A stretch of 64,000 nt of DNA from Bacteroidetes bacterium OLB9 (GTDB lineage: Bacteria; Bacteroidota; Bacteroidia; Chitinophagales; Saprospiraceae). This document shows, one piece after another, positions 1-64,000 of the stretch. Below the pieces are notes generated by a model. That model was not told the DNA's origin, searched no databases, and worked only from the letters and a program-made list of their open reading frames with translations. Numbering within the stretch: the stretch's first letter is position 1; each line of letters begins with the position of its first letter. A program made the translations under genes and the position numbers. The stretch is from contig LNBW01000040.1 of the NCBI GenBank assembly GCA_001567255.1, forward strand, positions 1-64,000. The letters are read 5' to 3'.

Positions 1-113
1 GACTGAACAGTGAAGTATTCACAAAAGCACAATTAGGTGTGAGTGGCGTATTGTACTACACTTTAGAAAGCGGAGATTACACAGCGACTAAGAAGATGAT
101 CATCGTCGAGTAA
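1..113 (+). CDS. 3' end of a T9SS-secreted protein (C-terminal sorting domain)
   Basis: Only the last 36 codons (reading frame 3, stop at 111-113) lie in the window. They encode a short strand-rich segment ending with the pattern SGVLYYTLESGDYTATKKMIIVE. This is the typical end of a type A T9SS C-terminal sorting domain: a G-x-Y-Y-x-L strand followed by a K-K-M-hydrophobic strand. The protein is therefore probably carried to the cell surface or medium by the type IX system. The function of the main domain cannot be told. A good hairpin terminator follows 40 bases after the stop. Confidence 0.75.
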   Translation, partial: LNSEVFTKAQLGVSGVLYYTLESGDYTATKKMIIVE

Positions 114-152
114 TCAGAGGCGTCTGATAAAAGACAGATTAGATAATGAAAG

Positions 153-187
153 AAGAGCGTCTGCAGGGCAACTTGCAGGCGCTCTTT
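153..187 (+). terminator. Rho-independent terminator after the T9SS cargo gene
   Basis: Inverted repeat AAGAGCGTCTGCA / TGCAGGCGCTCTT with one mismatch and a loop of about 9 bases, followed by a few T residues. It sits 40 bases downstream of the stop at 113. Confidence 0.75.
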
Positions 188-558
188 GATTTAACTCAAA
201 TTACGCATTAGAAATTTACTACCTGAAAATACTATTTTATATCTATCATAGTTTTCGATTTTTAGTCATCGAAATGTTGAAATTGTGATTGCAGCATATT
301 ACTTCAAAGTAAATAAGCCATAACTAAAAATCAGTAGGAAAAACGCACTCAAACTATGATCTGCTACTGCTTGGACTTGACATTTAATTTTAGTTCACGT
401 TATTGCCATCAGACAATCATATCTAAATCAAAATCATATTTCTAGAGCACACTAATTATGAGCTACAGAAATGAGTTGAGTACAGTCCTAAAGATGTATA
501 AAATGGCTATAGACTATGAATTTTGCTTGAGAAGTTTTATCAACACTTGAAATACGTA
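188..558. other. Intergenic stretch without a recognisable gene
   Basis: About 370 AT-rich bases between the terminator and the 3' end of the Nudix gene. No open frame with a known family signature, RNA gene or repeat was seen. Confidence 0.5.
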
Positions 559-1047
559 TTATAAGATACGCTCTTTTTGTAGCTCTTCAGTCATTTCAAG
601 TAGGTGCATTTTGCTGTCAAAAATAGCATTGAGGATGAAAATTCTGTTTTCGTCTATAAATTTCAATATAGGTCCGTCTGTAGGAGGAATAGTGACAGTC
701 GAAAGCCGATCTTTATGTATCCAGTGCAGTGTTCCCTCGTCGCTCAATGGTGGATCTATATAGTCTATATCGGCGACATACACATAGCTGATCCAGTTAT
801 AATCAATCGGCGACGTTTCAGTCAGTAAGCCACAAAACCTGAAGCAAGTTGGTTGGAGGCCGGTTTCTTCAAAAGTTTCACGAGCGATAGCTTCATGGGG
901 TGTTTCATGAGCTTCGATCTTACCGCCTATGGGAGCATGAACACCTAGATAAGGCATTTTAGTACGTTTGAGTAAGAGGTAGTGGTCACCGTTTCTAAGA
1001 AAGACAAATACAGCAGCACGCTTAAAACCCGGAATATGTGTCATCAT
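559..1047 (-). CDS. Nudix hydrolase (MutT-like)
   Basis: A 162-residue soluble protein with a clear Nudix box: GG at about 41-42, then E, then the REXXEEXGL core (RETFEETGL) at about residues 56-64. The family hydrolyses nucleoside diphosphates linked to another group (oxidised dNTPs, ADP-ribose, NDP-sugars), with Mg2+ held by the box glutamates. The substrate cannot be read from sequence. The gene begins 2 bases after the stop of the upstream MarR regulator on the same strand, so the two are almost certainly co-transcribed. The start codon is doubled (Met-Met). No signal peptide is present, so it acts in the cytoplasm. Confidence 0.88.
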   Translation of the reverse strand: MMTHIPGFKRAAVFVFLRNGDHYLLLKRTKMPYLGVHAPIGGKIEAHETPHEAIARETFEETGLQPTCFRFCGLLTETSPIDYNWISYVYVADIDYIDPPLSDEGTLHWIHKDRLSTVTIPPTDGPILKFIDENRIFILNAIFDSKMHLLEMTEELQKERIL

Positions 1048-1049
1048 GG

Positions 1050-1514
1050 CTAGCCACGCATTTTATCCAGTAAAGCACTGAGTTGATTGTATTCTTCTTC
1101 TGTCATACACTTGAGTTGATCGTCTAATTTTTTAATTATCTGTCGTAATTCATCTAGTTTTTTTATGCCTATTTCTGTCAAATTGATATTCATCTGACGT
1201 TTATTATCTTCGCACACTCTACGCGTCACCCAACCCAATGTTTCAAGTTTGTCCACTAATCGTGTGAGGTCGCGACCCTTGTCGATCATGACTTCTTTGA
1301 TGTAACCTGGGGTGACAGCTTCGGGATGTTTTCCCTTGAGGATTCGCATCACATTAAAGTGTTGTCCTTGAATCCCATACTTTTTAAATACTTTCTGATG
1401 AGTGTCTCTAAAGTGATTGGCCGTATAAAGAAGGTTGACTAATGCCTTTTGATATCCATCAGTGAAGCCGGATGATTGCTTGATGACCTTATCTATTTCC
1501 ACGAGTAACTCCAT
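1050..1514 (-). CDS. MarR-family transcriptional regulator
   Basis: 154 residues with the MarR winged-helix layout: N-terminal dimerisation helices, the recognition part around residues 60-100 (VTPGYIKEVMIDKGRDLTRL, then the KLETLGWVTRRVCEDNKRQ wing), and C-terminal helices ending MTEEEYNQLSALLDKMRG. MarR proteins are dimeric repressors relieved by small aromatic or oxidising ligands. It is followed after 2 bases by the Nudix gene and preceded by a terminator hairpin at 1537-1563, so it starts its own two-gene unit. The same hairpin is a 9-bp perfect inverted repeat and could also serve as an autoregulatory operator, but that is inference. Confidence 0.88.
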   Translation of the reverse strand: MELLVEIDKVIKQSSGFTDGYQKALVNLLYTANHFRDTHQKVFKKYGIQGQHFNVMRILKGKHPEAVTPGYIKEVMIDKGRDLTRLVDKLETLGWVTRRVCEDNKRQMNINLTEIGIKKLDELRQIIKKLDDQLKCMTEEEYNQLSALLDKMRG

Positions 1515-1536
1515 TAGAATGATAAAATAATAATTA

Positions 1537-1563
1537 AACTTCCGGCCATCAAGACCGGAAGTT
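1537..1563 (-). terminator. Terminator of the btuB-btuG unit (perfect 9-bp inverted repeat)
   Basis: AACTTCCGG / CCGGAAGTT with a 9-base spacer. On the minus strand it is followed by TTAATTATTATTTTAT. It lies 43 bases beyond the stop of the BtuG-like gene and 23 bases before the marR start. A second role as the MarR operator is possible. Confidence 0.6.
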
Positions 1564-1605
1564 ATACTTTTAACAACTTTTAATGGAAGTTTGTTGTAAC
1601 AGATG

Positions 1606-2652
1606 TTATTTTATAAAGTAGAAGAATGAAGGTGCTATACCTGTGGTTAGTGTATTGACAGCACTCTGAGTGTTATTAGCTTTATAAGTAGATACTGTTC
1701 CTTTTTGCTGAAAATCTTTTGCATCACCTACATATATTAGATCAGAGGTCTCATCATAACCCAAGCTATAGAAAAATCCTTCTATTTTAAAAAGTGGATC
1801 CGTTGCCAAATCTGCTATATTAAATTTGCGTACTGCACCGTCAGATAAATAATAAAGAGAAGCCTTATTCTGTCCTGAAACAAGCTTACTGCTGCCATTT
1901 GGCAATTCGATAGAGAAATCTGAACTATTACCTCTAATGCGGTGTAATGAACCAGCGGTATTGTTGGCAGGATTAGAAAAATCATAAAATCCACTACAGA
2001 TCACCCATATATCGCCGTTGCTATCGGTAGTGATATCATTAGAATTGTCACCTACTTTGATGCTACCTGTAACCTCATTTTTGTCAGTGTCAAACACAAC
2101 CACATCGTTTTTATACTGGTCAAAAGCCGAAGCAGAGACAGTAATATAAAGCTGATTTGATTGAGCTACCATTTTTTCCACCAAACCTTGGACAGGAACT
2201 GATTTTACAATTTTAAGGTCTTTTGTATCGATGAGATTTACAAATCCTGAGGTAAAATCTTCAGACCAGGAGGTAAGATAAAGTTTGTTATTTGCTACAG
2301 CAAAATATCGAGGCAACTTCACTTCAATTTCTCCTAGATGTTTAAAATCAGCAGCATTAACAACAACAACTTTTGCTGCATTATTGACAGCGATAAAAAA
2401 TTTATTGTCAAATTTGATGACCGATTGTGCTATATTGCCGAGAACTAAGCCTACATTATTATCTGCATAAATGTCTTCAATTAAAGTTTTTCCATCAAAG
2501 TAGGAGATAGTACCTGTGCCTGTGCCAAACTGCCCTTCATTGACGATGAGTGTACCAGAGTTTAGACTGGTTTTATCAGTATTACTGTCCTCTGTACATG
2601 AGTGAAAGAATAATGAAAATGCGGCTAAAAGAATTAATAAATACTTGTTCAT
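1606..2652 (-). CDS. btuG: BtuG-like B12-binding surface lipoprotein (DUF5074/YncE-type beta-propeller)
   Basis: 348 residues. Residues 1-18 form a lipoprotein signal peptide ending at a lipobox cysteine (FFHSC, Cys19). The rest consists of repeated blades with phrases such as KVVVVNAADFKHLGEI, VVVFDTDKNEVTGSI and DITTDSNGDIWVICSG, the pattern of a seven-bladed YncE-like propeller with a DUF5074 character. In Bacteroides such a lipoprotein (BtuG) captures cobalamin at the cell surface and caps the TonB-dependent transporter BtuB. Here the gene follows a BtuB-like receptor by 27 bases, and the pair lies behind a cobalamin riboswitch, which strongly supports the same role. The fold assignment comes from pattern. 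The role comes from family knowledge plus context. Confidence 0.82.
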   Translation of the reverse strand: MNKYLLILLAAFSLFFHSCTEDSNTDKTSLNSGTLIVNEGQFGTGTGTISYFDGKTLIEDIYADNNVGLVLGNIAQSVIKFDNKFFIAVNNAAKVVVVNAADFKHLGEIEVKLPRYFAVANNKLYLTSWSEDFTSGFVNLIDTKDLKIVKSVPVQGLVEKMVAQSNQLYITVSASAFDQYKNDVVVFDTDKNEVTGSIKVGDNSNDITTDSNGDIWVICSGFYDFSNPANNTAGSLHRIRGNSSDFSIELPNGSSKLVSGQNKASLYYLSDGAVRKFNIADLATDPLFKIEGFFYSLGYDETSDLIYVGDAKDFQQKGTVSTYKANNTQSAVNTLTTGIAPSFFYFIK

Positions 2653-2679
2653 GATTTTTTGATTTATAAATATTTAGAA

Positions 2680-4472
2680 TTAATAAAATCGGATGATAGC
2701 AGATAATTCTGCATGGATACCTGGGTTTGGAAAAAATCGGACGATACTGTAGTCTTGATTCAGTAGGTTGTTGACATCAAGTCGTATCGTTGTGGCCCCT
2801 ATTTCTCGAGCTACATAAGCGGAGACTAGATGGTAAGCCTTTAGAAAGGAGCTTTCATCTGCTGCATCAAATCTAATATCAGTAAAGTCATATGCTAGAT
2901 GAAATCGCCAATGGTGACGACTATAATCTGTACTCAAACTTGCTTTGTGACGTGGAATATAGATCAGTTGTTTGCCAATAAGAGATGGATCATAATAATG
3001 CTCGAGTGCAGTCGTTCGATTAAATGCATATTCAATGTGAAAGTCAATGGCAGTTGTATTGATTGGATAGTGATAGTGAGCCTGCAACTCTACACCTCTG
3101 CTAAGGACTTTTTTCTGATTGGTGGCAGCCCAATTACCATTGCTATGTGGCACCCATTGTATCCAATCTCTTACCATATTAGCATAGACAGCAATCCGAC
3201 CACGCCATTGTTTGAATTGTGGAGAGAATTGTATTTCTCCCTTGAGTGCCTTTTCCGTTTTAAGATAAGGATTGCCTCCGACTGGCCAGTAAAGATCATT
3301 GAGTCCAGGAAGGTTGTAGTTAGAAGAAAAAATGACGGTCAGTTTTCGGTATTTATTGAGTAATGTCCAGGACAACGGCATCAGTTTTCCATCAGTTAGA
3401 TCCTGCCTGAAGCTGATGTGGGTCATAAAATCAGGTTCCCAATTGAAGTTTTTTGCTCCACTGAGTTGAGTTGTATTTCTATACTTAGTTTCTGTGTAAA
3501 AATTAGGACTAGCAGTTTCGCTTCTGTGTTGAAGGCCAAAATAATGGCTTTCTTTGTGGATTTCTGTCCAGCCGGTATTGATGATGAAAATATCTGTATT
3601 GGCTTTTGAATCTACACCTGGTGTCATAAAGTGGAGTTTTTCATTGGCGTAAGCAAAAGAAGTCTCCCATATATGTTTATTACCATAGTGTTTAGCTCCT
3701 ATACGAGTGCGTGTATTGATGTCTTTTTGCGTCTGTATAATACCACCGGAGGTGATGCTTTCGGGTATAATGCGATCACTATTCTGCCACCATAGATCAC
3801 CGATAATAACCGTATGCGGTGCAAGCTGATAGCTTATGCTGGTCATAACATCATTTTTTAGAAAGTCGGTCGTCTGCCTGTCTAGTTTTTTACGGTTGTA
3901 GGTATATGAATATTTATTGAGGTGATATCTAGACTGTACACCTAGCTTGAAACGCCATTTTTCTGCCATGTGGCGATAGACTACGCCTGCGTCATAGTTT
4001 TGGAGTGATGATGCCTTGAGTAGAATTTTAGAACCATTTTGCTTGATGGACGATGGATCCATGACCAATGCGCCTGCAAGGCCATTATTACCCGCTAGGC
4101 AGTATTGCCTGAACTATAAAACCGTAAATCGTCCATTAAAAATGCCGGTATCAGCGAAAGGTCCATAGACCCATTGACAATACTTTGCAAGTTGATGCCA
4201 TGCCACAAAATCGGAAGATGACGATTGCCTAGACCACGATGGAGCAGGGTAGTGAGTCCTCCGGGAGTGCTGTTTTGTACTTGTGTACCATTGATATCCT
4301 GTAAGTATTGGATGATATCTATGTATAGACTGTCACTATAACCTGCATCTGGCTGCAATATAGAAAATGCAAAAGGTCGATCAGCTGTGATCTCAACTGT
4401 ATCAATAGTGTATTGACCGAACAGATGGTGTCCGTACCCAATCAATATCCATATTATACTCCAGTAACGCAT
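2680..4472 (-). CDS. btuB: TonB-dependent cobalamin receptor BtuB-like (frameshifted in this sequence)
   Basis: The gene reads as two pieces. Bases 4472-4095 give a signal peptide (ending about residue 20), a TonB-box-like DTVEITA and the start of the plug domain. From about 4097 down to 2680 the rest of the plug and the 22-strand barrel follow, ending in the aromatic residue expected of an outer-membrane protein (...IIRFY). The first frame stops at TAG just after SSGNTA, while the second frame continues LAGNNGLAGALVMD. Adding one C to the CC at 4098-4100 (minus-strand GCCTAG to GCCCTAG) joins them into one 597-residue frame. A homopolymer sequencing error is the simplest explanation. The length is normal for BtuB. 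It is preceded by a cobalamin riboswitch and followed by the BtuG-like lipoprotein, so vitamin B12 is the likely substrate. Confidence 0.85.
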
Positions 4473-4604
4473 TAATTTCGGTCATTTACCGGGCATAAGG
4501 TGGTGTTTGATAGGAATAATTACTAAAAAACCAGATAAAAGTGGTCAGAACTACCTTATCATACGTGACCTTTCGCCCGAAAGTCAATCAATATGTCTAA
4601 ATCT

Positions 4605-4783
4605 GGCAGGTCTTCTGACTTATCCTAATTTCAAATGCCTTCCCATCGTAAAACAGTGGCGTGATATCTGAAATTTCATTGTTCTATTATGAACAAAATA
4701 GGATTTACAGCTACGGGGATAGTTCCGGACTTGCACCGGATTCCCTATTAAGCTACCGATAATGCATATCGGCAACACCAAAT
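4605..4783 (-). ncRNA. Cobalamin (B12) riboswitch
   Basis: Minus-strand sequence carries the classic B12 box AGTCAGAAGACCTGCC (4620-4605). Upstream is the conserved core around 4700-4745 (TCCGGTGCAAGTCCGGAA, then CCCCGTAGCTGTAAATCC), preceded by the TTAATAGGGAA element. Adenosylcobalamin binding normally turns off the downstream transporter, here the BtuB/BtuG pair, whose start is 133 bases further on. A -7 promoter box (TATCTTTG) at 4797-4790 puts the RNA start at the 5' end of the aptamer. A weak stem followed by TGGTTTTTT on the minus strand (about 4560-4524) could be the expression platform, but the stem contains G-U pairs and I am not sure of it. Confidence 0.95.
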
Positions 4784-4789
4784 CTGCAG

Positions 4790-4797
4790 CAAAGATA
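4790..4797 (-). promoter_or_regulatory. -7 box of the btuB promoter (TATCTTTG)
   Basis: Exact match to the Bacteroidota -7 consensus TAnnTTTG on the minus strand, just ahead of the riboswitch. No clear -33 TTTG was seen. Confidence 0.65.
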
Positions 4798-4862
4798 GTC
4801 TAATATCTCTACGATTGTATTAATAAATGGAAAATATATTTAGCCCAAATAAAAATTGCTCA

Positions 4863-5870
4863 TTATACATTGAGCAATCCCACTAACTCCTTGACTTCTC
4901 GAAGTGTTTTCTGTGCTACGGTACGGATATCAGATGAAGACTGTTTGATCTGGTCTTTAATCGCTTTTTTATCTGCATTGATCTCTTGTCTGCGAGCAAT
5001 GAACTGACTGGTCAGACTGACTAAGGCATCAGCAGTCACCTGCTTGAGATCTACATACTTGAGATGTCCACTGTAATAATCCTCGGTCAGTTGTCTGTAT
5101 TCTTTATCCCATCCACAGGCTTTGATGATTTCAAAAAGATTTTGGACACCATCAGCCATTTTTCCGTCTGGCGTATCTCCTGAATCAGTGACGGCTGACT
5201 TGATTTGCCTTCTAATAGTGGCTTCATCAGCATAAAGATTGATATAGTGTTTTTCACCTGCAGACTTACTCATTTTGCGGGAGGGATCTGCTGTGGACCT
5301 AATTTTAGGTGTATCAGTATAGAGCGGCTCCGGTAGTACGAAGTATTCTTTGCCTACCTGAGTGTTGAACCTGAGTGCAATATCCCGAGCTAGCTCCAGG
5401 TGTTGTTCTTGATCCTTGCCTACTGGCACATAATCAGCACGATAAATCAAGATATCAGCAGTCTGAAGTACGGGATAGTCCAGCAAGCCTACAGAGATAA
5501 ACTCATCCTTGCCACCATCCTTCACCTGGCCACTCTTGTCTTTAAACTGAGTCATGCGGGTCAGCTGGCCGTAGGAGCAAAAGCAATTAAAAATCCAATT
5601 GAGTTCGGTGTGCTCTGGCACTAAAGATTGAATAAAAAGGTTTTCAGTTTTCACGCCTGTAGCGACCAGGCTGAAAATCATATCCCAGGTATTTGTACGA
5701 AGCTTTTTGACATCATAAGGCATGGTCATAGCGTGATAGTCCACCACACTGTAGTAACATCTGTACTGTTCCTGGAGCTTGACCCAGTTTTGAATAGCTC
5801 CAAAATAATTGCCCAAATGGAGTTGTCCTGTCGGTTGTATTCCTGATAAAACGGTCTTCATCTCTGCCAT
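4863..5870 (-). CDS. trpS: Tryptophan--tRNA ligase
   Basis: 335 residues, the usual length for class Ic TrpRS. It has the HIGH-type signature HLGN at residues 18-21 inside GIQPTGQLHLGNYFGA, and the KMSKS loop at 199-203 (SRKMSKSAGEK). The segments LLDYPVLQTADILIY and VPVGKDQEQHLELARDIA are typical of the tryptophan/ATP site. It charges tRNA-Trp in the cytoplasm. The gene stands alone: a -7 box (TATCTTTG) lies at 5909-5902, and the B12 riboswitch promoter begins downstream. The start at 5870 fits the family N-terminus and the promoter position. Confidence 0.97.
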   Translation of the reverse strand: MAEMKTVLSGIQPTGQLHLGNYFGAIQNWVKLQEQYRCYYSVVDYHAMTMPYDVKKLRTNTWDMIFSLVATGVKTENLFIQSLVPEHTELNWIFNCFCSYGQLTRMTQFKDKSGQVKDGGKDEFISVGLLDYPVLQTADILIYRADYVPVGKDQEQHLELARDIALRFNTQVGKEYFVLPEPLYTDTPKIRSTADPSRKMSKSAGEKHYINLYADEATIRRQIKSAVTDSGDTPDGKMADGVQNLFEIIKACGWDKEYRQLTEDYYSGHLKYVDLKQVTADALVSLTSQFIARRQEINADKKAIKDQIKQSSSDIRTVAQKTLREVKELVGLLNV

Positions 5871-5901
5871 AAGTCTTTGCGTCGCTTTTTGATTTGGGGT
5901 G

Positions 5902-5909
5902 CAAAGATA
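5902..5909 (-). promoter_or_regulatory. -7 box of the trpS promoter (TATCTTTG)
   Basis: Consensus TAnnTTTG on the minus strand, 31 bases ahead of the trpS start. No convincing -33 element. Confidence 0.6.
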
Positions 5910-6353
5910 GCAATTTTTGTAGAATTAAGGATTTGTTTTCGTTTTGACTTGAGCTTTAAAAGAGCTTACAGCAAATAGATTTTAGTATCTGTTTTTGCAA
6001 CTAGATCTTCAAAAATATGCATACCAAAATAGCAACGGCCTTGAAATAAATATCTTCAGCAGCAATCAAAATCTAAATACACGAACTATTGCTACACACC
6101 GTCGTCTTAATCCTTCTAAACTGGACATATGGTTCTGACTGCGTCAAACGCTAATACATTGAAATTCAAAGAACTAATGTTTTTAAAATATTGAATTTGT
6201 CGCTTCATTACTACAAAAGTACACTTTTTAGATCAAAACTGCAAATTTTGACGCTTATATTTTTAGTCGTTTTTTAAACTAAATTTCTCCTTTATTGATG
6301 CTATTTTTTGAGCTATATTGATATCATTCCAAAAAACATTAGATGATATATTT
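5910..6353. other. Intergenic region between the acyltransferase gene and trpS, with a tiny promoter-linked ORF
   Basis: About 440 bases without a known gene. On the minus strand a -7-like box TACTTTTG (6221-6214) is followed after 5 bases by a 30-codon frame at 6208-6116 (starts MKRQIQYFKNISSL, ends TICPV). The peptide resembles nothing I know and has no tryptophan codons, so it is not a trp-type leader. Whether this is a small transcript, a small protein or chance cannot be told. Confidence 0.3.
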
Positions 6354-6917
6354 CTATACTTCCTCATCTTCCCATTGGCAAGCATTTTCAGGAACATAGC
6401 CTATCGTGCCGCGAAAGTGCTCGATGATGATTTTCAAATCGGATATATAATCTCCGGTAGTCATCATGGGCTCGCTAAAGTCCACTATTTTCTTTCTATG
6501 GTCAAATTTGACTAAGATAATCGGAATGCCTGATAGGTGTGCAATATAGTAGAAGCCGGATTTAAACTTGTTGACTTTCTTGCGAGTGCCTTCCGGTGCG
6601 ATGGCAAAAGCAAGTCGGTCGTGAGCTGCATACATGGCGACCATCGTATCAACGAAATTAGTGCTTTTCTTTCTGTCCACCGGTATGCCGCCCAGTTTTC
6701 TAAAGAGTATGCCATAAGGCCACTTAAAAAGCGAATCTTTAGCTATATAATTGACATTGATAGGCATACCAAATTTGATGAGAATGCCCAGAGGAAAATC
6801 CCAATTGGAGGTATGAGGATAAACAACGTATAGCTTTTTGGGGATGGTTTCCGGGTCAATGCCTGTCCATCTGAAGCCCCACAGTTTGAGCAGTAATCTG
6901 GATAGCCACTTTAACAT
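6354..6917 (-). CDS. PlsC-like 1-acyl-glycerol-3-phosphate acyltransferase family protein
   Basis: 187 residues with the acyltransferase motifs in order: HX4D as PHTSNWDFPLG (about residues 34-44), GGIPVDR (about 75-81) and the phosphate-binding EGTR (about 109-112, in IAPEGTRKK). A hydrophobic N-terminus (MLKWLSRLLLKLWGF) suggests membrane attachment. The family moves an acyl group to lysophosphatidate or a related acceptor. At 187 residues it belongs to the short subgroup common in Bacteroidota, so the exact acceptor is uncertain. It follows paaC by 35 bases on the same strand and is probably transcribed with the paa genes, although there is no functional tie that I know. Confidence 0.82.
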   Translation of the reverse strand: MLKWLSRLLLKLWGFRWTGIDPETIPKKLYVVYPHTSNWDFPLGILIKFGMPINVNYIAKDSLFKWPYGILFRKLGGIPVDRKKSTNFVDTMVAMYAAHDRLAFAIAPEGTRKKVNKFKSGFYYIAHLSGIPIILVKFDHRKKIVDFSEPMMTTGDYISDLKIIIEHFRGTIGYVPENACQWEDEEV

Positions 6918-6952
6918 ACCTATTCGGTTTTATTTATATACACTATTTTAAC

Positions 6953-7699
6953 TTACCATGTACCTCCAGGATAGGCGCGTTGCAAAAACTGCATATCCGA
7001 AAGTAGGTGGCCGAGATATTCTGAATGTAAGCCGGTTTTGCCTCCTTTTTTATTGAAATATTGATCCGGCATCTTCAATGTGGCCTTAGTGATAACATCA
7101 TTGAGCCTTGCATAAGCTTGGTCCTTGATGGATGATAAGTCAGGGCTGATACCGGTTGACTGGCACACCTGCTCATAGTCGGCTGCCATAAATATCTCTT
7201 CAAAGAATGGTATCAGTCGCTCCAGTGCATCCTGCATTTTCTGATGGCTTTCGTCGGTGCCATCACCGAGTCGTATCGTCCATTCTCCTGAAAAAGTGAT
7301 ATGATAAGCTGCTTCTTTAATACTCTTCTTAGCAATGGAGGCCAGTGTTTCGTCGTTGCTGCGGGTCATGGCTTCAAGATGATAGTAATGCCAGCAGTCA
7401 AACAATAGCTGCCGTATTATGGTGTCGCCCCAGTTACCATTGGGTTGCTCGACGAGCAGGACATTTTTGAAGGAGCGAGCATCACGGCGCATCGGATAGT
7501 CGTCCTCTTCTTTACCTTCTTCATTCGCCAGATATTGATAATAATTCCTAGCTTCACCGATGAGATCCAGCGCGATATTAGTCAATGCGATATCTTGCTC
7601 TAGGATAGGGCCGTGGCCACACCATTCAGCGAGTCGCTGACCTAGAATCATCGAGTTGTCCGCCAGCATCATTGTAAAGTCTCTTAAATCTTTTTGCAT
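6953..7699 (-). CDS. paaC: 1,2-phenylacetyl-CoA epoxidase, subunit PaaC
   Basis: 248 residues matching PaaC, the structural non-catalytic partner of PaaA in the PaaABCE multicomponent mono-oxygenase that converts phenylacetyl-CoA to its ring-1,2-epoxide. Characteristic stretches are LAEWCGHGPILEQDIALTN, ALDLIGEARNYYQYLA, RNFLLVEQPNGNW-like (FKNVLLVEQPNGNWG) and KEAAYHITFSGEWTIRLGDGT. The gene starts 2 bases after the paaB stop. The gene that usually follows, paaD, is not present; a PlsC-like gene comes next. Confidence 0.93.
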   Translation of the reverse strand: MQKDLRDFTMMLADNSMILGQRLAEWCGHGPILEQDIALTNIALDLIGEARNYYQYLANEEGKEEDDYPMRRDARSFKNVLLVEQPNGNWGDTIIRQLLFDCWHYYHLEAMTRSNDETLASIAKKSIKEAAYHITFSGEWTIRLGDGTDESHQKMQDALERLIPFFEEIFMAADYEQVCQSTGISPDLSSIKDQAYARLNDVITKATLKMPDQYFNKKGGKTGLHSEYLGHLLSDMQFLQRAYPGGTW

Positions 7700-7701
7700 G
7701 A

Positions 7702-7983
7702 TTACATGTGTTTTACTGCGTCAGGTAATTCGTAAAAAGTAGGGTGTCTATAGATTTTGTCATCTGCAGGATCAAACAGCGCTTCGGAGTCATCTGGATT
7801 AGAAGCAGAGATGTATTTAGACTCTACGACCCAGATACTCACACCTTCTCCACGACGCGTATAGACATCTCTGGCATTTTGAACTGCCATTTGCGGATCA
7901 GCTGCATGAAGGCTGCCTACATGTTTGTGATTCAAGCCGTTTTTAGACCTGATAAAGATTTCGTATAGTGGCCAGTCGTTCAT
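7702..7983 (-). CDS. paaB: 1,2-phenylacetyl-CoA epoxidase, subunit PaaB
   Basis: 93 residues, the normal PaaB length. It contains the family pattern WPLYEIFIRSKNGLNHKHVG near the start, then ALQNARDVYTRRGEGVSIWVV-like and a C-terminal segment on which the AC subcomplexes bridge. PaaB is a small scaffold subunit of the phenylacetyl-CoA epoxidase. It is immediately followed by paaC. It is separated from paaA, its usual upstream neighbour, by the 3.75-kb protease-cellulase gene, whose stop lies 28 bases before the paaB start. Confidence 0.93.
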   Translation of the reverse strand: MNDWPLYEIFIRSKNGLNHKHVGSLHAADPQMAVQNARDVYTRRGEGVSIWVVESKYISASNPDDSEALFDPADDKIYRHPTFYELPDAVKHM

Positions 7984-8011
7984 TTTTAAATAGATTTATG
8001 TTTGTTAATAA

Positions 8012-11000
8012 TTAATCACATTGGATGGGTTTTGAAAATAATTTTCCACTGTTACTCACAGTAATCAGGTAGCAAATGCCGTCAGTATCCGTAGTTATCC
8101 ATCCATACCCCGGGTGGATCACAACGACATCGCCTATGGTTGATTCAATGTAGTTGCTCATCGGTACTGTAGCCGGAAAAGCATCAAGCGTACCGGACTT
8201 AGTTGCAGATACTTTCCATAAACTATTGTCGGGTGCTTTGATTAAGAGACCTTTGTCCGTTGATTCAGTAATCAGATATGCGTCTTTTATTAAGGTAGAT
8301 GATGATGGAATATTGATTACGGATTCAGTACTGATTTTTCCTGTATTGTCCACTATTATTCTGTAATGAGTGCTGTCTGGACTGGTCAAAACCACGCTTC
8401 TAGCTGTATTGTTGAAATAAAGATCAGTGTTGAATCTGACTTGTTTACCTGTGGGCAATGTATCAAGGCTTTTTCGAATGTGACCGGACAATAATTTCAG
8501 ATAGGCGGCTTGGGTATAAATGGCCGGTTCTGTGATCTCCCAAGAGTTTTGAGGCCAATCAGTATTCCAGTCATAGTACGACTTTAGAGCTGGTTGGCCT
8601 GAAGGTGGTGATAATGTAATGCACAAACTATTGTTTGCCGGGTTACCACATCCACTTGGACAGCAGCCATCTAGTGTCCACGAAGGGTTAGGGCCACCAG
8701 AAATAAATCCAGGTGCTGGTCCGTAATCGGATGATCGTACATCATCCCAGAGTGTGCTGCCATCGTTAAACCATGCGTGATATATGGAATTAATTGACCG
8801 GTCTGCTCCAAAACTTCGCATATTGGTTAGATAGGTGAGTGCATTTGGATTGACACCGTGCATATAGTGAATAAAGTCCGACGTGATATTCAGTATGGTT
8901 TGCTTTTTAGAGTTATCCAAATTAAAATGCAAATATTCTTGATAAATGTTGCCTTTGGTACTCTTAGTCTCATTGCTGCCCCAGGTGATATCGGTGGTCT
9001 TAACGTAAGCACGATAGGCGTCTGTATGGTTAGTATAAGATGGGATATATTCGGTTTGAGAATCCACACAATTTCTGTATGTATTTCTAATGGCATTAGC
9101 TACAGTTGGAGTTATACCTTTGAGTTGACTGAAGTGTAGTAGGCTAACCTGAACCACTGATTCAAATGGATAGACATATCCCCAACTCATCATATGCGTA
9201 GATGCGTAATTACTCTCAACATAACTTGAATAGTTTACATTACCGGTGATATCATAGAGATAGACGGCTGCGACTAACTGGCGAATAGTCCTTTCGTAAG
9301 CGTCAATTTCTTGCTCTCCTGAAGCGAGATTATTGGAGGCATTATAATAAGTGATACCAGGATTTGCCATAGCCCAGTTCCAGGCATCAATGGCTTTGGA
9401 TTGCAGACTGGCTGCATATGATTGCATAGAAGCGTTATTAATTTTAGCAAACTGTCGTGCCGCAAATGCAAAAATTCCTGCTGTACTCCATGTAGCAGAA
9501 GTGGTTTTAGGCCCATAGTATCTTGTAGCCGTGTCGTCAGACGGTGGCGATGCAGAAGCATAGTTCTGAACACCTACCACACAATGCACTCCACCATCTA
9601 GAGCTTGCATTTTGATCAACCAGTCCAGTTCGTATTTTATTTCATCTAGCAGGTCAGGTATGCCGTTGCCTGATTCAGGAATGTTTAAACTATCGGATTG
9701 CCAGGTTTCAGGGTTGATTTCAAATGACCAAAGCAGATCCATCAATGGTTTCCATGCAAAATTGACATATTTATTATAGTCTCCGGCATCATGCCAGCCT
9801 CCGGACATATTCTTGAATAAACTAACATTTGTCGGGTCATTGATATATTTGCAGATCGTATCTTGAGCATGGCAGATATCATCTACATACCCTTCTGCTA
9901 CATAAGAAGCACTTTTAGCAGTCCCACATCGTTGATAGTAAAATGTTTTGAATGCGGCTTCAAGTGCGCCATCATAGGCTTGGTCATTAATCACAAAGTC
10001 TTCAGACTTTATGCTACCATCAGGAAAGCCTGCAATATGATAGATTCCAGGAGTAGTAACAGCGCTAAAATCAAACCACCAAACCTGATCACCGCTTTGG
10101 TCATGTGTGTTTCCACTGTTCCAAGTAGTCGGTGTACCGGTGTAAACGATTTGGTGTGTTTTGGAATTTTTGACCACCATCGATGAAGGAGGTGTATAGT
10201 GTGTTGTATTGTTATATCCATTGATTGGATTAGATATCACTGCTATTTTTTGGGCTTGTGGTAGGTAGCCAAATTGGTCAACCTTGATAAATGGTACAAA
10301 TAGTTCGTCGAGGGCTCTATTGACAGCAGCTACAGCATCGATTCGCCCATATCCAAAGGTGTTATTAGGTATAGTAGTACCATTCGTCCCATTACAATTT
10401 TGACTGGAGGTTAGATGGACTGCTGTTTGCTCTATGATATCTTCGATTTGATCTACCTCTCCTGCCAGTTGTGGGTTGGCAGAAATCATCAATGCTACCA
10501 AGCCTGCCACATGTGGACCTGCCATACTTGTGCCACTATAATTAGCAAAGGTGCCATTTTTTATACAAGATCTGACACTGACACCGGGTGCAGCAACATT
10601 AGGCTTTAGCCGGTTTGAACCATCCACTGTTACAGTGCCTCTACTGCTAAAATTTGCTATAGCATCTGAACTATTTGTGGCGCCGACACTAAAACTTCCT
10701 TCGAAGATAGCTGCAGGGTCATTGACAGTATTACAGCTAGAGCCTGAATTTCCAGCAGATACTACAATGACACAACCGGCACTTCGTAGATTGTTGAGGG
10801 CTAGCTCCATTACACTAAAATTAGTAGAGTTACAGCCTTCACTAGGCGGGCAACCCCATGAATTATTGATGACGTGCGGCATTTTTGTGGGGTCACCTGA
10901 GCCACCAGATACAGGATAAGGTGCTAAAAACCATTCAAAACATTCTACATAAGTGCTTAATTGTCCATCGCCATTGTCCATATTGCGACATCCGATCCAT

Positions 11001-11761
11001 TTGGCACCTGGAGCTACACCGATATCATCACCGTTATTATCCGTATCTCCTACCATTGTTCCCATCGTGTGCGTTCCGTGGTTGTGATCGTCACAAGGTT
11101 CAGGGCTATCGTATCCACAAGGATTGGAGCCTTGATTGGAGTGAATGGCATCATGCCAGTTATAATCGTGGTTAGCAGTCATTCCATCCCATCCACGATA
11201 CTTACTTTTGATGGTTGCAACTTCCCAAGCATAGCCAGTGTCTTGACCGCCTATGACTACACCCTGGCCTGTATAACCCATTGACCATACTGTTGGTGCA
11301 CCTATCTTATTCAGACCCCATGTCGCTGATCTATTACCGCTTCCAAAGGATTCATCCCTTGCTGGTGGTTGCAACATTGAAAACTTTCCATCTTCGATGA
11401 CATAAGCTACATCATCACGGCGACTCAACATGCTAATGGTTTCATAATTGCAGGTGGCAGAGATCATATTGACGATGTAGTAAGAGCGGTGTCTAACCTT
11501 GTGCTCTACAAGCAGACGTATGATTTCCTGCTGAGTCATCGATGCATGTTTATAAAGATGCTCATATACATAGGTAGCTTTGGCATCTTTACCTCTAATA
11601 TTGGCTACTGCAGAAATATCTGCTTGATCTCGCATCATGATGATGACATCTTGTAGTGCCGTCGGATCACTTTTATGCAAGCGTACATCTACTTTTTCAA
11701 TGATCTGGGCATGGGCTACATGGAGAAAGCAGACCAGTGTAATAAGAAAAAGGTATCTCAT
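8012..11761 (-). CDS. Secreted subtilisin-like protease fused to a GH9 cellulase-type glycosidase
   Basis: 1249 residues in one uninterrupted frame. Residues 1-19 form a signal peptide (ending AHAQ). Residues about 20-135 look like an I9-type propeptide. An S8 peptidase domain follows with all three catalytic motifs: Asp174 (GGQDTGYAWE), His228 (HGTHTMGT) and Ser412 (GTSMAGPHVAG), with the oxyanion-hole Asn in VINNSWG. After a linker, residues about 490-590 form an Ig-like CelD-N domain (VDQFGYLPQAQKIAVI). Next is a GH9 (alpha/alpha)6 domain with the base/nucleophile pair in GGWHDAGDY (Asp658, Asp661), the HGVNPNALTYL loop near 968, and the acid glutamate in WEITEPAIYTQ (Glu1078). A beta-rich tail of about 150 residues has no recognisable T9SS sorting domain. 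It sits between paaA (29 bases before) and paaB (28 bases after) on the same strand. The separate domain families are well known; their fusion is unusual. Confidence 0.88.
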   Translation of the reverse strand: MRYLFLITLVCFLHVAHAQIIEKVDVRLHKSDPTALQDVIIMMRDQADISAVANIRGKDAKATYVYEHLYKHASMTQQEIIRLLVEHKVRHRSYYIVNMISATCNYETISMLSRRDDVAYVIEDGKFSMLQPPARDESFGSGNRSATWGLNKIGAPTVWSMGYTGQGVVIGGQDTGYAWEVATIKSKYRGWDGMTANHDYNWHDAIHSNQGSNPCGYDSPEPCDDHNHGTHTMGTMVGDTDNNGDDIGVAPGAKWIGCRNMDNGDGQLSTYVECFEWFLAPYPVSGGSGDPTKMPHVINNSWGCPPSEGCNSTNFSVMELALNNLRSAGCVIVVSAGNSGSSCNTVNDPAAIFEGSFSVGATNSSDAIANFSSRGTVTVDGSNRLKPNVAAPGVSVRSCIKNGTFANYSGTSMAGPHVAGLVALMISANPQLAGEVDQIEDIIEQTAVHLTSSQNCNGTNGTTIPNNTFGYGRIDAVAAVNRALDELFVPFIKVDQFGYLPQAQKIAVISNPINGYNNTTHYTPPSSMVVKNSKTHQIVYTGTPTTWNSGNTHDQSGDQVWWFDFSAVTTPGIYHIAGFPDGSIKSEDFVINDQAYDGALEAAFKTFYYQRCGTAKSASYVAEGYVDDICHAQDTICKYINDPTNVSLFKNMSGGWHDAGDYNKYVNFAWKPLMDLLWSFEINPETWQSDSLNIPESGNGIPDLLDEIKYELDWLIKMQALDGGVHCVVGVQNYASASPPSDDTATRYYGPKTTSATWSTAGIFAFAARQFAKINNASMQSYAASLQSKAIDAWNWAMANPGITYYNASNNLASGEQEIDAYERTIRQLVAAVYLYDITGNVNYSSYVESNYASTHMMSWGYVYPFESVVQVSLLHFSQLKGITPTVANAIRNTYRNCVDSQTEYIPSYTNHTDAYRAYVKTTDITWGSNETKSTKGNIYQEYLHFNLDNSKKQTILNITSDFIHYMHGVNPNALTYLTNMRSFGADRSINSIYHAWFNDGSTLWDDVRSSDYGPAPGFISGGPNPSWTLDGCCPSGCGNPANNSLCITLSPPSGQPALKSYYDWNTDWPQNSWEITEPAIYTQAAYLKLLSGHIRKSLDTLPTGKQVRFNTDLYFNNTARSVVLTSPDSTHYRIIVDNTGKISTESVINIPSSSTLIKDAYLITESTDKGLLIKAPDNSLWKVSATKSGTLDAFPATVPMSNYIESTIGDVVVIHPGYGWITTDTDGICYLITVSNSGKLFSKPIQCD

Positions 11762-11790
11762 ATGGCATAAGTTGTTGGGGTTGTTTATAA

Positions 11791-12747
11791 TTAAGCTATG
11801 GAAGTCCTGATCTGATCATCATTTTTATGCTTTTCAGCATAAACCATCGCGGCTTCGCGAACCCAAGCACCGTCTTCATGTGCCTTTATACGAGCAGCCA
11901 TCCTTTCTTGATTGCAAGGTCCATTACCGGCAATGACCTGATAGAACTCTTCCCAGTCAATCTCACCAAAATCATAATGTCCGGTGGTTTCATTCCACTT
12001 TAGGTCGGGGTCAGGTAGTGTAATGCCTAAAACGGCTGCCTGTGGCACTGTCATATCTATAAATTTCTGACGTAGTGCATCATTAGCCTGCCGTTTAATT
12101 TTCCATTTCATCGATTGAGCGCTATGCGGCGAATCCTTATCAGTTGGGCCAAACATCATCAGAGAAGGCCACCACCATCTGTTGGCAGCATCTTGCACCA
12201 TTTCCTTTTGCTCTGGTGTACCTTGCATCATGGTGTAAAGTATGTCAAAACCCTGTCTCTGGTGGAACGACTCTTCTTTACAAATGCGGACCATCGCTCG
12301 TGAATAGGGGCCATATGAAGTACGTGTCAAAGCGACCTGATTGACGATAGCTGCACCATCAACAAGCCAGCCTATGGCTCCTATGTCTGCCCAGGTGAGC
12401 GTAGGATAATTAAATATGCTTGAATATTTTGCTTTTCCGGTTAATAGCTGATCTATCAGCTCATTGCGTGAAATACCGAGGGTCTCAGCTGCAGAATAAA
12501 GGTACAGGCCGTGTCCGGCTTCGTCTTGTACCTTAGCGAGCAAGCCTAGCTTACGGCGCAAACTAGGAGCACGTGTAAGCCAGTTGCCCTCCGGCAACAT
12601 GCCTACTACTTCGGAGTGTGCATGTTGCGAAATCTGACGAATGAGTGTCTTGCGGTATGCATCCGGCATCCAATTTCGTGGTTCGATTTTCTCTTCTTGA
12701 TCTACAATGTTCTGAAATTGCTCATCTAAAGAATTAATGTTAGACAT
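11791..12747 (-). CDS. paaA: 1,2-phenylacetyl-CoA epoxidase, catalytic subunit PaaA
   Basis: 318 residues matching the di-iron oxygenase subunit PaaA. The carboxylate/histidine motifs are visible: [16 protein letters not shown] (ExxH, about residues 72-87) and the second helix pair with [12 protein letters not shown] (about 157-168), plus [12 protein letters not shown] and the C-terminal [11 protein letters not shown]. It inserts one oxygen atom into the aromatic ring of phenylacetyl-CoA. A near-consensus -7 box (TATCTTTC, 12781-12774) lies 27 bases ahead of the start, so transcription may begin here as well as from paaE. The gene order is paaE-paaA-(fusion gene)-paaB-paaC. Confidence 0.95.
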
Positions 12748-12773
12748 ATTCTTGATCTTTTATACTTGAACTC

Positions 12774-12781
12774 GAAAGATA
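12774..12781 (-). promoter_or_regulatory. Candidate -7 box ahead of paaA (TATCTTTC)
   Basis: One mismatch from TAnnTTTG. TTG triplets occur 16 and 21 bases upstream on the minus strand (AACTTGACTTGAATC), a possible -33 element. Confidence 0.45.
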
Positions 12782-12952
12782 GTAATTATTACCGATTCAA
12801 GTCAAGTTTTATTTAATAATTTTGAATGCTTTTTGAGAATTGTATTTTGTTTATGCAACAAAACCACCATTCCTAATGAAAGACAACAAGGATAAGTCTC
12901 ATTTTTGAATTAGATATGCAATTGAAATAAGGTATTTATATATTATGAATGG

Positions 12953-14026
12953 CTAAGCATCAAAATCTACATAGATATGTGGTGAACGTGGATGGGACTG
13001 ACACATCAATGCATAACCTGCCTCCACTTCATCATCTTCCAGCGCATAATTTTTATCCATGACCACTTCGCCTTCGGTAACTTTTGCCTTACAGGTACTG
13101 CATACACCACCTTTGCAAGAGTAGGGTAGGTCAATCCCTGCGGCAATACCGGCATCTAGAATACTTTGTCCTCCATATTCAAGGTCGTATTCAAAGACAT
13201 CACCGTCGATTTGAACAGTAACAATACTTTGCTTTCTTTTTTCATCAGCATCGATACTTTCAGTATCTGGAATATTGCTTTGCAGATTTTCAGTATTAAA
13301 GAGTTCAAATTGAATTTTGTGTGGATCTATTCCAGCTTCAATCAGAGCATCCTTGACCGTAAAAATCATTTCATTGGGTCCGCAAATCATGACGATATCG
13401 GTATCTTTCGGATTGAATAAAATCTTGCTATATGTAAGACATTTCTCTTTGTCGATACGACCTGAAAATAATGGTGCATCAGTGTGCTCTTGAGAAAAAA
13501 TATGATAAATGGCAAACCGTCTCGGAAATTTGTTTTTCAAATTATCTAACTCTTCTCTAAACATTACAGAAGCAGTATTTTTATTGCCAAAAAACAGCAT
13601 CACATTAGTCTCTGGCTGATGGTGCAGTGCATGTCGGATGTGAGACATCACTGGCGTGATACCTGAGCCTGCTGCAAAGAAAACGATATTTTTGTGATGA
13701 TCGTGATGGGTAGTAAAATTGCCCATAGGTGACATTACTTCAATGGTATCACCTATTTTCAATGTATTATTAACATAATTAGAGAAGATGCCGTGACTGG
13801 TGGCTTTTACGGCCACTGACCATTTATTTTCATCTGGAGCAGTGCACAGAGAATAAGAACGTCTTATTTCCTGTCCATCAAAAAAATGCCTTAAGGTCAA
13901 ATGTTGTCCTGATTTAAACTGAAAGATATCCTTTAAACTTTCGGGAATTTCAAAGGTAATTTCAACAGATTCTGGTGTAAGCTGGCGGATGTTTTCAACC
14001 TTTAAAGGATAGAATTTAGTGCTCAT
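12953..14026 (-). CDS. paaE: 1,2-phenylacetyl-CoA epoxidase, reductase subunit PaaE
   Basis: The frame is open from 14107, but the ATG at 14026 (MSTKFYPLKVENIRQ) is chosen. It gives 357 residues, the usual PaaE length, and a TATCTTTG -7 box lies at 14061-14054, inside the longer version. Domains in order: FAD-binding ferredoxin reductase (RRSYSLCTAPDE), NADPH domain (FAAGSGITPVMSHI, MICGPNEMI), and a C-terminal plant-type 2Fe-2S ferredoxin with CKGGVCSTCKAKV followed by a fourth cysteine in LMCQSHP. It passes electrons from NADPH to PaaA. It is separated from paaA by 205 bases. Confidence 0.94.
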   Translation of the reverse strand: MSTKFYPLKVENIRQLTPESVEITFEIPESLKDIFQFKSGQHLTLRHFFDGQEIRRSYSLCTAPDENKWSVAVKATSHGIFSNYVNNTLKIGDTIEVMSPMGNFTTHHDHHKNIVFFAAGSGITPVMSHIRHALHHQPETNVMLFFGNKNTASVMFREELDNLKNKFPRRFAIYHIFSQEHTDAPLFSGRIDKEKCLTYSKILFNPKDTDIVMICGPNEMIFTVKDALIEAGIDPHKIQFELFNTENLQSNIPDTESIDADEKRKQSIVTVQIDGDVFEYDLEYGGQSILDAGIAAGIDLPYSCKGGVCSTCKAKVTEGEVVMDKNYALEDDEVEAGYALMCQSHPRSPHIYVDFDA

Positions 14027-14053
14027 GGAAGTGTGTTTGATGATAATCGATGG

Positions 14054-14061
14054 CAAAGATA
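14054..14061 (-). promoter_or_regulatory. -7 box of the paaE promoter (TATCTTTG)
   Basis: Exact consensus on the minus strand, 27 bases before the chosen ATG at 14026. It is the main argument for the shorter paaE start. Confidence 0.65.
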
Positions 14062-14122
14062 GAAAAATAAAATACAGACCGAAATTCTGAAAAACGAAAA
14101 TCAGCAAATCTAATCTGATGTT

Positions 14123-14908
14123 TCACGGATTTTTGTTGGCGATAGGGCCATTTAAACTATCCATTAGGCGGATTAAATCAATCGTTTTTTCTACGGATGT
14201 GATGATCTTTACAATCATTATCATTTCATCTTTTGTTAAATCATGTCCTTTTCTGTTTTCAATTTGTGTTTGGACAGGATTGTACCCAAAATAGTGAAAT
14301 TCCACACTTCTTTTGGGATAGTAGCAAAAATTTGTATTTTTATCGATATAGAGCCGCCACCCATTTTCGGATTCTTGACAAGTTAATTTCTTTATACCAG
14401 AATCATCACTGCCGAAATGAATAGAAGCCATATCTATGTCAATATTAGAGAGCGTATGTAATAGTCTCAAGGACTTACCCATCTTTTGAAAATACCAGAA
14501 TTGCTGTTCTGATTTAGGAAGATCTACTAGGATGTATTGATTAGTGAGGTACATGACATTCAATTGCTGTCCGGCAACTGTGTGTATAAAAGCATAAGCA
14601 TAATGCAGTAAATCTTGGTAATCAAAATATAGTCTGTAGGCTTCTTGAAGGTGTTCATTTTCAGTAGCGAAGCAGACATTGCCATGCGCTATCCTGTCAG
14701 GGATGTACATGAGGTGAATATTGCGAGAGATCAGGCCAATAAGTGTTTTATTGAGATCCGTAACCTGGTGCAAGGTCATTGGAGATGATGATGAATGCTC
14801 CTTTTCAGCAAATAAAGGTAATTTTTTCCCGCTAGCCATAAACTGAATATCAGGTAAATTAGCCTTATGCTGAAAAAATAGCTCATATAGCGGATGAAAA
14901 GATTCCAC
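14123..14908 (-). CDS. Solitary C-terminal domain of a type ISP restriction-modification enzyme
   Basis: 261 residues starting at a GTG codon. The layout matches the C-terminal target-recognition domain of type ISP enzymes (LlaBIII-like single-chain helicase/methylase/nuclease). It contains a segment like ISRNIHLMYIPDRIAHGNVCF, then the helical YQDLLHYAYAFIHT (in the family: ..D..YY.Y..LHS), the pattern PKSEQQFWYFQKMGKSLRLLHTL, and the end FGYNPVQTQIENRKGHDLTKDEM...SVEKTIDLIRLMD. Full enzymes are about 1500 residues. Here the helicase, methylase and nuclease parts are absent, and the 430 bases upstream show no remnants. It could be a leftover of a lost system or a stand-alone DNA-binding protein. 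The assignment is by pattern only. Confidence 0.6.
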   Translation of the reverse strand: MESFHPLYELFFQHKANLPDIQFMASGKKLPLFAEKEHSSSSPMTLHQVTDLNKTLIGLISRNIHLMYIPDRIAHGNVCFATENEHLQEAYRLYFDYQDLLHYAYAFIHTVAGQQLNVMYLTNQYILVDLPKSEQQFWYFQKMGKSLRLLHTLSNIDIDMASIHFGSDDSGIKKLTCQESENGWRLYIDKNTNFCYYPKRSVEFHYFGYNPVQTQIENRKGHDLTKDEMIMIVKIITSVEKTIDLIRLMDSLNGPIANKNP

Positions 14909-15347
14909 GTTACCTTAGGATATGAGTTAGGAACTTACTATCACGTAAAGTTACTCTAAAAATTTATAAATAGGAGCTTTGTGATCGTGATTTTTCCAAA
15001 GAGCACATTAGCATCTCAACTTTATAGAGCCGTATTTCAGTAGTCTTTTTTAGTGTAAGAGTTCCGATCTTGTAAAAGTTAGTGGTCTTGCTTTATTTCC
15101 ACCCGCTGAGATAACTAATGCGCTTTTGGACTTCGATTTTATTATGCGACAAATTTAAGTGCTATTTTTTGAATTTCCAAATAATTTATAAAAAAAAATT
15201 TACACACCTATAAATATTATAAATAAATATAAAAAAAGTTAGCAAAAAAGAGCCATAGAGCGGACATATCAGCTATCCCAATTTATGATAGATACATGAT
15301 TATCGAAAAATATCTTTATGATAAAACTGCTCAGCAGAAGCGATGAT
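14909..15347 (-). promoter_or_regulatory. Non-coding region with a good -33/-7 promoter and a long leader
   Basis: About 440 AT-rich bases without a gene. On the minus strand TTTG (15181-15178), a 20-base spacer and TAAATTTG (15157-15150) form the best-spaced Bacteroidota promoter in the window. The start of the next gene is at 14908, leaving a leader of about 235 bases that could be a 5' UTR or a small RNA. Nothing else is recognisable. Confidence 0.5.
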
Positions 15348-17372
<2,025 letters not shown>

Positions 17373-17418
17373 TTAGAGAAAATGAAAGTTCTACATGCAA
17401 TGTACACATAGTCATTGA

Positions 17419-17426
17419 CAAAGATA
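17419..17426 (-). promoter_or_regulatory. -7 box of the fadH promoter (TATCTTTG)
   Basis: Exact TAnnTTTG on the minus strand, 58 bases before the start codon at 17360. Confidence 0.55.
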
Positions 17427-17466
17427 TCTAATCCATAAAGAAATGATGAAAAAATTTTAGGTTTTT

Positions 17467-20400
17467 CTAATTTTGAATATTCAACTGTTGGCCGGTAAGG
17501 ATGGTCAGTAATACATTTTGTGCTAGTTTCAACGAATGGATCGTGGTAGTGATGTTGACCTGAGGCGCATGTGTATAATTATTATCAATTATTACGTCTG
17601 TATTTTCGTTTGGTATGCACCATCTGTCCCAGTTGCATCGGTTAGACCATTCTGCACTAACACTGCCATTCCATCGATTGGTTGCTAGACATTTTGGATC
17701 AGGAGCGATATCAAGTAAGGCTTGGTATTTCGGTGCGGTGACCGAATAAGGAGGTGCTACATCAATATCTCTTAGAACACCCCACGAACCGTAGATACTT
17801 TCCTGAGCACCCGCAAGACTGAAATTAGTCGCAAGTCTGCAACCCCATGTTCGGATAGAGTCATGAATCATTCGATACATGTCATACATTTGTGTACTAT
17901 ATTGAGCATCCCACATAGCCTGCTGGTAAGGATAAGGTATGCCAAATACATTGCCCACGAAATGCTGGCCACCTTCATATGTGATGACTTCTTTTCCCAT
18001 CATATGAACATTTCTGTAATCCTGTTTAACAGATTCTTTAAATGCCAAAAAGTTATTGAGCGCATTGGTCATAATATCATTGACTGTCGAAAAGGTGTCT
18101 AACACCGGATTGCCGGTGGTATCATGGTCTAATCCAAAATAATGAGTGGGTGATGCAAAATCCCAGTCATCTTGATTTAATTGCGCTAAAATCTGCTCAT
18201 TTAAATAATTAAATCCGGCCTGAATGCCTAGAACCCGTTTAACTCGACAAGTTTCTGATTGAAAAACATCATGCCAAATGTCAAATACATTTTTAGCTTT
18301 GATGGCCATGCTCTGCCATAATTTAAGTTAAAAGGGCGATGATTATTATTGTAATGTGCCTGATCAAAAATCCAGTTCCATACTTCATTGCTGTATTCAA
18401 GGTATATGACTATATCCGGATCGAGGTTGTTTTTAAATAATAGGGCCATTTGTTCTATAAAATCATCATTTGCTTGATGGGGAACACATACCCAAATATC
18501 TTTTTTAGTTATATTGGCGAGCTGGATGATTAATTCATAAGGTACACCCTGATCTGTACCGTAAGTAAAATAATGCGGTAGGGTGCGTTCGTTCCAATTG
18601 ATCATAGGGTTATTGTTGGTTCGCTGCCAATCCATAAACCTCAATACAGAAAAGGGGTCAATTTTATTGAGAAAATTACTGTAGAATGGTTCGCTAGTTA
18701 AATCAGTAAATTCATCTTCTAGACGTACTACTCTAATATTTCTTATGTAGTTGCTTGGGTCAGAGGAAGTAATTTGAAACCAAAAAGTACCATCAGGATC
18801 TAGGTCAAATTGTATTCTACCTGGCTGGTAATTATCTGAGGAGATGGTCCCACTCAGTTCGATGGTTCCGTTGCCATCATATAGTAGTAGATAGGTGTGA
18901 CCTGGAGGCATATTTTCTCCAGAAGATGAAACAAAATACCTAAGTTTGATATTACCGTATGTAGTGGACTGAGGTATGGAAGTCGGATAACCACTGGTGT
19001 CAAAACTCATCTGATTGAATATAGAATCATTAGCAGTGTCACTAAATGACCAGCAACCGCAAGCATCAGTATAAGGAATCGCCTCGCCGCGAGTGTTCTT
19101 CAAAAAGTTTCTAAAAGCCCTATGAGGTTCCCAGTCAGCTAATCCGGGCAGATTGGTTCCTATTTCCATTGCACATTCCTGAGCTTGCCAACCTGAACAA
19201 GTTGTACTATCAACAGTTATATAAATGTCATAACTTTCACTACATCCATTGCTACCTGAAACTTCAAGTTGATACACTCCTATTACTAATCCTATATATT
19301 CATTATTTGCATTGGGTGTGATAAGATTGCCATTTAGGGTGAGCTCTGAGGAGGTGTTTCCTGGCAGATTGACTCTAAAACTCCCATTTGAGCCCGAACA
19401 ATCAGCCTGTCGTATAGATGTAACAGATGACAAACAAGGAAATACACCGCTACTATCTGTTACGGTAATATTAATGGTACTTGAAGAAGTGTTTCCGTTG
19501 ATATCTGTCACTGTTAGTGTGGCTGTTGCTACACCACCTGGATAGGTATATATATGATTAGGTGCTTCCTGGGTGCTGATGTCACTGCCATCTCCGAAAT
19601 CCCATAAATAGGTCAAGGTACCACTTGTGTTATTGATAGATCCGGAGCCATCAAAGGCCACCAATAAAGGTGCCGCTCCAGAATCTGGCATAGCCGAAAT
19701 GATAGCTACCGGAGGCAAGTCAACAGGTGTATTTTGATCTGGACTAACACATTCATATGTAGTGGCGAATCTGATTTCGTCCAGAGCGCCTTCACCAGGT
19801 TGCTACCGCCATAGAAGGCTAGACTTTTAAATACAAAAGGCGTTGTTGTTTGAATCGAGATATCAGGGGTTGCTGGCGGTAATCCAGCTATTGGGGTAGG
19901 ATTGACAAAAAGCTCAATATCTGTTGCAGTATTACCAAAAGTCAATTTCAATACTAAAAATGCCGGTGCGCCTTGATTTACAGGAATAGAAGTAGGATAT
20001 ATCGTTCCATTAAAAAATAAGGACCATCTACGCTGTCCGCTTACATTTGATCCGCTACCATAATATCCGGCTCCTAATCTAAGATTGCCTTGACACAAAT
20101 TGCACCATGGAGTGTTATCATTATGTAATTCAACATATACTTCTTCATCATTATTTTGATTCTTTTGAAGAATAAAGCTAATCCACAATTCTTGATCACC
20201 TTTAGCAGACCCAATGGAAAGGTTTGATGGGTCAATATATTGGCTCATGGGACCATTAACTTCGGTATTCAGTCGCCTACCTGATGCTAAATAAGACTGG
20301 CCGCCTGTGATGTGTCTTCCAGCCGTCTGAAGATCAAGATAAGACAAGGACCCCGTGCCATCAATGGTTTGATAACCGGGCACTTGGGTATTTCCGTTTT

Positions 20401-20621
20401 GAACTTGCCAATTGTCAGAAAACCCGGTACCACCTGAAAGGTTGTGCAAAGCAATATTCTGGGCATAGTTAAAGTCTTCATATACCAGATAATTACAGCC
20501 AAGTGGCGCACTTGCTTTAGGAGAATAAGTTTGAAGTGAATTATTTATATTTTGTTTATAAGTTATAGAAAACAAATTGGTTGAAATAAAGAGAGAGAGA
20601 AGTATAAAAAATGTTTTTCAT
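17467..20621 (-). pseudogene. Secreted PKD-containing putative glycosidase, broken by three frame changes
   Basis: Three overlapping pieces in two frames form one protein if repaired. ATG at 20621 gives MKNIFYTSLSL, then loses frame in a (CT)5 run. One more CT unit restores the signal peptide (...FISTNLFSITYK). A missing C (plus-strand CC at 19795-19796) and another missing C (CC at 18306-18307) account for the other breaks. The repaired length is 1052 residues. Domains: concanavalin-like N-terminal module, PKD domain around 300-390 (WDFGDGSDISTQ...TVTDINGN), a short adhesin-like repeat, then a catalytic-looking domain of about 480 residues. The last has YSNEVWNW (near 744) and TYEGGQHF (near 882), placed like the acid/base and nucleophile glutamates of a clan GH-A barrel. 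The tail carries a NRWNGSVSAEWSNRCNW motif. No sorting domain is seen. The enzyme family is not recognised. With three breaks, real decay is possible, but each is a simple repeat-length change. Confidence 0.65.
20591..20600. repeat. Dinucleotide repeat (GA)5 inside a signal-peptide region
   Basis: Read on the minus strand it is (TC)5, 7 codons after the ATG at 20621. Five units put the gene out of frame; six would put it in frame with the rest of the signal peptide. This could be a slipped-strand phase switch or an error. Confidence 0.6.
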
Positions 20622-20678
20622 AAAGCGTACGATGAACTAATGATATTGTCAAAAGATAATGATTCAATAAACTACCTA

Positions 20679-20686
20679 CAAAGTTA
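20679..20686 (-). promoter_or_regulatory. Candidate -7 box of the PKD/glycosidase gene (TAACTTTG)
   Basis: TAnnTTTG match on the minus strand, 58 bases before the ATG at 20621. The remaining 340 bases up to 21023 hold no recognisable gene. Confidence 0.45.
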
Positions 20687-21023
20687 GGACTAAGGTGATA
20701 GAGAGAAGACCGCTTATGAATAGAAATATGATTTGAAAACGACAACAGCAGCAAATACCCTAAACGAACATTCATATATTTACAAGGCTACAAGACTGCT
20801 TATATTCATAGAAAAAAAAAATGGAATCAGCTATAAGAAATGAATACCACGTATCTGTGATCAAAAGAATATCAAAGATAAAAAGGAACAAAAAGCCAAT
20901 GAAGGTTAGGAATTATTTTTGGTAAAGTACGCCTTCCTCCTCATTGGCCTTGTGCTCTTCAGGATATAATGCCCAAAGAAGCTTATCGAAATTTTGATGT
21001 ATATCGTGCTATGAAAAGTACAT

Positions 21024-22122
21024 TTACATTGGCAATTTAACACTACCTACTGCCATGATTCTTTCTTCAGCAATGCGATTAGCTATCTGATAAGTCGGGA
21101 TATTCTCTTTGGCTGAACGCTGAATGATATTCTGGATAGTCGTGTATATTTCTTCGGCTTTTTTCATGCCCCATTCAGGATTTAAGCCTTTAAATTCAGT
21201 GTAAACATTGATAACGCCACCTGAATTAATAGCAAAGTCAGGTGCATAAATTATGCCTTTTTCCATCACTGCTTTGCCATGCTTATCTTCATCTTTGAGC
21301 TGATTATTGGCAGAACCTGCGATAATTGAACATTTTAGTCTGCTGAGGGTGTCATCATTGACAGTGGCTCCCAGGGCACAAGGTGCGTAGATATCTACAT
21401 CTATATCGTAAATTTCATCCAATCCGACCACTGTAGCACCGTATTGACCGGATATGCGTTTGAGTAAATCTTGATTTATGTCAGAGATAAAGACCTGAGC
21501 ACCTTCTTTAGCAAGATGAGCTACTAAATATTCACCTACATGGCCTACACCTTGAACAGAAATTTTTTTTGCCGCTTAATGAATCTGTACCAAACTGTTC
21601 TTTAGCAGCAGCTTTCATACCAACATAAACACCATAAGCTGTGACTGGTGACGGGTCTCCACTTTTACCTGGTAATCCAACTACATGGTTGGTTTCCATA
21701 TTGATCCAGATCATATCTTGTGGGCTGGTGCCTACGTCTTCAGCAGTGACATATTTGCCGCCAAGGCTATTAACAAACTTCCCAAAACGACGCATGTAGG
21801 CTTCGTTTTTCATAGTTTTTGAATCTCCGATGATTACAGATTTTCCACCACCTAGATTAAGACCGGCTAGGGAATTTTTATAGGTCATACCTCTTGAAAG
21901 CCTCAGTACATCTGTAAGGGCTTCCATTTCATTATTATATTTCCAGATTCGGGATCCGCCGAGTGCAGGGCCTAATACTGTATTGTGGATGCCAATAATG
22001 GCCTTAAGTCCAGTCTCATTGTCATTGCAAAATACAATCTGCTCGTGATCAAACTGACTCATCTGAGCCAGCACTGGATTTTCGCTAATATTTACATCCG
22101 TAATATCTTTTACTTCAAACAT
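21024..22122 (-). CDS. ldh: Leucine dehydrogenase-like Glu/Leu/Phe/Val dehydrogenase (frameshifted in this sequence)
   Basis: Two pieces of one gene. Residues 1-190 carry the substrate domain ([26 protein letters not shown] with the catalytic lysine, [12 protein letters not shown]). The first frame then ends in [16 protein letters not shown] because of a T8 run at 21563-21570. With seven bases it reads [16 protein letters not shown], the NAD-binding GxGxxG fold, and continues to 21024 ([33 protein letters not shown]). The repaired protein has 365 residues, exactly the family length. The family reversibly deaminates branched-chain amino acids to 2-oxo acids with NAD+. Extra homopolymer base, hence probably a sequencing error. 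An inverted repeat (22157-22177) lies upstream. Confidence 0.9.
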
Positions 22123-22156
22123 GAGATTTGTGTTGTGTTTTAGGTTATTGAATGAT

Positions 22157-22177
22157 GAGATAACTTTGCGCTATCTC
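22157..22177. promoter_or_regulatory. Small inverted repeat upstream of the leucine dehydrogenase gene
   Basis: GAGATA - 9 bases - TATCTC, 34 to 55 bases ahead of the start at 22122. It could be an operator, but it is short enough to be chance. Confidence 0.25.
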
Positions 22178-22293
22178 ACGCCGTAAAATTAAGGATATTC
22201 GGCTTACTCTCTATGTTATTTGCACTTTAATTTATAAAATGATTTATTCCTGAGTGCATTAAAAAATGCTTAATAGAATGTTAATATGTTGTA

Positions 22294-23580
22294 TCAGAAT
22301 GACTTAAATCGCTCAATGGATGCCTTTTCAAGTGCTTCGCGATCATCAGGATGAGCGATGTTGATAAGTGCTTTTGCTCGTTGCCTTAAGTTCTGCCCAT
22401 AAAGGTAGGCAATACCGTATTCAGTCACGACATAATGAGCATGTGCACGAGTAGCAACTACTCCTGCGCCTTGTTTTAGAAATGGCACAATCCTAGATGC
22501 ACCTTTGCGTGTTCTTGAGGGCAATGCAATGATAGGCTTACCACCTTCGCTGATAGCGGCACCGCGTAGGAAATCCATTTGGCCACCTACACCACTATAT
22601 TGATAAGTGCCGATGGAGTCAGAGCAAATTTGCCCTGTCAGATCTACTTCGATGGCACTATTGATGGCCACTACTTTTGGATTGCGGCGAATAACATTAG
22701 GGCTATTCACATAGTCGATGTCCAGAAAAGCAAATGCCGGATTATCATCTAGATAGTCGTATAATCGTTTACTACCTAAAGCAAAGCCGGTGACCACTTT
22801 GTTAGGATGGATGAGCTTATATTTATTGGTGATAACATCGTTTTCAAATAGATCAATGATACCATCAGACAGCATCTCTGTATGTACACCCAGGTCTTTG
22901 TGATTATTGAGACACTTGAGCACTGCGTCCGGAATTGAGCCAATGCCCATTTGCAGTGTACTTCGGTCTTCTATCAAACTGGCAACATATTCACCTATGC
23001 GCATTTCTTCATCACTGACCATCCCTCCAAAGACTCTTTCATGCAGTGGGGCATCGTGATAAACTACTGCTTCAAACCGTTTCGTGTGGATAATTCCATC
23101 ACCATGAGTACGTGGTACATTGGGATTGATTACGGCAATGACTTTTTGGGCTGTATTGACAGCAGAACGGGCTACATCTACAGAAACACCCATCGAACAA
23201 TAACCATGCTTATCAGGCGGTGAAACCTGAATAATAGCAACATCAACAGGCAATACATTTCTTTTGAATAATTCAGGAATCTCACTTAGGAATACCGGCA
23301 CATAATCAGCACTGCCATCATTGACATTAGTTCGAATAGGTTCGGAAACAAAAAGGGAGTTGATATGAAATGATGCGCTATATTCCGGTTTATTGACATA
23401 GGCATCACCTAATAAAGATATAAAAACAAGTTCTACTTCTTTGAGTCTGTGCGCTTGCTTTGCAAGGTGCTCCAGCATGATTGATGGTGTCTGTGCACTG
23501 CCTTGAATAAAAACTCGATGACCACTTTTGACAATTTGGAGTGCTTCTTCAGGTGAAACATATTGGACTGGCATTTTCAT
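22294..23580 (-). CDS. Acetyl-CoA hydrolase/transferase family protein (Cat1/4-hydroxybutyrate CoA-transferase type)
   Basis: 428 residues from the ATG at 23580 (MKMPVQYVSPEEALQIV). The frame is open eight codons further upstream, but that start lacks family support. Typical segments: VFIQGSAQTPSIMLEHL, QVSPPDKHGYCSMGVSVD, LQMGIGSIPDAVL, GVHTEMLSDG, GGQMDFLRGAAISEGGKPIIALPS and VTEYGIAYLYG. The family moves CoA between acetate and other acids through a glutamyl-CoA intermediate or hydrolyses acetyl-CoA. The exact substrate is not readable. Placed between leucine dehydrogenase and membrane-protein genes, it fits acyl-CoA turnover from amino-acid or aromatic breakdown. Confidence 0.88.
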   Translation of the reverse strand: MKMPVQYVSPEEALQIVKSGHRVFIQGSAQTPSIMLEHLAKQAHRLKEVELVFISLLGDAYVNKPEYSASFHINSLFVSEPIRTNVNDGSADYVPVFLSEIPELFKRNVLPVDVAIIQVSPPDKHGYCSMGVSVDVARSAVNTAQKVIAVINPNVPRTHGDGIIHTKRFEAVVYHDAPLHERVFGGMVSDEEMRIGEYVASLIEDRSTLQMGIGSIPDAVLKCLNNHKDLGVHTEMLSDGIIDLFENDVITNKYKLIHPNKVVTGFALGSKRLYDYLDDNPAFAFLDIDYVNSPNVIRRNPKVVAINSAIEVDLTGQICSDSIGTYQYSGVGGQMDFLRGAAISEGGKPIIALPSRTRKGASRIVPFLKQGAGVVATRAHAHYVVTEYGIAYLYGQNLRQRAKALINIAHPDDREALEKASIERFKSF

Positions 23581-23682
23581 ATTCAAATGGATTTTAAAAT
23601 ACAATGCAAAAGAAATTAAAATTCAAATACCGAAAAGTGATGTCAATCACCACTCATTCAGATGAAAATCATTTGCATTATT

Positions 23683-25173
23683 CTACATCCACTTTTTCTT
23701 ACTCGATTCGGCCTTGTATAGGGAGAGATTGACTAATTGATGTCCTTCTTCTATCGAAATGTAGGGTATTTTTAATTTGCCTGATGCGGTATGGAACGTT
23801 ATACTACAGAGGTTTTTCCTCACTTGATAGGGAGATTGTCTCAACTGAACACCCTGTATTTTAAAGAGAGGAAACAAGTCATTTGCATGGCCAAAAAGAC
23901 CGCCTTTAACATAGAGTAAATCCTTTATGACAGTATATTTGATTTTAGTGAAACGTATATATCTCGAGAGGATTAGATAAATCAGAAGCACTAATGCGAT
24001 TACACTCTCAAGGTAGAATCCCATCCAGATAGAAATAACTATTGCGGGAATAAATAGGAGCGAAAGTATCCATGCAAATCTTTTATAGAAACTATCATTT
24101 ATAGGATAAAATATCCCTTCTTGAAGATTGATGTCACCGAAAAGAGTGCGTATCACACCGGCAATGTGGCTGTCACGACAGCCAGGTATTTTGATAGATT
24201 GCTTGGCTTTGAGATGTGCACTTGAGGCCTGATTCAACCGCAGTTCTTTATATCCTGATAAATTTTGAATGAGGTTATTGCCCCACAAGATATGCTGGAT
24301 TTTATGGTCCATTGCCGATACCTCCACTCTTGTAAACAATCCTCTGATGATTTTAAAGCCATTCTTAATTCTGAGAAACTTTAAATCAAAATAAGCCAAA
24401 ATTATATTGATTAATGAAGTTAGAATAGAAATAACCACAAAGCTGATACCCAAAATTATTATTAAATTTTGTGTCCAGTTATAGTTAATGGCATCTTCTG
24501 AATATTTTTCAACCTCTATACCGACATCTTTAAGATTGTCAAAAAGGACAAGGATGAAGAAAAATATTAATCCGGCAGATTTAAGGTGATTGAAAGTAAG
24601 ACCTACTCGTATCAAGTCAGTGACACTTAATTGCATGATGAGATCTGCTGTTGGTCTATCATCCTGATGAGCTTGTTTGGTAAGCTGTGAGACTTTATCC
24701 TTACTCTGATTGTAAGCAAGAATCATATCTCTGAGCGCCTTTGCTTTATTTACCTCGATAGCATCAAATTCGAATTCTGTCTTTTCAGATCCGGCAGTAT
24801 CAATTTTTATGCTTAATACTGAGAAAATCTGATGGAGAAAATGTTGTTCAAAATTGATAGTCTGTATGCGTTCAAAAGGAATGGAAGTATTTTTCTTTTT
24901 GAATATACCCGATTGGATGAAAAGCTCGTGGTTCTTAACATAAAAATAGGTTTTGTAATAGTTGATAATGGCAAATATGGCTGAAAGTGCAGAGATAATA
25001 ACTACTGCTAGAAACAAAAAGTCAGTCTTGTTCTTAGATCCACCTATCAAAATTACAAGGATCACAGGAAAAAACTGTTTGACCATGAGCTTGATGGTCT
25101 TGTATAGGATCATGATAATTGCAAAAGCAGCTTGTCGGTGAGGAACCGAAAAATCAAACTCATTCTTCTTCAT
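23683..25173 (-). CDS. Bacterial PH-domain membrane protein (YdbT-like, bPH2/DUF304)
   Basis: 496 residues with several hydrophobic segments (about 15-45, 50-70, 180-205, 225-260, 360-400) between three bPH2-like modules. These show the phrases LFIQSGIFKKKNTSIPFERIQTINFEQHFLHQIF, KIIRGLFTRVEVSAMDHKIQHILWGNN and LYVKGGLFGHANDLFPLFKIQGVQLRQSP. This is the arrangement of YdbT-type proteins. Their role is not settled; they are membrane proteins linked in Bacillus to resistance to certain antimicrobial compounds. The start overlaps the upstream small PH protein by 14 bases, so the two are translated together. Confidence 0.82.
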   Translation of the reverse strand: MKKNEFDFSVPHRQAAFAIIMILYKTIKLMVKQFFPVILVILIGGSKNKTDFLFLAVVIISALSAIFAIINYYKTYFYVKNHELFIQSGIFKKKNTSIPFERIQTINFEQHFLHQIFSVLSIKIDTAGSEKTEFEFDAIEVNKAKALRDMILAYNQSKDKVSQLTKQAHQDDRPTADLIMQLSVTDLIRVGLTFNHLKSAGLIFFFILVLFDNLKDVGIEVEKYSEDAINYNWTQNLIIILGISFVVISILTSLINIILAYFDLKFLRIKNGFKIIRGLFTRVEVSAMDHKIQHILWGNNLIQNLSGYKELRLNQASSAHLKAKQSIKIPGCRDSHIAGVIRTLFGDINLQEGIFYPINDSFYKRFAWILSLLFIPAIVISIWMGFYLESVIALVLLIYLILSRYIRFTKIKYTVIKDLLYVKGGLFGHANDLFPLFKIQGVQLRQSPYQVRKNLCSITFHTASGKLKIPYISIEEGHQLVNLSLYKAESSKKKWM

Positions 25174-25684
25174 CAGCAGCTATCTTTTTGAATACAAAAG
25201 ATCGGATGGCTTCAGCTCTGTGATGTGGCAATCCGGGGATCACCAGGTCGCTGGAACTGCCTCCAGCGGTATAGAGTTCTATCCTAGCCAGTCCAAAATA
25301 ACGATCTAGCGGTCCATGATTTATTTCACAATGCTGTATTCTATTGAACGGAATGATTAAAGTGGACTTAAAGAAAATCCCGGATTTGTACAGGATGTCG
25401 TTCTGTCGGATAGCAAATGCTTGAAAATCAAAAGATTTGTAGGCAAACCAAAGATAGAGACCCGACATTAGACCCCAGATGGGTAGCATAATGAATAGGG
25501 AAAAGGTAGTCAATAAATTTTTTTCAAATATACTTACAATAAAGTAAATAGATATCAGAACAATCGCAAAAAATATGGCAGAGAGAACATTAACTGTACG
25601 ATATTCTGGATCAAGTGTTTCCATAGTAATATCATCGATGTCAGAGATGCTGTCCGAAAAAACTTGTTCATTGATTAAGTGCAT
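25160..25684 (-). CDS. Small bacterial PH-domain membrane protein (YdbS-like, DUF304)
   Basis: 174 residues: a cytoplasmic N-terminus, two transmembrane segments (about 30-52 and 56-80), then a single bPH2 domain with the signature ILYKSGIFFKSTLIIPFNRIQHCEINHGPLDRYFGLARIELYTAGG. This is the YdbS partner of the YdbT-like protein that follows and overlaps it by 14 bases. A -7 box TATCTTTG lies at 25717-25710, 26 bases ahead of the start. The biochemical role is unknown. Confidence 0.83.
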   Translation of the reverse strand: MHLINEQVFSDSISDIDDITMETLDPEYRTVNVLSAIFFAIVLISIYFIVSIFEKNLLTTFSLFIMLPIWGLMSGLYLWFAYKSFDFQAFAIRQNDILYKSGIFFKSTLIIPFNRIQHCEINHGPLDRYFGLARIELYTAGGSSSDLVIPGLPHHRAEAIRSFVFKKIAADEEE

Positions 25685-25709
25685 TTTGTCATATTGTATA
25701 GTGCAAAAG

Positions 25710-25717
25710 CAAAGATA
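25710..25717 (-). promoter_or_regulatory. -7 box of the ydbS-ydbT-like unit (TATCTTTG)
   Basis: Exact TAnnTTTG on the minus strand, 26 bases ahead of the 25684 start. Confidence 0.6.
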
Positions 25718-25824
25718 ATTATAAACTTTATTATTTGAATGAAAATTAGTCCATAGTTAATGTTGCTTCATAGCATGGTCTTTAGTTAAGCTGAGAGAAG
25801 GATCGAAAGTTTCTTTCGAAATTT

Positions 25825-25995
25825 TAAACCCAAATTATACATTAGGAATGTATTACATGAAAATGTTACTTGTTACCTATTTCGGTACTTGTTTTCCTCT
25901 CTTCGATATAGTAAAACGACACTGACGGATTATTATTACTGAGCCTTAAAGTTATTTTTACACTTTCCCTTCGTAACAAAGTCTAATGAGTAATA
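25825..25995. repeat. Dispersed intergenic repeat, copy 1
   Basis: About 165 bases colinear with 63752-63922, in the same orientation. Shared exact strings include TATTTCGGTACT, ATAGTAAAAC, TTTCCCTTCGT and AAGTCTAATGAG at equal spacing to within one base. By eye the core (134/135 bases from ATGAAAATG to CTAATGAG) is around 70% identical. Copy 1 has stops in every frame that is open in copy 2. It lies between the PH-domain genes and the haem receptor gene, in a region otherwise without genes (25718-26085). Confidence 0.7.
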
Positions 25996-26085
25996 TGAAT
26001 GTATTTTCTCGTGGTAATGAATGCTCATAAAATAACACACATCAAGGATGTATTCTACGGTAAGTCAACAGGGTAAAAATTAATT

Positions 26086-28110
26086 TTAAATTTTTAGCCT
26101 TAAAGTAGCATAGAATGTCCGGCCCCAGTGCAGACTCTGCTGATTGCTGGCTTCAATATGGATGCCATTGATATTGTTTACTTGCAACTGAGTAATGTTA
26201 AATATGTTTTTCACACCAAAATTAAGACGGATCTTTTTATCGAAAAAATGAGTTGAAAATCCGGAATTCAACATGTTCCAGCTATCAGTAAAACCTTGGT
26301 GATTGACACCGTCCTGATTGTAAAAGTAGGGTGTTCGCCCTGTGCGTTTGTGCCATATATCCCAGCTGATACGTTCATTTAAAAAGGAAAATGTCAACTG
26401 ATTGATCCAGTCTGGTGACCATAGTAGGGTTCCTTTTGGCACTTCTACATCTTCATTAGTATTATTAAAGCCGGTAGTGATCAACTCGGTACTCAATTGA
26501 ATATTTTTACTTTTGTAGGCAAAGCGAATGCTTCCTCCCATTGTTTTAAATTCATCCACATTGCTGTATTCGTAATGCACAGGACCCAAAGCAGTCAGGA
26601 TGATGCGATCTTTGACATTATTGTAAAATCCGGTGATGGTACCTATAATAGAAGCATTTGGTCGCTTGAAGAATTTCCAAGACAATTCGCTTCTTAGATT
26701 TAGTGATTTTTCAGGATTGAGTTGTGGATTTCCGATAACGTAGTGATTTACGTCGATAAAAGAAAAGAAAAGTTCTTTTATCGCCGGAGACCTAAAGCCA
26801 TAAGCCCAAGAAGTTCTAAAGTTAAGGTCTTTTTTGGGTTGCCAGTGTAGCCATGTTGAAGGTGTAAAAGCAGAACCATATCGACTATTGGCTGTCCACC
26901 TTACTCCTGACTGAATCGTAAGATTGTGTAAAACTTTGTACTTTCCACTAACAAATAGTCCGAAATCATTAGCATAAGCTCTACCAGTAGCATCGAGTGT
27001 AGTATCAGACAGTCTGGTGCCGGTAGCTACTTCGTAGTAATTCTCAAATCCGATGATATAGCCCAATTTATCAGAAGCTTTATCACTTGCAAAGGTAAAC
27101 CTAGCTAATACTCCCGTGGTGGATGATGTGTCTTGTAAACCTTCTAAAGTTTCATTAATTCCGCTCTCAAAATCATAGCGATAGGAATTTTTTATTCGAT
27201 GAAAAGTATTCCACCCTGCGGTCATCTGAAGCAGATTTTTATTTTTTGTCCACCTTTCTCCGTGAAAACCGATGTCAAATCGATCTGTCATGTAATAATC
27301 ATCAAAGGCATAAGGTCTATATTGTGGCCTTTTGATATCTCCTAGGTTATCCACGACCTCTGTGAGTACACTAGTATTCAACCTCAGGTCAGTTCGGTCA
27401 TCTGGTCGAAAACGAACTAAGCCACGAGCAGATTTTTGCTTTTTAGGATTCCATAATTGATCACGCCCCATCGAGGTATCTTGAGCAGGTAGGAAATTCT
27501 GAAGATTACCATTCACTTGAAAAATCCACTTTTCATTAGAATATCCAAGATCGGTTGTAATCTGCTTAAATCCATTATTTTCATACTGACCGACGACTTC
27601 TGATTCAAACTTTTTTAGTTGACTTTTTTTGGTAATGATGTTGATCACGCCACCTGATGCATCAGATCCATATAATAAAGACTGAGCGCCCTCTATGATT
27701 TCGACTTTCTGAATTGAGTTGAGAGGTACTTGTCCTGCATCAATGCTACCGTTGAGACGGCCAACAATAGGGATTCCGTCAATCAAAATTTTGAGATTCT
27801 CACCTTTGAGTGCATTGACACTTATGACACTGCCCAGTATGGGGTCTTGCGATACCCTAATGGACGCTTCAGTTTGCAATAATTCATACAAATTGACAAT
27901 AGATTTTTGCTCTATGTTTTCTCGGGTGAGAATTTTTACAGAATTAACAGTCTGACGTGCATCAGTAGGCGTGTATTGAGCTGTAATCACAACCTGCTCC
28001 AGATGGTGCTGGTCTGATACAGAATCAGAAGATTGTTGAGCTGCAACCATTCCACACAGCAGACACGTCAGAATGCTGTTAAATATTCTGATTTTGATGG
28101 ATTTATTCAA
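26086..28110 (-). CDS. hmuR: TonB-dependent outer-membrane receptor, HmuR-like (haem)
   Basis: 674 residues with signal peptide (ending about VAAQ, residue 25), a TonB-box-like QVVITAQ, a plug (about 45-165, with INIITKKS at its end) and a 22-strand barrel ending in the LRLKI strand. It is similar in kind to BtuB and to haem receptors. The assignment to haem rests on its partner: a HmuY-like protein is encoded 18 bases upstream on the same strand, the order found in the Porphyromonas hmuYR operon. No dedicated inner-membrane haem transporter follows. The alternative is another TonB substrate with an unusual lipoprotein-free partner. Confidence 0.78.
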   Translation of the reverse strand: MNKSIKIRIFNSILTCLLCGMVAAQQSSDSVSDQHHLEQVVITAQYTPTDARQTVNSVKILTRENIEQKSIVNLYELLQTEASIRVSQDPILGSVISVNALKGENLKILIDGIPIVGRLNGSIDAGQVPLNSIQKVEIIEGAQSLLYGSDASGGVINIITKKSQLKKFESEVVGQYENNGFKQITTDLGYSNEKWIFQVNGNLQNFLPAQDTSMGRDQLWNPKKQKSARGLVRFRPDDRTDLRLNTSVLTEVVDNLGDIKRPQYRPYAFDDYYMTDRFDIGFHGERWTKNKNLLQMTAGWNTFHRIKNSYRYDFESGINETLEGLQDTSSTTGVLARFTFASDKASDKLGYIIGFENYYEVATGTRLSDTTLDATGRAYANDFGLFVSGKYKVLHNLTIQSGVRWTANSRYGSAFTPSTWLHWQPKKDLNFRTSWAYGFRSPAIKELFFSFIDVNHYVIGNPQLNPEKSLNLRSELSWKFFKRPNASIIGTITGFYNNVKDRIILTALGPVHYEYSNVDEFKTMGGSIRFAYKSKNIQLSTELITTGFNNTNEDVEVPKGTLLWSPDWINQLTFSFLNERISWDIWHKRTGRTPYFYNQDGVNHQGFTDSWNMLNSGFSTHFFDKKIRLNFGVKNIFNITQLQVNNINGIHIEASNQQSLHWGRTFYATLRLKI

Positions 28111-28128
28111 AATGGAGTTTCGTTTAAT

Positions 28129-29418
28129 TTATTGTTTTGCAATTTTACGTGATGATATGTTTTGACCATCACTGACTTTTACGATGTAAAGACCTTTATT
28201 CCATTCCTGAGTATCGATATTGATGACATTCCATCCATGTAAATTGTGCAATTGTTTGCTGGTAATTAATCGACCTGACTGATCGAGTACTTCAATTGAA
28301 TAGTTATGGTTTTCACCATTAGCTATATCAAGAGATACGATGAGTTCGTTTACAACCGGATTAGGGAAAGTACCAAATTCCACATTTTTAAGCTCATGTG
28401 TGGCAGATGGTTGACCTAAAAATGTCTTCTGAATAGTAGCAGTTCCTGTGGCACTACCTTCAAAATCGATAAATACAATTTTCCAAATGTTGTTGTCAGG
28501 CAATTTTACAAAAAATGCTCTATCAGCAGCCAATGACCAGCCGGTGCCAACTAGTGTCTTCCAGTCATAACCTATGGCATCGACCTTTTCTGTGAATTTA
28601 TCCAGATAATCGTCCACTTTCACTGTTTCAGGGTCAATCCCGTTGGCCACCGCTGTTTTTACTCCTGGCGCAGTCAACACCCCGGTTACATTGTAGTATT
28701 GTTCGATGGTGCCATTTGGATCTTTAGCCCATGAGACATATCTTCCGTACATTAAGTCATATCCACCAGTAGGGAGAATATCCACAGTATTTTCAGTAGT
28801 AAAGCTAAAGTATATCAACTTCTGATTTAGGTTGTCTTTAGTTTTACTAAGTGTCTTGGTAACTTTGTTACTACCATCAAGATTAGCATAAGTGAATACA
28901 TAATCTGTTCCATTAAGTGCATCAATTTTTATCTTTTTATAGTTGCCATCCCGCAATTTTAATACATAAACTTTATTGCCGACTACTGCATGGCTACTTG
29001 GAGCATAAACACCCCAACCATAATCAAAAGGATTGCTGAGGTCTCTTACAATGTTAAATGCACCATAATTCCATGTGTCTTTACTATTGTACAGTTTGTT
29101 GGTTTTTATTTTTTCTAGATCAATAGGTGCATCAAAATCTCCACTTTCAGTGACATATAATTCTGTCTGAGGCAGGTTTTCGCCTGTAGAACTAGGTGCA
29201 GATTCATTAATGTATATACCAGCATCTTGAAATCCAAAGGCAGAGAACGCGATATCCCAAGCATCATTACTGACCTGCTTTTGTGTGCCCTCAGCTAATT
29301 TTACATAACTTTGAAACTTATAATTTGGTCCACAACTGATTTCCTGGTATTCTTGAGCTGTAGATGAAGTCAATGCGAATAGTAAAAATATAAAAGTGCA
29401 TGTTGAAAATTTATACAT
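28129..29418 (-). CDS. hmuY: HmuY-like haem-binding protein with a T9SS sorting domain
   Basis: 429 residues. The signal peptide ends near STAQ (residue 22), with no lipobox cysteine at the cleavage point. The central part has HmuY features: the WDIAFSAFGFQDAG motif near residue 54, and later YDLMYGRYVSWAKDPNG, EQYYNVTGVL and a W-rich strand pattern (GYDWKTLVGTGWSLAADRAFFVK). The last 80 residues form a type A T9SS sorting domain (FPNPVVNELIVSL...GLYIVKVSDG...SRKIAKQ). HmuY of Porphyromonas is a lipoprotein that strips haem from host proteins. Here the form is exported by T9SS instead. It is followed by the TonB receptor after 18 bases. A -7 box lies at 29459-29452. Confidence 0.8.
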   Translation of the reverse strand: MYKFSTCTFIFLLFALTSSTAQEYQEISCGPNYKFQSYVKLAEGTQKQVSNDAWDIAFSAFGFQDAGIYINESAPSSTGENLPQTELYVTESGDFDAPIDLEKIKTNKLYNSKDTWNYGAFNIVRDLSNPFDYGWGVYAPSSHAVVGNKVYVLKLRDGNYKKIKIDALNGTDYVFTYANLDGSNKVTKTLSKTKDNLNQKLIYFSFTTENTVDILPTGGYDLMYGRYVSWAKDPNGTIEQYYNVTGVLTAPGVKTAVANGIDPETVKVDDYLDKFTEKVDAIGYDWKTLVGTGWSLAADRAFFVKLPDNNIWKIVFIDFEGSATGTATIQKTFLGQPSATHELKNVEFGTFPNPVVNELIVSLDIANGENHNYSIEVLDQSGRLITSKQLHNLHGWNVINIDTQEWNKGLYIVKVSDGQNISSRKIAKQ

Positions 29419-29451
29419 GGTATTTAATTTAGATTGGTTTTAAATAATGCG

Positions 29452-29459
29452 CAAAGATA
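29452..29459 (-). promoter_or_regulatory. -7 box of the hmuY-hmuR promoter (TATCTTTG)
   Basis: Exact consensus on the minus strand, 34 bases ahead of the hmuY start. No Fur-like palindrome was recognised. The rest of 29460-29728 is very AT-rich and shows no gene. Confidence 0.6.
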
Positions 29460-29728
29460 GGGTTATAGCAGCCTATAAATCATAGCTTTTACTGTCATAA
29501 ATATGTCATAAATCGTATTACATTACTGCTTATACGTGGTAGATATAAAAATTATTTATATTTATATTGTACTAATATGATATGTATAATTAATATATAA
29601 TCAGTAATATATGGTTCAAATTAGGATCATAGTTTCTAAATTGTCCTTGAAAAGTCAATTTGAATACTATAATAAGAGAAATTACAAATTTGGATTAAGA
29701 GCGGATACAAATGGGAATGCTCCATGTA

Positions 29729-30078
29729 TTAAAATTCCATTTCAACCACCGACTTTTCTACCGGTCCACCTAGTTGTGGGCCAAGTTTTGTAAGGCGGAC
29801 TTTAGCACTACTGATAGCATAAAACTCAGACTTAAACCTTGTAAGAATATTGAAAACCACCGTTTCAAGTAGTTTGTGGGTTTGTTGCATTTCTTGTTTG
29901 CATATTTGGTAGATGGCTTCATAATTGACAGTGTGGTGGATTTCGTCTGATGCAGCGTGATGATGGTCCATGGTGACTTCGGCATCAATAATAAAATGAT
30001 TGCCAGCTCTTTGTTCTTCTTCATAATATCCGTGATGAGCAAAAAAGCGGCTCCTTCTATGGCTATTCTGGTCTTCAT
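29729..30078 (-). CDS. folB: Dihydroneopterin aldolase (frameshifted in this sequence)
   Basis: The start MKTRIAIEGAAF (ATG at 30078) and the rest FAHHGYYEEEQRAGNHF...VTMDHHHAASDEIHHTVNYEAIYQI...KLLETVVFNILTRF...VRLTKLGPQLGG lie in different frames. They meet at the plus-strand A6 run 30041-30046; one more A makes a single frame of 116 residues, the usual FolB length. The family motifs are all present: GxxGYYEEE-like substrate loop, TVNYE and LLE with the general-base region. FolB converts 7,8-dihydroneopterin to 6-hydroxymethyl-dihydropterin plus glycolaldehyde in folate synthesis. As the gene is essential in most bacteria, a homopolymer error is likelier than loss. Confidence 0.88.
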
Positions 30079-30204
30079 TACACTGTTTTATTAGCAAGGC
30101 AAATCTATGCATTTTTATAGTTATAGATGGTATAATTAATACAAAGGCATAAAGATTGAAAAATTTAAAAGTTGATATTTGTAATTTTTGTTGAATGCAG
30201 GCTG

Positions 30205-30212
30205 TATCTTTG
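30205..30212 (+). promoter_or_regulatory. -7 box of the acyl-CoA dehydrogenase promoter (TATCTTTG)
   Basis: Exact TAnnTTTG on the plus strand with TTTTTGTTG about 12-18 bases upstream. The leader to the ATG at 30326 is about 110 bases. Confidence 0.55.
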
Positions 30213-30325
30213 TAGCTTCAAAAACAAAAGGTTCTTTAAAAGTGCCATATTTTATATGTGGAAGGAATTTATAAAGATATATTTTCAGAATATTATTTTT
30301 TAATGAAATCATAAAACTTAAATCA

Positions 30326-31528
30326 ATGAGTCAGGAAATTAAAAAGTCATCCAAATCAGATCTTTATGAGCATCATGATTATTACCTGATGGACGAACTG
30401 TTAAGCGAAGACCATTTACTAGCAAGAGATGCTGTAAGACAATGGGTAAAACAAGAAGTAAGCCCGATTATAGAAGATTATGCCAATCGTGCTGCCTGTC
30501 CGGTTCATTTGTTTAAAGGTCTTGCAGAAGTAGGAGCATTTGGTCCGAGTCTGCCGGTTGAATACGGCGGAGGTGGAATGGATGAGATCGCTTATGGCGT
30601 GATTATGCAAGAGCTGGAGCGTGGAGATTCTGGTATCAGATCTATGGCTTCTGTGCAAGGATCACTCGTGATGTATCCGATTTTTAAGTATGCATCAGAA
30701 GAGCAAAAGAGAAAATATCTACCTAAATTAGGAGCTGGTGAACTGATTGGTTGTTTTGGTCTTACAGAACCTGATCATGGTTCGAATCCTGCAGGAATGA
30801 TATCTAATATCAAAGACGATGGAGATGCATTTATTCTTAATGGTGCGAAAATGTGGATCACTAACTCTCCGGTAGCAGATATAGCAGTAGTATGGGCAAA
30901 AGATGAGGAAGGCAAGATACGAGGAATGGTCGTCGAAAAAGATATGAAGGGCTTCTCAGCTCCTGAAATCCACGGCAAGTGGTCACTTAGAGCTTCGGTC
31001 ACAGGAGAATTGATCTTCGAAGATGTGCGTGTTCCTAAAGCTAATGTTTTTCCTGAAATCAGAGGACTCAGAGGTCCATTGAGTTGCTTGTCAAAAGCGC
31101 GATATGGTATAGCATGGGGTGCAATCGGAGCAGCTTTGGATTGCTATGACACTGCTTTAAGATATACGAAGGAGCGAGAGCAATTTGGTAAAAAACTGGC
31201 TCAATTTCAACTGACTCAAAAGAAACTGGCAGAGATGATAACTGAAATCACTAAGGCTCAATTGCTGACATGGAGACTAGGGTCACTCGCAAATGAAGGC
31301 AGAGCTACACCTGCCCAGATATCAATGGCTAAACGAAATAACGTCAATATGGCTATTCATATAGCACGCGAAGCACGTCAGATGCTCGGCGGTATGGGTA
31401 TCACAGGTGAGTATCCTATCATGCGACATAGCATGAATCTGGAATCAGTCATTACTTACGAAGGTACACATGATGTCCACTTGCTTATAACCGGTCATGA
31501 TGTGACTGGATTTAATGCTTTCAGCTAA
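30326..31528 (+). CDS. gcdH: Acyl-CoA dehydrogenase, glutaryl-CoA dehydrogenase type
   Basis: 400 residues, the GCDH length. Visible features: CFGLTEPDHGSNPAGM (flavin/substrate loop), MWITNSPVADIAVVWAK, LSKARYGIAWGAIGAA, EREQFGKKLAQFQLTQKKLA and the catalytic glutamate in TYEGTHDVH (Glu379). The combination of RYGIAWG with the EGTHDVH end is typical of glutaryl-CoA dehydrogenase, which oxidatively decarboxylates glutaryl-CoA to crotonyl-CoA in lysine, tryptophan and benzoyl-CoA breakdown. A general short-chain acyl-CoA dehydrogenase is the alternative. The gene is alone on the plus strand, with its own promoter and a strong terminator at 31548-31579. Confidence 0.88.
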   Translation: MSQEIKKSSKSDLYEHHDYYLMDELLSEDHLLARDAVRQWVKQEVSPIIEDYANRAACPVHLFKGLAEVGAFGPSLPVEYGGGGMDEIAYGVIMQELERGDSGIRSMASVQGSLVMYPIFKYASEEQKRKYLPKLGAGELIGCFGLTEPDHGSNPAGMISNIKDDGDAFILNGAKMWITNSPVADIAVVWAKDEEGKIRGMVVEKDMKGFSAPEIHGKWSLRASVTGELIFEDVRVPKANVFPEIRGLRGPLSCLSKARYGIAWGAIGAALDCYDTALRYTKEREQFGKKLAQFQLTQKKLAEMITEITKAQLLTWRLGSLANEGRATPAQISMAKRNNVNMAIHIAREARQMLGGMGITGEYPIMRHSMNLESVITYEGTHDVHLLITGHDVTGFNAFS

Positions 31529-31547
31529 AATATTTGTAATGTATAGT

Positions 31548-31579
31548 AAGAAAGGCCGCTAAGATTAGTGGCCTTTCTT
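31548..31579. terminator. Bidirectional terminator between gcdH and the DUF4296 gene
   Basis: Perfect 10-bp stem AAGAAAGGCC / GGCCTTTCTT with a 12-base loop, followed by ATATTTTCC. The genes on both sides point towards it. Confidence 0.85.
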
Positions 31580-31592
31580 ATATTTTCCTTGT

Positions 31593-31955
31593 TCATTTTA
31601 TTCCTTCGTAAGGTAGATTGTCATAATCTTCATACAGTTGTATGATTGTATCCAATGCTCTTCTTTGTAGTTTGAGCAATGTATCAGGCATCTTATTTAA
31701 CTTGTGTAGGTCGCTCATTATCACATCTATAGGCTTTCCGGTGACAAGCTCTACTTGTTTTAAATACACCATGCGCATACTGTCTCTGACAGCCGGATCA
31801 TTGATGCCGTTGGCCGCATTTACAGTATAAAGCTCTACAAGAGCGTGGACAATTTCATCATTAGTCATGTCAAGGTCATTATCTGGCTTGCTTTTGTAAT
31901 CACAAGACAAGAGACCAACAATAAATGTGAGTATTATCAAACTTCTTCTGATCAT
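31593..31955 (-). CDS. DUF4296 lipoprotein
   Basis: 120 residues from the ATG at 31955 (MIRRSLIILTFIVGLLSC), which gives a lipoprotein signal peptide with Cys18. The longer open frame would bury this signal. The remainder is helical with the DUF4296 pattern: NDEIVHALVELYTVNAANG, then RDSMRMVYLKQVELVTG and HKLNKMPDTLLKLQRRALDTI. The family is restricted to Bacteroidota and has no known function. The start codon overlaps the SixA stop by 4 bases (ATGA), so the two genes are coupled. Confidence 0.8.
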   Translation of the reverse strand: MIRRSLIILTFIVGLLSCDYKSKPDNDLDMTNDEIVHALVELYTVNAANGINDPAVRDSMRMVYLKQVELVTGKPIDVIMSDLHKLNKMPDTLLKLQRRALDTIIQLYEDYDNLPYEGIK

Positions 31956-32446
31956 AGAGCAGGATCTTTTGGGGTGAGTATCTGAATTAATTTCATGTTC
32001 GACCATTGCGCTTCGGTCCACGATATTTGATCATCCATCTCAGCCACGATAATGCCACAAGTAGGAATGTTAGGTGTAATATTGCGTTGGATTTCATTAG
32101 CAATCAAGGTGATACCCGGATTGTGTCCGAAGAGTGCGACTGCTTTTATTTGTTCCGGTACAGTACTCAATGCATCAATATAATCATCAGGATCTCCATG
32201 ATATAATTTACTTTCAGTGACCAATTCTAATCCATATTCGTGAGCAATGAAGCTTGCTGTAGTCTTCGCACGTCGGGCTGTAGAGGAAATCACCATTTCT
32301 ATCGGATGTCCTGCATTATGTAATAACTTTGCCATTGCAGGTGCATCATTCAGTCCTCGATCATTAAGTGGTCTGTCGTGATCTGCCATGCCAGGTTGAG
32401 CCCAAGATGATTTGGCATGTCTGCCTATATAAATTCTTTTACCCAT
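31952..32446 (-). CDS. sixA: Histidine phosphatase, SixA-like
   Basis: 164 residues with the RHG-type motif near the start (YIGRHAKSSW, residues 6-15), DHDRPLNDRGLNDAP, SSTARRAKTTASFI and the second histidine in ALFGHNPGIT. These form the phosphohistidine site of the SixA branch of the histidine phosphatase superfamily. SixA removes phosphate from histidine on phospho-relay proteins; the target here is unknown. The gene is coupled by a 4-base overlap to the DUF4296 lipoprotein gene. Confidence 0.85.
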   Translation of the reverse strand: MGKRIYIGRHAKSSWAQPGMADHDRPLNDRGLNDAPAMAKLLHNAGHPIEMVISSTARRAKTTASFIAHEYGLELVTESKLYHGDPDDYIDALSTVPEQIKAVALFGHNPGITLIANEIQRNITPNIPTCGIIVAEMDDQISWTEAQWSNMKLIQILTPKDPAL

Positions 32447-32605
32447 CAGAAGATATTGAATTTATTAAGAAAACTGATAAAAAGCATATTTGTTGTTGAA
32501 TCTATTTGGGTTATTGGGGATTGATAATGTGCCGGCATGTTAATAATAGCATATTTTATTAATTTTAATGATTAACATTGCTGTTATGAACGATGGAAAA
32601 TCGGG

Positions 32606-33637
32606 TTAAATGCCTTCTTTCAGCAATTGTTTTTTAATATTTTTGATGAGCCCTGGACCTTCATAGATTAGTCCGGTATATAGTTGGACAAGAACGGCGC
32701 CTGCTTTGATTTTTTCAATAGCATCTTCTGGAGTGTGAATTCCACCTACGCCGATGATCAATAACTTTTTGCTGGATTTTTCGTAAAGATAACGAATGAT
32801 TTCAGTTGATTTATTTTTTAAAGGGACTCCGCTTAATCCACCATTGCCTATCGCAGATGTATCAGTTACTAGATCTGTTCTATCCACTGTTGTGTTAGTA
32901 GCAATGATGCCAGCTATTCCAGTATTTTGTACGATTTCGAGGATATCATCTAGTTGAGGCTTGTTAAGGTCCGGAGCTATTTTTAAAAAGATAGGCTTTT
33001 GCTTTGCTTTTTTATTATTGATTACCATTAGGCTCTGTAGTAAATGCATCAAAGGTGCTTTTTCCTGCAATTCGCGCAATCCAGGTGTATTAGGAGAACT
33101 TACATTCACGACAAAATAATCAACATATTCGTAGAGTGTATTAAAACACTTGATATAGTCGGATGTGGCTTCTTCATTGGGTGTGACCTTATTTTTTCCT
33201 ATATTTCCTCCGATGATGATCCCTGATTGGCGAGCCTTTTTCAATCTTTCCGCCATAGCATCTATACCATCGTTGTTGAATCCCATGCGATTGATCAGAG
33301 CGTGATCCTTAGGCAGTCTGAAGAGTCGTGGCTTATCATTGCCGGGTTGGGGTAGCGGTGTCACAGTACCGATTTCAATAAAACCAAATCCCAATGCAGC
33401 CATTTCTTTATAATACTTGCCATCTTTATCAAATCCTGCTGCAAGACCGATCCGATTGGGAAAATTAATGCCTGCCACTGATATGCTCAATTTGGGATCA
33501 TCATGTTTGTATATCATTTTAAAAATGTGGCTGATGCCGGGTATTTTTAAGATCAATTTTAATAATGTGGTAGTGATATGATGTGCTTTTTCTGGCTGAA
33601 GCAAAAATAATAGAGGTTTGAGCAGCGCTTTATACAT
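32606..33637 (-). CDS. pyrD: Dihydroorotate dehydrogenase (quinone), class 2
   Basis: 343 residues from the ATG at 33637 ([20 protein letters not shown]). The -7 box at 33663-33656 lies inside the longer frame, so the shorter start is preferred. The N-terminal helix pair is that of membrane-associated class 2 enzymes. Typical stretches: [62 protein letters not shown] (with the catalytic serine) and [17 protein letters not shown]. It oxidises dihydroorotate to orotate, passing electrons to quinone. It stands alone, divergent from the regulator gene. Confidence 0.96.
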
Positions 33638-33655
33638 GGTGTGGATTTTACAGCT

Positions 33656-33663
33656 CAAAGATA
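33656..33663 (-). promoter_or_regulatory. -7 box of the pyrD promoter (TATCTTTG)
   Basis: Exact consensus on the minus strand, 19 bases ahead of the chosen start at 33637. Confidence 0.6.
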
Positions 33664-33740
33664 AAGGGTTTCGATTAAATTATGAGGTATAATGATATGT
33701 CATATTTGTCCAATCATACAATTAGGTTTTGCATTTTAAC

Positions 33741-33748
33741 TATATTTG
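33741..33748 (+). promoter_or_regulatory. -7 box ahead of the PUL regulator (TATATTTG)
   Basis: TAnnTTTG match on the plus strand, 17 bases before the ATG at 33766. It supports that start over the one at 33682. Confidence 0.45.
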
Positions 33749-33765
33749 CTTGGTCAATGATGTTT

Positions 33766-36522
33766 ATGAACCGTGTAAAATGCTTTATTACTATTTTTTG
33801 GGTGGTGGCTATGACTATTTGCAATGGGCAGCCTGTACCTAATCTGGTCAACTTTAATCCCACAGATTATAAGGCGCATCCACAAAACTGGTCAATATCA
33901 CAAGACAATCAAGGATGGATCTATGCGGGCAATACCGATGGATTGCTTGTATTTAATGGGACCAGGTGGATGCGATACTATCTGCCTGGTACGAAAACTA
34001 TTCGTTCGGTGTACATTGATAAGGACCGTATTTACACTGGAGCCTATGGCGAATTTGGGTACTGGACTAGAGATGTCTGTGGCGATCATACATATCATAG
34101 CTTGCTGGATTTGATACCAGACCATCTTTTAGATAAAGAGGAAGTTTGGAATATAACTGCCAATAATGGTAAAATCTATTTTCAGTCATTTTCTGTCTTG
34201 ATGGAATACGATGGCAATAAAGTGACATCTATTCAGCTGCCCGGCACATTGATGTTTCTCCAGATAGTGAATGATAAGAAGCTCATTCCAATCATTGATA
34301 GTGGCATATTTGAATTACGTGGAGAAAAGGTGGAGAAATTACCCGGTACTGAGTTTTTTGCTGATAAATCTGTTATAGGGATCATTCGCCATCCTGAGGA
34401 ATCTGACGCCTTTTTGATCGCTACAAGTGTCCATGGTGTCTATACCTGGAAAGATGGCAAGGTTTCTTTATGGATGCCTCAGTTAAAAGCAGTACTTTCA
34501 TCGGCACAAGTGAATAAGATAATTATTTCTACTACTGGTGATATCATCATCGGTACTATCAGGGCTGGTGTGTTGATAATTTCAAAAAGCGGACAATTAA
34601 AATATCAGGTCAATACTTCGGATGGGCTTCAAAATAATACAGTACTTTCTTTAGCACTTGATATGAATAATCAGCTTTGGACAGGCCTCGACAAGGGTAT
34701 CAGTAGAATATCAATGGACGACTTCCTTCTAAGATTTAAAGACGTGTCTGGTACATTGGGAGCTATATATTCGGTTGTAAGTACTTCTAAAGGATATTAT
34801 ATTGGTACAAACCAGGGTGTATATTTTGTGAGTGCTAATAATGCTAAAGTGGATGTATTGTCCAGTAATTTTAAACTTATAAATGGATCTCAAGGACAGG
34901 TATGGCAGCTATTAAAATCAGGTGATGATGTCATATGCGGTCATAATGATGGTACTTTTCTTATTCATGGGGATGAATTTATAAAAATATCTGATATTAC
35001 AGGTGGTTGGTTTAATTTGCTTATAGAAGAGAATCGATTGCTTCAGGGTAATTACACCGGACTTGCACTTTTTGAAAGGGTGAATGGTACTTGGAAATTG
35101 CAACATAAGATAGAAGGTTATCATCAGCCTGTCCGACAAATAGTGCAGCGCAATAAAAATCAATTTTGGATAATAGGACCTAATACCGGCCTAGCCCTAA
35201 TCACTCTGGGTGATGAATGGAAGAATGTAGTGGATATCAAGAAGTATGGTGTTGAACAAGGACTTCCATCAAATTTACATATAGAAATGGAGTCTTTTAA
35301 GGGCAATCTTAGGATAGATGATGGCCATCTTCATCTCGTATATCACGAAGCGTCTGATTCTTTTGCAGAAGATAAGACATGGAAGGATGAACGAGCATTT
35401 TATTTTAGACAAATCAACGACCGTGTTTTTGCAAAAATTTATTCTAGTTCGATTGAGATTGTCCAGCCTGCAGATACGATCGTGCTCCCGTTAAGATTGA
35501 ATCAAGAAGTGAATAATGTTATTGCACTTGACGAAGGCAGACTTGCTTTGTGCCTTCAAGATGGATTTGCAATAATCAATTTGAAAGAAAGTAAAACACT
35601 GGATACTGGTATGATTCTCGTCGATCAGGTTATAATGGGAGACAGATCCTATTGTATTTCTGAGCCAAGTGACTTGGAGCTCAAAGCTGGTTTTAATGAG
35701 GATATATCTTTCTTTTTTTCCCAGCCGATCAGCGAATATTCTGCTTCTCAATTCTTTTATAGAATCCTTCCAGGTAATGAACAATGGCTTGACACTCGTA
35801 ACCCAGGCCAAATTACACTTGAAAAACTAAGAGAAGGTAAGCATTCGATTCAGATTACGGATGGTTATAACCACGCAGAAGTCAGTTTTGAAATCATGCC
35901 ACCCTGGTATAGAACGTGGTGGGCCATACTGTTGATGATATTGGGAGTTATTGCATTGATGATTGCTGTAAACAGATATATCCGGTATCAGGTAGAGTTG
36001 AAAAAGGGTCAGCTAGAACAGGAAAATCAAAGGCTCCTCCGTGAAAAATTTATTCAGATGGAAAATAGTCGATTGACTCAGGAAAATATTAATAAAAGCA
36101 AAGAATTGGCAAATACCACCATGCATTTAATTCGGAAAAACGAGTTGCTTCAGGATATTAAATCAGAACTCAATGAAATCAGAAAAGCTGGAGATGCTTC
36201 TTTGTCTTCTAAAGAATTTCAAGTAATCATAAAGCAAATAAATGAAAATCTTACTGTAGAGCAGGACACGAATTTATTCAATGCTAACTTTGAGGAGGTG
36301 CACAAAATGTTCTTTAAAAAACTAAAGGCGGAATATCCAATGCTGAAAATGGATGATCTGAGGCTTGCTGCTTATCTGAGAATGAATTTCAGCTCCAAAG
36401 AAATTGCTCCATTATTTGCATTGTCTATCAGAGGGCTGGAAAATAAACGCTATAGGCTGAGGAAAAAAATGAATCTTCCTTCTGACATAGATCTAAATGT
36501 TTTTTTTGGAGATTACGTTTGA
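33766..36522 (+). CDS. Membrane-anchored triple-tyrosine (Y_Y_Y) sensor regulator with LuxR-type HTH
   Basis: 918 residues from the ATG at 33766 (signal-anchor MNRVKCFITIFWVVAMTICNG). The frame is open 28 codons further upstream, but the promoter box at 33741 favours this start. The periplasmic part is a Reg_prop-type propeller (blades such as GNTDGLLVFNG, IGTIRAGVLIISKSG, LWTGLDKGISRI), followed by a Y_Y_Y domain (QFFYRILPGNEQWLD). A transmembrane helix (WWAILLMILGVIALMIAV) follows, then a coiled coil and a C-terminal LuxR-like helix-turn-helix (DDLRLAAYLRMNFSSKEIAPLFALSIRGLENKRYRLRKK). No histidine-kinase domain is present, so it is a one-component sensor that would bind DNA while in the membrane. 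It lies just upstream of susC and most likely controls that locus. Confidence 0.85.
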   Translation: MNRVKCFITIFWVVAMTICNGQPVPNLVNFNPTDYKAHPQNWSISQDNQGWIYAGNTDGLLVFNGTRWMRYYLPGTKTIRSVYIDKDRIYTGAYGEFGYWTRDVCGDHTYHSLLDLIPDHLLDKEEVWNITANNGKIYFQSFSVLMEYDGNKVTSIQLPGTLMFLQIVNDKKLIPIIDSGIFELRGEKVEKLPGTEFFADKSVIGIIRHPEESDAFLIATSVHGVYTWKDGKVSLWMPQLKAVLSSAQVNKIIISTTGDIIIGTIRAGVLIISKSGQLKYQVNTSDGLQNNTVLSLALDMNNQLWTGLDKGISRISMDDFLLRFKDVSGTLGAIYSVVSTSKGYYIGTNQGVYFVSANNAKVDVLSSNFKLINGSQGQVWQLLKSGDDVICGHNDGTFLIHGDEFIKISDITGGWFNLLIEENRLLQGNYTGLALFERVNGTWKLQHKIEGYHQPVRQIVQRNKNQFWIIGPNTGLALITLGDEWKNVVDIKKYGVEQGLPSNLHIEMESFKGNLRIDDGHLHLVYHEASDSFAEDKTWKDERAFYFRQINDRVFAKIYSSSIEIVQPADTIVLPLRLNQEVNNVIALDEGRLALCLQDGFAIINLKESKTLDTGMILVDQVIMGDRSYCISEPSDLELKAGFNEDISFFFSQPISEYSASQFFYRILPGNEQWLDTRNPGQITLEKLREGKHSIQITDGYNHAEVSFEIMPPWYRTWWAILLMILGVIALMIAVNRYIRYQVELKKGQLEQENQRLLREKFIQMENSRLTQENINKSKELANTTMHLIRKNELLQDIKSELNEIRKAGDASLSSKEFQVIIKQINENLTVEQDTNLFNANFEEVHKMFFKKLKAEYPMLKMDDLRLAAYLRMNFSSKEIAPLFALSIRGLENKRYRLRKKMNLPSDIDLNVFFGDYV

Positions 36523-36639
36523 TACCGCTTTTGCCGGTGTGTATATTATAGGACTTGCTTTTAAAAACGCACCCAATTCTCAAAAGTGTAGTCTATGTTT
36601 ATTCGATAAACTCGGGTATTTTACATAAAAAATTAAGCT

Positions 36640-36659
36640 TGGCGTAGTTGTGGCGTAGT
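36640..36659. promoter_or_regulatory. Direct repeats with 11-bp period, candidate operator for the PUL regulator
   Basis: Two exact copies of TGGCGTAGT at 36640-36648 and 36651-36659, starting 11 bases apart (one helical turn). They lie about 32 bases ahead of a -7 box (TAAATTTG, 36691) and 108 bases before the susC start. Confidence 0.5.
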
Positions 36660-36690
36660 GTGTTTTGCTTAATGATATTCAAATATTTGT

Positions 36691-36698
36691 TAAATTTG
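36691..36698 (+). promoter_or_regulatory. -7 box of the susC promoter (TAAATTTG)
   Basis: TAnnTTTG match on the plus strand. A TTTTG at 36663-36667 is 23 bases upstream, slightly wider than usual. The leader to the ATG at 36767 is about 60 bases. Confidence 0.5.
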
Positions 36699-36766
36699 CC
36701 GTGGGTACGGTGTTGTTGAGTGTGTAATGATGTTTTGGCAAATTATTCAATGCAAAATGGATATTT

Positions 36767-39754
36767 ATGACTTTAAAATTTTTCTCACTTCTTGCTACAT
36801 TAATAGTTTTTCTCTCATTTGATGCAATGTCTCAAGTCAATGGAGTAGTGAAAGACGTAAATGGCGAAACCTTAATCGGTGCTGCAGTAAAAGTAAAAAA
36901 TACATCAAAAGGAACATTGACAGATATCGATGGAGGCTTTCAAATTGATGCTAACCCGGGTGATATTTTGTCTGTGTCCTATATTGGTTATAGTGATATC
37001 GATATTCCGGTGACGACGCAGCAATATTATGAAATCATCATGCAAGAATCAGACATCATCCTTGACCAAGTGGTTGTGGTTGGTTATGGCACTCAAAGAA
37101 AGGTGGATGTGACCGGCTCAACTGTAAGTGTCAAAGGAGAAGAGCTAGCTAAGCAACCAGTAATGACTGCTACCCAAGCGCTTCAGGGGAAAGTCGCCGG
37201 TGTACAAATCTTAGGAAGTGGTAAGCCAGGCGAGTCTCCTACAGTGAGAGTCAGAGGTGTCGGTACTGCTTTGGCAGGAACGACGGCTTTATTTGTTGTG
37301 GATGGCGTGCTGACGGATGATATCAGTAATATCAACACATCAGATATAGTGAGCATGGATGTACTTAAGGATGCATCATCGACCGCCATTTATGGAGCAC
37401 GTGGCGCTAATGGCGTTATAATCATCACCACTAAAAGAGGCACAACGGGTGCTACAAAGATTAATTACAACAATTTTGTTGGTTATAGAAATGCAACGAA
37501 TATCGTAAAAATGGCCAATGCATCTGAATATGCAAATTATGCTTCATCAGCTACAGGTCAGACTGTTGTGGCAGGTGACGTGAGTACCGATTGGTACAGA
37601 GAGATTCTTCGCAATGCATTTGTTCATAATCACAATTTATCTATATCAGGCGGTACTGAAAAGATGTCGCATTTTTTGGGGTTTGGTTATCTGGATGAAG
37701 ATGGTATCGTATTGAATAATAATTTTAAAAGGCTTGATGTACGGGCCAATTTGGATTATGATCTCTTTACTTTTCTTAAAATCGGGCTGACCAGTTCCTA
37801 TTCAAATTCCATAAATAAAGATGTTAATTTAGGAGCAGCTTATAATAATGCTTATCGGGCTGCACCGATCATTCCCGGTAAGGTAGATGGTAGGTATGGC
37901 AATACTTCTCAGTATCAGAATGTCGGTAATGCAATACTTGATTTAAGTAATAATGATATAAGAAATTTGGGTAACAGACTTCAGGCATCTGCGTATGCAG
38001 AGATTGTGCCTTTGTCAGGTCTTAAGTATCGTTCGATGATAGGTCTGGATCGCAATAATTACAATAATAGAAGTTATAATTATCAATTTCTCAATGATGA
38101 AACGACCTTTCTAACTTCAGGTGGCAATCAAGTGAATCGCCAAAGTTATCTGAATGTCTTTAATGAATACAATTTCCGTTGGGTATGGGATAATATTGTT
38201 ACTTATGAAACCACGTTTGACAAACACAGATTTACTTTCCTAGCAGGTACTACTGCCGAAGCTTTTAATGGTAATTGGTTTTCAGCTTCTCGCAAGGATG
38301 TACCCGCTGTTAAGGATTTGTGGTATATTAATACAGGCGATGCCAATACATCTGTAAATAGCGGAGGTGGAGATGCATGGGCTAGAAACTCTTATTTAGG
38401 ACGTCTCAATTACAACTATGGTGATAAGTATTTATTTACAGGTACAATCAGGCGTGATGGCAGCAGCAGGATTGCTCAGGAAAACCGATGGGGATGGTTT
38501 CCTTCTTTTGGTGTAGGATGGGTAGTGACAGGTGAAGATTTTATGAAAGACTTTACATTACTGGAAACGCTGAAGTTGCGAGCCTCCTGGGGTAGAGTAG
38601 GAAATGACAGAATCCCTTCCGACGCCTTCACTGTGACGATAACTCCTAATCAGGCATATCCTTTTGGAGGTGGTATCGCCGTCAATGGAAGTGCCATCAC
38701 ACAGGTCAAAGATCCGAATTTAAAATGGGAAACAACAGAGGAAACAGACCTCGGTATTGATTACGCTTTGATGAAAGGTAGGTTGTATGGAGAATTTGGC
38801 TTTTATACGAAGACAACGCGAGATTTGTTGATTAATGTCAAGCTACCTGCTACTGCAGGAGATGAGGATGGAGTTATCCTGACCAATGCTGCATCCATCA
38901 AAAATACGGGTTTTGAAGCAGCAATCAACTGGAGAGATGCAGTTTCGTCAAAGCTTTCGTATAGGATAGGTGCTAATATAACGCTGAATAAAAATGAAGT
39001 GACCGGACTGAATGGCGGCGAACCCATCCTGGATGGAGGTGTAGGTGCTGCCCAGATATATACCACTAAAACTGACAACGGACAGCCTGTAGGCGCATTT
39101 TATGTTTATCAAGTGTTAGGCGTGTTTCAAAATGAAGAAGAAATTAAGTCTTATCAGTCTGCGGCAGGGCAAGTGATCCAACCGGATGCATCACCAGGTG
39201 ATTTTAAGTATCAAGATTCCAATGGTGATGGTCGTATTGATGACAAAGACCGTGTATTTATAGGTTCTTATCAACCCAAAACCTACTTTGGACTCAATGC
39301 AGAAGTCAATTATGGCGCTTTTGATTTGAGTTTTGACATTTACGGTAATGTTGGCAATTATATTTACAATGGTAAAAAGGCTTTGCGTTTGAGTGGCTTG
39401 GACAACATTGAAAAATCACTTGCTTATGGTAGGTGGACACCAGGATCAGGCATTCAGGATGAGCCTAAAGCCAACTCTGGTTATTTACCGGCTTCTACCT
39501 ACTATATCGAGTCAGGCGACTTTGTACGGTTAAACAATGTAACCCTTGCTTATAACCTACCTGAATCAATGCTAGGAAAAGCACATATAAATAGCGCTAA
39601 AGTTTTTATCACAGGTCAGAATTTATTAACATTAAAAAAGTTTACTGGCTTTTCCCCTGAATTATCAGGAGATTCACCGACACGAGCTGGGATTGAGCTT
39701 AATGCTTATCCTACGACGCGTACGATTGCAGCAGGCGTTAATGTCAGTTTTTAA
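36767..39754 (+). CDS. susC: SusC/RagA-family TonB-linked outer-membrane transporter
   Basis: 995 residues: signal peptide (ending SFDAMSQ, about 23), a carboxypeptidase-regulatory-like domain (VNGVVKDVNGETLIGAAVKVKNTSKGT), a TonB-box region DQVVVVGYGTQRK, a plug (VDVTGSTVSVKGEEL to GVIIITTKRG) and the large barrel. SusC proteins import oligosaccharides held by their SusD partner, which is encoded 17 bases downstream. The neighbouring glycosidases point to beta-1,2-glucan fragments. Expression is probably controlled by the sensor regulator upstream. Confidence 0.95.
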   Translation: MTLKFFSLLATLIVFLSFDAMSQVNGVVKDVNGETLIGAAVKVKNTSKGTLTDIDGGFQIDANPGDILSVSYIGYSDIDIPVTTQQYYEIIMQESDIILDQVVVVGYGTQRKVDVTGSTVSVKGEELAKQPVMTATQALQGKVAGVQILGSGKPGESPTVRVRGVGTALAGTTALFVVDGVLTDDISNINTSDIVSMDVLKDASSTAIYGARGANGVIIITTKRGTTGATKINYNNFVGYRNATNIVKMANASEYANYASSATGQTVVAGDVSTDWYREILRNAFVHNHNLSISGGTEKMSHFLGFGYLDEDGIVLNNNFKRLDVRANLDYDLFTFLKIGLTSSYSNSINKDVNLGAAYNNAYRAAPIIPGKVDGRYGNTSQYQNVGNAILDLSNNDIRNLGNRLQASAYAEIVPLSGLKYRSMIGLDRNNYNNRSYNYQFLNDETTFLTSGGNQVNRQSYLNVFNEYNFRWVWDNIVTYETTFDKHRFTFLAGTTAEAFNGNWFSASRKDVPAVKDLWYINTGDANTSVNSGGGDAWARNSYLGRLNYNYGDKYLFTGTIRRDGSSRIAQENRWGWFPSFGVGWVVTGEDFMKDFTLLETLKLRASWGRVGNDRIPSDAFTVTITPNQAYPFGGGIAVNGSAITQVKDPNLKWETTEETDLGIDYALMKGRLYGEFGFYTKTTRDLLINVKLPATAGDEDGVILTNAASIKNTGFEAAINWRDAVSSKLSYRIGANITLNKNEVTGLNGGEPILDGGVGAAQIYTTKTDNGQPVGAFYVYQVLGVFQNEEEIKSYQSAAGQVIQPDASPGDFKYQDSNGDGRIDDKDRVFIGSYQPKTYFGLNAEVNYGAFDLSFDIYGNVGNYIYNGKKALRLSGLDNIEKSLAYGRWTPGSGIQDEPKANSGYLPASTYYIESGDFVRLNNVTLAYNLPESMLGKAHINSAKVFITGQNLLTLKKFTGFSPELSGDSPTRAGIELNAYPTTRTIAAGVNVSF

Positions 39755-39771
39755 CCATTAAATCTAAAGTT

Positions 39772-41301
39772 ATGAATTCAGTTTATATAAAAAATCTGAT
39801 TGTTATAGTTTCTTTACTTTTATTGAATGCATGTAGCGAAGATTTTCTAGAAATACCGGTTCAAGGTGCGGCTACAGCTGAGTCTGATCCTGCACTTGCA
39901 GAGAAGCTGGTGACCGGTGTGTATAATAGTTTGATATCTGGTGATGCTTTCGGCAATGGGGATGCGCATGGTATCGCATTTATTTCATTGACCAATATCA
40001 TTTCTGACGATGCAGATAAAGGAAGCACGCCTAATGATCAAATAGGAATTATTGGCGAACTGGATAATTTTACACATACACCTACCAATGTATTTGTTGG
40101 CTCGATATGGAAAGGTCACTATAATGCTATATCACGATGCAATCAAGCACTTAAAGCATTGGAAACGGCCTCTGTTGATGATACAAAGAAGCAACAATTT
40201 ATAGGTGAGGTCAGATTTATCCGTGGATACTATTACTTCAATCTGGTTAGGTGGTTTGGTGGTGTGCCCGCAGTATTGAGGGTGCCTGAAAGTGCAGCAG
40301 ATGCTAACAGTGATGACGCTTTTCGTACTAGGGCCTCATCAGAAGAAATTTATAATATTATCATCAATGATTTACAGTATGCGGTTGATCACCTTCCTTT
40401 GAGAAATGCAACACAAAAAGGCAGAATCAATAAAGGGACGGCAGAAGGTATGCTGGCTAAAGTGTATATGTATCGCAAAGATTGGCAAAAAGTATTTGAT
40501 CTTTCCTCCGAAGTCGTCAATAGCGGCCAGTTTGCACTTTTAAATGACTATGCTAAAATATGGCGTTTCGAAGGTAATAATAGTGTAGAATCCATGTTTG
40601 AAATTCAGACAGGTACTTTTAATAATACAGATTTTGGAGTACGTGGTTATTGCGTTTGGCAAGGACCACGTGTGGGTGGAAAAGGAGGATGGACTGATTT
40701 GGGATTTGGATTTTGTACGCCTAGTGGGAATCTTGTTCAATCTTATGATCCTGCGGACACCAGACGATTATCCACTGTGATTGAAATTGATAATTCAGAA
40801 ACCCATAAAGGCACGATATTGTATGACGGTTATAGGATTCCTAGTAAGGACAGTATCGAGAACCTTTATTATAATTACAAAGCCTATCATAGTGAATTGA
40901 GAAAAGGCGAACCGTATTTGGGCAATAGAGATAATAAACAAAAAAACATTCAAATATTGAGATATGCAGATATCTTGCTGATGCAGGCAGAAGCAGCTAA
41001 TGAGCTTGGCCAACCGGACATCGCTATAAGTAATCTCAATATGTTGCGAGCAAGAGCGGGACTTGCACCAGTAAGTATTGCTGGTGGAACAGCACTAAGA
41101 GAAACAATATGGAATGAAAGGAGATTTGAACTTGCTATGGAACATGATCGTTTTTTTGATATAGTACGACAAGGTAGAGCTGCTGAAATTATGAATGCCG
41201 TCGGTAAGCACTTTGTCAAAGGTAAGCATGAACTGCTTCCGATACCTGCCTTGCAGATAGAACTTAGTGGAGGCAGAATGGAACAAAACCCGGGTTATTA
41301 A
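39772..41301 (+). CDS. susD: SusD/RagB-family surface glycan-binding lipoprotein
   Basis: 509 residues with a lipoprotein signal peptide (LLLLNACSEDFL, Cys21). The usual SusD helices and TPR-like repeats follow, including NQALKALETASVDDTKKQQFIGEVRFIRGYYYFNLVRWFGGVP, and the C-terminal segment AEAANELGQPDIAISNLNMLRARAGL...WNERRFELAMEHDRFFDIVRQG. It caps the SusC barrel and binds the glycan. The 17-base spacing to susC shows co-transcription. Confidence 0.95.
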   Translation: MNSVYIKNLIVIVSLLLLNACSEDFLEIPVQGAATAESDPALAEKLVTGVYNSLISGDAFGNGDAHGIAFISLTNIISDDADKGSTPNDQIGIIGELDNFTHTPTNVFVGSIWKGHYNAISRCNQALKALETASVDDTKKQQFIGEVRFIRGYYYFNLVRWFGGVPAVLRVPESAADANSDDAFRTRASSEEIYNIIINDLQYAVDHLPLRNATQKGRINKGTAEGMLAKVYMYRKDWQKVFDLSSEVVNSGQFALLNDYAKIWRFEGNNSVESMFEIQTGTFNNTDFGVRGYCVWQGPRVGGKGGWTDLGFGFCTPSGNLVQSYDPADTRRLSTVIEIDNSETHKGTILYDGYRIPSKDSIENLYYNYKAYHSELRKGEPYLGNRDNKQKNIQILRYADILLMQAEAANELGQPDIAISNLNMLRARAGLAPVSIAGGTALRETIWNERRFELAMEHDRFFDIVRQGRAAEIMNAVGKHFVKGKHELLPIPALQIELSGGRMEQNPGY

Positions 41302-41370
41302 TCGTATGTAATAGTTTTTTTTAATATTTTAAATGTTTATACCTATTTTTTCACACTAAAATTATTTAAA

Positions 41371-42234
41371 ATGAAGTCTAAATTTTTTGGTATTTTAATG
41401 GTTTTTGGCTTTGCTATGGGCCTTGTTTTGAACACTACTTCGTGCAAGAAGGAAGACGATAAACTTCCACCAATTGACGGATATAATAATGCAGACGAAG
41501 TGGCTGCTTCCAATCTTATAGCTTACTGGCCATTGAATGGTGATGGTAAAGAAGCTAAGTCAGGCGCTAGTCCGACTACTGTAAAAAATGTAACTTACGT
41601 GGATGGTAAAAAAGGAAAAGCAGCTAAACTTGCCGAGGGACTTTTGGGTTATGATGAGATTGCAAATCTGAACAGCTTGCCAAATATGACCGTATCTCTT
41701 TGGGCTAACTTTGACAACAATGGGTCTGCAGCTACAGTATTTTTCTCTATGTCTAGACCTAATGAGTGGGCAGGCAATATCAACTTGATGTCTGAGACCG
41801 GTTGGAAAAAGGCAGGTGTTGATACACTTGTACTGAAAGGTCTTGTAGTCACTAATGTAGCAAACAATCCTTCATTCCAGGATTCAAGAAATGAGCCGTC
41901 TAAAGGAGGTGTTCAGGCTGCATCAGGCATCAATAAGTGGAATCACATCGTGATGACTTGGGATGGAGCAACCTCCAACTTTAAGATTTATCAAAATGGT
42001 GTAAAAGTAAGCAATCCTGAATGGGAGCAAAGAGGAACAACTGGCCCACTGAATTTCTTCACACCTACTAAGCCTATTATCGGAGGATATGGTACTCTAC
42101 TTCCAGGTGGTGGCACTCCAGAGGCATGGCAAAAAGCAATGACAGGTATGGTAGATGAGGTTAGAGTGTACAACAAGGCCTTGAGTGATGCAGAAATAGG
42201 CTCATTATTTAAGCTAGAATCTGCTGGCAGATAA
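41371..42234 (+). CDS. LamG/concanavalin-fold lipoprotein at the SusE position
   Basis: 287 residues with lipoprotein signal (LNTTSCKKEDD, Cys25). A laminin-G-like jelly-roll domain follows (LIAYWPLNGDGKEAKSG, MTVSLWANFDN, WNHIVMTWDGATSNFKIYQNG, GMVDEVRVYNKALSDAEI). These features match the LamG_3 type seen in many Bacteroidota surface proteins. In a locus of this kind it would act as an extra surface glycan-binding protein. No catalytic residues are expected. A strong hairpin follows at 42250-42289. Confidence 0.83.
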   Translation: MKSKFFGILMVFGFAMGLVLNTTSCKKEDDKLPPIDGYNNADEVAASNLIAYWPLNGDGKEAKSGASPTTVKNVTYVDGKKGKAAKLAEGLLGYDEIANLNSLPNMTVSLWANFDNNGSAATVFFSMSRPNEWAGNINLMSETGWKKAGVDTLVLKGLVVTNVANNPSFQDSRNEPSKGGVQAASGINKWNHIVMTWDGATSNFKIYQNGVKVSNPEWEQRGTTGPLNFFTPTKPIIGGYGTLLPGGGTPEAWQKAMTGMVDEVRVYNKALSDAEIGSLFKLESAGR

Positions 42235-42249
42235 TAATTTATTAAGGTT

Positions 42250-42289
42250 AAAATTGTATAATGGGGACAATTCTCCATTATACAATTTT
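42250..42289 (+). terminator. Strong hairpin between the binding-protein and glycosidase genes (terminator or attenuator)
   Basis: Perfect 15- to 16-bp stem AAAATTGTATAATGG / CCATTATACAATTTT with a short loop, followed by T residues. The next gene begins 10 bases later, so it may limit but not abolish read-through. Confidence 0.8.
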
Positions 42290-42299
42290 TGATGTTTAA

Positions 42300-43949
42300 A
42301 TGGGGCGATTTCTGTATAGTACATCTTTTTTGATCATGTTGACAATGCTTTTTGTATCGTGCAGCAAAGGAGATGATATGGTAAAAAGTAGCCCAGTATT
42401 TTCGTGTAAAAATATTGTCATTGATGGTAGATATGGCGCTCATATCGCAGGCGTGCCACTGAAGCCAATTATAACAGCTACCTTTGATGATAAGGTGAAT
42501 ATTGGCACTTTAAAAACAGCTATTTCTGTCAGTGGACCCGCCCAAAAGCCTATTGAACTGATTTTTACTCCGACGAATCAGGACTCTACAGTTCAGATTC
42601 AGCTGGTCGATGCTCTGAATTCAATTACTAATTATGTTTTTAGCATTAATACTTCTTTAAAGTCAGCAGATAACAGATCACTTTCCGGCGATTATACTAT
42701 CCAGTTTACTACCATAATCGACACACTTGATAAACGCCCCAGAATATCGGATGATCAATTGATGGATACTATACAGCGACAAACGTTTAGTTATTTCTGG
42801 GAGTTTGCTCATCCGGTTTCAGGTATGATCAGGGAAAGGAATACATCAGGAGATTTGGTCACAACTGGCGGTACCGGATTTGGAATCATGGCTATAGTTG
42901 CTGCTGTTCATAGAGGATTTATCAGTCGTGAGGACGGTTTAAACCGTATTATTACTATAGCTGATTTTCTGGAGCAAAAGACCACCAGATACCATGGTGC
43001 ATTTGCCCACTGGATAGATGGTGCTACAGGAGCGACAATACCTTTTAGTTCAAAAGATGATGGTGGCGACCTCGTTGAAACATCGTTTCTAATAGCTGGA
43101 TTGCTCTGTGCTGCAGAATATTTTGACCGCTCTGAAACTACTGAACAACACCTTCGGGAGACGGTTCAACGGCTATGGCATGATGTTGAATGGGACTGGT
43201 ACACTAATGGTAAAAATGTACTCTATTGGCATTGGTCTCCTAAGTACAATTGGGAAATCAATCTTCCTATCAAAGGCTGGAATGAAGCCTTGATTACCTA
43301 CATACTCGCTGCTGCTTCGCCGACGCATGGCATTCAGCCTGAAGTATATCATCAAGGGTGGGCATCAGGCGGACAAATGAAGAATGGAAATTCTTATTAT
43401 AATTATACATTACCTCTTGGCCCGGCATTGGGCGGACCGCTTTTTTTTGAGCATTATTCCTTTCTAGGTATCAATCCTATGAAATTGCAAGATCAATACG
43501 CTGATTATCGGTTGCAGACAGTGAACCATACGCTCATTAATCGAGGCTACTGCATCCGGAATCCACAAAATTATTATGGTTATAGCGATAAATGTTGGGG
43601 ACTCACCGCTAGTGATACACGCAATGGTTATACTGCCCATAGCCCGACTAATGATAAGGCTGTAATTACACCTTCAGCGGCATTGTCGTCATTGCCATTT
43701 ACACCCGATGAATCATTAAAGGCTATGCGTTTTTTTTATTACAAACTTGGGGATTTTATTTTTGGAAAATACGGTTTTTATGATGCCTTTAGCCTTCACT
43801 ACGGATGGAAGTCCAATACATGGCTAGCTATCGATCAAGGACCGATTATGATTATGATTGAAAACTATAGAAGTGGCCTGATATGGGAATATACTATGAG
43901 AAATAAAGATATTAGAAATGGGCTTGATAAGCTTGGATTTACATACTAA
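42300..43949 (+). CDS. GH144-type endo-beta-1,2-glucanase lipoprotein (glucoamylase-like family)
   Basis: 549 residues. Lipoprotein signal (MLFVSCSKGDD, Cys22), then an Ig-like Big_5 domain (about 35-140, ITATFDDKVNIGTLKTAISVSG...LSGDYTIQF). The (alpha/alpha)6 domain follows: RQTFSYFWEFAHPVSGMIRERN, TTGGTGFGIMAIVAAVHRGF, DLVETSFLIAGLLCAAEYFD, WHWSPKYNWEINLPIKGWNEALITYILAAASPTH and DAFSLHYGWKSNTWLAIDQGPIMIMIENYR. This is the family that includes the Chitinophaga beta-1,2-glucanase. It would cut beta-1,2-glucan at the surface. A paralogue follows after 14 bases. Confidence 0.82.
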   Translation: MGRFLYSTSFLIMLTMLFVSCSKGDDMVKSSPVFSCKNIVIDGRYGAHIAGVPLKPIITATFDDKVNIGTLKTAISVSGPAQKPIELIFTPTNQDSTVQIQLVDALNSITNYVFSINTSLKSADNRSLSGDYTIQFTTIIDTLDKRPRISDDQLMDTIQRQTFSYFWEFAHPVSGMIRERNTSGDLVTTGGTGFGIMAIVAAVHRGFISREDGLNRIITIADFLEQKTTRYHGAFAHWIDGATGATIPFSSKDDGGDLVETSFLIAGLLCAAEYFDRSETTEQHLRETVQRLWHDVEWDWYTNGKNVLYWHWSPKYNWEINLPIKGWNEALITYILAAASPTHGIQPEVYHQGWASGGQMKNGNSYYNYTLPLGPALGGPLFFEHYSFLGINPMKLQDQYADYRLQTVNHTLINRGYCIRNPQNYYGYSDKCWGLTASDTRNGYTAHSPTNDKAVITPSAALSSLPFTPDESLKAMRFFYYKLGDFIFGKYGFYDAFSLHYGWKSNTWLAIDQGPIMIMIENYRSGLIWEYTMRNKDIRNGLDKLGFTY

Positions 43950-43963
43950 TCATTGGATAGGAT

Positions 43964-45322
43964 ATGAGATTTTTCACGTTGTTTCTTTTATGTATGTTAG
44001 GTATGAGCTGCAGCCCTACCCGAAAAACAGAAATAGAGTATTCACGCCACGAATTAAAAAAACGTACTTTTGATTATTTTTGGAATGTGGTGGACTCTAG
44101 TTACCAGACATGGGACAGATATCCACAGCAGACATTTTCAAGTATTGCTGCTACAGGGTTTGGGCTTACGGCGTACCCTTTGGGCATAGAAAATAAATTT
44201 ATCACCCGTGATGAAGGTGCTCAACGTGTATTAAAGACACTGGATAATCTATGGAGAATGCCTCAAGGGCCCGGAACGTCAGGCACAGCAGGATATAAGG
44301 GTTTTTATTATCATTTTCTTACGATCGACCAAGCACACCGGTATAAACAAGTAGAACTTTCTTCAATAGATACAGGTCTTCTTATGGCTGGCGTATTGAC
44401 GTGTATGAGTTATTTTGACAAGGATAACAGTGTTGAGAATAAAATTCGTACACTGGCAGACTCACTCTATCTGCGTGTGGACTGGAACTGGATGATGAAA
44501 CCCAACGGTATCATGAGCATGGGTTGGCATCCCGAGTCTGGATTTATCGATAGTGAATGGGCAGGATATAATGAAGCGATGATATTACTTATCATGGCCA
44601 TGGGATCACCGACACACCCTACGCCGGATGATACCTGGAGTAAATGGTGCAGAACCTATGATTTTGATACCTTTTACGGCTATAAAAGCGTGCAATTCGA
44701 TCCTCTTTTTGGCCATCAATACAGCCATATTTGGATTGATTTTCGTGGTATTCAGGACAGTATTATGGAGGTACACCATGACGACTACTTCAATAATTCG
44801 GCCCAAGCTACCCTTGCCAACAGGTCATACTGTATTGCTAACCCTATGCAATGGAATGGATATGCCGAAAATCTGTGGGGATTATCTGCATGTGACGGCC
44901 CAGGAGATGACCGCCTAATGTTAGATGGTAAAGAACGTCAATTTTTTTCCTATCGTGCGCGAGGTGCCAGTAGTGTTCAGGTCGTGGATGATGGTACTAT
45001 AACGCCTACTGCAGCAGGAGGATCATTTCCATTTACACCTGAGAAATCAGAAGCTTGCTTAAAAAATATTTGGGAGACTTATTATCATGAGATGGTGGGT
45101 GAATATGGGTTGAAAGATGCTTTTAATCTGACATATATAACTCCTGAATTTCCTAATGGATGGTTTGATAATGATTATATCGGAATAGATCAGGGAGCTA
45201 TTTTGCTACAGATAGAGAATCATGAAACGGAATTAATATGGAATATTATGAAAAAGAATCCTTATATTATTTCCGGTTTGAAAAAGGCAGGATTTAAAGG
45301 CGGATGGCTGGATCAAAAATAA
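43964..45322 (+). CDS. Second GH144-type glycosidase lipoprotein
   Basis: 452 residues with a lipoprotein signal (LGMSCSPTRK, Cys16) and only the (alpha/alpha)6 domain. Motifs are parallel to the preceding protein: KRTFDYFWNVVDSSYQTWDRYP, AATGFGLTAYPLGIENKFITRDE, SSIDTGLLMAGVLTCMSYFD, WAGYNEAMILLIMAMGSPTHP, YGLKDAFNLTY and IGIDQGAILLQIENHETELIW. It differs from the first by lacking the Ig-like domain and by a different active-site surround. It may act on shorter sophoro-oligosaccharides. That division of labour is inference. It is 14 bases after the first copy and 25 bases before the GH3 gene. Confidence 0.78.
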   Translation: MRFFTLFLLCMLGMSCSPTRKTEIEYSRHELKKRTFDYFWNVVDSSYQTWDRYPQQTFSSIAATGFGLTAYPLGIENKFITRDEGAQRVLKTLDNLWRMPQGPGTSGTAGYKGFYYHFLTIDQAHRYKQVELSSIDTGLLMAGVLTCMSYFDKDNSVENKIRTLADSLYLRVDWNWMMKPNGIMSMGWHPESGFIDSEWAGYNEAMILLIMAMGSPTHPTPDDTWSKWCRTYDFDTFYGYKSVQFDPLFGHQYSHIWIDFRGIQDSIMEVHHDDYFNNSAQATLANRSYCIANPMQWNGYAENLWGLSACDGPGDDRLMLDGKERQFFSYRARGASSVQVVDDGTITPTAAGGSFPFTPEKSEACLKNIWETYYHEMVGEYGLKDAFNLTYITPEFPNGWFDNDYIGIDQGAILLQIENHETELIWNIMKKNPYIISGLKKAGFKGGWLDQK

Positions 45323-45347
45323 ATTTACAACATAAATTCAAAAGGAT

Positions 45348-47657
45348 ATGCGGAAGTTGACCATTTTTATACTTTGTTGCTTAACGATCAATGTTTTTGC
45401 ACAGAAAATTAATAGCAAGAAGAATGACAATTATGGTGTACAATATTACAAATCGCTAGGTGCTTCCGATAGGGTAGCTCAGCTGATGGTTAAGATGAAC
45501 ATCGATGAAAAGATAGGCCAACTCAACTTAATCACTCCCGGAGGCACCGTGACAGGAGAGATCGTGAGCAAGGATGTGAATACCAAAATACGCAATGGAC
45601 AAGTCGGAGGTATTTTTGGGATTCGGGGTGCTGATAAACTCCGAAAAGTTCAGGAATTGGCCGTAAAAAAAAGCAGGTTGGGTATTCCTTTGATGGTTGG
45701 TATTGATGTGATTCACGGACATCAGACGATTTTTCCGATACCTCTAGGTCTATCCTGTACCTGGGATATGGATTTGATTGAAACATCAGCAAGAATAGCC
45801 GCAAAAGAAGCGACTGCAGATGGGTTGATGTGGACATTTTCGCCTATGGTTGATATAGCCAGAGACCCTCGATGGGGACGTATAGCTGAAGGCAGTGGTG
45901 AAGATCCATTTTTAGGATCAAAAATTGCGGCCGCAATGGTAAGAGGATATCAGGGAAAGGATCTTTCTTCTTCATCCACCATGCTGGCATGTGTCAAGCA
46001 CTTTGCATTGTATGGTGCTGCCGAAGGAGGTAGAGATTATGGCACGGTTGACATGAGTAAGGTGAGAATGATGAATGAATACATGCCACCATTTAAAGCA
46101 GCGATTGATGCAGGCGTAGGGTCTGTTATGACTTCCTTCAATGTGGTAGATTATGTGCCTGCTTCCGGTAGTAAATTTCTATTTAAAGAATTACTTCGGG
46201 ATAAATGGGGTTTTGACCAATTGGTAGTGACAGATTATACTGCTATTAATGAGATGATAGAGCATGGCACAGGTGATTTACAAGCGGTTGCAGCACAAGC
46301 GATGCATGCATCTATAGACATGGATATGGTAGGTGAGGGTTATCTGACTACACTAAAAAAATCGCTCCAAGAACGTAAAGTCAGTCAAACAGAAATAGAC
46401 AAGGCGTGTATTCGAGTATTAATGGCTAAAGAAAAGCTAGGTATTTTGGATGACCCATACAAATATTTTGATACTACTCGTGCTGAAAGAGATATTTTGA
46501 CGGATGAAAATCGTGCATTTGCCCGAAAAATAGCCGCAGCATCTTTTGTCCTACTTAAAAATGAAAACCACATCCTGCCACTCAGCAAAACAGCCAAAAT
46601 AGCACTGATAGGACCACTTGCAGACAGCCGGCGTAATATGCTCGGTACCTGGAGCGTAAGCGGTGACCATGAAAAGGCGGTGACTGTACTGGAGGGTCTG
46701 AAAAATGTCATTGACGCTGAAGGCCAAATATTATATACTAAAGGTGCAAATATTTCTGATGACCCGGACTTTGCACACAGAGTCAATGCCTTCGGAGAAG
46801 AAATCTCCATAGACAAGCGTTCTCCTGATGAGATGATAGAAGAAGCACTTAACATTTCAGCATCAGCAGATGTTATTGTAGCAGTAGTAGGAGAGGCAGC
46901 AGATATGACTGGCGAAGCTTCCAGCATGACAAATATAAGCTTACAACCAGCACAGAAGAAGCTACTAAGAGCGCTAAAAAATACCGGAAAGCCTATCGTT
47001 ATGGTACTTTACAATGGTCGCCCTATGGTGATTAAGGAAGAGATGGAAAGCATGGATGCTGTACTGGATGTTTGGTTTGGAGGCACAGAGGGCGGCAATG
47101 CTGTTGCGGACGTACTTTTTGGGGATGTAAATCCGGGAGGTAAGCTGACCACTTCTTTTCCCGTCAATGTAGGTCAAATACCGGTGTATCATGCCATGCT
47201 TAATACAGGCAGACCGGACTCTGGGACACAAGCCAAATTTAGATCTAATTATCTTGATGCGCCCAATGCACCATTGTTGCCTTTTGGATTTGGATTATCT
47301 TATACTACCTTCGAATATGGAAAACCCATAATTAATAGTCCTACGATGAAAAAGGATGGCAGCATCACGGTAAGTATAAAAGTTAAGAACACCGGTACTA
47401 TTGGTGGACATGAAGTAGTTCAAATGTATATCAGAGACAAAGTAGCGAGTATCAGTCGTCCCGTTAAAGAACTCAAAGGATTTAAGAAGATATACCTAGA
47501 TCCTGGTGAGCAGCAAGAAGTTACATTCACAATAACGCCCGACTTACTGATGTTTTATAATGATCACCTTGACTACGTCCTGGAGCCAGGAGAGTTTGAG
47601 GTGATGGTAGGCACAAATTCACGAGATGTTCAGACGGTTAATTTCGTTCTGGAATAA
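45348..47657 (+). CDS. bglX: GH3 beta-glucosidase (BglX type)
   Basis: 769 residues with a signal peptide (ending NVFAQ, about 19), so periplasmic. The N-terminal GH3 barrel (LMVGIDVIHGHQTIFPIPLGLSCTWD, ARDPRWGRIAEGSGEDPFL, CVKHFALYGAAEGGRDYGTVDMS) carries the nucleophile Asp296 in VVTDYTAINEMI. The alpha/beta sandwich (AASFVLLKNENHILPLS, VAVVGEAADMTGEASSMT) supplies the acid/base region, and a fibronectin-III-like C-terminus follows. It would release glucose from the oligosaccharides made by the GH144 proteins. A GH3 beside GH144 and SusCD is the layout known for beta-1,2-glucan (sophorose) use. Confidence 0.92.
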   Translation: MRKLTIFILCCLTINVFAQKINSKKNDNYGVQYYKSLGASDRVAQLMVKMNIDEKIGQLNLITPGGTVTGEIVSKDVNTKIRNGQVGGIFGIRGADKLRKVQELAVKKSRLGIPLMVGIDVIHGHQTIFPIPLGLSCTWDMDLIETSARIAAKEATADGLMWTFSPMVDIARDPRWGRIAEGSGEDPFLGSKIAAAMVRGYQGKDLSSSSTMLACVKHFALYGAAEGGRDYGTVDMSKVRMMNEYMPPFKAAIDAGVGSVMTSFNVVDYVPASGSKFLFKELLRDKWGFDQLVVTDYTAINEMIEHGTGDLQAVAAQAMHASIDMDMVGEGYLTTLKKSLQERKVSQTEIDKACIRVLMAKEKLGILDDPYKYFDTTRAERDILTDENRAFARKIAAASFVLLKNENHILPLSKTAKIALIGPLADSRRNMLGTWSVSGDHEKAVTVLEGLKNVIDAEGQILYTKGANISDDPDFAHRVNAFGEEISIDKRSPDEMIEEALNISASADVIVAVVGEAADMTGEASSMTNISLQPAQKKLLRALKNTGKPIVMVLYNGRPMVIKEEMESMDAVLDVWFGGTEGGNAVADVLFGDVNPGGKLTTSFPVNVGQIPVYHAMLNTGRPDSGTQAKFRSNYLDAPNAPLLPFGFGLSYTTFEYGKPIINSPTMKKDGSITVSIKVKNTGTIGGHEVVQMYIRDKVASISRPVKELKGFKKIYLDPGEQQEVTFTITPDLLMFYNDHLDYVLEPGEFEVMVGTNSRDVQTVNFVLE

Positions 47658-47708
47658 TCACTTGATCATGCAAAAGTGAGCGCTAGCCGGTCAAGAAGAA
47701 AAATTTTT

Positions 47709-47716
47709 TACCTTTG
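47709..47716 (+). promoter_or_regulatory. -7 box ahead of the DEAD-box helicase gene (TACCTTTG)
   Basis: TAnnTTTG match on the plus strand, 24 bases before the ATG at 47741. Confidence 0.55.
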
Positions 47717-47740
47717 CATTCGTATCAGAGTATATAATGG

Positions 47741-49084
47741 ATGACATTTAAGGAGTTGAATCTCAATAAACCGCTTTGGAATGCTCTTGACGATGCCGAC
47801 ATCACGCATCCGACAACGATCCAGCACAAAGTATTTCCCGTAGCAATGTCGGGTCGAGATATAATAGGTATAGCCCAGACCGGAACGGGGAAAACCCTGG
47901 CGTACCTGCTACCAATTATGCGTATGTGGACATTTAATAAATCACGCCATACTACGGCTTTGATTATCGTCCCGACGCGTGAGCTTGTTGTTCAGGTAGT
48001 GGAAGTGGCGATGATGCTTGGAAAATATATGAATATTGTCATCCGTGGTGTCTATGGTGGTACGAACCTTAAAACTCAAGCCTACGAACTTGCTGAAGGC
48101 TGTGATATTTTGGTAGGAACGCCGGGAAGGTTGCTTGATTTGGGCTATCATGGTTCGCTCAATTTGAAAGCTGTCAAAAAGCTCGTAATTGACGAAGTAG
48201 ATGAAATGCTGGCACTCGGTTTTAGGTCGCAGTTGGAGCATATTCTTGATTTGCTGTCTGGAAAGAGGCAAAACCTCATGTTTTCAGCGACGATAACAGA
48301 AGAGGTAGAGAAGTTAATAGAGGCATTTTTCAACAGTCCTGAAAAAATTGAAGCAGCACCTGCAGGTTCTCCACTATCTAATATTAATCAGTCACTTTAT
48401 CGTATTCCTAATTTTAATACTAAGGTCAATCTATTGCAGCTTTTACTACGCCAAAATCAAAGTTTAACTAAAGTGCTTGTTTTTGTAGCGACCAAAGCAC
48501 TGGCTGATGAATTATATGACCGCATCAATGATGAATTCCTGGATCAAATAGGTATCATTCATTCTAATAAAGACCAAAATTTCCGCTTTAATGCCGTCAA
48601 CCGCTTTCAGGATGGCACATTAAGAGTATTGATAGCTACAGATATTATCGCTCGTGGGCTAGATATAGAAGATGTCTCCCATGTGATTAATTTTGATTTG
48701 CCGGATGAACCCAATAGTTATATTCATCGGATAGGCCGGACTGGGCGTGCAGATAAACGCGGAGAAGCGATTGCTTTTGTCGGAGATCTGGATGTTCAAT
48801 GGCTTGAAGAGATTGAAGCATTGATGCAGTACCAAATTCCTGTAGCAACACTTCCTGAAGACCTCGTCATATCTGATGTACTTACAGAATCAGAAATTCC
48901 TAAAGTACATATGAAGAATACACTCGGAAAGCTACCGAAAATCAATGATGAAGGTAGTGCTTTTCATGAGAAAAAGGCGAAAAATCAAAAAAGCAATGTA
49001 AAGATACGACACAAAGATAAAATGCATGCAAAATACGGCAAACCAAAAACCAGAGGTCAGAAGCCGAGAGGAAAAAAGAGATGA
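47741..49084 (+). CDS. DEAD-box ATP-dependent RNA helicase (RhlE-like)
   Basis: 447 residues with the helicase motifs in order: Q motif (THPTTIQHKVFP), motif I AQTGTGKT (about 45-52), Ia PTRELVVQV, GTPGRLLD, motif II written DEVD rather than DEAD (LVIDEVDEMLALGF), SAT (MFSATITEE), ATDIIARGLDIEDVSHVINFDLP and motif VI HRIGRTGRADKRG. A basic C-terminal tail (KKAKNQKSN...KPKTRGQKPRGKKR) would bind RNA, as in ribosome-assembly or cold-response helicases. It stands alone with its own promoter box. Confidence 0.92.
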   Translation: MTFKELNLNKPLWNALDDADITHPTTIQHKVFPVAMSGRDIIGIAQTGTGKTLAYLLPIMRMWTFNKSRHTTALIIVPTRELVVQVVEVAMMLGKYMNIVIRGVYGGTNLKTQAYELAEGCDILVGTPGRLLDLGYHGSLNLKAVKKLVIDEVDEMLALGFRSQLEHILDLLSGKRQNLMFSATITEEVEKLIEAFFNSPEKIEAAPAGSPLSNINQSLYRIPNFNTKVNLLQLLLRQNQSLTKVLVFVATKALADELYDRINDEFLDQIGIIHSNKDQNFRFNAVNRFQDGTLRVLIATDIIARGLDIEDVSHVINFDLPDEPNSYIHRIGRTGRADKRGEAIAFVGDLDVQWLEEIEALMQYQIPVATLPEDLVISDVLTESEIPKVHMKNTLGKLPKINDEGSAFHEKKAKNQKSNVKIRHKDKMHAKYGKPKTRGQKPRGKKR

Positions 49085-49360
49085 GAATAAGTACAGTGGT
49101 TGTTAATGGAATTTATTTTAGACGTTTTTTAGGAAAAAATTATTTGTCTTTTATAATGTTTTCAAGTTTTAATTACTTGAATCCATCGAAATATAAAAAT
49201 TCAGCTATTTAAAATGGGTGAAGAACAATCTGAATGATATCAAATTGTCAATAAAGATCATAGGGTGTTGCATTATTGAAAACAGCAAAAATGTGTTTTT
49301 TGAGCAATTTCAGCTCGCAATAGTTTTTCTTGATGTGTGATACAGATCAAACGATAACAT

Positions 49361-52300
49361 TTATTCTTCCACTGCTTTCTGTACAAGCAGTAATAGCGAC
49401 ATAGCTTCTCTTAGCGTCCTTACATTCTCCTTGGTCATGATGAGGTGTGTTTTGGATTGTTTCATGGAAAAACCACGCAGATAACCATCTTTAGATATAA
49501 ACTTCATAATGCTATCAAATATCGGCGTCTCGTAGTAAGCGGATTGTGGATTGGACACAAAATAGCAATTCATTTTTCTGTTTTTGAGTACGATACGCTC
49601 AAATCCCATTTCTTTAGCCATCAATCTCAAGCGAATGCCTTCGAAAAGCTCACTGACTTGAGGTGGTATCTTCCCAAACCGGTCTGTTATTTTGGCGCTA
49701 AACCTTTCAATATCGTTTTCGCTTTCAAGTTTATTCAGTTCTGTGTAAAGCAACATTCTTTCCTGTGTATTAGATACATATTCTGCAGGAATGAGCATTT
49801 CTATATCCGTATCGATTTCTACATCGCGGACAAAGGCCTTTTTAGCAGCATTTTCTTCTTCAAATAGATCCTTAAAGTCAGTTTCCTTAAGTTCGGATAC
49901 GGCTTCTTCGAGTATTTTCTGATACGTTTCATATCCGATGTCAGCAATAAACCCACTTTGTTCTGCACCCAGTAGGTTGCCGGCGCCACGTATGTCCATA
50001 TCCTTCATAGCTATCTGAAATCCTGACCCAAGTTCAGAAAACTCTTCTAGGGTCTGGATGCGCTTTTTGGCGTCGGATGTCAGGACAGATAGTGGTGGAG
50101 CAAAGAGGTAACAAAATGCTCGTTTATTGGATCTACCTACACGACCACGCAACTGGTGTAAATCACTCATGCCAAATTGATGTGCATTGTTGATTATCAT
50201 CGTATTAGCATTAGGGATGTCTAAGCCGGTCTCGATGATATTGGTACAAACTAATACATCATATGTTCCATCAATGAAGTCAATGAGTGTATTTTCCAGA
50301 TCTTTTGACTCCATTTGACCATGTGCTGCAGCGACCTCGACATCAGGACAAAGGCGCTTGATCAAATCGGCCATTTCGTATAGAGTTTTTACCCTGTTAT
50401 GAACAAAAAATACCTGTCCACCGCGTTGTACTTCGTAGTAAATGGCATCTTTTATCAGCTCTTCACTAAAGACCCTACGTTCTGTGTAAATCGGTTGCCT
50501 ATTAGGTGGTGGTGTCCGGATCACGGTCAGGTCACGGGCCGCCATTAGGCTAAATTGGAGTGTCCGTGGTATCGGCGTGGCAGTCAGTGTGAGCGTATCG
50601 ACATTGACCTGAATAGAACGTAATCTTTCCTTAGCAGCAACCCCAAATTTTTGTTCTTCATCGATGATTAAAAGGCCCAGATCTTTAAACTTGAGACCCT
50701 TATTGAGAATAGCATGAGTGCCGATGAGTATTTCTACAGTACCATCTTCTGTCTTTTTAAAAATTTCATTTTTTTCTTTAGTCGATCTAAATCTATTGAC
50801 ATATTCTACCTTGATGCCAAATTCTTTAAGTCGATCAGAGAATGTTTTGTAATGTTGCAATGCAAGAATCGTGGTAGGCACGAGAACTGCAACTTGCTTG
50901 CCGGCAGCCACGGCTTTAAAAGCACCTCGTATGGCCACTTCTGTTTTTCCAAAACCAACATCACCGCAAATCAGCCGGTCCATCGGGTACTCCCGCTGCA
51001 TATCATTTTTTACATCCTGCGTCGCTGTAAGCTGATCAGGTGTATCTTCGTATATAAATGAGGCTTCTAGCTCAGTCTGAAGATAGCCATCAGGTGGAAA
51101 TGCATAACCTTTGGAAGCCTTGCGTTTAGCGTAAAGCTTGATCAACTCCTTTGCGATATCCTTAACCTTAGCTTTGGTTTTGCGCTTGAGTGCTTTCCAG
51201 GCTTCACTACCTATTTTGCTCAATTTAGGTTCAGTGCCATCCTTTCCGACATATCGGGATATCTTGTGCAGTGAATTGATACCCACATACAAGACGTCGT
51301 TATTCTGATAAATCAATCGGACTGTTTCTTGCTTATGTCCATTGATTTCTATCGTTTCCAGACCTGAATACTTACCGATGCCATGATCTATATGTGTCAC
51401 ATAATCTCCTGGCTGCAGTTCTCTGAGCATCTTCAGGCTGATAGCCATGTCTTCTGTAAAACCTTGTCTCAGCTTGTACCTATGGAATCGATCGAATATC
51501 TGATGATCTGTATAACAAGCTACTTTATTGTCATGATCTATAAAACCGGCATGTATAGATTTGTGTAGTGGGTGGAATTGAACATGTGCTCCTTTGTCTT
51601 CAAAAATAGCGTAAAATCGCTCTATTTGTTTGATACTATCTGTAAATATAAAATTGGTATATCCACGATCCGTATTTTCATTCAGATTGGCGATAAGCAG
51701 ATCAAAATTTTTATTGAAGGAAGGCTGAGCTGTACCATTAAAATCAAGGGTCTTGTCAGTGTGGATATGTGGAGACTTTGCTAATGCTAAAATATCAAAA
51801 TTGGAGACCTCACTAATGATCTGTCCAGGATAGATAAATGCTCTTTCGGCAAACAATTCCTTAAGATCTTCCTCTGATCGGTTCTCTACTTTGGCAGCAA
51901 ATTGTTCGACTTGCTCAAAACAAATCTGTAATTTTTCTATCAGCAAGTCAGGTTCTTTAATCCATACACAGGTATTATGGTCAAATACTTCAAAGATGCT
52001 GATTTTCTGCTCTTGGGAAAAATTACTGTTGATATTGGGAATAATAGAAACCTGCTCAATATTGTTAATAGACAATTGGGTGGTAGGATTGAAGGTACGG
52101 ATACTTTCTACTTCTTCATCAAACATCTCAATACGATACGGCCATTCATTGCCATAGCTAAATATATCTACGATGCCTCCTCGGATAGAGAATTGTCCTG
52201 GCTGATATACGAAATCTACACGCTGAAATCCATACATGACAAGCAATTCTATTATAGTGTCGATGTCCAGCGTATGATTTTTTTGTATAAATATCTTATC

Positions 52301-52729
52301 TTTTTCTAGAAAACCCGGATCCACGGCTTTTTCAAATATAGCTTCAGGGTATGAAACCATAATTTGATTTTTTCCTTGTACAGTGTGAATCTTATTGATG
52401 GCCTCAGTACGTGTCAAAACATTATTTTTGTCTAACTCTTCATATTGAAGCGGTCGCTTGAAGGAATCAGGAAAAAAATGAATTGTTTTCTCTTCGAGAA
52501 TGGACTGAAGTGTGTTGAGAACATAAGCCGCTTCTTCTTTGTCCGATGCTATATAGATGTGTGATTGTTTTTGAGCGAGAAAGGCTCCGGCTAGGGCAAA
52601 ACAATCCATGGCACCCGACAATCCCCGTACCTGTATTTTTACTGCATCGTCACCATGCGTCCATGCATTTAGCTCATGTATCTGCTGATTAGTACTGTAA
52701 ATGTTAATCAGCTCACGGATATTACTCAC
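49361..52729 (-). CDS. mfd: Transcription-repair coupling factor
   Basis: 1122 residues from a GTG start. N-terminal UvrB-like module (residues 1-300, including PGQFSIRGGIVDIFSYGNEWPYRIEMFDEEVESIRTF). RNA-polymerase-interacting domain near 440-520 (QPGDYVTHIDHGIGKYSGLETI). SF2 translocase with Walker A GDVGFGKTEVAIRGA, DEEQ (LLIIDEEQKFGV), LTATPIPRTLQFSLM and QLRGRVGRS. C-terminal TRCF domain to 1122. Mfd removes stalled RNA polymerase and recruits UvrA. Its gene converges on the helicase gene; the 276 bases between (49085-49360) hold no feature I can name. The -7 box lies unusually close to the start codon. Confidence 0.96.
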   Translation of the reverse strand: MSNIRELINIYSTNQQIHELNAWTHGDDAVKIQVRGLSGAMDCFALAGAFLAQKQSHIYIASDKEEAAYVLNTLQSILEEKTIHFFPDSFKRPLQYEELDKNNVLTRTEAINKIHTVQGKNQIMVSYPEAIFEKAVDPGFLEKDKIFIQKNHTLDIDTIIELLVMYGFQRVDFVYQPGQFSIRGGIVDIFSYGNEWPYRIEMFDEEVESIRTFNPTTQLSINNIEQVSIIPNINSNFSQEQKISIFEVFDHNTCVWIKEPDLLIEKLQICFEQVEQFAAKVENRSEEDLKELFAERAFIYPGQIISEVSNFDILALAKSPHIHTDKTLDFNGTAQPSFNKNFDLLIANLNENTDRGYTNFIFTDSIKQIERFYAIFEDKGAHVQFHPLHKSIHAGFIDHDNKVACYTDHQIFDRFHRYKLRQGFTEDMAISLKMLRELQPGDYVTHIDHGIGKYSGLETIEINGHKQETVRLIYQNNDVLYVGINSLHKISRYVGKDGTEPKLSKIGSEAWKALKRKTKAKVKDIAKELIKLYAKRKASKGYAFPPDGYLQTELEASFIYEDTPDQLTATQDVKNDMQREYPMDRLICGDVGFGKTEVAIRGAFKAVAAGKQVAVLVPTTILALQHYKTFSDRLKEFGIKVEYVNRFRSTKEKNEIFKKTEDGTVEILIGTHAILNKGLKFKDLGLLIIDEEQKFGVAAKERLRSIQVNVDTLTLTATPIPRTLQFSLMAARDLTVIRTPPPNRQPIYTERRVFSEELIKDAIYYEVQRGGQVFFVHNRVKTLYEMADLIKRLCPDVEVAAAHGQMESKDLENTLIDFIDGTYDVLVCTNIIETGLDIPNANTMIINNAHQFGMSDLHQLRGRVGRSNKRAFCYLFAPPLSVLTSDAKKRIQTLEEFSELGSGFQIAMKDMDIRGAGNLLGAEQSGFIADIGYETYQKILEEAVSELKETDFKDLFEEENAAKKAFVRDVEIDTDIEMLIPAEYVSNTQERMLLYTELNKLESENDIERFSAKITDRFGKIPPQVSELFEGIRLRLMAKEMGFERIVLKNRKMNCYFVSNPQSAYYETPIFDSIMKFISKDGYLRGFSMKQSKTHLIMTKENVRTLREAMSLLLLVQKAVEE

Positions 52730-52733
52730 GATG

Positions 52734-52741
52734 CAAAGGTA
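52734..52741 (-). promoter_or_regulatory. -7 box touching the mfd start (TACCTTTG)
   Basis: TAnnTTTG on the minus strand, only 4 bases (CATC) before the GTG start codon. If used, the mfd message would be nearly leaderless. Confidence 0.4.
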
Positions 52742-52861
52742 GATAAAAATGAATTTATTTTTGAATCGAAATCAATTTTAAACATTATTTATTTGCTAGA
52801 CAGGGATACTGAAACCGCTATTTAAGCATGATATTATTTATCTAGATTTGGATAAAAAATT

Positions 52862-52869
52862 TACTTTTG
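52862..52869 (+). promoter_or_regulatory. -7 box ahead of the GH13 gene (TACTTTTG)
   Basis: TAnnTTTG match on the plus strand, 26 bases before the ATG at 52896. Confidence 0.5.
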
Positions 52870-52895
52870 CTTTTATTGAATAATCCATATGTTCT

Positions 52896-54707
52896 ATGTC
52901 GTCATCTAACGTTCATGCAACACCTTTTGACCAGCCACCAAAGTGGGCTCGAGAAGCTGTGTGGTATCAGATCTTTGTGGAGCGTTTTCGCAACGGCAAT
53001 CCGGCAAATAATCCTACAATGATGACTTGCTATAATGCCCTTATTGATCCACTGCCTGACGACTGGGCGATCACTCCATGGGGACATAACTGGTATGAGC
53101 AAGAACCATGGGCAAAAAGCACCGGACTTGATTTTTATCGGACGATTCAGATGCGTAGATATGGTGGAGACCTAGCTGGTGTGGAGGAGAAGATTCCCTA
53201 TCTAGTGGATTTAGGGATTACCGCTATTTATTTTAATCCACTCAATGATGCGCCTTCACTACACAAATACGATGCTCGCTATTATCATCATATTGATGTG
53301 ACCTTTGGCGATGATCCGGTCGGAGATATGAACATCATCACTAGTGAAGACCCTGCCAATCCTTCTACCTGGCAATGGACATCGGCAGATAAGCGATTTT
53401 TGAGTCTTGTGCAAAAACTGCATGACCACGGCATCAAGGTTATCATGGACTACTCATGGAATCACACTGGAAATAACTTCTGGGCATTCATGGATGTAAA
53501 AGCACATCCGGAGACATCGCGATACAAACAATGGTATTACACTTACTTAAAGCCGGATGCTGATGGAAAGATCGTCTTTCAGTATAAAGGATGGATGGCA
53601 TCGCCAAATCTACCGGAATTGCGTAAGGTACATACTAAAAGGAAGATCGACGGACACCCTTATGAAGGCAACATGTATCCAGAGGTCAAAAAGCATATCT
53701 TTGATGTATGTCGGCGGTGGATGGATCCTTACGGCAATGGGCGTACTGACCTGGGCATAGATGGTATGAGGCTTGATGTGGCAGAACATATTCCTACCGG
53801 TTTCTGGACTGACTTTAGGAAGTATGTACGATCCGTCAACCCTGATTTTTATCTGGTAGGCGAAAACTGGTGGGAAGATTGGCCAGACAAATTGATGGAT
53901 CCTAAACCATGGGTGGCAGGTGATATCTTTGACGCTGTGATGCATTACCACTGGTATAAGATAGCTAGAGGTTACTTTGCTGAGCCCATAGATCGAGTTA
54001 CGCTGAAGGATTTTAAGGACAAGATGACAGCTTTGTTTCAATCGTATCCGGATTATACGCAGCAGGCCATGATGAATCTAGCATCATCTCACGATTCACC
54101 ACGTCTTTTATCCGCATTTTTCAATGTCAATAAGTATAAATTTCACTGCAAGCCACAAGAAGATAAGCATTATCGCACAGATCAACCCGGCGCTTTTACC
54201 TACCATCGGGTTAAGTTGTTTTTGTTGCATCAGTTTACATTTGTCGGTGCACCACACATCTGGAATGGAGATGAGATGGGCATGCTCGGTGCTGATGATC
54301 CGGATAATCGCAAGCCTTTAGTATGGCCTGATATCGAATTTGATGAAGAAACCCAGTCAGCATATTCTGATTATGAGTATCGTTTGAAACCAGCATTTAA
54401 CCACGATATATTTAACTACTACAAAACGCTCATCCACTTAAGAAAGTCAGATCTAACCTTTGTATATGGTGATTTCCAATTTCTTGATATATCTGCTGAT
54501 GACAAGGTACTCGCTTATACGCGTAGCTTTAAGCAAACCACTTACGCAATTTTATTCAATAATAATGAAACTGCAAATAAAGCTACATTGCCATTAATAT
54601 CAGGAGAGATTATCTTCAGCTATAATGCCGATGACCTTGTTTTTAGTTCCGACATGATCATGCCTCCTTTCAGCGGTCTAGTGATAAAGGTGGGCATTAA
54701 CGAATAG
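52896..54707 (+). CDS. Cytoplasmic GH13 alpha-amylase-family enzyme (neopullulanase/cyclomaltodextrinase-like)
   Basis: 603 residues without a signal peptide. N-terminal AVWYQIFVERFRNGNPANN, then the four GH13 regions: DYSWNHTG (region I, about 185), GIDGMRLDVAEHI with nucleophile Asp294, YLVGENWWED with acid/base Glu323, and SSHDSP with Asp400. The C-terminal beta domain carries phrases like VLAYTRSFKQTTYAILFNNNE. It would cut maltodextrins or stored glucan inside the cell. glgC lies 8 kb away, but a direct link cannot be shown. The gene is alone; 329 bases without a feature (54708-55036) separate it from deoB. Confidence 0.88.
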   Translation: MSSSNVHATPFDQPPKWAREAVWYQIFVERFRNGNPANNPTMMTCYNALIDPLPDDWAITPWGHNWYEQEPWAKSTGLDFYRTIQMRRYGGDLAGVEEKIPYLVDLGITAIYFNPLNDAPSLHKYDARYYHHIDVTFGDDPVGDMNIITSEDPANPSTWQWTSADKRFLSLVQKLHDHGIKVIMDYSWNHTGNNFWAFMDVKAHPETSRYKQWYYTYLKPDADGKIVFQYKGWMASPNLPELRKVHTKRKIDGHPYEGNMYPEVKKHIFDVCRRWMDPYGNGRTDLGIDGMRLDVAEHIPTGFWTDFRKYVRSVNPDFYLVGENWWEDWPDKLMDPKPWVAGDIFDAVMHYHWYKIARGYFAEPIDRVTLKDFKDKMTALFQSYPDYTQQAMMNLASSHDSPRLLSAFFNVNKYKFHCKPQEDKHYRTDQPGAFTYHRVKLFLLHQFTFVGAPHIWNGDEMGMLGADDPDNRKPLVWPDIEFDEETQSAYSDYEYRLKPAFNHDIFNYYKTLIHLRKSDLTFVYGDFQFLDISADDKVLAYTRSFKQTTYAILFNNNETANKATLPLISGEIIFSYNADDLVFSSDMIMPPFSGLVIKVGINE

Positions 54708-55036
54708 AGGAAGTCGTTTTGTGGGTAGAATGTATCATGTACAAAGGTCTATTTCTTATTGCTTTCAAATGTCTATCCATGCAAGATCAACTCAGAAATT
54801 ATAGATATATCATGAATTCAAAATCATAACTTTTATACCGTTGAGTTTTCATTGGTATTTGTACATTTAGAAAGTTGCCTAAAGAACATGGCAAAAGATA
54901 TGATTTTCAAAAATAAATCCACTCTGGTGTAAAAATTTTTTCCTACATTCGTTGTTTATAATCATAATGTAAGATAAATGGCCTAGGCCATCCCAATGAT
55001 GAATGGAGATATGGGTTTATTTGAAAATTTAAATAG
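54708..55036. other. Intergenic stretch ahead of the deo operon
   Basis: About 330 AT-rich bases. No gene, hairpin terminator or exact TAnnTTTG box is seen; the closest match is TACATTCG near 54943-54950. It presumably holds the deoB promoter. Confidence 0.4.
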
Positions 55037-56200
55037 ATGAAAGGAAAAGCAAAAAGAGTCATTCTGATCGTATTAGACAGCGTGGGCATCGGATATCTGC
55101 CGGATGCGCACCTTTACGGAGATATGGGAAGTAATACACTGGGACATATTGCGGAACAAGTACCGGATTTTAATATTCCGCATCTGACGCAGATGGGTTT
55201 AGGAAATATTGTGCCTGAAAATGCACTGCCGAAAGCAAATCATCCTACGGCAGTATATGGAAAATCAGCCGAAAAATCCGCTGGAAAAGATACGACTACA
55301 GGGCACTGGGAGATAGCCGGTAGCGTATTAAAGCAACCGTTTCCGGTTTTTCACGAGGGGTTTCCGCAGTCATTTATTGAGGCTTTTGAAGCAGCCATAG
55401 GCACTAAAACCATTGGCAATTATTCTGCATCAGGCACTGAAATCATTCAGGAATTGGGTGATCAACATGTTAAGACCGGATACCCGATCGTATATACATC
55501 CGCAGATAGTGTCTTTCAGATAGCCATGCACGAAGAGGTCATTCCTATAGAAAGGCAGTATGAGATTTGTGCTATCGCTCGTAAAATGCTCTCCGGTGAC
55601 CTAGAAGTAGGTCGTGTTATTGCAAGACCATTTATCGGTAGCTCAGGTAATTATACCCGTACATCCAGTCGTAAAGATTTTGCTACATTGCCACCGGACA
55701 ATATTATGGGTGCTGTAATTAAATCGAATATGGAGGTGATTGCTATCGGTAAAATCTACGATATATTTGCCGGAAAGGCGATCAGTCATGCTACCAAAAC
55801 AGCGAATAATACCGAGGGTATTCTCGAAACGATCAAGGCGATAAAGGCCGACTCGTCAGGTCTGATTTTCACTAATCTGGTGGACTTTGATATGCACTAT
55901 GGTCACCGACGCAATGTTAAGGGTTATGCTGAATGTTTAGAGGATTTTGACCGTTATTTGCCTGAAATTCAGGAAGTGATGAAGGATGATGACGTGCTGA
56001 TTATCACAGCCGATCATGGCAATGATCCTACATGGTCAGGCACAGATCACACCAGAGAATATATTCCGATTTTGATATATGGAAAAGGTATTAGCCCTCG
56101 ACATTTTGGAGTGAGAGATAGTTATACTTGTATAGCAGCTACGATTGCAGAACTTTTGGGCATAGAATTTGCGACTGAAACGATGAGTTGTCTGCATTAG
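55037..56200 (+). CDS. deoB: Phosphopentomutase
   Basis: 387 residues of the alkaline-phosphatase superfamily. Metal-binding Asp14 (VLDSVGIGYLPDA), the phosphorylated threonine region KDTTTGHWEIAG (Thr86), FDMHYGHRRNVKGYAECLEDFDRYLP, and the second metal site ITADHGNDPTWSGTDHTREYIP. It interconverts (deoxy)ribose-1-phosphate and -5-phosphate. It is first of a four-gene run (deoB, pdp, deoC, aldehyde dehydrogenase) with short gaps, all for deoxynucleoside use. Confidence 0.95.
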   Translation: MKGKAKRVILIVLDSVGIGYLPDAHLYGDMGSNTLGHIAEQVPDFNIPHLTQMGLGNIVPENALPKANHPTAVYGKSAEKSAGKDTTTGHWEIAGSVLKQPFPVFHEGFPQSFIEAFEAAIGTKTIGNYSASGTEIIQELGDQHVKTGYPIVYTSADSVFQIAMHEEVIPIERQYEICAIARKMLSGDLEVGRVIARPFIGSSGNYTRTSSRKDFATLPPDNIMGAVIKSNMEVIAIGKIYDIFAGKAISHATKTANNTEGILETIKAIKADSSGLIFTNLVDFDMHYGHRRNVKGYAECLEDFDRYLPEIQEVMKDDDVLIITADHGNDPTWSGTDHTREYIPILIYGKGISPRHFGVRDSYTCIAATIAELLGIEFATETMSCLH

Positions 56201-56242
56201 TGAAAGATGCATAAATTGAAGTAATTTTAAAATGAAGCGCCA

Positions 56243-57541
56243 TTGGTAGAATTAATTAAGAAGAAAAGAGATGGACATATACTGACAACAGACGAGATCA
56301 AAAGTATTGTTGCAGGATTTGTTGATGGTTCGATACCTGACTATCAAATAGCTGCATGGCTGATGGCTGTGTTTTTTCAGGGTATGAATGATGAAGAAAC
56401 AGCAGCATTGACTGATGCCATGATGCGTTCAGGAGAGCTGATTGATTTATCGCCGATACCGGGTATCAAAGTGGATAAACATAGCACCGGTGGAGTAGGA
56501 GACAAGACTACTCTGGTACTCGGGCCACTTGTTGCTGCTGCGGGTGTTGTTGTCGCTAAAATGTCCGGTCGTGGTCTGGGACATACCGGAGGTACTTTGG
56601 ATAAGTTAGAGTCTATTCCGGGATTTAAGGTTGAGATGAGCCCAGCTGAGTTTGTAGAGAAAGTACTGAAGCACCATATAGCGATTTGTAGCCAGAATGA
56701 GCGACTGGTACCTGCCGACAAGCAACTCTATGCGCTGCGTGATGTGACAGGCACGGTAGATAATATATCGTTGATAGCGTCCAGTGTCATGAGTAAAAAA
56801 CTGGCTTGTGGTGCGGATGCCATTGTGATAGATCTCAAAGTAGGCGATGGTGCATTTATCAAAACCATCGAAGATGCTGAAAAATTGGCCAAAATTATGA
56901 TAGCCACTGCTCAGCGCATGGGTAGGCAACTCATCGCTGTTATTTCAGGCATGGAAGAGCCGCTAGGTCATGCCATTGGCAATGCATTGGAGGTAAAAGA
57001 AGCTATTGAGACACTCAAAGGACACGGTCCGGAAGACTTGACAGAATTGTGCTTGAGTCTAGGCAGCTATATGATGATGCTAGCCGGTAAAATTACCGAT
57101 TATGAAGCTGGCAAGGATACTTTGCGCCGCTTAATTGCCGATGGAAAGGCATTAGATAAGTTGGTGGAATTAGTTCAATCACAAGGTGGTGATGCTGATT
57201 ATATTTTACATCCTGAGCGGTTTGAAATGGCCGCTTACAGCAAGGTATATACTGCACCTCAATCAGGATATATCTCGCATCTGAGTGCGATGGATATAGG
57301 TCTGGCTTCTGTCAAACTCGGCGCTGGTCGCGAAACTAAGGAAAGCCCGATTGACTATAGCGCAGGCATCATCATGCATAAAAAAGTAGGCGACTATGTA
57401 GAGCAAGGTGATAATCTTGCAACTTTATACGCTTCTCAACCTGAATTGTTTGATGGCGCTTTCAGATACATGGATGAGGCTTACACCTTTTCAGCAAACA
57501 AACCTGAAAAACAGCCGTTAATATTTAAAACAGTATATTAA
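56243..57541 (+). CDS. pdp: Pyrimidine-nucleoside/thymidine phosphorylase
   Basis: 432 residues read from a TTG at 56243. Phosphate/nucleoside-binding motif KHSTGGVGDKTTLVLGPL (79-96), VAKMSGRGLGHTGGTLDKLESIPGF (the family signature), SSVMSKKLACGADAIVIDLKVGDGAF and the C-terminal alpha/beta domain (VKLGAGRETKESPIDYSAGI). The family splits thymidine, deoxyuridine or uridine with phosphate to base and (deoxy)ribose-1-phosphate. An ATG lies upstream at 56232 in another frame; one more C at 56240-56241 would join it (MKRPLVELIKKKRDG), giving 436 residues. TTG may thus be an artefact of another homopolymer error. Confidence 0.93.
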   Translation: MVELIKKKRDGHILTTDEIKSIVAGFVDGSIPDYQIAAWLMAVFFQGMNDEETAALTDAMMRSGELIDLSPIPGIKVDKHSTGGVGDKTTLVLGPLVAAAGVVVAKMSGRGLGHTGGTLDKLESIPGFKVEMSPAEFVEKVLKHHIAICSQNERLVPADKQLYALRDVTGTVDNISLIASSVMSKKLACGADAIVIDLKVGDGAFIKTIEDAEKLAKIMIATAQRMGRQLIAVISGMEEPLGHAIGNALEVKEAIETLKGHGPEDLTELCLSLGSYMMMLAGKITDYEAGKDTLRRLIADGKALDKLVELVQSQGGDADYILHPERFEMAAYSKVYTAPQSGYISHLSAMDIGLASVKLGAGRETKESPIDYSAGIIMHKKVGDYVEQGDNLATLYASQPELFDGAFRYMDEAYTFSANKPEKQPLIFKTVY

Positions 57542-57554
57542 TTATAATTTTGCT

Positions 57555-58550
57555 ATGACCGGAAATAAAGTAAAAGATACGGTGCATATGACACATGATA
57601 TCATCCATCGCAATGATGGCATTCCCTTTGACGCAGGTTTGCTAGATGGCATACGTGTGAATAAGAGTGCCGTTGAACGTCGGGCGGCCACTATCGGTAC
57701 TCGGCGTTCTGTCAAGAAAGAGTACCAGGCAGCGTGGTTGCTTAAAGCTATTTCATGTATTGATTTGACTACACTATCCGGTGATGACACGCCTGGCAAT
57801 GTCCTCCGACTGTGCGCTAAAGCCAGAAATCCGATTAGGATGGATTTGATGGAAGCTTTGGATATACAAGGCATGGGATTGACCACAGGTGCCGTTTGTG
57901 TATATCATAACCTCATTCCGTATGCAGTAGAAGCACTTAAAGGTACAAATATTCCTGTTGCAGCCGTTTCGACAGGTTTTCCTGCAGGTCAGATCGCCTT
58001 GTCAGAAAAACTAAGAGAAATCAAAATGTCGGTAGCTGCCGGTGCAAAGGAAATCGATATAGTCATCAGTCGTGCACTGGTACTGAAGTCAGACTGGAAA
58101 GGTCTCTATGATGAAATCAAGGCTTGTCGTGAGGCTTGTGGCGAAGCACATATGAAAACCATTCTGGCTACTGGTGAGATACCTACATTGACTAAAGTCG
58201 CTAAGGCCAGCATGGTAGCGATGATGGCAGGGTCAGACTTTATCAAAACCAGTACCGGAAAAGAAAGCGTCAATGCTACACTACCGGTGACGCTGGTAAT
58301 GGTGCGCATGATCCGTCAGTATCAGGAGTTGACCGGTTATAAAGTTGGGTACAAACCAGCAGGTGGTATTTCCAAGGCAAAAGATGCACTGAATTACCTG
58401 ATCATGATGAAGGAAGAGCTGGGCAATGATTGGTTGCGCCCTGAGTTATTTAGATTCGGCGCCAGTAGCTTGCTGGGTGATATAGAGCGACAGCTAGAGC
58501 ATTTTGTGACTGGCAGATACTCGGCTTCTTACCGTCATCCTATGGCTTAA
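57555..58550 (+). CDS. deoC: Deoxyribose-phosphate aldolase
   Basis: 331 residues, the longer class of DERA. Schiff-base lysine Lys231 in DFIKTSTGKESVN, the second lysine Lys267 in GYKVGYKPAGGISKAKDAL, ISCIDLTTLSGDD and GFPAGQIALSEKLREI. It splits 2-deoxyribose-5-phosphate to glyceraldehyde-3-phosphate and acetaldehyde. It begins 13 bases after pdp and is followed after 41 bases by the aldehyde dehydrogenase that could take the product. Confidence 0.95.
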   Translation: MTGNKVKDTVHMTHDIIHRNDGIPFDAGLLDGIRVNKSAVERRAATIGTRRSVKKEYQAAWLLKAISCIDLTTLSGDDTPGNVLRLCAKARNPIRMDLMEALDIQGMGLTTGAVCVYHNLIPYAVEALKGTNIPVAAVSTGFPAGQIALSEKLREIKMSVAAGAKEIDIVISRALVLKSDWKGLYDEIKACREACGEAHMKTILATGEIPTLTKVAKASMVAMMAGSDFIKTSTGKESVNATLPVTLVMVRMIRQYQELTGYKVGYKPAGGISKAKDALNYLIMMKEELGNDWLRPELFRFGASSLLGDIERQLEHFVTGRYSASYRHPMA

Positions 58551-58591
58551 AAGTTGAAATTAATTAGTCAATAAAGAATAAAAATATAAAA

Positions 58592-60979
58592 ATGTCAGTA
58601 AAGACAATATTTGAAACCATGGAATATGGTCCTGCACCAGAAGCAAATAAGGAAAGCATCGCATTTCTGGAAAGACACAACAGAAAATTTCAATTATTTA
58701 TCAATGGAAAATGGGCCAAACCATCATCCGGTGTTTATTTTGAAACCATCAATCCTGCCAATAGAGCAGTGCTGGCTGAAATAGCTGAAGCGAATGAAAA
58801 GGACGTAGATATAGCTGTCAAAGCAGCCAAAAAAGCGCTCAAGCCTTGGTCAGAAATAGGTGGTCATGCCCGTGCTAGATATCTTTATGCTATTGCACGT
58901 CAGATTCAGAAGCATTCTAGAAACTTTGCTGTACTGGAGTCTATGGACAATGGTAAACCCATTCGTGAGACTCGAGACATTGACATTCCGCTAGTAGCAA
59001 GACATTTTTATCATCATGCCGGATGGGCGCAACTCATGGATACTGAGCTCAGTGAATACGAACCGGTAGGCGTAGTTGGTCAGATCATTCCATGGAATTT
59101 CCCTATGATGATGCTCGCATGGAAAATCGCTCCGGCGCTCGCTATGGGCAATACCGTCGTACTCAAACCTGCAGAATTTACGTCACTGACAGCGCTGATG
59201 TTTGCTGAAATATGTAAGGAAGTAGGCCTACCTGACGGTGTGGTCAATATTATCACAGGTGCCGGCAAAACCGGAGCTGCTCTGGTGGCTCATCCCGATG
59301 TGGCTAAAATAGCATTTACAGGCAGTACCGATGTAGGAAAAATCATCCGTCGTGCTACAGCCGGAACAGGTAAGAAAATTTCCTTGGAATTGGGTGGCAA
59401 ATCTCCATTTATCGTCTTTGAAGATGCAGATCTGGATAGTGTAGTGGAAGGCGTCGTTGATGCCATCTGGTTTAATCAAGGAGAAGTATGTTGTGCTGGT
59501 TCGCGATTGCTGGTCGAAGAAAGCATTGCTGAAAAATTATATAAAAAGATCAAAGCTCGTATGGATACCCTGCGGATGGGTGATTCGCTGGACAAGTGTA
59601 TCGATATAGGAGCCGTAGTCGCACCGATACAATTAGAGACGATTGATGCTTTGGTTCAAAAAGGGAAGGACGAAGGTAATCAATGGTGGCAACCCTACTG
59701 GTCTTGTCCTACGGATGGCTATTTTTATCCACCTACATTATTTACAGGCGTTTCGCCGTCTTCTTTGATTGCACAAGAAGAGATATTCGGGCCTGTTCTG
59801 GTAGCTATGTCATTCCGTTCGCATAGTGAGGCTGTCAAACTTGCCAATAATACCCGCTATGGTCTGGCAGCGAGTATATGGACGGAAGACATTAACCTAG
59901 CGCTTGATATCGCGCCGCAGCTTAAGGCCGGTTCTGTATGGATCAACTGTACTAATGTCTTTGATGCAGCTTCGGGTTTTGGTGGCTATAGAGAGTCGGG
60001 TTTTGGCCGTGAAGGTGGTAAGGAAGGTCTTTATGAATATGTCAAGCCCAAAGCTAACGCCTTGATGACGGATAAAGCACCCATGACTAAACGTCAAGAG
60101 CCTAAAGCTTCCAGCAATGGAATCTCCATGCCTGGTATTGACCGTACCGCTAAGATGTATATCGGCGGCAAACAAGCACGACCGGATGGAGGTAATAGTA
60201 TCATTGTCACAGATACTTTTGGTAATCATATTGGCGAAGTGTCTAAAGGCAATAGAAAAGACATCAGAAATGCAGTAGAAGCAGCGCATGCAGGTACGGC
60301 TTGGGGCAAAATGACCGGACATGCTAAAGCACAAGTCTTGTACTATCTGGCTGAGAATCTTGCTATAAGAAGTGCAGAGTTTGCTTCCCGAATTGTAGAA
60401 TGTACCAATGTAAGTCGTGCGGAAGCTGAAAAGGAAGTATCTTCATCTATCGAACGCATCTATTATTATGCGGCTTTTGCCGATAAGTATGATGGTGATG
60501 TACACCACACTACTCAGAGGAATGTTACACTAGCCATGCCTGAGCGTATCGGAGTGCTAGGGATAGTCTGCCCGGATGAATCTCCATTGCTGGGCTTTAT
60601 CTCGACCGTCATTCCTGCATTGACCATGGGCAACAACCTCATTGTTATTCCGTCAGAAACATTTCCATTGTTGGCGACTGATTTTTATCAAATTCTAGAA
60701 ACATCCGACGTACCTGCCGGTGCTGTCAATATTGTGACCGGCGTAAAAGATGAGTTGACCAAAGAACTTGCAAAACACTACGATGTGGACGGGTTATGGT
60801 ATTTTGGAACACAAGAAGGTAGTAAGGAAGTCGAGTTGCTCTCAGCGGATAATTTGAAGCGCACATGGTGCAACTACGGTAAATACCGCAATTGGTATGA
60901 CCATGCACAAGGGCAGGGCAGAGAATATTTGCGTCGTGCATCAGAGATTAAAAATATCTGGATACCTTACGGAATATAA
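58592..60979 (+). CDS. Two-domain aldehyde dehydrogenase, ALDH16-like
   Basis: 795 residues. The first domain (about 30-490) is a complete ALDH: PWNFPMMMLAWKIAPALAMGNTVVLKPAE, FTGSTDVGK, general-base Glu266 in LELGGKSPFIVFEDAD and catalytic cysteine at 300 (NQGEVCCAGSR), ending FGGYRESGFGREGG. The second (about 520-795) is a shortened ALDH fold with VLGIVCPDESPLLGFISTVIPALTMGNNLIVIPSE but no active-site cysteine segment. This is the plan of ALDH16, where the second domain is structural. Placed after deoC, acetaldehyde is the likely substrate; glyceraldehyde-3-phosphate is the alternative. Confidence 0.85.
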   Translation: MSVKTIFETMEYGPAPEANKESIAFLERHNRKFQLFINGKWAKPSSGVYFETINPANRAVLAEIAEANEKDVDIAVKAAKKALKPWSEIGGHARARYLYAIARQIQKHSRNFAVLESMDNGKPIRETRDIDIPLVARHFYHHAGWAQLMDTELSEYEPVGVVGQIIPWNFPMMMLAWKIAPALAMGNTVVLKPAEFTSLTALMFAEICKEVGLPDGVVNIITGAGKTGAALVAHPDVAKIAFTGSTDVGKIIRRATAGTGKKISLELGGKSPFIVFEDADLDSVVEGVVDAIWFNQGEVCCAGSRLLVEESIAEKLYKKIKARMDTLRMGDSLDKCIDIGAVVAPIQLETIDALVQKGKDEGNQWWQPYWSCPTDGYFYPPTLFTGVSPSSLIAQEEIFGPVLVAMSFRSHSEAVKLANNTRYGLAASIWTEDINLALDIAPQLKAGSVWINCTNVFDAASGFGGYRESGFGREGGKEGLYEYVKPKANALMTDKAPMTKRQEPKASSNGISMPGIDRTAKMYIGGKQARPDGGNSIIVTDTFGNHIGEVSKGNRKDIRNAVEAAHAGTAWGKMTGHAKAQVLYYLAENLAIRSAEFASRIVECTNVSRAEAEKEVSSSIERIYYYAAFADKYDGDVHHTTQRNVTLAMPERIGVLGIVCPDESPLLGFISTVIPALTMGNNLIVIPSETFPLLATDFYQILETSDVPAGAVNIVTGVKDELTKELAKHYDVDGLWYFGTQEGSKEVELLSADNLKRTWCNYGKYRNWYDHAQGQGREYLRRASEIKNIWIPYGI

Positions 60980-61023
60980 TGGATAGGTCAATGATAATCT
61001 GAATGAGAAAGGTTATATTATAG

Positions 61024-61040
61024 TAATCCCTTCGGGATTA
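61024..61040 (+). terminator. Small hairpin after the ALDH gene
   Basis: TAATCCC-TTC-GGGATTA, a 7-bp perfect stem 45 bases after the stop at 60979. There is no T run beyond GGTTTCTT, so termination is uncertain. Confidence 0.45.
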
Positions 61041-61136
61041 GGTTTCTTACACCTTTCGTACCTCAAACGCCTGGTGCAGCAAGGCTTTGAGCAATTGTTT
61101 TTTTTGAATAATTGCTTTTCGCCCGTTGATTTCGGT

Positions 61137-61328
61137 TTATATTGCCACAAAGTATGTATTCCTGCTTAAACCTTTTGGCATTCTACCAACGCCACACTTA
61201 TAAATTTCTTTAAATCCCATCTGATTAAACAACTTCAAAATTAAATGCCCTAAAAGAACCGGTTTCAAGGAGTTGTCTCTCGGAATAAAATCTTTAATAC
61301 TTTCCATTTTTAAGTCGGAAAGTGTCAT
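61137..61328 (-). CDS. Small hypothetical protein, possibly a cassette remnant
   Basis: 63 codons on the minus strand with an alternative start at Met8. The C-terminal half (HLILKLFNQMGFKEIYKCGVGRMPKG) looks like the end of a folded protein, but I recognise no family. It lies directly beyond the attC-like inverted repeat at 61356-61421, in the order gene-repeat-gene seen in integron cassettes. It may be a truncated gene. Confidence 0.35.
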   Translation of the reverse strand: MTLSDLKMESIKDFIPRDNSLKPVLLGHLILKLFNQMGFKEIYKCGVGRMPKGLSRNTYFVAI

Positions 61329-61355
61329 TTTTTCCTATGTCTTATTTAACTTGCA

Positions 61356-61421
61356 GCTAACGGCCCGATATAAGCGATGGCGCCGTCAGATAGTTGGCAT
61401 GTACATTAAAGCGCTGTTAGC
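61356..61421. repeat. attC-like structured inverted repeat
   Basis: 66 bases bounded by GCTAAC and GTTAGC (extended GCTAACGGC...GCGCTGTTAGC), with an inner near-palindrome GATGGCGCCGTC. It is GC-richer than the flanks. It separates two minus-strand orphan genes. The ends resemble the RYYYAAC/GTTRRRY core sites of integron attC elements, one base shorter. No integrase is in the window. Confidence 0.45.
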
Positions 61422-61438
61422 ATAGGTGATTGTTTTTT

Positions 61439-62038
61439 TTAGTATCCGTATTCAATATATACATCTGAAAATCGTACTTTTTTAGGTAAATCAGGTAAAT
61501 ATTCTTTTTTTGAGATGAAACTTCCTTTAAACTTGGCTTTTAGCTTGTTAGTTTCAGAATCAAATGAAATAATTTCTAAGGCATTGTCTGCACTTAAATC
61601 TAATTCATACAGGAGAAAACCTGCATCATCATAAACTATAGAATAACTAACGATTACAGAATCAACTGACTCTCTATTATTTGTCAATTTCTGACATTTA
61701 GTTGTCTCTTTTATTTTAGAAAAACTAATTACTTCTCCTTCGGCAAAATACCCATTACTTTCAAGCCAATAGCCTTTCAACTGTAAATCAATCAAGGTGT
61801 CAGATTTGGAGTTATTAAATAAAAAAACACTTGATTCAAATGGTTTATTAATTTTAATTCCTTTAGCAAAACCATTTTCTTGCTTTCCTTTTTCAAATAT
61901 TAGAAATCCCGAGATTGTATCAGTGATTGATTCTGCTGTTACGCAAGGGATTGGATCTGTTTTTTGATGATCATCTTTTTCACATGAAAAATAAAAACAT
62001 GCGATCAATACAACAGTTAATATATTCAAATTTTTCAT
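61439..62038 (-). CDS. Orphan lipoprotein of unknown function
   Basis: 199 residues. Lipoprotein signal peptide (LIACFYFSCEKDD, Cys19), then a beta-rich domain with phrases like DTISGFLIFEKGKQENGFAKGI and DSVIVSYSIVYDDAGFLLYEL and an aromatic end (YIEYGY). No family is recognised. The gene is markedly AT-rich compared with its neighbours and sits next to the attC-like repeat, which suggests recent gain. Possible alternatives are a surface-binding or immunity-type protein; nothing in the sequence decides. Confidence 0.65.
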   Translation of the reverse strand: MKNLNILTVVLIACFYFSCEKDDHQKTDPIPCVTAESITDTISGFLIFEKGKQENGFAKGIKINKPFESSVFLFNNSKSDTLIDLQLKGYWLESNGYFAEGEVISFSKIKETTKCQKLTNNRESVDSVIVSYSIVYDDAGFLLYELDLSADNALEIISFDSETNKLKAKFKGSFISKKEYLPDLPKKVRFSDVYIEYGY

Positions 62039-62331
62039 AATAAAAAAAAGAGGCGTTAAAGGAATTACTTAGCACTTCATAAAATAACTCATCCTATTAT
62101 TCATTTTACAATTTGACCATATGTGCCTAATTCTTCCGGCTGTTATATCAATCGTTACTTATCTATAATTTGGGGCATTTTGGTATTCAAATTTTTGTTT
62201 TGAATTATTTTTACCTAGGTCTTATCCTTCATTTCTATATAAACTTCCCTATGCTCACCACAAAAGGTACGCCTAAAGATCAATGATCAACCCAACCTTA
62301 AGACATTCCATTTTTCACGCTCTGGCATGGA

Positions 62332-63624
62332 TCACTTAAATCCTATGATACTACCTTCTGGAATGACAGCATTTTTATTGACGACAACAATACCTTTTTT
62401 GATAGAATAATTTTCTGTTTCTATATCTTCAAGTGCTTCATGACCGCGTATGATGACATTGTTGCCTATGCGTACATGCTTATCGATGATGGCATTTTCG
62501 ATGTAGCAATCGCGACCGATACCCATCGGGATTCTGTTGTCAGAGGCGATTTCTTCTAATGATTCAAAATAGTCATTACCCATAATATAGGCATTTTTGA
62601 TCACCGTACCAAAGTCAATTCGAGACCGCACACCGAGGATAGCATTTTCGACGAGTTTAGCTTGAACGACCGAGCCTTCAGCTACCATAGTACGTGTAAA
62701 CGTCACACCAGAGAATTTAGCAGGCGGTAACAATCGAGGCCTGGTGTATATTTTATTCTGATTATCAAATAGATTGAAAGCCGGGATTTCATCGGTTAGT
62801 GCAATGTTGGCTTCAAAAAACGAGCGAATATCTCCGATATCCGTCCAGTAACCATTGTATGCATAACTCACTACATTCATGCCTTGGTTGATGGATTCAG
62901 GTATGAGCTCTTTACCGAAATCCACTGCCTGGGGATTGTCTTCTAGCAGCGTGTAGAGTGCCTTTTTGCTAAAAACATAGATGCCCATGGAGGCCAGATA
63001 TATTTTGCCCTTGGCTTTCAGGTCTTCACTTACTTCGGAAGTCCATTCTGGGAGTAAGTCTTGTTTAGGTTTTTCTATGAAGCTAACGATTTTGTTTTCG
63101 GAGTTGACTTTCATAATGCCAAAAGAAGTAGCATCTCGGGCCACTACGGGTATGGTAGCTATGGTGATGTCTGCATTTTGTTCTACATGTTTTTCAAGTA
63201 CTTCTTCTATATCCATTTGGTACAACTGATCACCGGAGAGAATAAGCATATATTCATAATCATAGTACTCAAAATTGCGTGATGATCTTCTCACCGCATC
63301 GGCAGTACCTTGAAACCATTCCATACTACTACGCGTCTGTTCTGCAGCCAGAATGTCCACAAATCCATTGGAAAATAAGTCAAAGTGGAAGGTGTTTTTG
63401 ATATGCTTATTGAGCGAAGCCGAATTGTACTGAGTCAATACAAAAATCCTGTAAAGACCGGAATTCATACAGTTGGAAATCGGAATATCTATCAATCTAT
63501 ATTTACCGCCTATAGGTACTGCTGGCTTGGATCGGTCACGAGTAAGTGGATACAGTCTGGTGCCGGCACCACCACCAAGGATCAAACAAATCGTCTGTTG
63601 TAATACATCATTACTTGATTTCAT
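62332..63624 (-). CDS. glgC: Glucose-1-phosphate adenylyltransferase
   Basis: 430 residues from the ATG at 63624 (MKSSNDVLQQTICLILGGG); a TTG nine codons upstream is less likely. Nucleotidyltransferase motif LILGGGAGTRLYPLTRDRSKPAVPIGGKYRLIDIPISNCMNSG, the EWFQGTADAVRR and LILSGDQLY signatures, FIEKP, and a C-terminal left-handed beta-helix (IRGHEALEDIETENYSIKKGIVVV). It makes ADP-glucose for glycogen. Alone in this window; no other glycogen-synthesis gene is adjacent. Confidence 0.95.
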   Translation of the reverse strand: MKSSNDVLQQTICLILGGGAGTRLYPLTRDRSKPAVPIGGKYRLIDIPISNCMNSGLYRIFVLTQYNSASLNKHIKNTFHFDLFSNGFVDILAAEQTRSSMEWFQGTADAVRRSSRNFEYYDYEYMLILSGDQLYQMDIEEVLEKHVEQNADITIATIPVVARDATSFGIMKVNSENKIVSFIEKPKQDLLPEWTSEVSEDLKAKGKIYLASMGIYVFSKKALYTLLEDNPQAVDFGKELIPESINQGMNVVSYAYNGYWTDIGDIRSFFEANIALTDEIPAFNLFDNQNKIYTRPRLLPPAKFSGVTFTRTMVAEGSVVQAKLVENAILGVRSRIDFGTVIKNAYIMGNDYFESLEEIASDNRIPMGIGRDCYIENAIIDKHVRIGNNVIIRGHEALEDIETENYSIKKGIVVVNKNAVIPEGSIIGFK

Positions 63625-63751
63625 ATCTTCGGATTTTTGAAATGTACTCAATTAGCATTCATTAGGCAATGATAATAATAATGCAGGACATGATGTTAAT
63701 AAATTGTAAAAAATTAAAACTTAAGACCGATTCTTTTTGGAATAATTGAGT

Positions 63752-63922
63752 TAAACCGGGATTACTAAATTGAATTTGACTGCATGAAAATGCTACTTCA
63801 TGTCTATTTCGGTACTCGATTTTCTGTCCTCGACATAGTAAAACTCTACCTGCAGAATAAAAACGCCGATCCTCATAGCTATTTTGTATCATTTCCCTTC
63901 GTCTCGAAGTCTAATGAGCAAT
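63752..63922. repeat. Dispersed intergenic repeat, copy 2
   Basis: Second copy of the repeat at 25825-25995, same orientation, 38 kb away. The copy contains CTTCG-TCT-CGAAG, a 5-bp inverted repeat that is imperfect in copy 1. It lies in the gene-free end of the window (63652-64000). Confidence 0.7.
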
Positions 63923-63936
63923 GTAGATTAAATGGG

Positions 63937-63955
63937 TTTTAATGAGCCATTAAAA
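63937..63955. repeat. Perfect AT-rich hairpin at the edge of the repeat
   Basis: TTTTAATG-AGC-CATTAAAA, an 8-bp perfect stem with a 3-base loop, 15 bases beyond repeat copy 2. A weaker relative follows copy 1. Confidence 0.4.
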
Positions 63956-64000
63956 GACCATTTTCCCTTGTAATTAAAAGGCTTGTTGTGCTTTTGTTTA

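Follow-up and report, generated by a model that had tools for sequence, protein, structure and literature searches.

How did a subtilisin-type protease and a GH9 cellulase-type domain come to occupy a single polypeptide, and what might such a protein do? The question is raised by one gene in the window, the whole 64,000-nucleotide stretch of Bacteroidetes bacterium OLB9 DNA analysed here (genome G000). An initial annotation, which gave no strand, had described an unbroken frame of 1249 codons at 8012–11761; the frame is indeed uninterrupted and lies on the minus strand. The gene, its parts and its neighbours are as follows.

8012..11761, minus strand: S8–CelD_N–GH9–CTD fusion gene, 1249 aa (uninterrupted open reading frame and domain profiles; intact in five genomes)
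11708..11761, minus strand: signal-peptide-like N terminus, residues 1–18 (read from the sequence)
11375..11707, minus strand: presumed S8 propeptide, residues 19–129 (position before S8 and conservation with S8 relatives)
10346..11269, minus strand: Peptidase_S8 domain, residues 165–472, with D174, H228, N338 and S412 (Pfam, alignment, structure match)
10295..10345, minus strand: S8/CelD_N junction, residues 473–489, fusion-specific motif (alignment and model; recombination boundary inferred)
10034..10294, minus strand: CelD_N Ig-like domain, residues 490–576 (Pfam)
8495..9976, minus strand: GH9 catalytic domain, residues 596–1089, with D658, D661 and E1078 (Pfam, alignment, structure match)
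8015..8440, minus strand: C-terminal module (CTD), residues 1108–1249, three ~49-aa beta repeats (repeat and profile analysis, model)
11791..12747, minus strand: paaA, upstream neighbour, 29-bp gap (profile match)
7702..7983, minus strand: paaB, downstream neighbour, 28-bp gap (profile match)
6953..7699, minus strand: paaC (profile match)
12953..14107, minus strand: paaE-like reductase (409 bits, just under the NCBIfam cut-off of 420.8)

Both enzyme domains are present at or near full length. In Pfam searches, Peptidase_S8 (PF00082) matches residues 165–472 across profile positions 1–288 of 288 (E = 3.9e-41; 141.7 bits against a cut-off of 21.8), CelD_N matches residues 490–576 (E = 1.3e-16) and Glyco_hydro_9 (PF00759) matches residues 596–1089 across profile positions 1–442 of 444 (E = 1.6e-54; 186.4 bits against a cut-off of 27.7). 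The catalytic residues named in the initial annotation hold up in alignment: the S8 triad Asp174, His228 and Ser412, together with the oxyanion Asn338, is invariant in 48 aligned S8 relatives, and in the GH9 domain, where the motif GGWHDAGDY begins at residue 654, Asp658, Asp661 and Glu1078 are invariant in 40 GH9 relatives. On these sequence-level features, full-length domains and catalytic residues, the protein would be placed in both the S8 and GH9 families. A signal-peptide-like stretch (MRYLFLITLVCFLHVAHA-Q), recognized by eye from sequence only, is present at the N terminus, in line with the signal peptide proposed earlier; a Pfam search of the protein found no match to the I9 propeptide model in the region of residues 19–129 that follows. 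A model of residues 127–1249 (pLDDT 87.7, pTM 0.85; confidence low near residues 1037–1076) aligns with subtilisins over its S8 part (TMt about 0.9) and with CelD and BoGH9A over its GH9 part (TMt about 0.85). The fusion is the sole GH9 protein detected in its own 3.16-Mb genome.

The two halves meet abruptly. Residues 470–500 had been taken for a linker, a view that the domain boundaries do not bear out: S8 ends near residue 484 and the CelD_N Ig-like domain follows directly from residue 490. The model predicts an ordered junction (mean pLDDT 86–88 over model blocks 351–370), and residues ~475–489 carry a motif, AVxRAxxxLxVPxIK, that is common to the fusions described below and seen only in them. 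These observations bear on the earlier suggestion that the protease acts chiefly on its own chain, cutting at the junction so as to mature or free the GH9 part. It is common for S8 proteases to process their own propeptides (SpBcA, PMC11982257), and the protease and GH9 domain do share one chain. With no linker present, however, and with the junction ordered in the prediction and conserved in its motif, such a cut is unlikely, and relatives of each half exist on their own, GH9 proteins without a protease and S8 proteins without GH9. We therefore regard maturation by self-cleavage as improbable.

Beyond GH9 lies a third module that the initial annotation had missed. Residues ~1108–1249 form a separate C-terminal module, the CTD, comprising three repeats of ~49 aa that are all-beta in the model; its AlphaFold model is of high confidence (pLDDT 91.8). 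No Pfam or NCBIfam model matches the CTD and a Foldseek search with its model returned no match at E <= 0.001; judged by these profile searches, the module would lie outside any curated family. Comparison with solved structures by VIA-align places beta-trefoils top, with the lectin actinohivin (3a07; Z 4.7, 91 aligned residues, rmsd 4.0) sharing the three repeats and all-beta make-up of the CTD, but because the best Z is only 4.7, too low to establish the fold, a trefoil is suggested rather than shown. Full-length CTDs lie at the extreme C terminus, with 0–4 residues after them, in various secreted proteins of the family Saprospiraceae, including ~640-aa S8 proteins, a 785-aa GH9 protein (L146, genome G286), choice-of-anchor-B proteins and, in the OLB9 genome itself, a reprolysin-like metalloprotease with Calx-beta (G000:C21). 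The T9SS type A tail TIGR04183 is found instead at the end of an S8 paralogue and of related GH9 proteins, and searches of the fusion protein with Pfam and NCBIfam gave no match to that tail (TIGR04183 / PF18962, Por_Secre_tail). In a census made with a crude, home-made tail profile, T9SS-A tails were found on 20 S8 and 15 GH9 relatives and CTDs on 6 S8 and 1 GH9 relatives. The CTD probably places or binds its protein outside the cell and may retain or target the fusion protein there; export through the T9SS by a signal other than the type A tail could also operate. Many further proteins of the family match the final CTD repeat by itself, so that the repeats may make up a far larger family than the three-repeat form does.

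Each enzyme half has well-described counterparts. Stand-alone Bacteroidota S8 subtilases with a sorting tail at the C terminus, such as L148 from the same genome and SpBcA from Bergeyella cardium (PMC11982257), share with the fusion a signal-peptide-like start, a pro-region, the S8 domain and a C-terminal extension but, unlike it, lack GH9; L148 ends in a T9SS type A tail, whereas the fusion ends in the different CTD. CelD (1clc), a metagenomic endoglucanase (3x17) and the xyloglucanase BoGH9A (6dht) have the same CelD_N and GH9 fold and catalytic residues (TMt about 0.85), and none of these chains carries the protease domain that sets the fusion apart; the solved GH9 relatives of the fusion thus include endoglucanases and a xyloglucanase. 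Among multi-activity glycoside hydrolases, the GH9–CBM3–GH48 enzyme CelA (PMC3865294, PMC6892212) resembles the fusion in joining two catalytic domains, one of them GH9, in one secreted polypeptide, but both of its activities are directed at polysaccharide, whereas one activity of the fusion is that of a protease. The main text of a survey of multi-domain bacterial cellulases names no peptidase partner (PMC4928363), and in the loci that we checked the usual partners of GH9 are CBM, fn3, PKD or a second GH9. Other long GH9 proteins were considered as candidate S8 fusions and rejected, those checked carrying esterase, CBM, fn3, PKD, beta-helix, polysaccharide deacetylase or second GH9 domains. 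Two other GH9 combinations were seen along the way: in an uncommon fusion of genome G141 (L013:1276-4344), CelD_N and GH9 come after an esterase-like alpha/beta hydrolase, and in G061 a single protein (L199:749-3292, G061:C189) has GH9 ahead of a polysaccharide deacetylase domain. We found no description of an S8–GH9 fusion in the open-licence literature, which is weak evidence given that scope. As far as our searches reach, S8–GH9 would be a new domain architecture assembled from known families.

The same architecture recurs in a few uncultured bacteria of the family. Five separately assembled genomes, OLB9 among them and at least two genera represented, encode an S8–GH9 protein that runs end to end without internal stops, with identities to the OLB9 protein of 68% (G009), 57% (G061), 55% (G207) and 53–54% (G003). 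A whole-protein search of 149 relatives and a CTD search of 398 family genomes placed fusions in these five only, and the same five were returned when the GH9–CTD part was compared with 398 genomes of the order and the whole protein with 395 genomes of the class. The order and class searches scored the best two candidates per genome, so rarer fusion copies could be missed. That just five genomes emerged across all searches made agrees with the earlier impression that the architecture is not a standard one.

The position of the gene provides a comparison between fused and unfused forms. In OLB9 the fusion sits inside a phenylacetyl-CoA epoxidase cluster, with paaA on one side and paaB on the other, and the fusion of G009 likewise lies between paaA and paaB. 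Six sister genomes (G001, G002, G004, G006, G007 and G008) carry a ~640-aa S8–CTD protein at exactly this spot. In G003, paaA and paaB are adjacent and the fusion sits elsewhere; in G061 and G207 (contig probably JABDLO010000146) it occupies unrelated loci. This comparison indicates that a protease gene within the paa cluster is common in the genus and that the GH9 block is a variant of it. The short gaps suggest that the fusion may be co-transcribed with the paa genes. The secreted S8 protease that the six sister genomes encode inside this cluster (loci L035, L036, L037, L038, L039 and L092) has no evident connection with the breakdown of phenylacetate.

The initial annotation allowed that the fusion could be an artefact, to be recognized by close relatives with separate halves together with a stop or indel near residue 485; an assembly or a sequencing error would be the cause. 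The first part stands for the S8 half, which close relatives have alone at the same locus, so that sister genomes show only S8 between paaA and paaB, and the window does contain other apparently broken genes. The second part fails: the OLB9 gene has no stop or indel, and the same in-frame architecture, with its conserved junction, recurs intact in four other separately assembled genomes and at several unrelated loci. The fusion is for this reason neither a chance frame nor an assembly error, and we reject the artefact as scarcely credible. The apparently broken genes of the window, all on the minus strand, are a Glu/Leu/Phe/Val dehydrogenase split over two open reading frames (21024–21431 and 21532–22122; ELFV_dehydrog and ELFV_dehydrog_N), which suggests a frameshift or assembly indel; three overlapping open reading frames in different frames at 17467–20575, one with a PKD domain, apparently the frameshifted pieces of one large secreted protein; and a TonB-dependent receptor whose beta-barrel and plug fall in separate frames (2680–4068 and 4095–4472), a probable break.

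Phylogenies of the separate parts point to different histories for the two halves. The GH9 tree groups the five fusions in a single clade (100/99), with the stand-alone secreted GH9–CTD protein L146 of G286 as its sister (100/99). The CTD tree also unites the fusion CTDs (84/94; 94% of bootstrap trees), apart from those of S8–CTD proteins; this tree has weakly supported parts and long branches, and it does not clearly show the G286 CTD as the closest to those of the fusions. The S8 half of the OLB9 fusion, by contrast, has the stand-alone protein of G004 as its sister (100/97), and one clade of all fusion S8 halves is rejected (p-AU 6.4e-5), as is one of G000 and G009 alone (p 0.0076); the paa genes give the tree (G000,(G009,G004)). 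Because the GH9–CTD block has a single origin and the S8 halves are not a clade, the block most likely replaced the CTD of a resident S8 gene, and the separate grouping of the fusion CTDs, away from S8–CTD, makes it most likely that the CTD arrived with GH9. The sequence FIKVDQFGYLP, which comes almost directly after the signal-peptide-like stretch in the G286 protein, follows S8 directly in the fusion. Two simpler histories were set aside: insertion of GH9 into an S8–CTD gene that kept its old CTD, suspected from colinearity, was dropped on the separate clade of fusion CTDs, and the S8 tree led us to reject one ancestral fusion inherited as a clade in all parts. When fusions and S8–CTD proteins were aligned at full length with MAFFT, the CTD was misplaced, and that alignment was not used for the CTD boundary.

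Taken at its simplest, this history would begin with the in-frame joining of an S8 domain to a GH9–CTD block akin to a secreted GH9–CTD enzyme that stands alone. Within the G000 lineage the block would have replaced the native CTD of an S8–CTD gene between paaA and paaB, with later exchange between fused and unfused forms as the simplest reading. The number of exchanges or reversions may fit more than one history, as G004, with its S8–CTD gene, lies among fusion-bearing sisters. One could also ask whether the fusion is largely a neutral recombination product of genes that share a CTD, its two activities never cooperating: the two forms, S8–CTD and fusion, replace one another between sister species at one locus, and recombination could make use of the CTD that they share. 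Yet both active sites are invariant, and between G000 and G009, with synonymous sites saturated, nonsynonymous difference is 12% (S8) and 22% (GH9), such that both enzyme halves look constrained; the fusion moreover persists in at least two genera and at several loci. A neutral origin without cooperation thus seems unlikely to us.

As a whole, the evidence is best explained by a secreted two-enzyme protein that arose when a GH9–CTD block joined an S8 gene, an account that we consider probable. In the predicted protein, an S8 protease would run straight into a CelD_N–GH9 domain of beta-glucanase type with no flexible linker in between, and the CTD would form the end. Both domains may act jointly on a mixed protein and beta-glucan matrix such as flocs or cell walls. 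Such joint action is an assumption, and at this locus six sister genomes get by with no more than S8–CTD. Activated-sludge Saprospiraceae are reported to hydrolyse protein and to carry endoglucanase genes and the T9SS (PMC9304909, PMC11495043), reports with which a two-activity matrix enzyme fits. A more far-reaching and tentative possibility is that in Saprospiraceae the CTD acts at the outer surface as an undescribed module for sorting, retention or glycan binding, taking the place of the T9SS tail and serving as an exchange point for enzyme blocks, the fusion being a dedicated two-activity matrix degrader made in this way.

A single secreted polypeptide with protease and beta-glucanase parts could break down protein and glucan jointly in mixed matrices. 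The paa locus offers a natural before-and-after comparison: six sister genomes show the S8–CTD state and two the S8–GH9–CTD state, and elsewhere in the family the added GH9–CTD block still has a relative that stands alone. The finding also points to an uncharacterized C-terminal module carried by several kinds of secreted protein.

Follow-up and report, generated by a model that had tools for sequence, protein, structure and literature searches.

HmuY proteins differ in how they hold haem. The iron is coordinated by His/His, His/Met or Met/Met ligands or by none, and some members bind the porphyrin ring without coordinating the iron (PMC12106395). For T. maritimum, HmuY is reported to be a lipoprotein whose gene stands in tandem with that of HmuR (PMC10288586, PMC5561996), and in F. 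psychrophilum the haem binder HfpY is co-transcribed with its receptor HfpR, the two supplying iron from haem compounds (PMC9331221). F. columnare HmuY (C6N29_01035) carries HmuY_like and Por_Secre_tail domains and is called T9SS-secreted, citing Thunes 2022; its deletion mutant showed wild-type growth in two media and kept its virulence in fish (PMC9618737). Among the portions of the literature covered, this is the only paper that shows a single protein with both HmuY and a sorting domain. In two other species, T9SS type A sorting-domain proteins are the products of separate genes next to hmuY, namely POREN0001_0445 in the hmu operon of P. endodontalis, upstream of hmuY, and the product of a P. 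intermedia gene after hmuY that is upregulated 104-fold when iron is depleted (PMC11208336, PMC10434189). T9SS effectors can be either anchored at the surface or released, and P. gingivalis Hbp35 is a haem-binding cargo delivered by this route (PMC10202324).

The window, i.e. the whole stretch of DNA that was analysed (64,000 nt; Bacteroidetes bacterium OLB9, assembly GCA_001567255.1, contig LNBW01000040.1, positions 1 to 64,000 of the forward strand), contains a gene pair with the following features.

28129..29418 (-), T9SS-type double-HmuY protein, an open reading frame (ORF) of 429 aa with an ATG start
29356..29418 (-), predicted signal peptide, about aa 1-21, no lipobox, read from the sequence
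28888..29322 (-), HmuY repeat 1, aa 33-177, from Pfam, a local HMM and structural matches of the repeat alone
28990..28992 (-), His143, a possible haem ligand and the only His in both HmuY repeats, assessed by conservation counts
28435..28821 (-), HmuY repeat 2, aa 200-328, from the local HMM and a profile match to 3h8t
28132..28368 (-), type A T9SS C-terminal sorting domain (CTD), aa 351-429, from Pfam and NCBIfam profiles
26086..28110 (-), TonB-dependent receptor, 674 aa, with FRSP (439), H456 and NPQL (461), TTG start as listed

An earlier note on this DNA had described a HmuY-like protein in which a T9SS signal replaces the lipid anchor, paired with a TonB receptor, and our analysis bears out both points. 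The lack of a HmuY match in a profile search, which it named as a refuting outcome, did not occur: HmuY (PF14064) is matched at aa 32-169 with 39.3 bits against a Pfam cut-off of 27. The sorting domain is likewise above the cut-offs, with Por_Secre_tail (PF18962) at aa 351-426 scoring 44.2 bits against 27 in Pfam and TIGR04183 scoring 43.1 bits against 23 in NCBIfam. By inspection, the predicted signal peptide ends in ...SSTAQ, and no lipobox is seen; the only cysteines among the first 40 residues, C7 and C29, do not lie in one. The protein thus appears to lack the lipid anchor that is typical of characterised HmuY proteins, which is not part of the Pfam definition. A lipobox-like string occurs in one of 72 T9SS-type ORFs with a strict pattern and in three with a looser one.

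Where the earlier note had a single central HmuY domain, we find two repeats. Pfam alone reports the first, whereas a local HmuY profile, built from the Pfam matches and iterated for one round, detects aa 33-177 at 84.6 bits and aa 200-328 at 83.8 bits (46.6 and 32.9 bits before iteration). When profiles of the two halves were compared with each other, hhalign gave a probability of 96.7 and an E value of 3.3e-10. The repeat 2 profile matches P. gingivalis HmuY (3h8t, E 1.7e-6) and the repeat 1 profile matches B. fragilis BfrB (8b6a, E 1.5e-4), in each case via two short stretches, neither of them strong by itself. BfrB, BfrC and BF2707 we take to be HmuY homologues. The AlphaFold model of the whole protein had a pLDDT of 91.1, and that of repeat 1 by itself had 86.1. 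For the latter model, the best eight structural matches are HmuY or HmuY-like chains (Z 6.6-8.4, P. gingivalis HmuY at the top), and the next ones score 4.9 and 2.6; Foldseek also ranks HmuY-family chains first, yet with E values of 6e-3 or worse and none at E<=0.001. The whole-protein model matches PinO, BF2707 and Tfo (Z 11.6-13.1, 133-158 residues aligned). Because single HmuY chains align across aa 15 to 338 of this model, one HmuY unit may share strands between both repeats. Structural matches of the sorting domain include T9SS CTDs (PorU, mirolase, the NucA substrate complex) together with many unrelated Ig-like domains at similar Z, which is not specific, and the assignment of this domain therefore rests on the sequence profiles.

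Because the genome encodes SprA (1942 bits) and PorV (399.7 bits), both over their cut-offs, as well as 91 TIGR04183 stretches (89 over the cut-off), the protein is likely to be exported by T9SS. Like other T9SS effectors it may be either surface-anchored or released, and the action at a distance envisaged in the earlier note is not supported as stated.

The receptor gene lies 18 bp downstream of the HmuY gene on the same strand, and its product bears a haem-receptor signature. In the T9SS-linked receptors of at least 600 aa, R440, P442, H456 and H651 are invariant (44/44), and the FRxP-His-NxxL motif is found in all 44, with its first F and its N each substituted in a few; H456 occurs in 24/48 other receptors. 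Neither ABC nor HemS genes were identified next to the window pair, and the ORFs that follow it downstream encode bPH_2 proteins.

Four other regions of the window are recorded here as observations in their own right. A 1249-aa ORF at 8012-11761 (-) combines a subtilase domain (PF00082, aa 165-472), a cellulase Ig-like domain and GH9 (aa 596-1089), and looks like an unusual protease-cellulase fusion. At 21024-22122 (-), a Glu/Leu/Phe/Val dehydrogenase is split into an N part (21532-22122) and a C part (21024-21431), through either a broken gene or an assembly error. At 36767-47657 (+), glucoamylase-type and GH3 genes lie close to the gene of a SusC-like receptor, in what looks like a polysaccharide utilisation locus. 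A Thr_leader match at 31545-31652 (-) is sub-threshold (27.2 bits against a gathering score of 55) and probably due to chance.

PF14064 is matched in 133/395 genomes of a phylum sample. In the window's order, at least 101/298 genomes have a match to the HmuY part, among the matches listed; these genomes were read by hand at E<=2e-14 within that part, and three of them, G441, G487 and G551, have weaker matches, of which that in G487 may be a lipoprotein form. In the window genome itself, Pfam reports no second HmuY gene, and the order-wide search with the whole protein counted a second match. A scan of genome contigs confirmed 260 relatives, of which 80 were kept, by name as follows: 29 Saprospiraceae or Saprospirales; seven Lewinellaceae, Phaeodactylibacter or Aureispira; 14 Flavobacteriales, Fluviicola or Crocinitomicaceae; and 30 others.

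The window and the 118 loci fetched from other genomes (119 loci in all) contain 148 HmuY-like ORFs. Two repeats and a CTD are present in 72 of these, including the window's, and two repeats and a lipobox in 55. The lipobox of the latter class was assigned with a loose pattern; 42/57 two-repeat proteins without a CTD satisfy a stricter one. Both fractions are biased, because loci were picked in which the HmuY frame was long or the match nearly full-length. In a tree of 129 two-repeat proteins computed with the CTD left out, all 72 T9SS-type proteins fall on one side of a branch with an SH-aLRT of 98 (quick method). The sampled T9SS double-HmuY proteins thus apparently form one clade, which appears to be new.

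A receptor lies within 7 kb in 56/72 T9SS-type loci. In 17 of these, including the window, it lies at <=250 bp and is accompanied by no HemS and no lipoprotein HmuY. In 15 it is at <=250 bp with a lipoprotein HmuY, in another 15 it occurs together with HemS, in eight it is farther off with a lipoprotein HmuY, and in one it is farther off alone. Two loci have a lipoprotein HmuY and no receptor found, and 14 have neither in the fetched flank, some flanks being cut by contig ends. The HemS loci inspected share the order HmuY, periplasmic binding protein, FecCD permease, ABC ATPase, HemS/ChuX and receptor; the families were confirmed on locus L144 (HemS, 249 bits), and HemS also on L147. A T9SS-type HmuY, a receptor and a second HmuY without CTD occur together in L152, L155, L156, L159-L161, L164, L165, L169-L173, L176 and L177, and in another order in L243, L244, L246, L248-L250, L254 and L256. 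Judging from their sequences, the two HmuY proteins beside one receptor are apparently anchored differently.

Upstream of the window's HmuY gene there are two further elements.

29452..29459 (-), TATCTTTG, -7-like box, aligned with three close relatives, three more being left out with no start codon found
29493..29508 (-), direct repeat TGACA-N6-TGACA with an 11-bp period, predicted operator, the only exact copy in the window

The former resembles the Bacteroidota -7 promoter box, and the latter, which reads TGTCA-N6-TGTCA in the other orientation, resembles the Pho box of E. coli. A single copy of the repeat is unremarkable, since shuffled windows contain 0.24 copies on average and at least one in 22/100 shuffles. 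The 119 loci contain 22 exact copies. Of these, 21 are located at the assigned start of a T9SS-type HmuY gene or immediately before it, and the remaining one has the same position relative to the receptor gene of a T9SS-type HmuY (L177). The 11-bp period is found 21 times in the 118 fetched loci, as opposed to 0-9 times for other periods between 5 and 24. When one mismatch is allowed, the site is upstream of 35/72 T9SS-type genes and 0/76 other HmuY genes, the fetched loci containing 92 such sites in 1,463,834 bp with the upstream ones counted in. PhoB- and PhoR-like genes, with NCBIfam PhoB and PhoR scores under the cut-off, adjoin the HmuY gene in two loci (L171, L176). In two others (L155, L160), a lipoprotein HmuY gene is followed by homologues of this PhoB-like regulator.

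A second set of loci, tested afterwards, supports the association of TGTCA-N6-TGTCA with T9SS-type HmuY genes. A site with at most one mismatch is upstream of the HmuY match in 24/79 loci (one more was skipped, its flank being too short). Fourteen of the 79 are shared with the first set, and the 65 new loci include 13 with an upstream site, four of them exact. The second set has 19 exact sites, ten upstream of a HmuY match and nine elsewhere. Eight of these nine mark the start of a receptor gene, after which come a CTD-less HmuY gene (319-347 aa) and then the T9SS HmuY gene; the ninth, in L233, is outside this receptor-HmuY-HmuY arrangement. The predicted operator is apparently new, and the earlier note does not mention it.

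We next consider haem supply. Two haem-synthesis genes, those for ferrochelatase and ALAD, were searched in the window genome, a 97.1%-complete draft in 80 contigs. Neither was matched, by searches positive in 8/14 and 11/14 named control genomes, respectively, and HemS was not matched by a search positive in 1/14. Ferrochelatase is also absent from two congeners. Since the genome lacks matches to all three and yet encodes COX1-type haem-copper oxidases, the bacterium is probably a haem auxotroph. Among the matches listed for the 298 genomes of the order, HmuY occurs without ferrochelatase in 66, both occur in 35, neither in 54 and ferrochelatase only in 143, which gives an odds ratio of 5.0 for HmuY versus ferrochelatase absence (Fisher p 5e-10, kinship ignored). 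Within the window's family (f1), the corresponding counts among the matches listed are 13, 17, 14 and 43 (p 0.09). The 54 genomes with neither and the 35 with both make the link between HmuY and auxotrophy a loose one, and the wider pattern is descriptive. HemS was found in 26/298 genomes of the order. In the family, HmuY genomes have ferrochelatase in 14/16 cases with HemS and 3/14 without, a contrast that was not significant in a tree-based pair test on 63 rows, which had too few informative pairs. The upstream repeat is also commoner where ferrochelatase is missing (27/37 loci, versus 8/26 with the gene, kinship ignored), in a count of the 63/72 T9SS loci that are in the order sample, genome G573 being counted twice.

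The domains, the absence of a lipobox, the gene pairing, the T9SS genes and the missing haem genes are directly seen; from these we infer how the pair works. The protein would be made with a signal peptide and would cross the outer membrane via T9SS by means of its type A sorting domain, and its two HmuY-type domains would be displayed outside the cell, where they would catch haem. Captured haem would pass to the TonB-dependent receptor encoded just downstream, and imported haem would be kept intact as a cofactor. We consider it probable that the gene pair is such a haem-uptake module, serving an auxotroph. The predicted haem binding is supported by context, namely the HemS/ABC operons of relatives and the receptor histidine. 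His143 bears on it ambiguously. In profile alignments to HmuY, two parts of the sequence align and the stretch between them does not. The His143 column has H in 50/72 sequences and, in a second count, in 32/68, with N or Q in close relatives, and we rejected a strictly conserved His ligand on these grounds. The pattern neither proves nor excludes haem binding, because ligand sets vary within the family (PMC12106395).

These same data bear on the alternatives. The lax conservation of His143, the lack of a second His in the repeats of the window protein, the 14/72 T9SS-type genes without receptor or lipoprotein HmuY nearby (some flanks being cut) and the F. columnare deletion mutant (PMC9618737) all speak against haem uptake. 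An unconserved presumed axial ligand and a mutant with no phenotype in the tests described there would fit a scaffold or an adhesin that is secreted and has lost haem binding in its HmuY-like folds. The linkage to a receptor with a conserved histidine argues against this, as does the ability of some HmuY proteins to bind haem by its porphyrin ring (PMC12106395), and we find it improbable. A different ligand, cobalamin or another tetrapyrrole taken up by a BtuB-like receptor, is suggested by the best NCBIfam row of the receptor, TonB-B12 at 119.3 bits against 111.5 for TonB-hemin, both far under the cut-off. This reading is very improbable in view of the FRxP-His-NxxL motif of the linked receptors and the HemS linkage in relatives, and for cobalamin we rejected it, no cobalamin riboswitch being found in 18000-40000.

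Haem might instead be dismantled for iron, as in classical Hmu systems. F. psychrophilum HfpR/HfpY sets a precedent (PMC9331221), and in 15/72 relatives there is a link to HemS, the inspected ones also having ABC transporter genes. Neither HemS nor such neighbours were identified for the window pair, and in the family ferrochelatase goes with HemS in the contrast given above, with the same non-significant pair test, so that we regard iron supply as rather unlikely here. Intact use as a cofactor is most likely, because ferrochelatase, ALAD and HemS are unmatched in a genome with haem-copper oxidases.

More tentatively, and with somewhat less than even confidence, we propose that T9SS double-HmuY proteins are an old, distinct branch of the HmuY family and the outer part of cofactor scavenging by haem auxotrophs, often accompanied in their operon by a second, lipid-anchored double-HmuY and in many cases controlled by an OmpR/PhoB-type regulator via TGTCA-N6-TGTCA, their hosts being environmental Bacteroidota. 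If this is true, many uncultured Saprospiraceae-like bacteria rely on the haem of their neighbours, caught by a secreted rather than a lipid-anchored protein, and this dependence could be part of the reason why such bacteria are hard to cultivate. The conserved upstream repeat would be a handle on the regulation of haem scavenging.

How do these findings compare with known systems? Within the portions of the HmuY, T9SS and Pho-box literature covered, we found no description of the T9SS double-HmuY clade, the link to haem auxotrophy or the upstream repeat, and we found no literature on HmuY or haem auxotrophy in Saprospiraceae. The control site and the link with missing haem synthesis look new. 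The P. gingivalis HmuY/HmuR pair resembles the window pair in having a HmuY-family protein (3h8t) and a partner TonB receptor. To our knowledge, P. gingivalis HmuY has no sorting domain. Unlike the window protein it is a lipoprotein (PMC5561996), and it holds haem iron by two histidines (PMC12106395). HfpY is likewise a haem binder of the HmuY family that shares an operon with its receptor, HfpR; it differs in its iron-supply role, and the available text mentions no T9SS domain (PMC9331221). Hbp35 shares the T9SS route, and thioredoxin activity is reported for it in a title cited in PMC10202324. The T9SS proteins of P. endodontalis and P. intermedia, likened here by description, are encoded by separate genes and are not called HmuY-like in the available text (PMC11208336, PMC10434189). 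They may or may not belong to the double-HmuY clade, and an operon of a T9SS protein with HmuY may be partly known already. The closest likeness, by domain description, is to F. columnare HmuY, with its HmuY domain and Por_Secre_tail. As far as the available text goes, that protein is not described as having two HmuY repeats, and HmuR is absent from the main text, HmuY alone standing under heme uptake in a table (PMC9618737). The architecture is thus already published, and the window gene is another member of this kind.

What the first reader, a model, noticed from the sequence alone, without database searches (positions are those of the whole stretch)
33766..47657. A complete locus that looks dedicated to beta-1,2-glucan
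The sequence reads sensor regulator, SusC, SusD, LamG lipoprotein, two GH144-type lipoproteins and a periplasmic GH3. GH144 contains beta-1,2-glucanases, and a GH3 next to it is known to act on sophorose-type sugars. Two different GH144 copies in tandem suggest a split between polymer and short oligomers, or between cyclic and linear glucans such as those made by rhizobia.
Basis: partly seen in the sequence, partly recalled or inferred. Interest (0 to 1): 0.52.

Follow-up and report, generated by a model that had tools for sequence, protein, structure and literature searches.

The report
Bacterial gene set eating beta-1,2-glucan
A bacterium of the Saprospiraceae kind carries an ordinary-looking set of seven genes for eating beta-1,2-glucan, a sugar polymer made by other bacteria, and its two look-alike enzymes seem to work on opposite sides of the outer membrane rather than doing the same job twice.

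Summary
In detail: 33682-47657 holds regulator, SusC, SusD, LamG lipoprotein, two PF10091 (GH144) lipoproteins and a GH3, in one direction. Both GH144 proteins keep every clan-defining and proposed catalytic residue, but belong to two deeply separated branches: 42300-43949 is CpSGL-type (54% identical to CpSGL), 43964-45322 is XcSGL-type (52% identical to XcSGL, an experimentally shown beta-1,2-glucanase). The same seven-gene order, complete or cut by contig ends, occurs in three other assemblies. The genome has no other PF10091 gene, no MdoG/OpgG and no GH94, so scavenging of others' glucan is likelier than turnover of its own. Best reading of the two copies: a compartment split. The first looks surface-exposed (Ig-like spacer, acidic lipoprotein N-terminus), the second periplasmic. 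Across 70 related loci, all 50 with two or more GH144 pair a long or tailed copy with one lacking those features (46 by length alone; in 4 the second copy's addition is an esterase domain). No evidence bears on cyclic versus linear. The locus looks like a mosaic of two locus types. Beta-1,2-glucan loci are already known and abundant, so this is a new member of a known kind. An associated esterase family in relatives is the most novel lead.

The parts
33682..36522 (+). Membrane regulator: predicted beta-propeller sensor, Ig-like domain, transmembrane helix, coiled coil and C-terminal DNA-binding-like helices; no histidine-kinase family found
   Evidence: No Pfam/NCBIfam at E<=0.001; only four weak matches at E<=1, best Reg_prop 0.025; AlphaFold model pLDDT 81.8; Foldseek top hits BT4663, BT4673, BT3049 sensor domains
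36767..39754 (+). SusC-type TonB-linked outer membrane transporter
   Evidence: TIGR04056 876.8 bits, TIGR04057, Plug
39772..41301 (+). SusD-type surface glycan-binding lipoprotein (CSEDFLE N-terminus)
   Evidence: PF07980 and PF14322; sequence
41371..42234 (+). LamG/ConA-like lipoprotein, likely second surface glycan-binding protein (CKKEDD N-terminus)
   Evidence: PF13385; acidic lipoprotein N-terminus
42250..42289 (+). 18-pair hairpin between binding/transport genes and enzyme genes; possible leaky terminator or mRNA stabiliser
   Evidence: RNA fold z -6.31 for 42232-42302, and hairpins at the same place in L076 (z -4.23) and L078 (z -2.66), not in L063 (z -0.12)
42300..43949 (+). GH144, CpSGL-type, lipoprotein with N-terminal Big_5 spacer; predicted surface endo-beta-1,2-glucanase
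   Evidence: PF10091, PF13205; PDB 4gl3 3.5e-157, CpSGL 5gzh 3.5e-144; 54% identity to CpSGL; catalytic residues kept; CSKGDD N-terminus
43964..45322 (+). GH144, XcSGL-type, single catalytic domain, lipoprotein without acidic export motif; predicted periplasmic endo-beta-1,2-glucanase
   Evidence: PF10091; PDB 8xul XCC2207 1.1e-135; 52% identity to XcSGL; catalytic residues kept; CSPTRKT N-terminus
45348..47657 (+). GH3 beta-glucosidase, predicted soluble periplasmic; sophorose and beta-1,2-oligoglucan to glucose
   Evidence: PF00933/PF01915/PF14310; BglX NF011678 916 bits; PDB 3u48 4.7e-289, 5xxl 6.4e-282

Best explanation
A polysaccharide utilization locus for scavenged beta-1,2-glucan (bacterial periplasmic or cyclic glucan from other organisms). 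Shown by sequence: gene content, GH144 and GH3 membership, intact catalytic residues, conserved order. Inferred: (1) the CpSGL-type GH144, held on the cell surface on an Ig-like spacer, cuts glucan beside the SusD and LamG binding proteins; (2) SusCD imports the fragments; (3) the XcSGL-type GH144, facing the periplasm, cuts fragments further to short oligomers; (4) the GH3 releases glucose; (5) the regulator senses an oligosaccharide in the periplasm and switches on the operon. The two GH144 copies divide the work by compartment, not by cyclic versus linear substrate.
For: Both proteins in GH144; [quoted passage not shown] Position E211 (CpSGL numbering) is Glu in 151 of 151 homologues, F268 Phe in 151 of 151, Y330 Tyr in 150 of 151 (one gap); position 142 is Glu in 75 of 75 CpSGL-type and Asp in 76 of 76 XcSGL-type. 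The genome has 2 PF10091 genes, both here, no PF04349, no PF17167. Seven-gene order in L076, partial in L075 and L078. Compartment split: at least one acidic residue at +2 to +6 after the lipoprotein cysteine in 37 of 43 SusD, 11 of 12 LamG, 20 of 27 long CpSGL-type, but 6 of 43 short copies of either type (Fisher p 5e-7). Of 50 loci with two or more GH144, 46 pair an extended or tailed copy with a bare copy; in the other 4 the addition on the second copy is an alpha/beta-hydrolase, not a secretion tail.
Against: No activity, binding or expression data for these proteins. The motif of the first GH144 (C-S-K-G-D-D) is shifted by one from the optimum C-X-K-(D/E)2-X found in Capnocytophaga (PMC5080379), and 7 of 27 long lipoprotein copies have no acid at +2 to +6. 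Related loci are not independent, so the p value overstates. GH144 also holds an exo enzyme that releases sophorose (PMC8861115; its identity with BDI_3064, PDB 5z06, is recalled), so endo action is not certain.
Confidence: 0.76

Rival explanations
1. The two GH144 enzymes divide cyclic and linear beta-1,2-glucan: one opens rings, the other cuts chains, in the same compartment.
For: Two deeply separated branches with different residues at positions 139 and 142, so different substrate preferences are possible. XcSGL comes from Xanthomonas, which makes a ring-type glucan (recalled).
Against: Characterised members of both branches are endo enzymes on beta-1,2-glucan. The short slot is filled by CpSGL-type copies in 14 two-copy loci and by XcSGL-type copies in 28, so the branch does not define the slot.
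Confidence: 0.12
2. Endo plus exo: the second GH144 is an exo enzyme that releases sophorose for the GH3.
For: An exo-acting GH144 relative exists (described as releasing Sop2 from non-reducing ends).
Against: The second GH144 is closest to XcSGL, reported as endolytic with the other SGLs, and lacks any N-terminal extra domain, the feature described for the exo enzyme. 5z06 is the weakest of its seven PDB matches.
Confidence: 0.1
3. The locus serves a decorated or mixed beta-1,2-linked polymer rather than plain beta-1,2-glucan.
For: Marine GH144 loci add a sulfatase (PMC6499787); a GH144 locus with GH35 yielded a beta-1,2-galactosidase (PMC11739564); relatives carry esterase-like and GH43-like genes.
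Against: The window locus itself has only GH144 and GH3 enzymes, none for other linkages or substituents.
Confidence: 0.2

Closest known systems
GH144 polysaccharide utilization loci of Bacteroidota (PMC6499787; passages only seen)
   Same: GH144-containing loci in this phylum, named there among abundant locus types that target beta-1,2-glucan
   Different: The passages seen do not describe pairing of CpSGL-type and XcSGL-type enzymes; its supplementary lists were not read
Ignavibacterium album beta-1,2-glucan gene cluster (PMC8861115; passages only seen)
   Same: Two GH144 genes; the authors already speculate extracellular cleavage, import, then further GH144 cleavage
   Different: There GH35, GH94 and an ABC transporter; here SusCD and GH3
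CpSGL, Chitinophaga pinensis GH144 (PDB 5gzh/5gzk)
   Same: First GH144: 54% identity, all catalytic residues
   Different: Window protein has an N-terminal Big_5 spacer; only the crystallised part of CpSGL was compared
XcSGL, Xanthomonas campestris XCC2207 (PDB 8xul)
   Same: Second GH144: 52% identity, Ser/Asp at the positions of CpSGL D139/E142
   Different: Here a Bacteroidota lipoprotein in a SusCD locus, without the C-terminal disordered region described for XcSGL
Periplasmic beta-glucosidase of PDB 5xxl (BT_3567 by recall)
   Same: GH3, E 6e-282; a beta-1,2-glucooligosaccharide beta-glucosidase from a B. thetaiotaomicron GH144 cluster is described in PMC8861115
   Different: 3u48 is the slightly closer solved relative; specificity of the window protein not tested

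Membership tests
GH144 | Sequence match to the family model PF10091 and to founding or characterised members | tested here: met
   248.9 and 249.7 bits against cut-off 27; 5gzh 3.5e-144 and 8xul 1.1e-135. PF10091 is not identical with CAZy GH144; CAZy's own model was not available
GH144 / clan GH-S | E211, F268, Y330 (CpSGL numbering) and an acid at 142 | tested here: met
   Both window proteins have E, F, Y; Glu and Asp at 142 respectively
GH144 | Hydrolysis of beta-1,2-glucan | not testable with these tools
   Needs purified protein
Sus-type polysaccharide utilization locus | Adjacent susC and susD genes with glycoside hydrolases and a regulator | tested here: met
Hybrid two-component system regulator | Propeller sensor followed by histidine kinase and receiver domains | tested here: not met
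   Sensor fold met; no kinase or receiver family even at E<=1. Filed as a one-component membrane regulator
Sophorose-type GH3 beta-glucosidase | Preference for beta-1,2-linked oligosaccharides | not testable with these tools
   GH3 membership met; specificity inferred from neighbours
Bacteroidota surface lipoprotein | Export motif after the lipoprotein cysteine, optimum C-X-K-(D/E)2-X | tested here: inconclusive
   LamG CKKEDD fits, first GH144 CSKGDD near fit, second GH144 CSPTRK does not fit; motif not calibrated experimentally in this family of bacteria

The most novel reading that the evidence does not exclude
Natural beta-1,2-glucan eaten by these bacteria is ester-substituted, and a particular alpha/beta-hydrolase family is the dedicated de-esterifying partner of GH144. 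In relatives it is fused to the C-terminus of XcSGL-type GH144 (4 loci), stands alone beside GH144 (7 loci) or sits, degenerate, on a GH3 (1 locus); the window's genome keeps an unlinked copy with a signal-like N-terminus (G000:C54 28436-29194), acting with this locus in trans. Succinyl groups, reported on S. meliloti cyclic glucan, are the guess.
Probability: 0.2. Interest if true: 0.6.

Novelty: new member of a known kind. Interest (0 to 1): 0.36.

Why it matters
Beta-1,2-glucans matter in symbiosis, infection and osmotic adaptation, yet who eats them is little studied. The locus gives a clean seven-gene test set with two GH144 branches side by side, and the comparison turns 'why two copies?' into a testable rule: one copy outside, one inside, whichever branch fills the slot. 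The esterase association, if real, would say the natural substrate is substituted.

Tried and rejected
Considered that the second protein might fall in a new family (GH192-GH194) because XCC2207 was its best match; PMC12102758 places XCC2207 (XcSGL) in GH144, so rejected. Considered recent tandem duplication; rejected at 32% identity and root-level separation. Considered turnover of the cell's own glucan; no PF04349, no PF17167, no further PF10091 in a 97.1% complete assembly, though an incomplete assembly cannot exclude it. Considered the downstream helicase (47741-49084) as part of the locus; no homologue among the ORFs of the fetched loci apart from the window's own DNA. The simple promoter scan gave 61 sites against 49.1 expected, uninformative. 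A Bacteroidota-type TAnnTTTG (motif recalled) lies at 36691 before SusC and at 33741 before the regulator's second start; not tested against chance. My ORF caller misses the GH144 in many G+C-rich Xanthomonadaceae loci, so loci L107-L154 were left out of the architecture counts (they stay in the residue counts where called). Regex lipobox calls in three tailed CpSGL-type copies are probably spurious.

Full report
What is there. Family scans confirm SusC, SusD, LamG, two PF10091 (GH144) proteins and a GH3. The first GH144 has an N-terminal Big_5 (Ig-like) domain; the second is a bare catalytic domain. The regulator reaches no family at E<=0.001 in Pfam or NCBIfam; at E<=1 its best Pfam match is Reg_prop at 0.025. 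An AlphaFold model from 21 homologues (pLDDT 81.8, pTM 0.62) matches the periplasmic sensor domains of the Bacteroides regulators BT4663, BT4673 and BT3049. No kinase or receiver domain was found, so I read it as a one-component membrane regulator.

Placement of the two GH144 proteins. Best solved relatives are 4gl3 and CpSGL for the first and XcSGL (8xul, XCC2207) for the second. I read parts 1-5 of 11 of PMC12102758: XcSGL is a GH144 enzyme, specific for beta-1,2-glucan among the polysaccharides tried there; clan-defining residues are E239, F286, Y367 (XcSGL) and the likely general base corresponds to E142 of CpSGL. In my alignment of 151 homologues plus four references, position 211 is Glu in 151 of 151, 268 is Phe in 151 of 151, 330 is Tyr in 150 of 151 (one gap). 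Positions 139/142 are Asp/Glu in 75 of 75 proteins that score best against the first window protein, and Ser/Asp in 76 of 76 that score best against the second. The tree's midpoint root separates the same two sets, with the references on the expected sides (support 1.0 and 0.987). The two window proteins share 32% identity; each shares 52-54% with its characterised relative.

Target and supply. In the window's own genome (3.16 Mb, 80 contigs, 97.1% complete) the only two PF10091 genes are these. MdoG/OpgG (PF04349) and GH94 (PF17167) gave no match. Cyclic glucan synthases carry PF10091 and GH94 domains (recalled), so none is seen. The glucan is probably taken from other bacteria.

Conservation. 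Among 198 genomes of the order, 54 have a GH144 at E<=1e-20; 16, the window's included, have an XcSGL-type copy at 52% identity or more, and all 16 also have a second GH144. The one other genome of the same genus in that sample has none. The full seven-gene order is in L076 (a Saprospiraceae assembly) and, cut by contig ends, in L075 and L078. Genes after GH3 differ between the window and L076, which sets the end of the locus after GH3. That the window is itself from Saprospiraceae is inferred from these best matches.

Why two copies. I classed the 125 GH144 proteins of the window and loci L035-L106 (duplicates removed, 350 aa or more) by extension and by lipoprotein N-terminus. Three forms appear: copies with a long N-terminal extension, mostly lipoproteins with acidic N-termini; copies with about 100 extra C-terminal residues, which are Por_Secre_tail (type IX secretion) in the 4 such proteins scanned (L080, L052, L101, L098); and bare copies. 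Of 70 loci, 50 have two or more GH144; 46 of these combine an extended or tailed copy with a bare one. The remaining 4 (L082, L087, L093, L095) are a tailed copy plus an XcSGL-type copy whose C-terminal addition is an alpha/beta-hydrolase (Pfam in the 2 scanned, profile in all 4). Of the 20 single-copy loci, many are cut by contig ends. An acid at +2 to +6 after the cysteine occurs in 37 of 43 SusD, 11 of 12 LamG, 20 of 27 extended lipoprotein copies and 6 of 43 bare lipoprotein copies (p 5e-7 for the last two). PMC5080379 (passages) shows that such motifs drive surface exposure in this phylum. Against this reading: 7 of 27 extended copies lack the acid, the threshold is lax and was chosen here, and relatives are not independent. 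In the window the first copy is CSKGDD, the second CSPTRK. The outside slot is CpSGL-type in most loci but XcSGL-type in 5 (Ignavibacteria-type); the inside slot is CpSGL-type in 14 two-copy loci and XcSGL-type in 28 (14, 9 and 5). The branch does not dictate the place. The I. album paper already speculated an outside-then-inside order for its two GH144 genes (passages); the survey here is additional.

A mosaic. In separate trees (GH144) the SusC, SusD, LamG and first GH144 of the window group with loci of a second family of the order (f20; L063, L062 and others, support 0.98 to 1.0). The second GH144 and the regulator group with Saprospiraceae-type loci: with L035 at support 0.98 and 1.0, with L077 at 0.59 and 0.76. 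The GH3 groups with L065, L067, L068 (support 0.94 to 1.0). Midpoint rooting and limited sampling temper this. It suggests a transport and surface module from one locus type joined to a regulator and periplasmic enzyme from another.

Hairpin. Between LamG and the first GH144 lies an 18-pair hairpin (42250-42289; z -6.31). L076 and L078 have different hairpins at the same place (z -4.23 and -2.66); L063 has none beyond chance (z -0.12). It may lower or stabilise enzyme mRNA relative to the binding and transport genes.

Esterase lead. An alpha/beta-hydrolase family with a GLSMG motif recurs in relatives: seven stand-alone genes in GH144 runs, four fusions to XcSGL-type GH144, one degenerate fusion to GH3 that lacks the motif, and two more distant hits (14 hits in all). 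In the 198 genomes, 33 have a hit of 230 bits or more, and 30 of these 33 also have GH144 (54 of 198 overall; p 2e-17); within the window's family it is 11 of 20 GH144 genomes against 1 of 17 others (p 0.002). The 230-bit line was chosen after seeing the list. By reading coordinates, 12 of the 33 lie within 20 kb of a GH144. The window's genome has one unlinked copy (268 bits; L155 9630-10532). Larger polysaccharide-degrading genomes and shared ancestry may explain part of this. The nearest solved relatives are esterases (3doh, 1.2e-70). S. meliloti cyclic glucan is succinylated (title and abstract start of PMC7569799). The listings show, by title and abstract start, no paper on such a partner; most of those papers were not opened.

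Verdict. A real, well-formed beta-1,2-glucan locus of a known kind. The surface/periplasm division is a good inference; cyclic versus linear is untested. Interest is moderate, mainly for the rule about paired copies and the esterase lead.

Noticed in passing
L082 8500-10695, L087 10049-12124, L093 9971-12136, L095 6769-8847: XcSGL-type GH144 fused to a C-terminal alpha/beta-hydrolase (esterase-like), suggesting ester groups on the natural glucan.
   Followed up: partly
L155 9630-10532 (G000:C54 28436-29194): The window's genome has an unlinked homologue of that esterase with a signal-like N-terminus.
   Followed up: partly
L041 8222-10906, L035 3224-6388, L077 3152-6364, L045 7493-11146: Saprospiraceae-type loci carry a roughly 900-1217 aa protein of repeated carbohydrate-binding-like domains with a type IX secretion tail (tail and CBM_4_9 checked in L041 only), near the GH144 genes; 20 loci. 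The window has the LamG lipoprotein instead.
   Followed up: partly
L063 6150-7889 and 5460-6131: Genes like L063's GH43-type and GDSL-esterase-type ones recur in loci of the second family (clusters in 12 and 7 loci), roles unknown.
   Followed up: no
L068 9296-12178: A GH3 with an N-terminal copy of the esterase domain that has lost the GxSxG motif.
   Followed up: no
window 42250-42289: Strong hairpin between LamG and the first GH144, position-conserved in L076 and L078.
   Followed up: partly
L096, L098, L101, L102, L103: Ignavibacteria-type loci have two XcSGL-type GH144 in tandem, one with a C-terminal tail (type IX in the two scanned) and one bare.
   Followed up: partly
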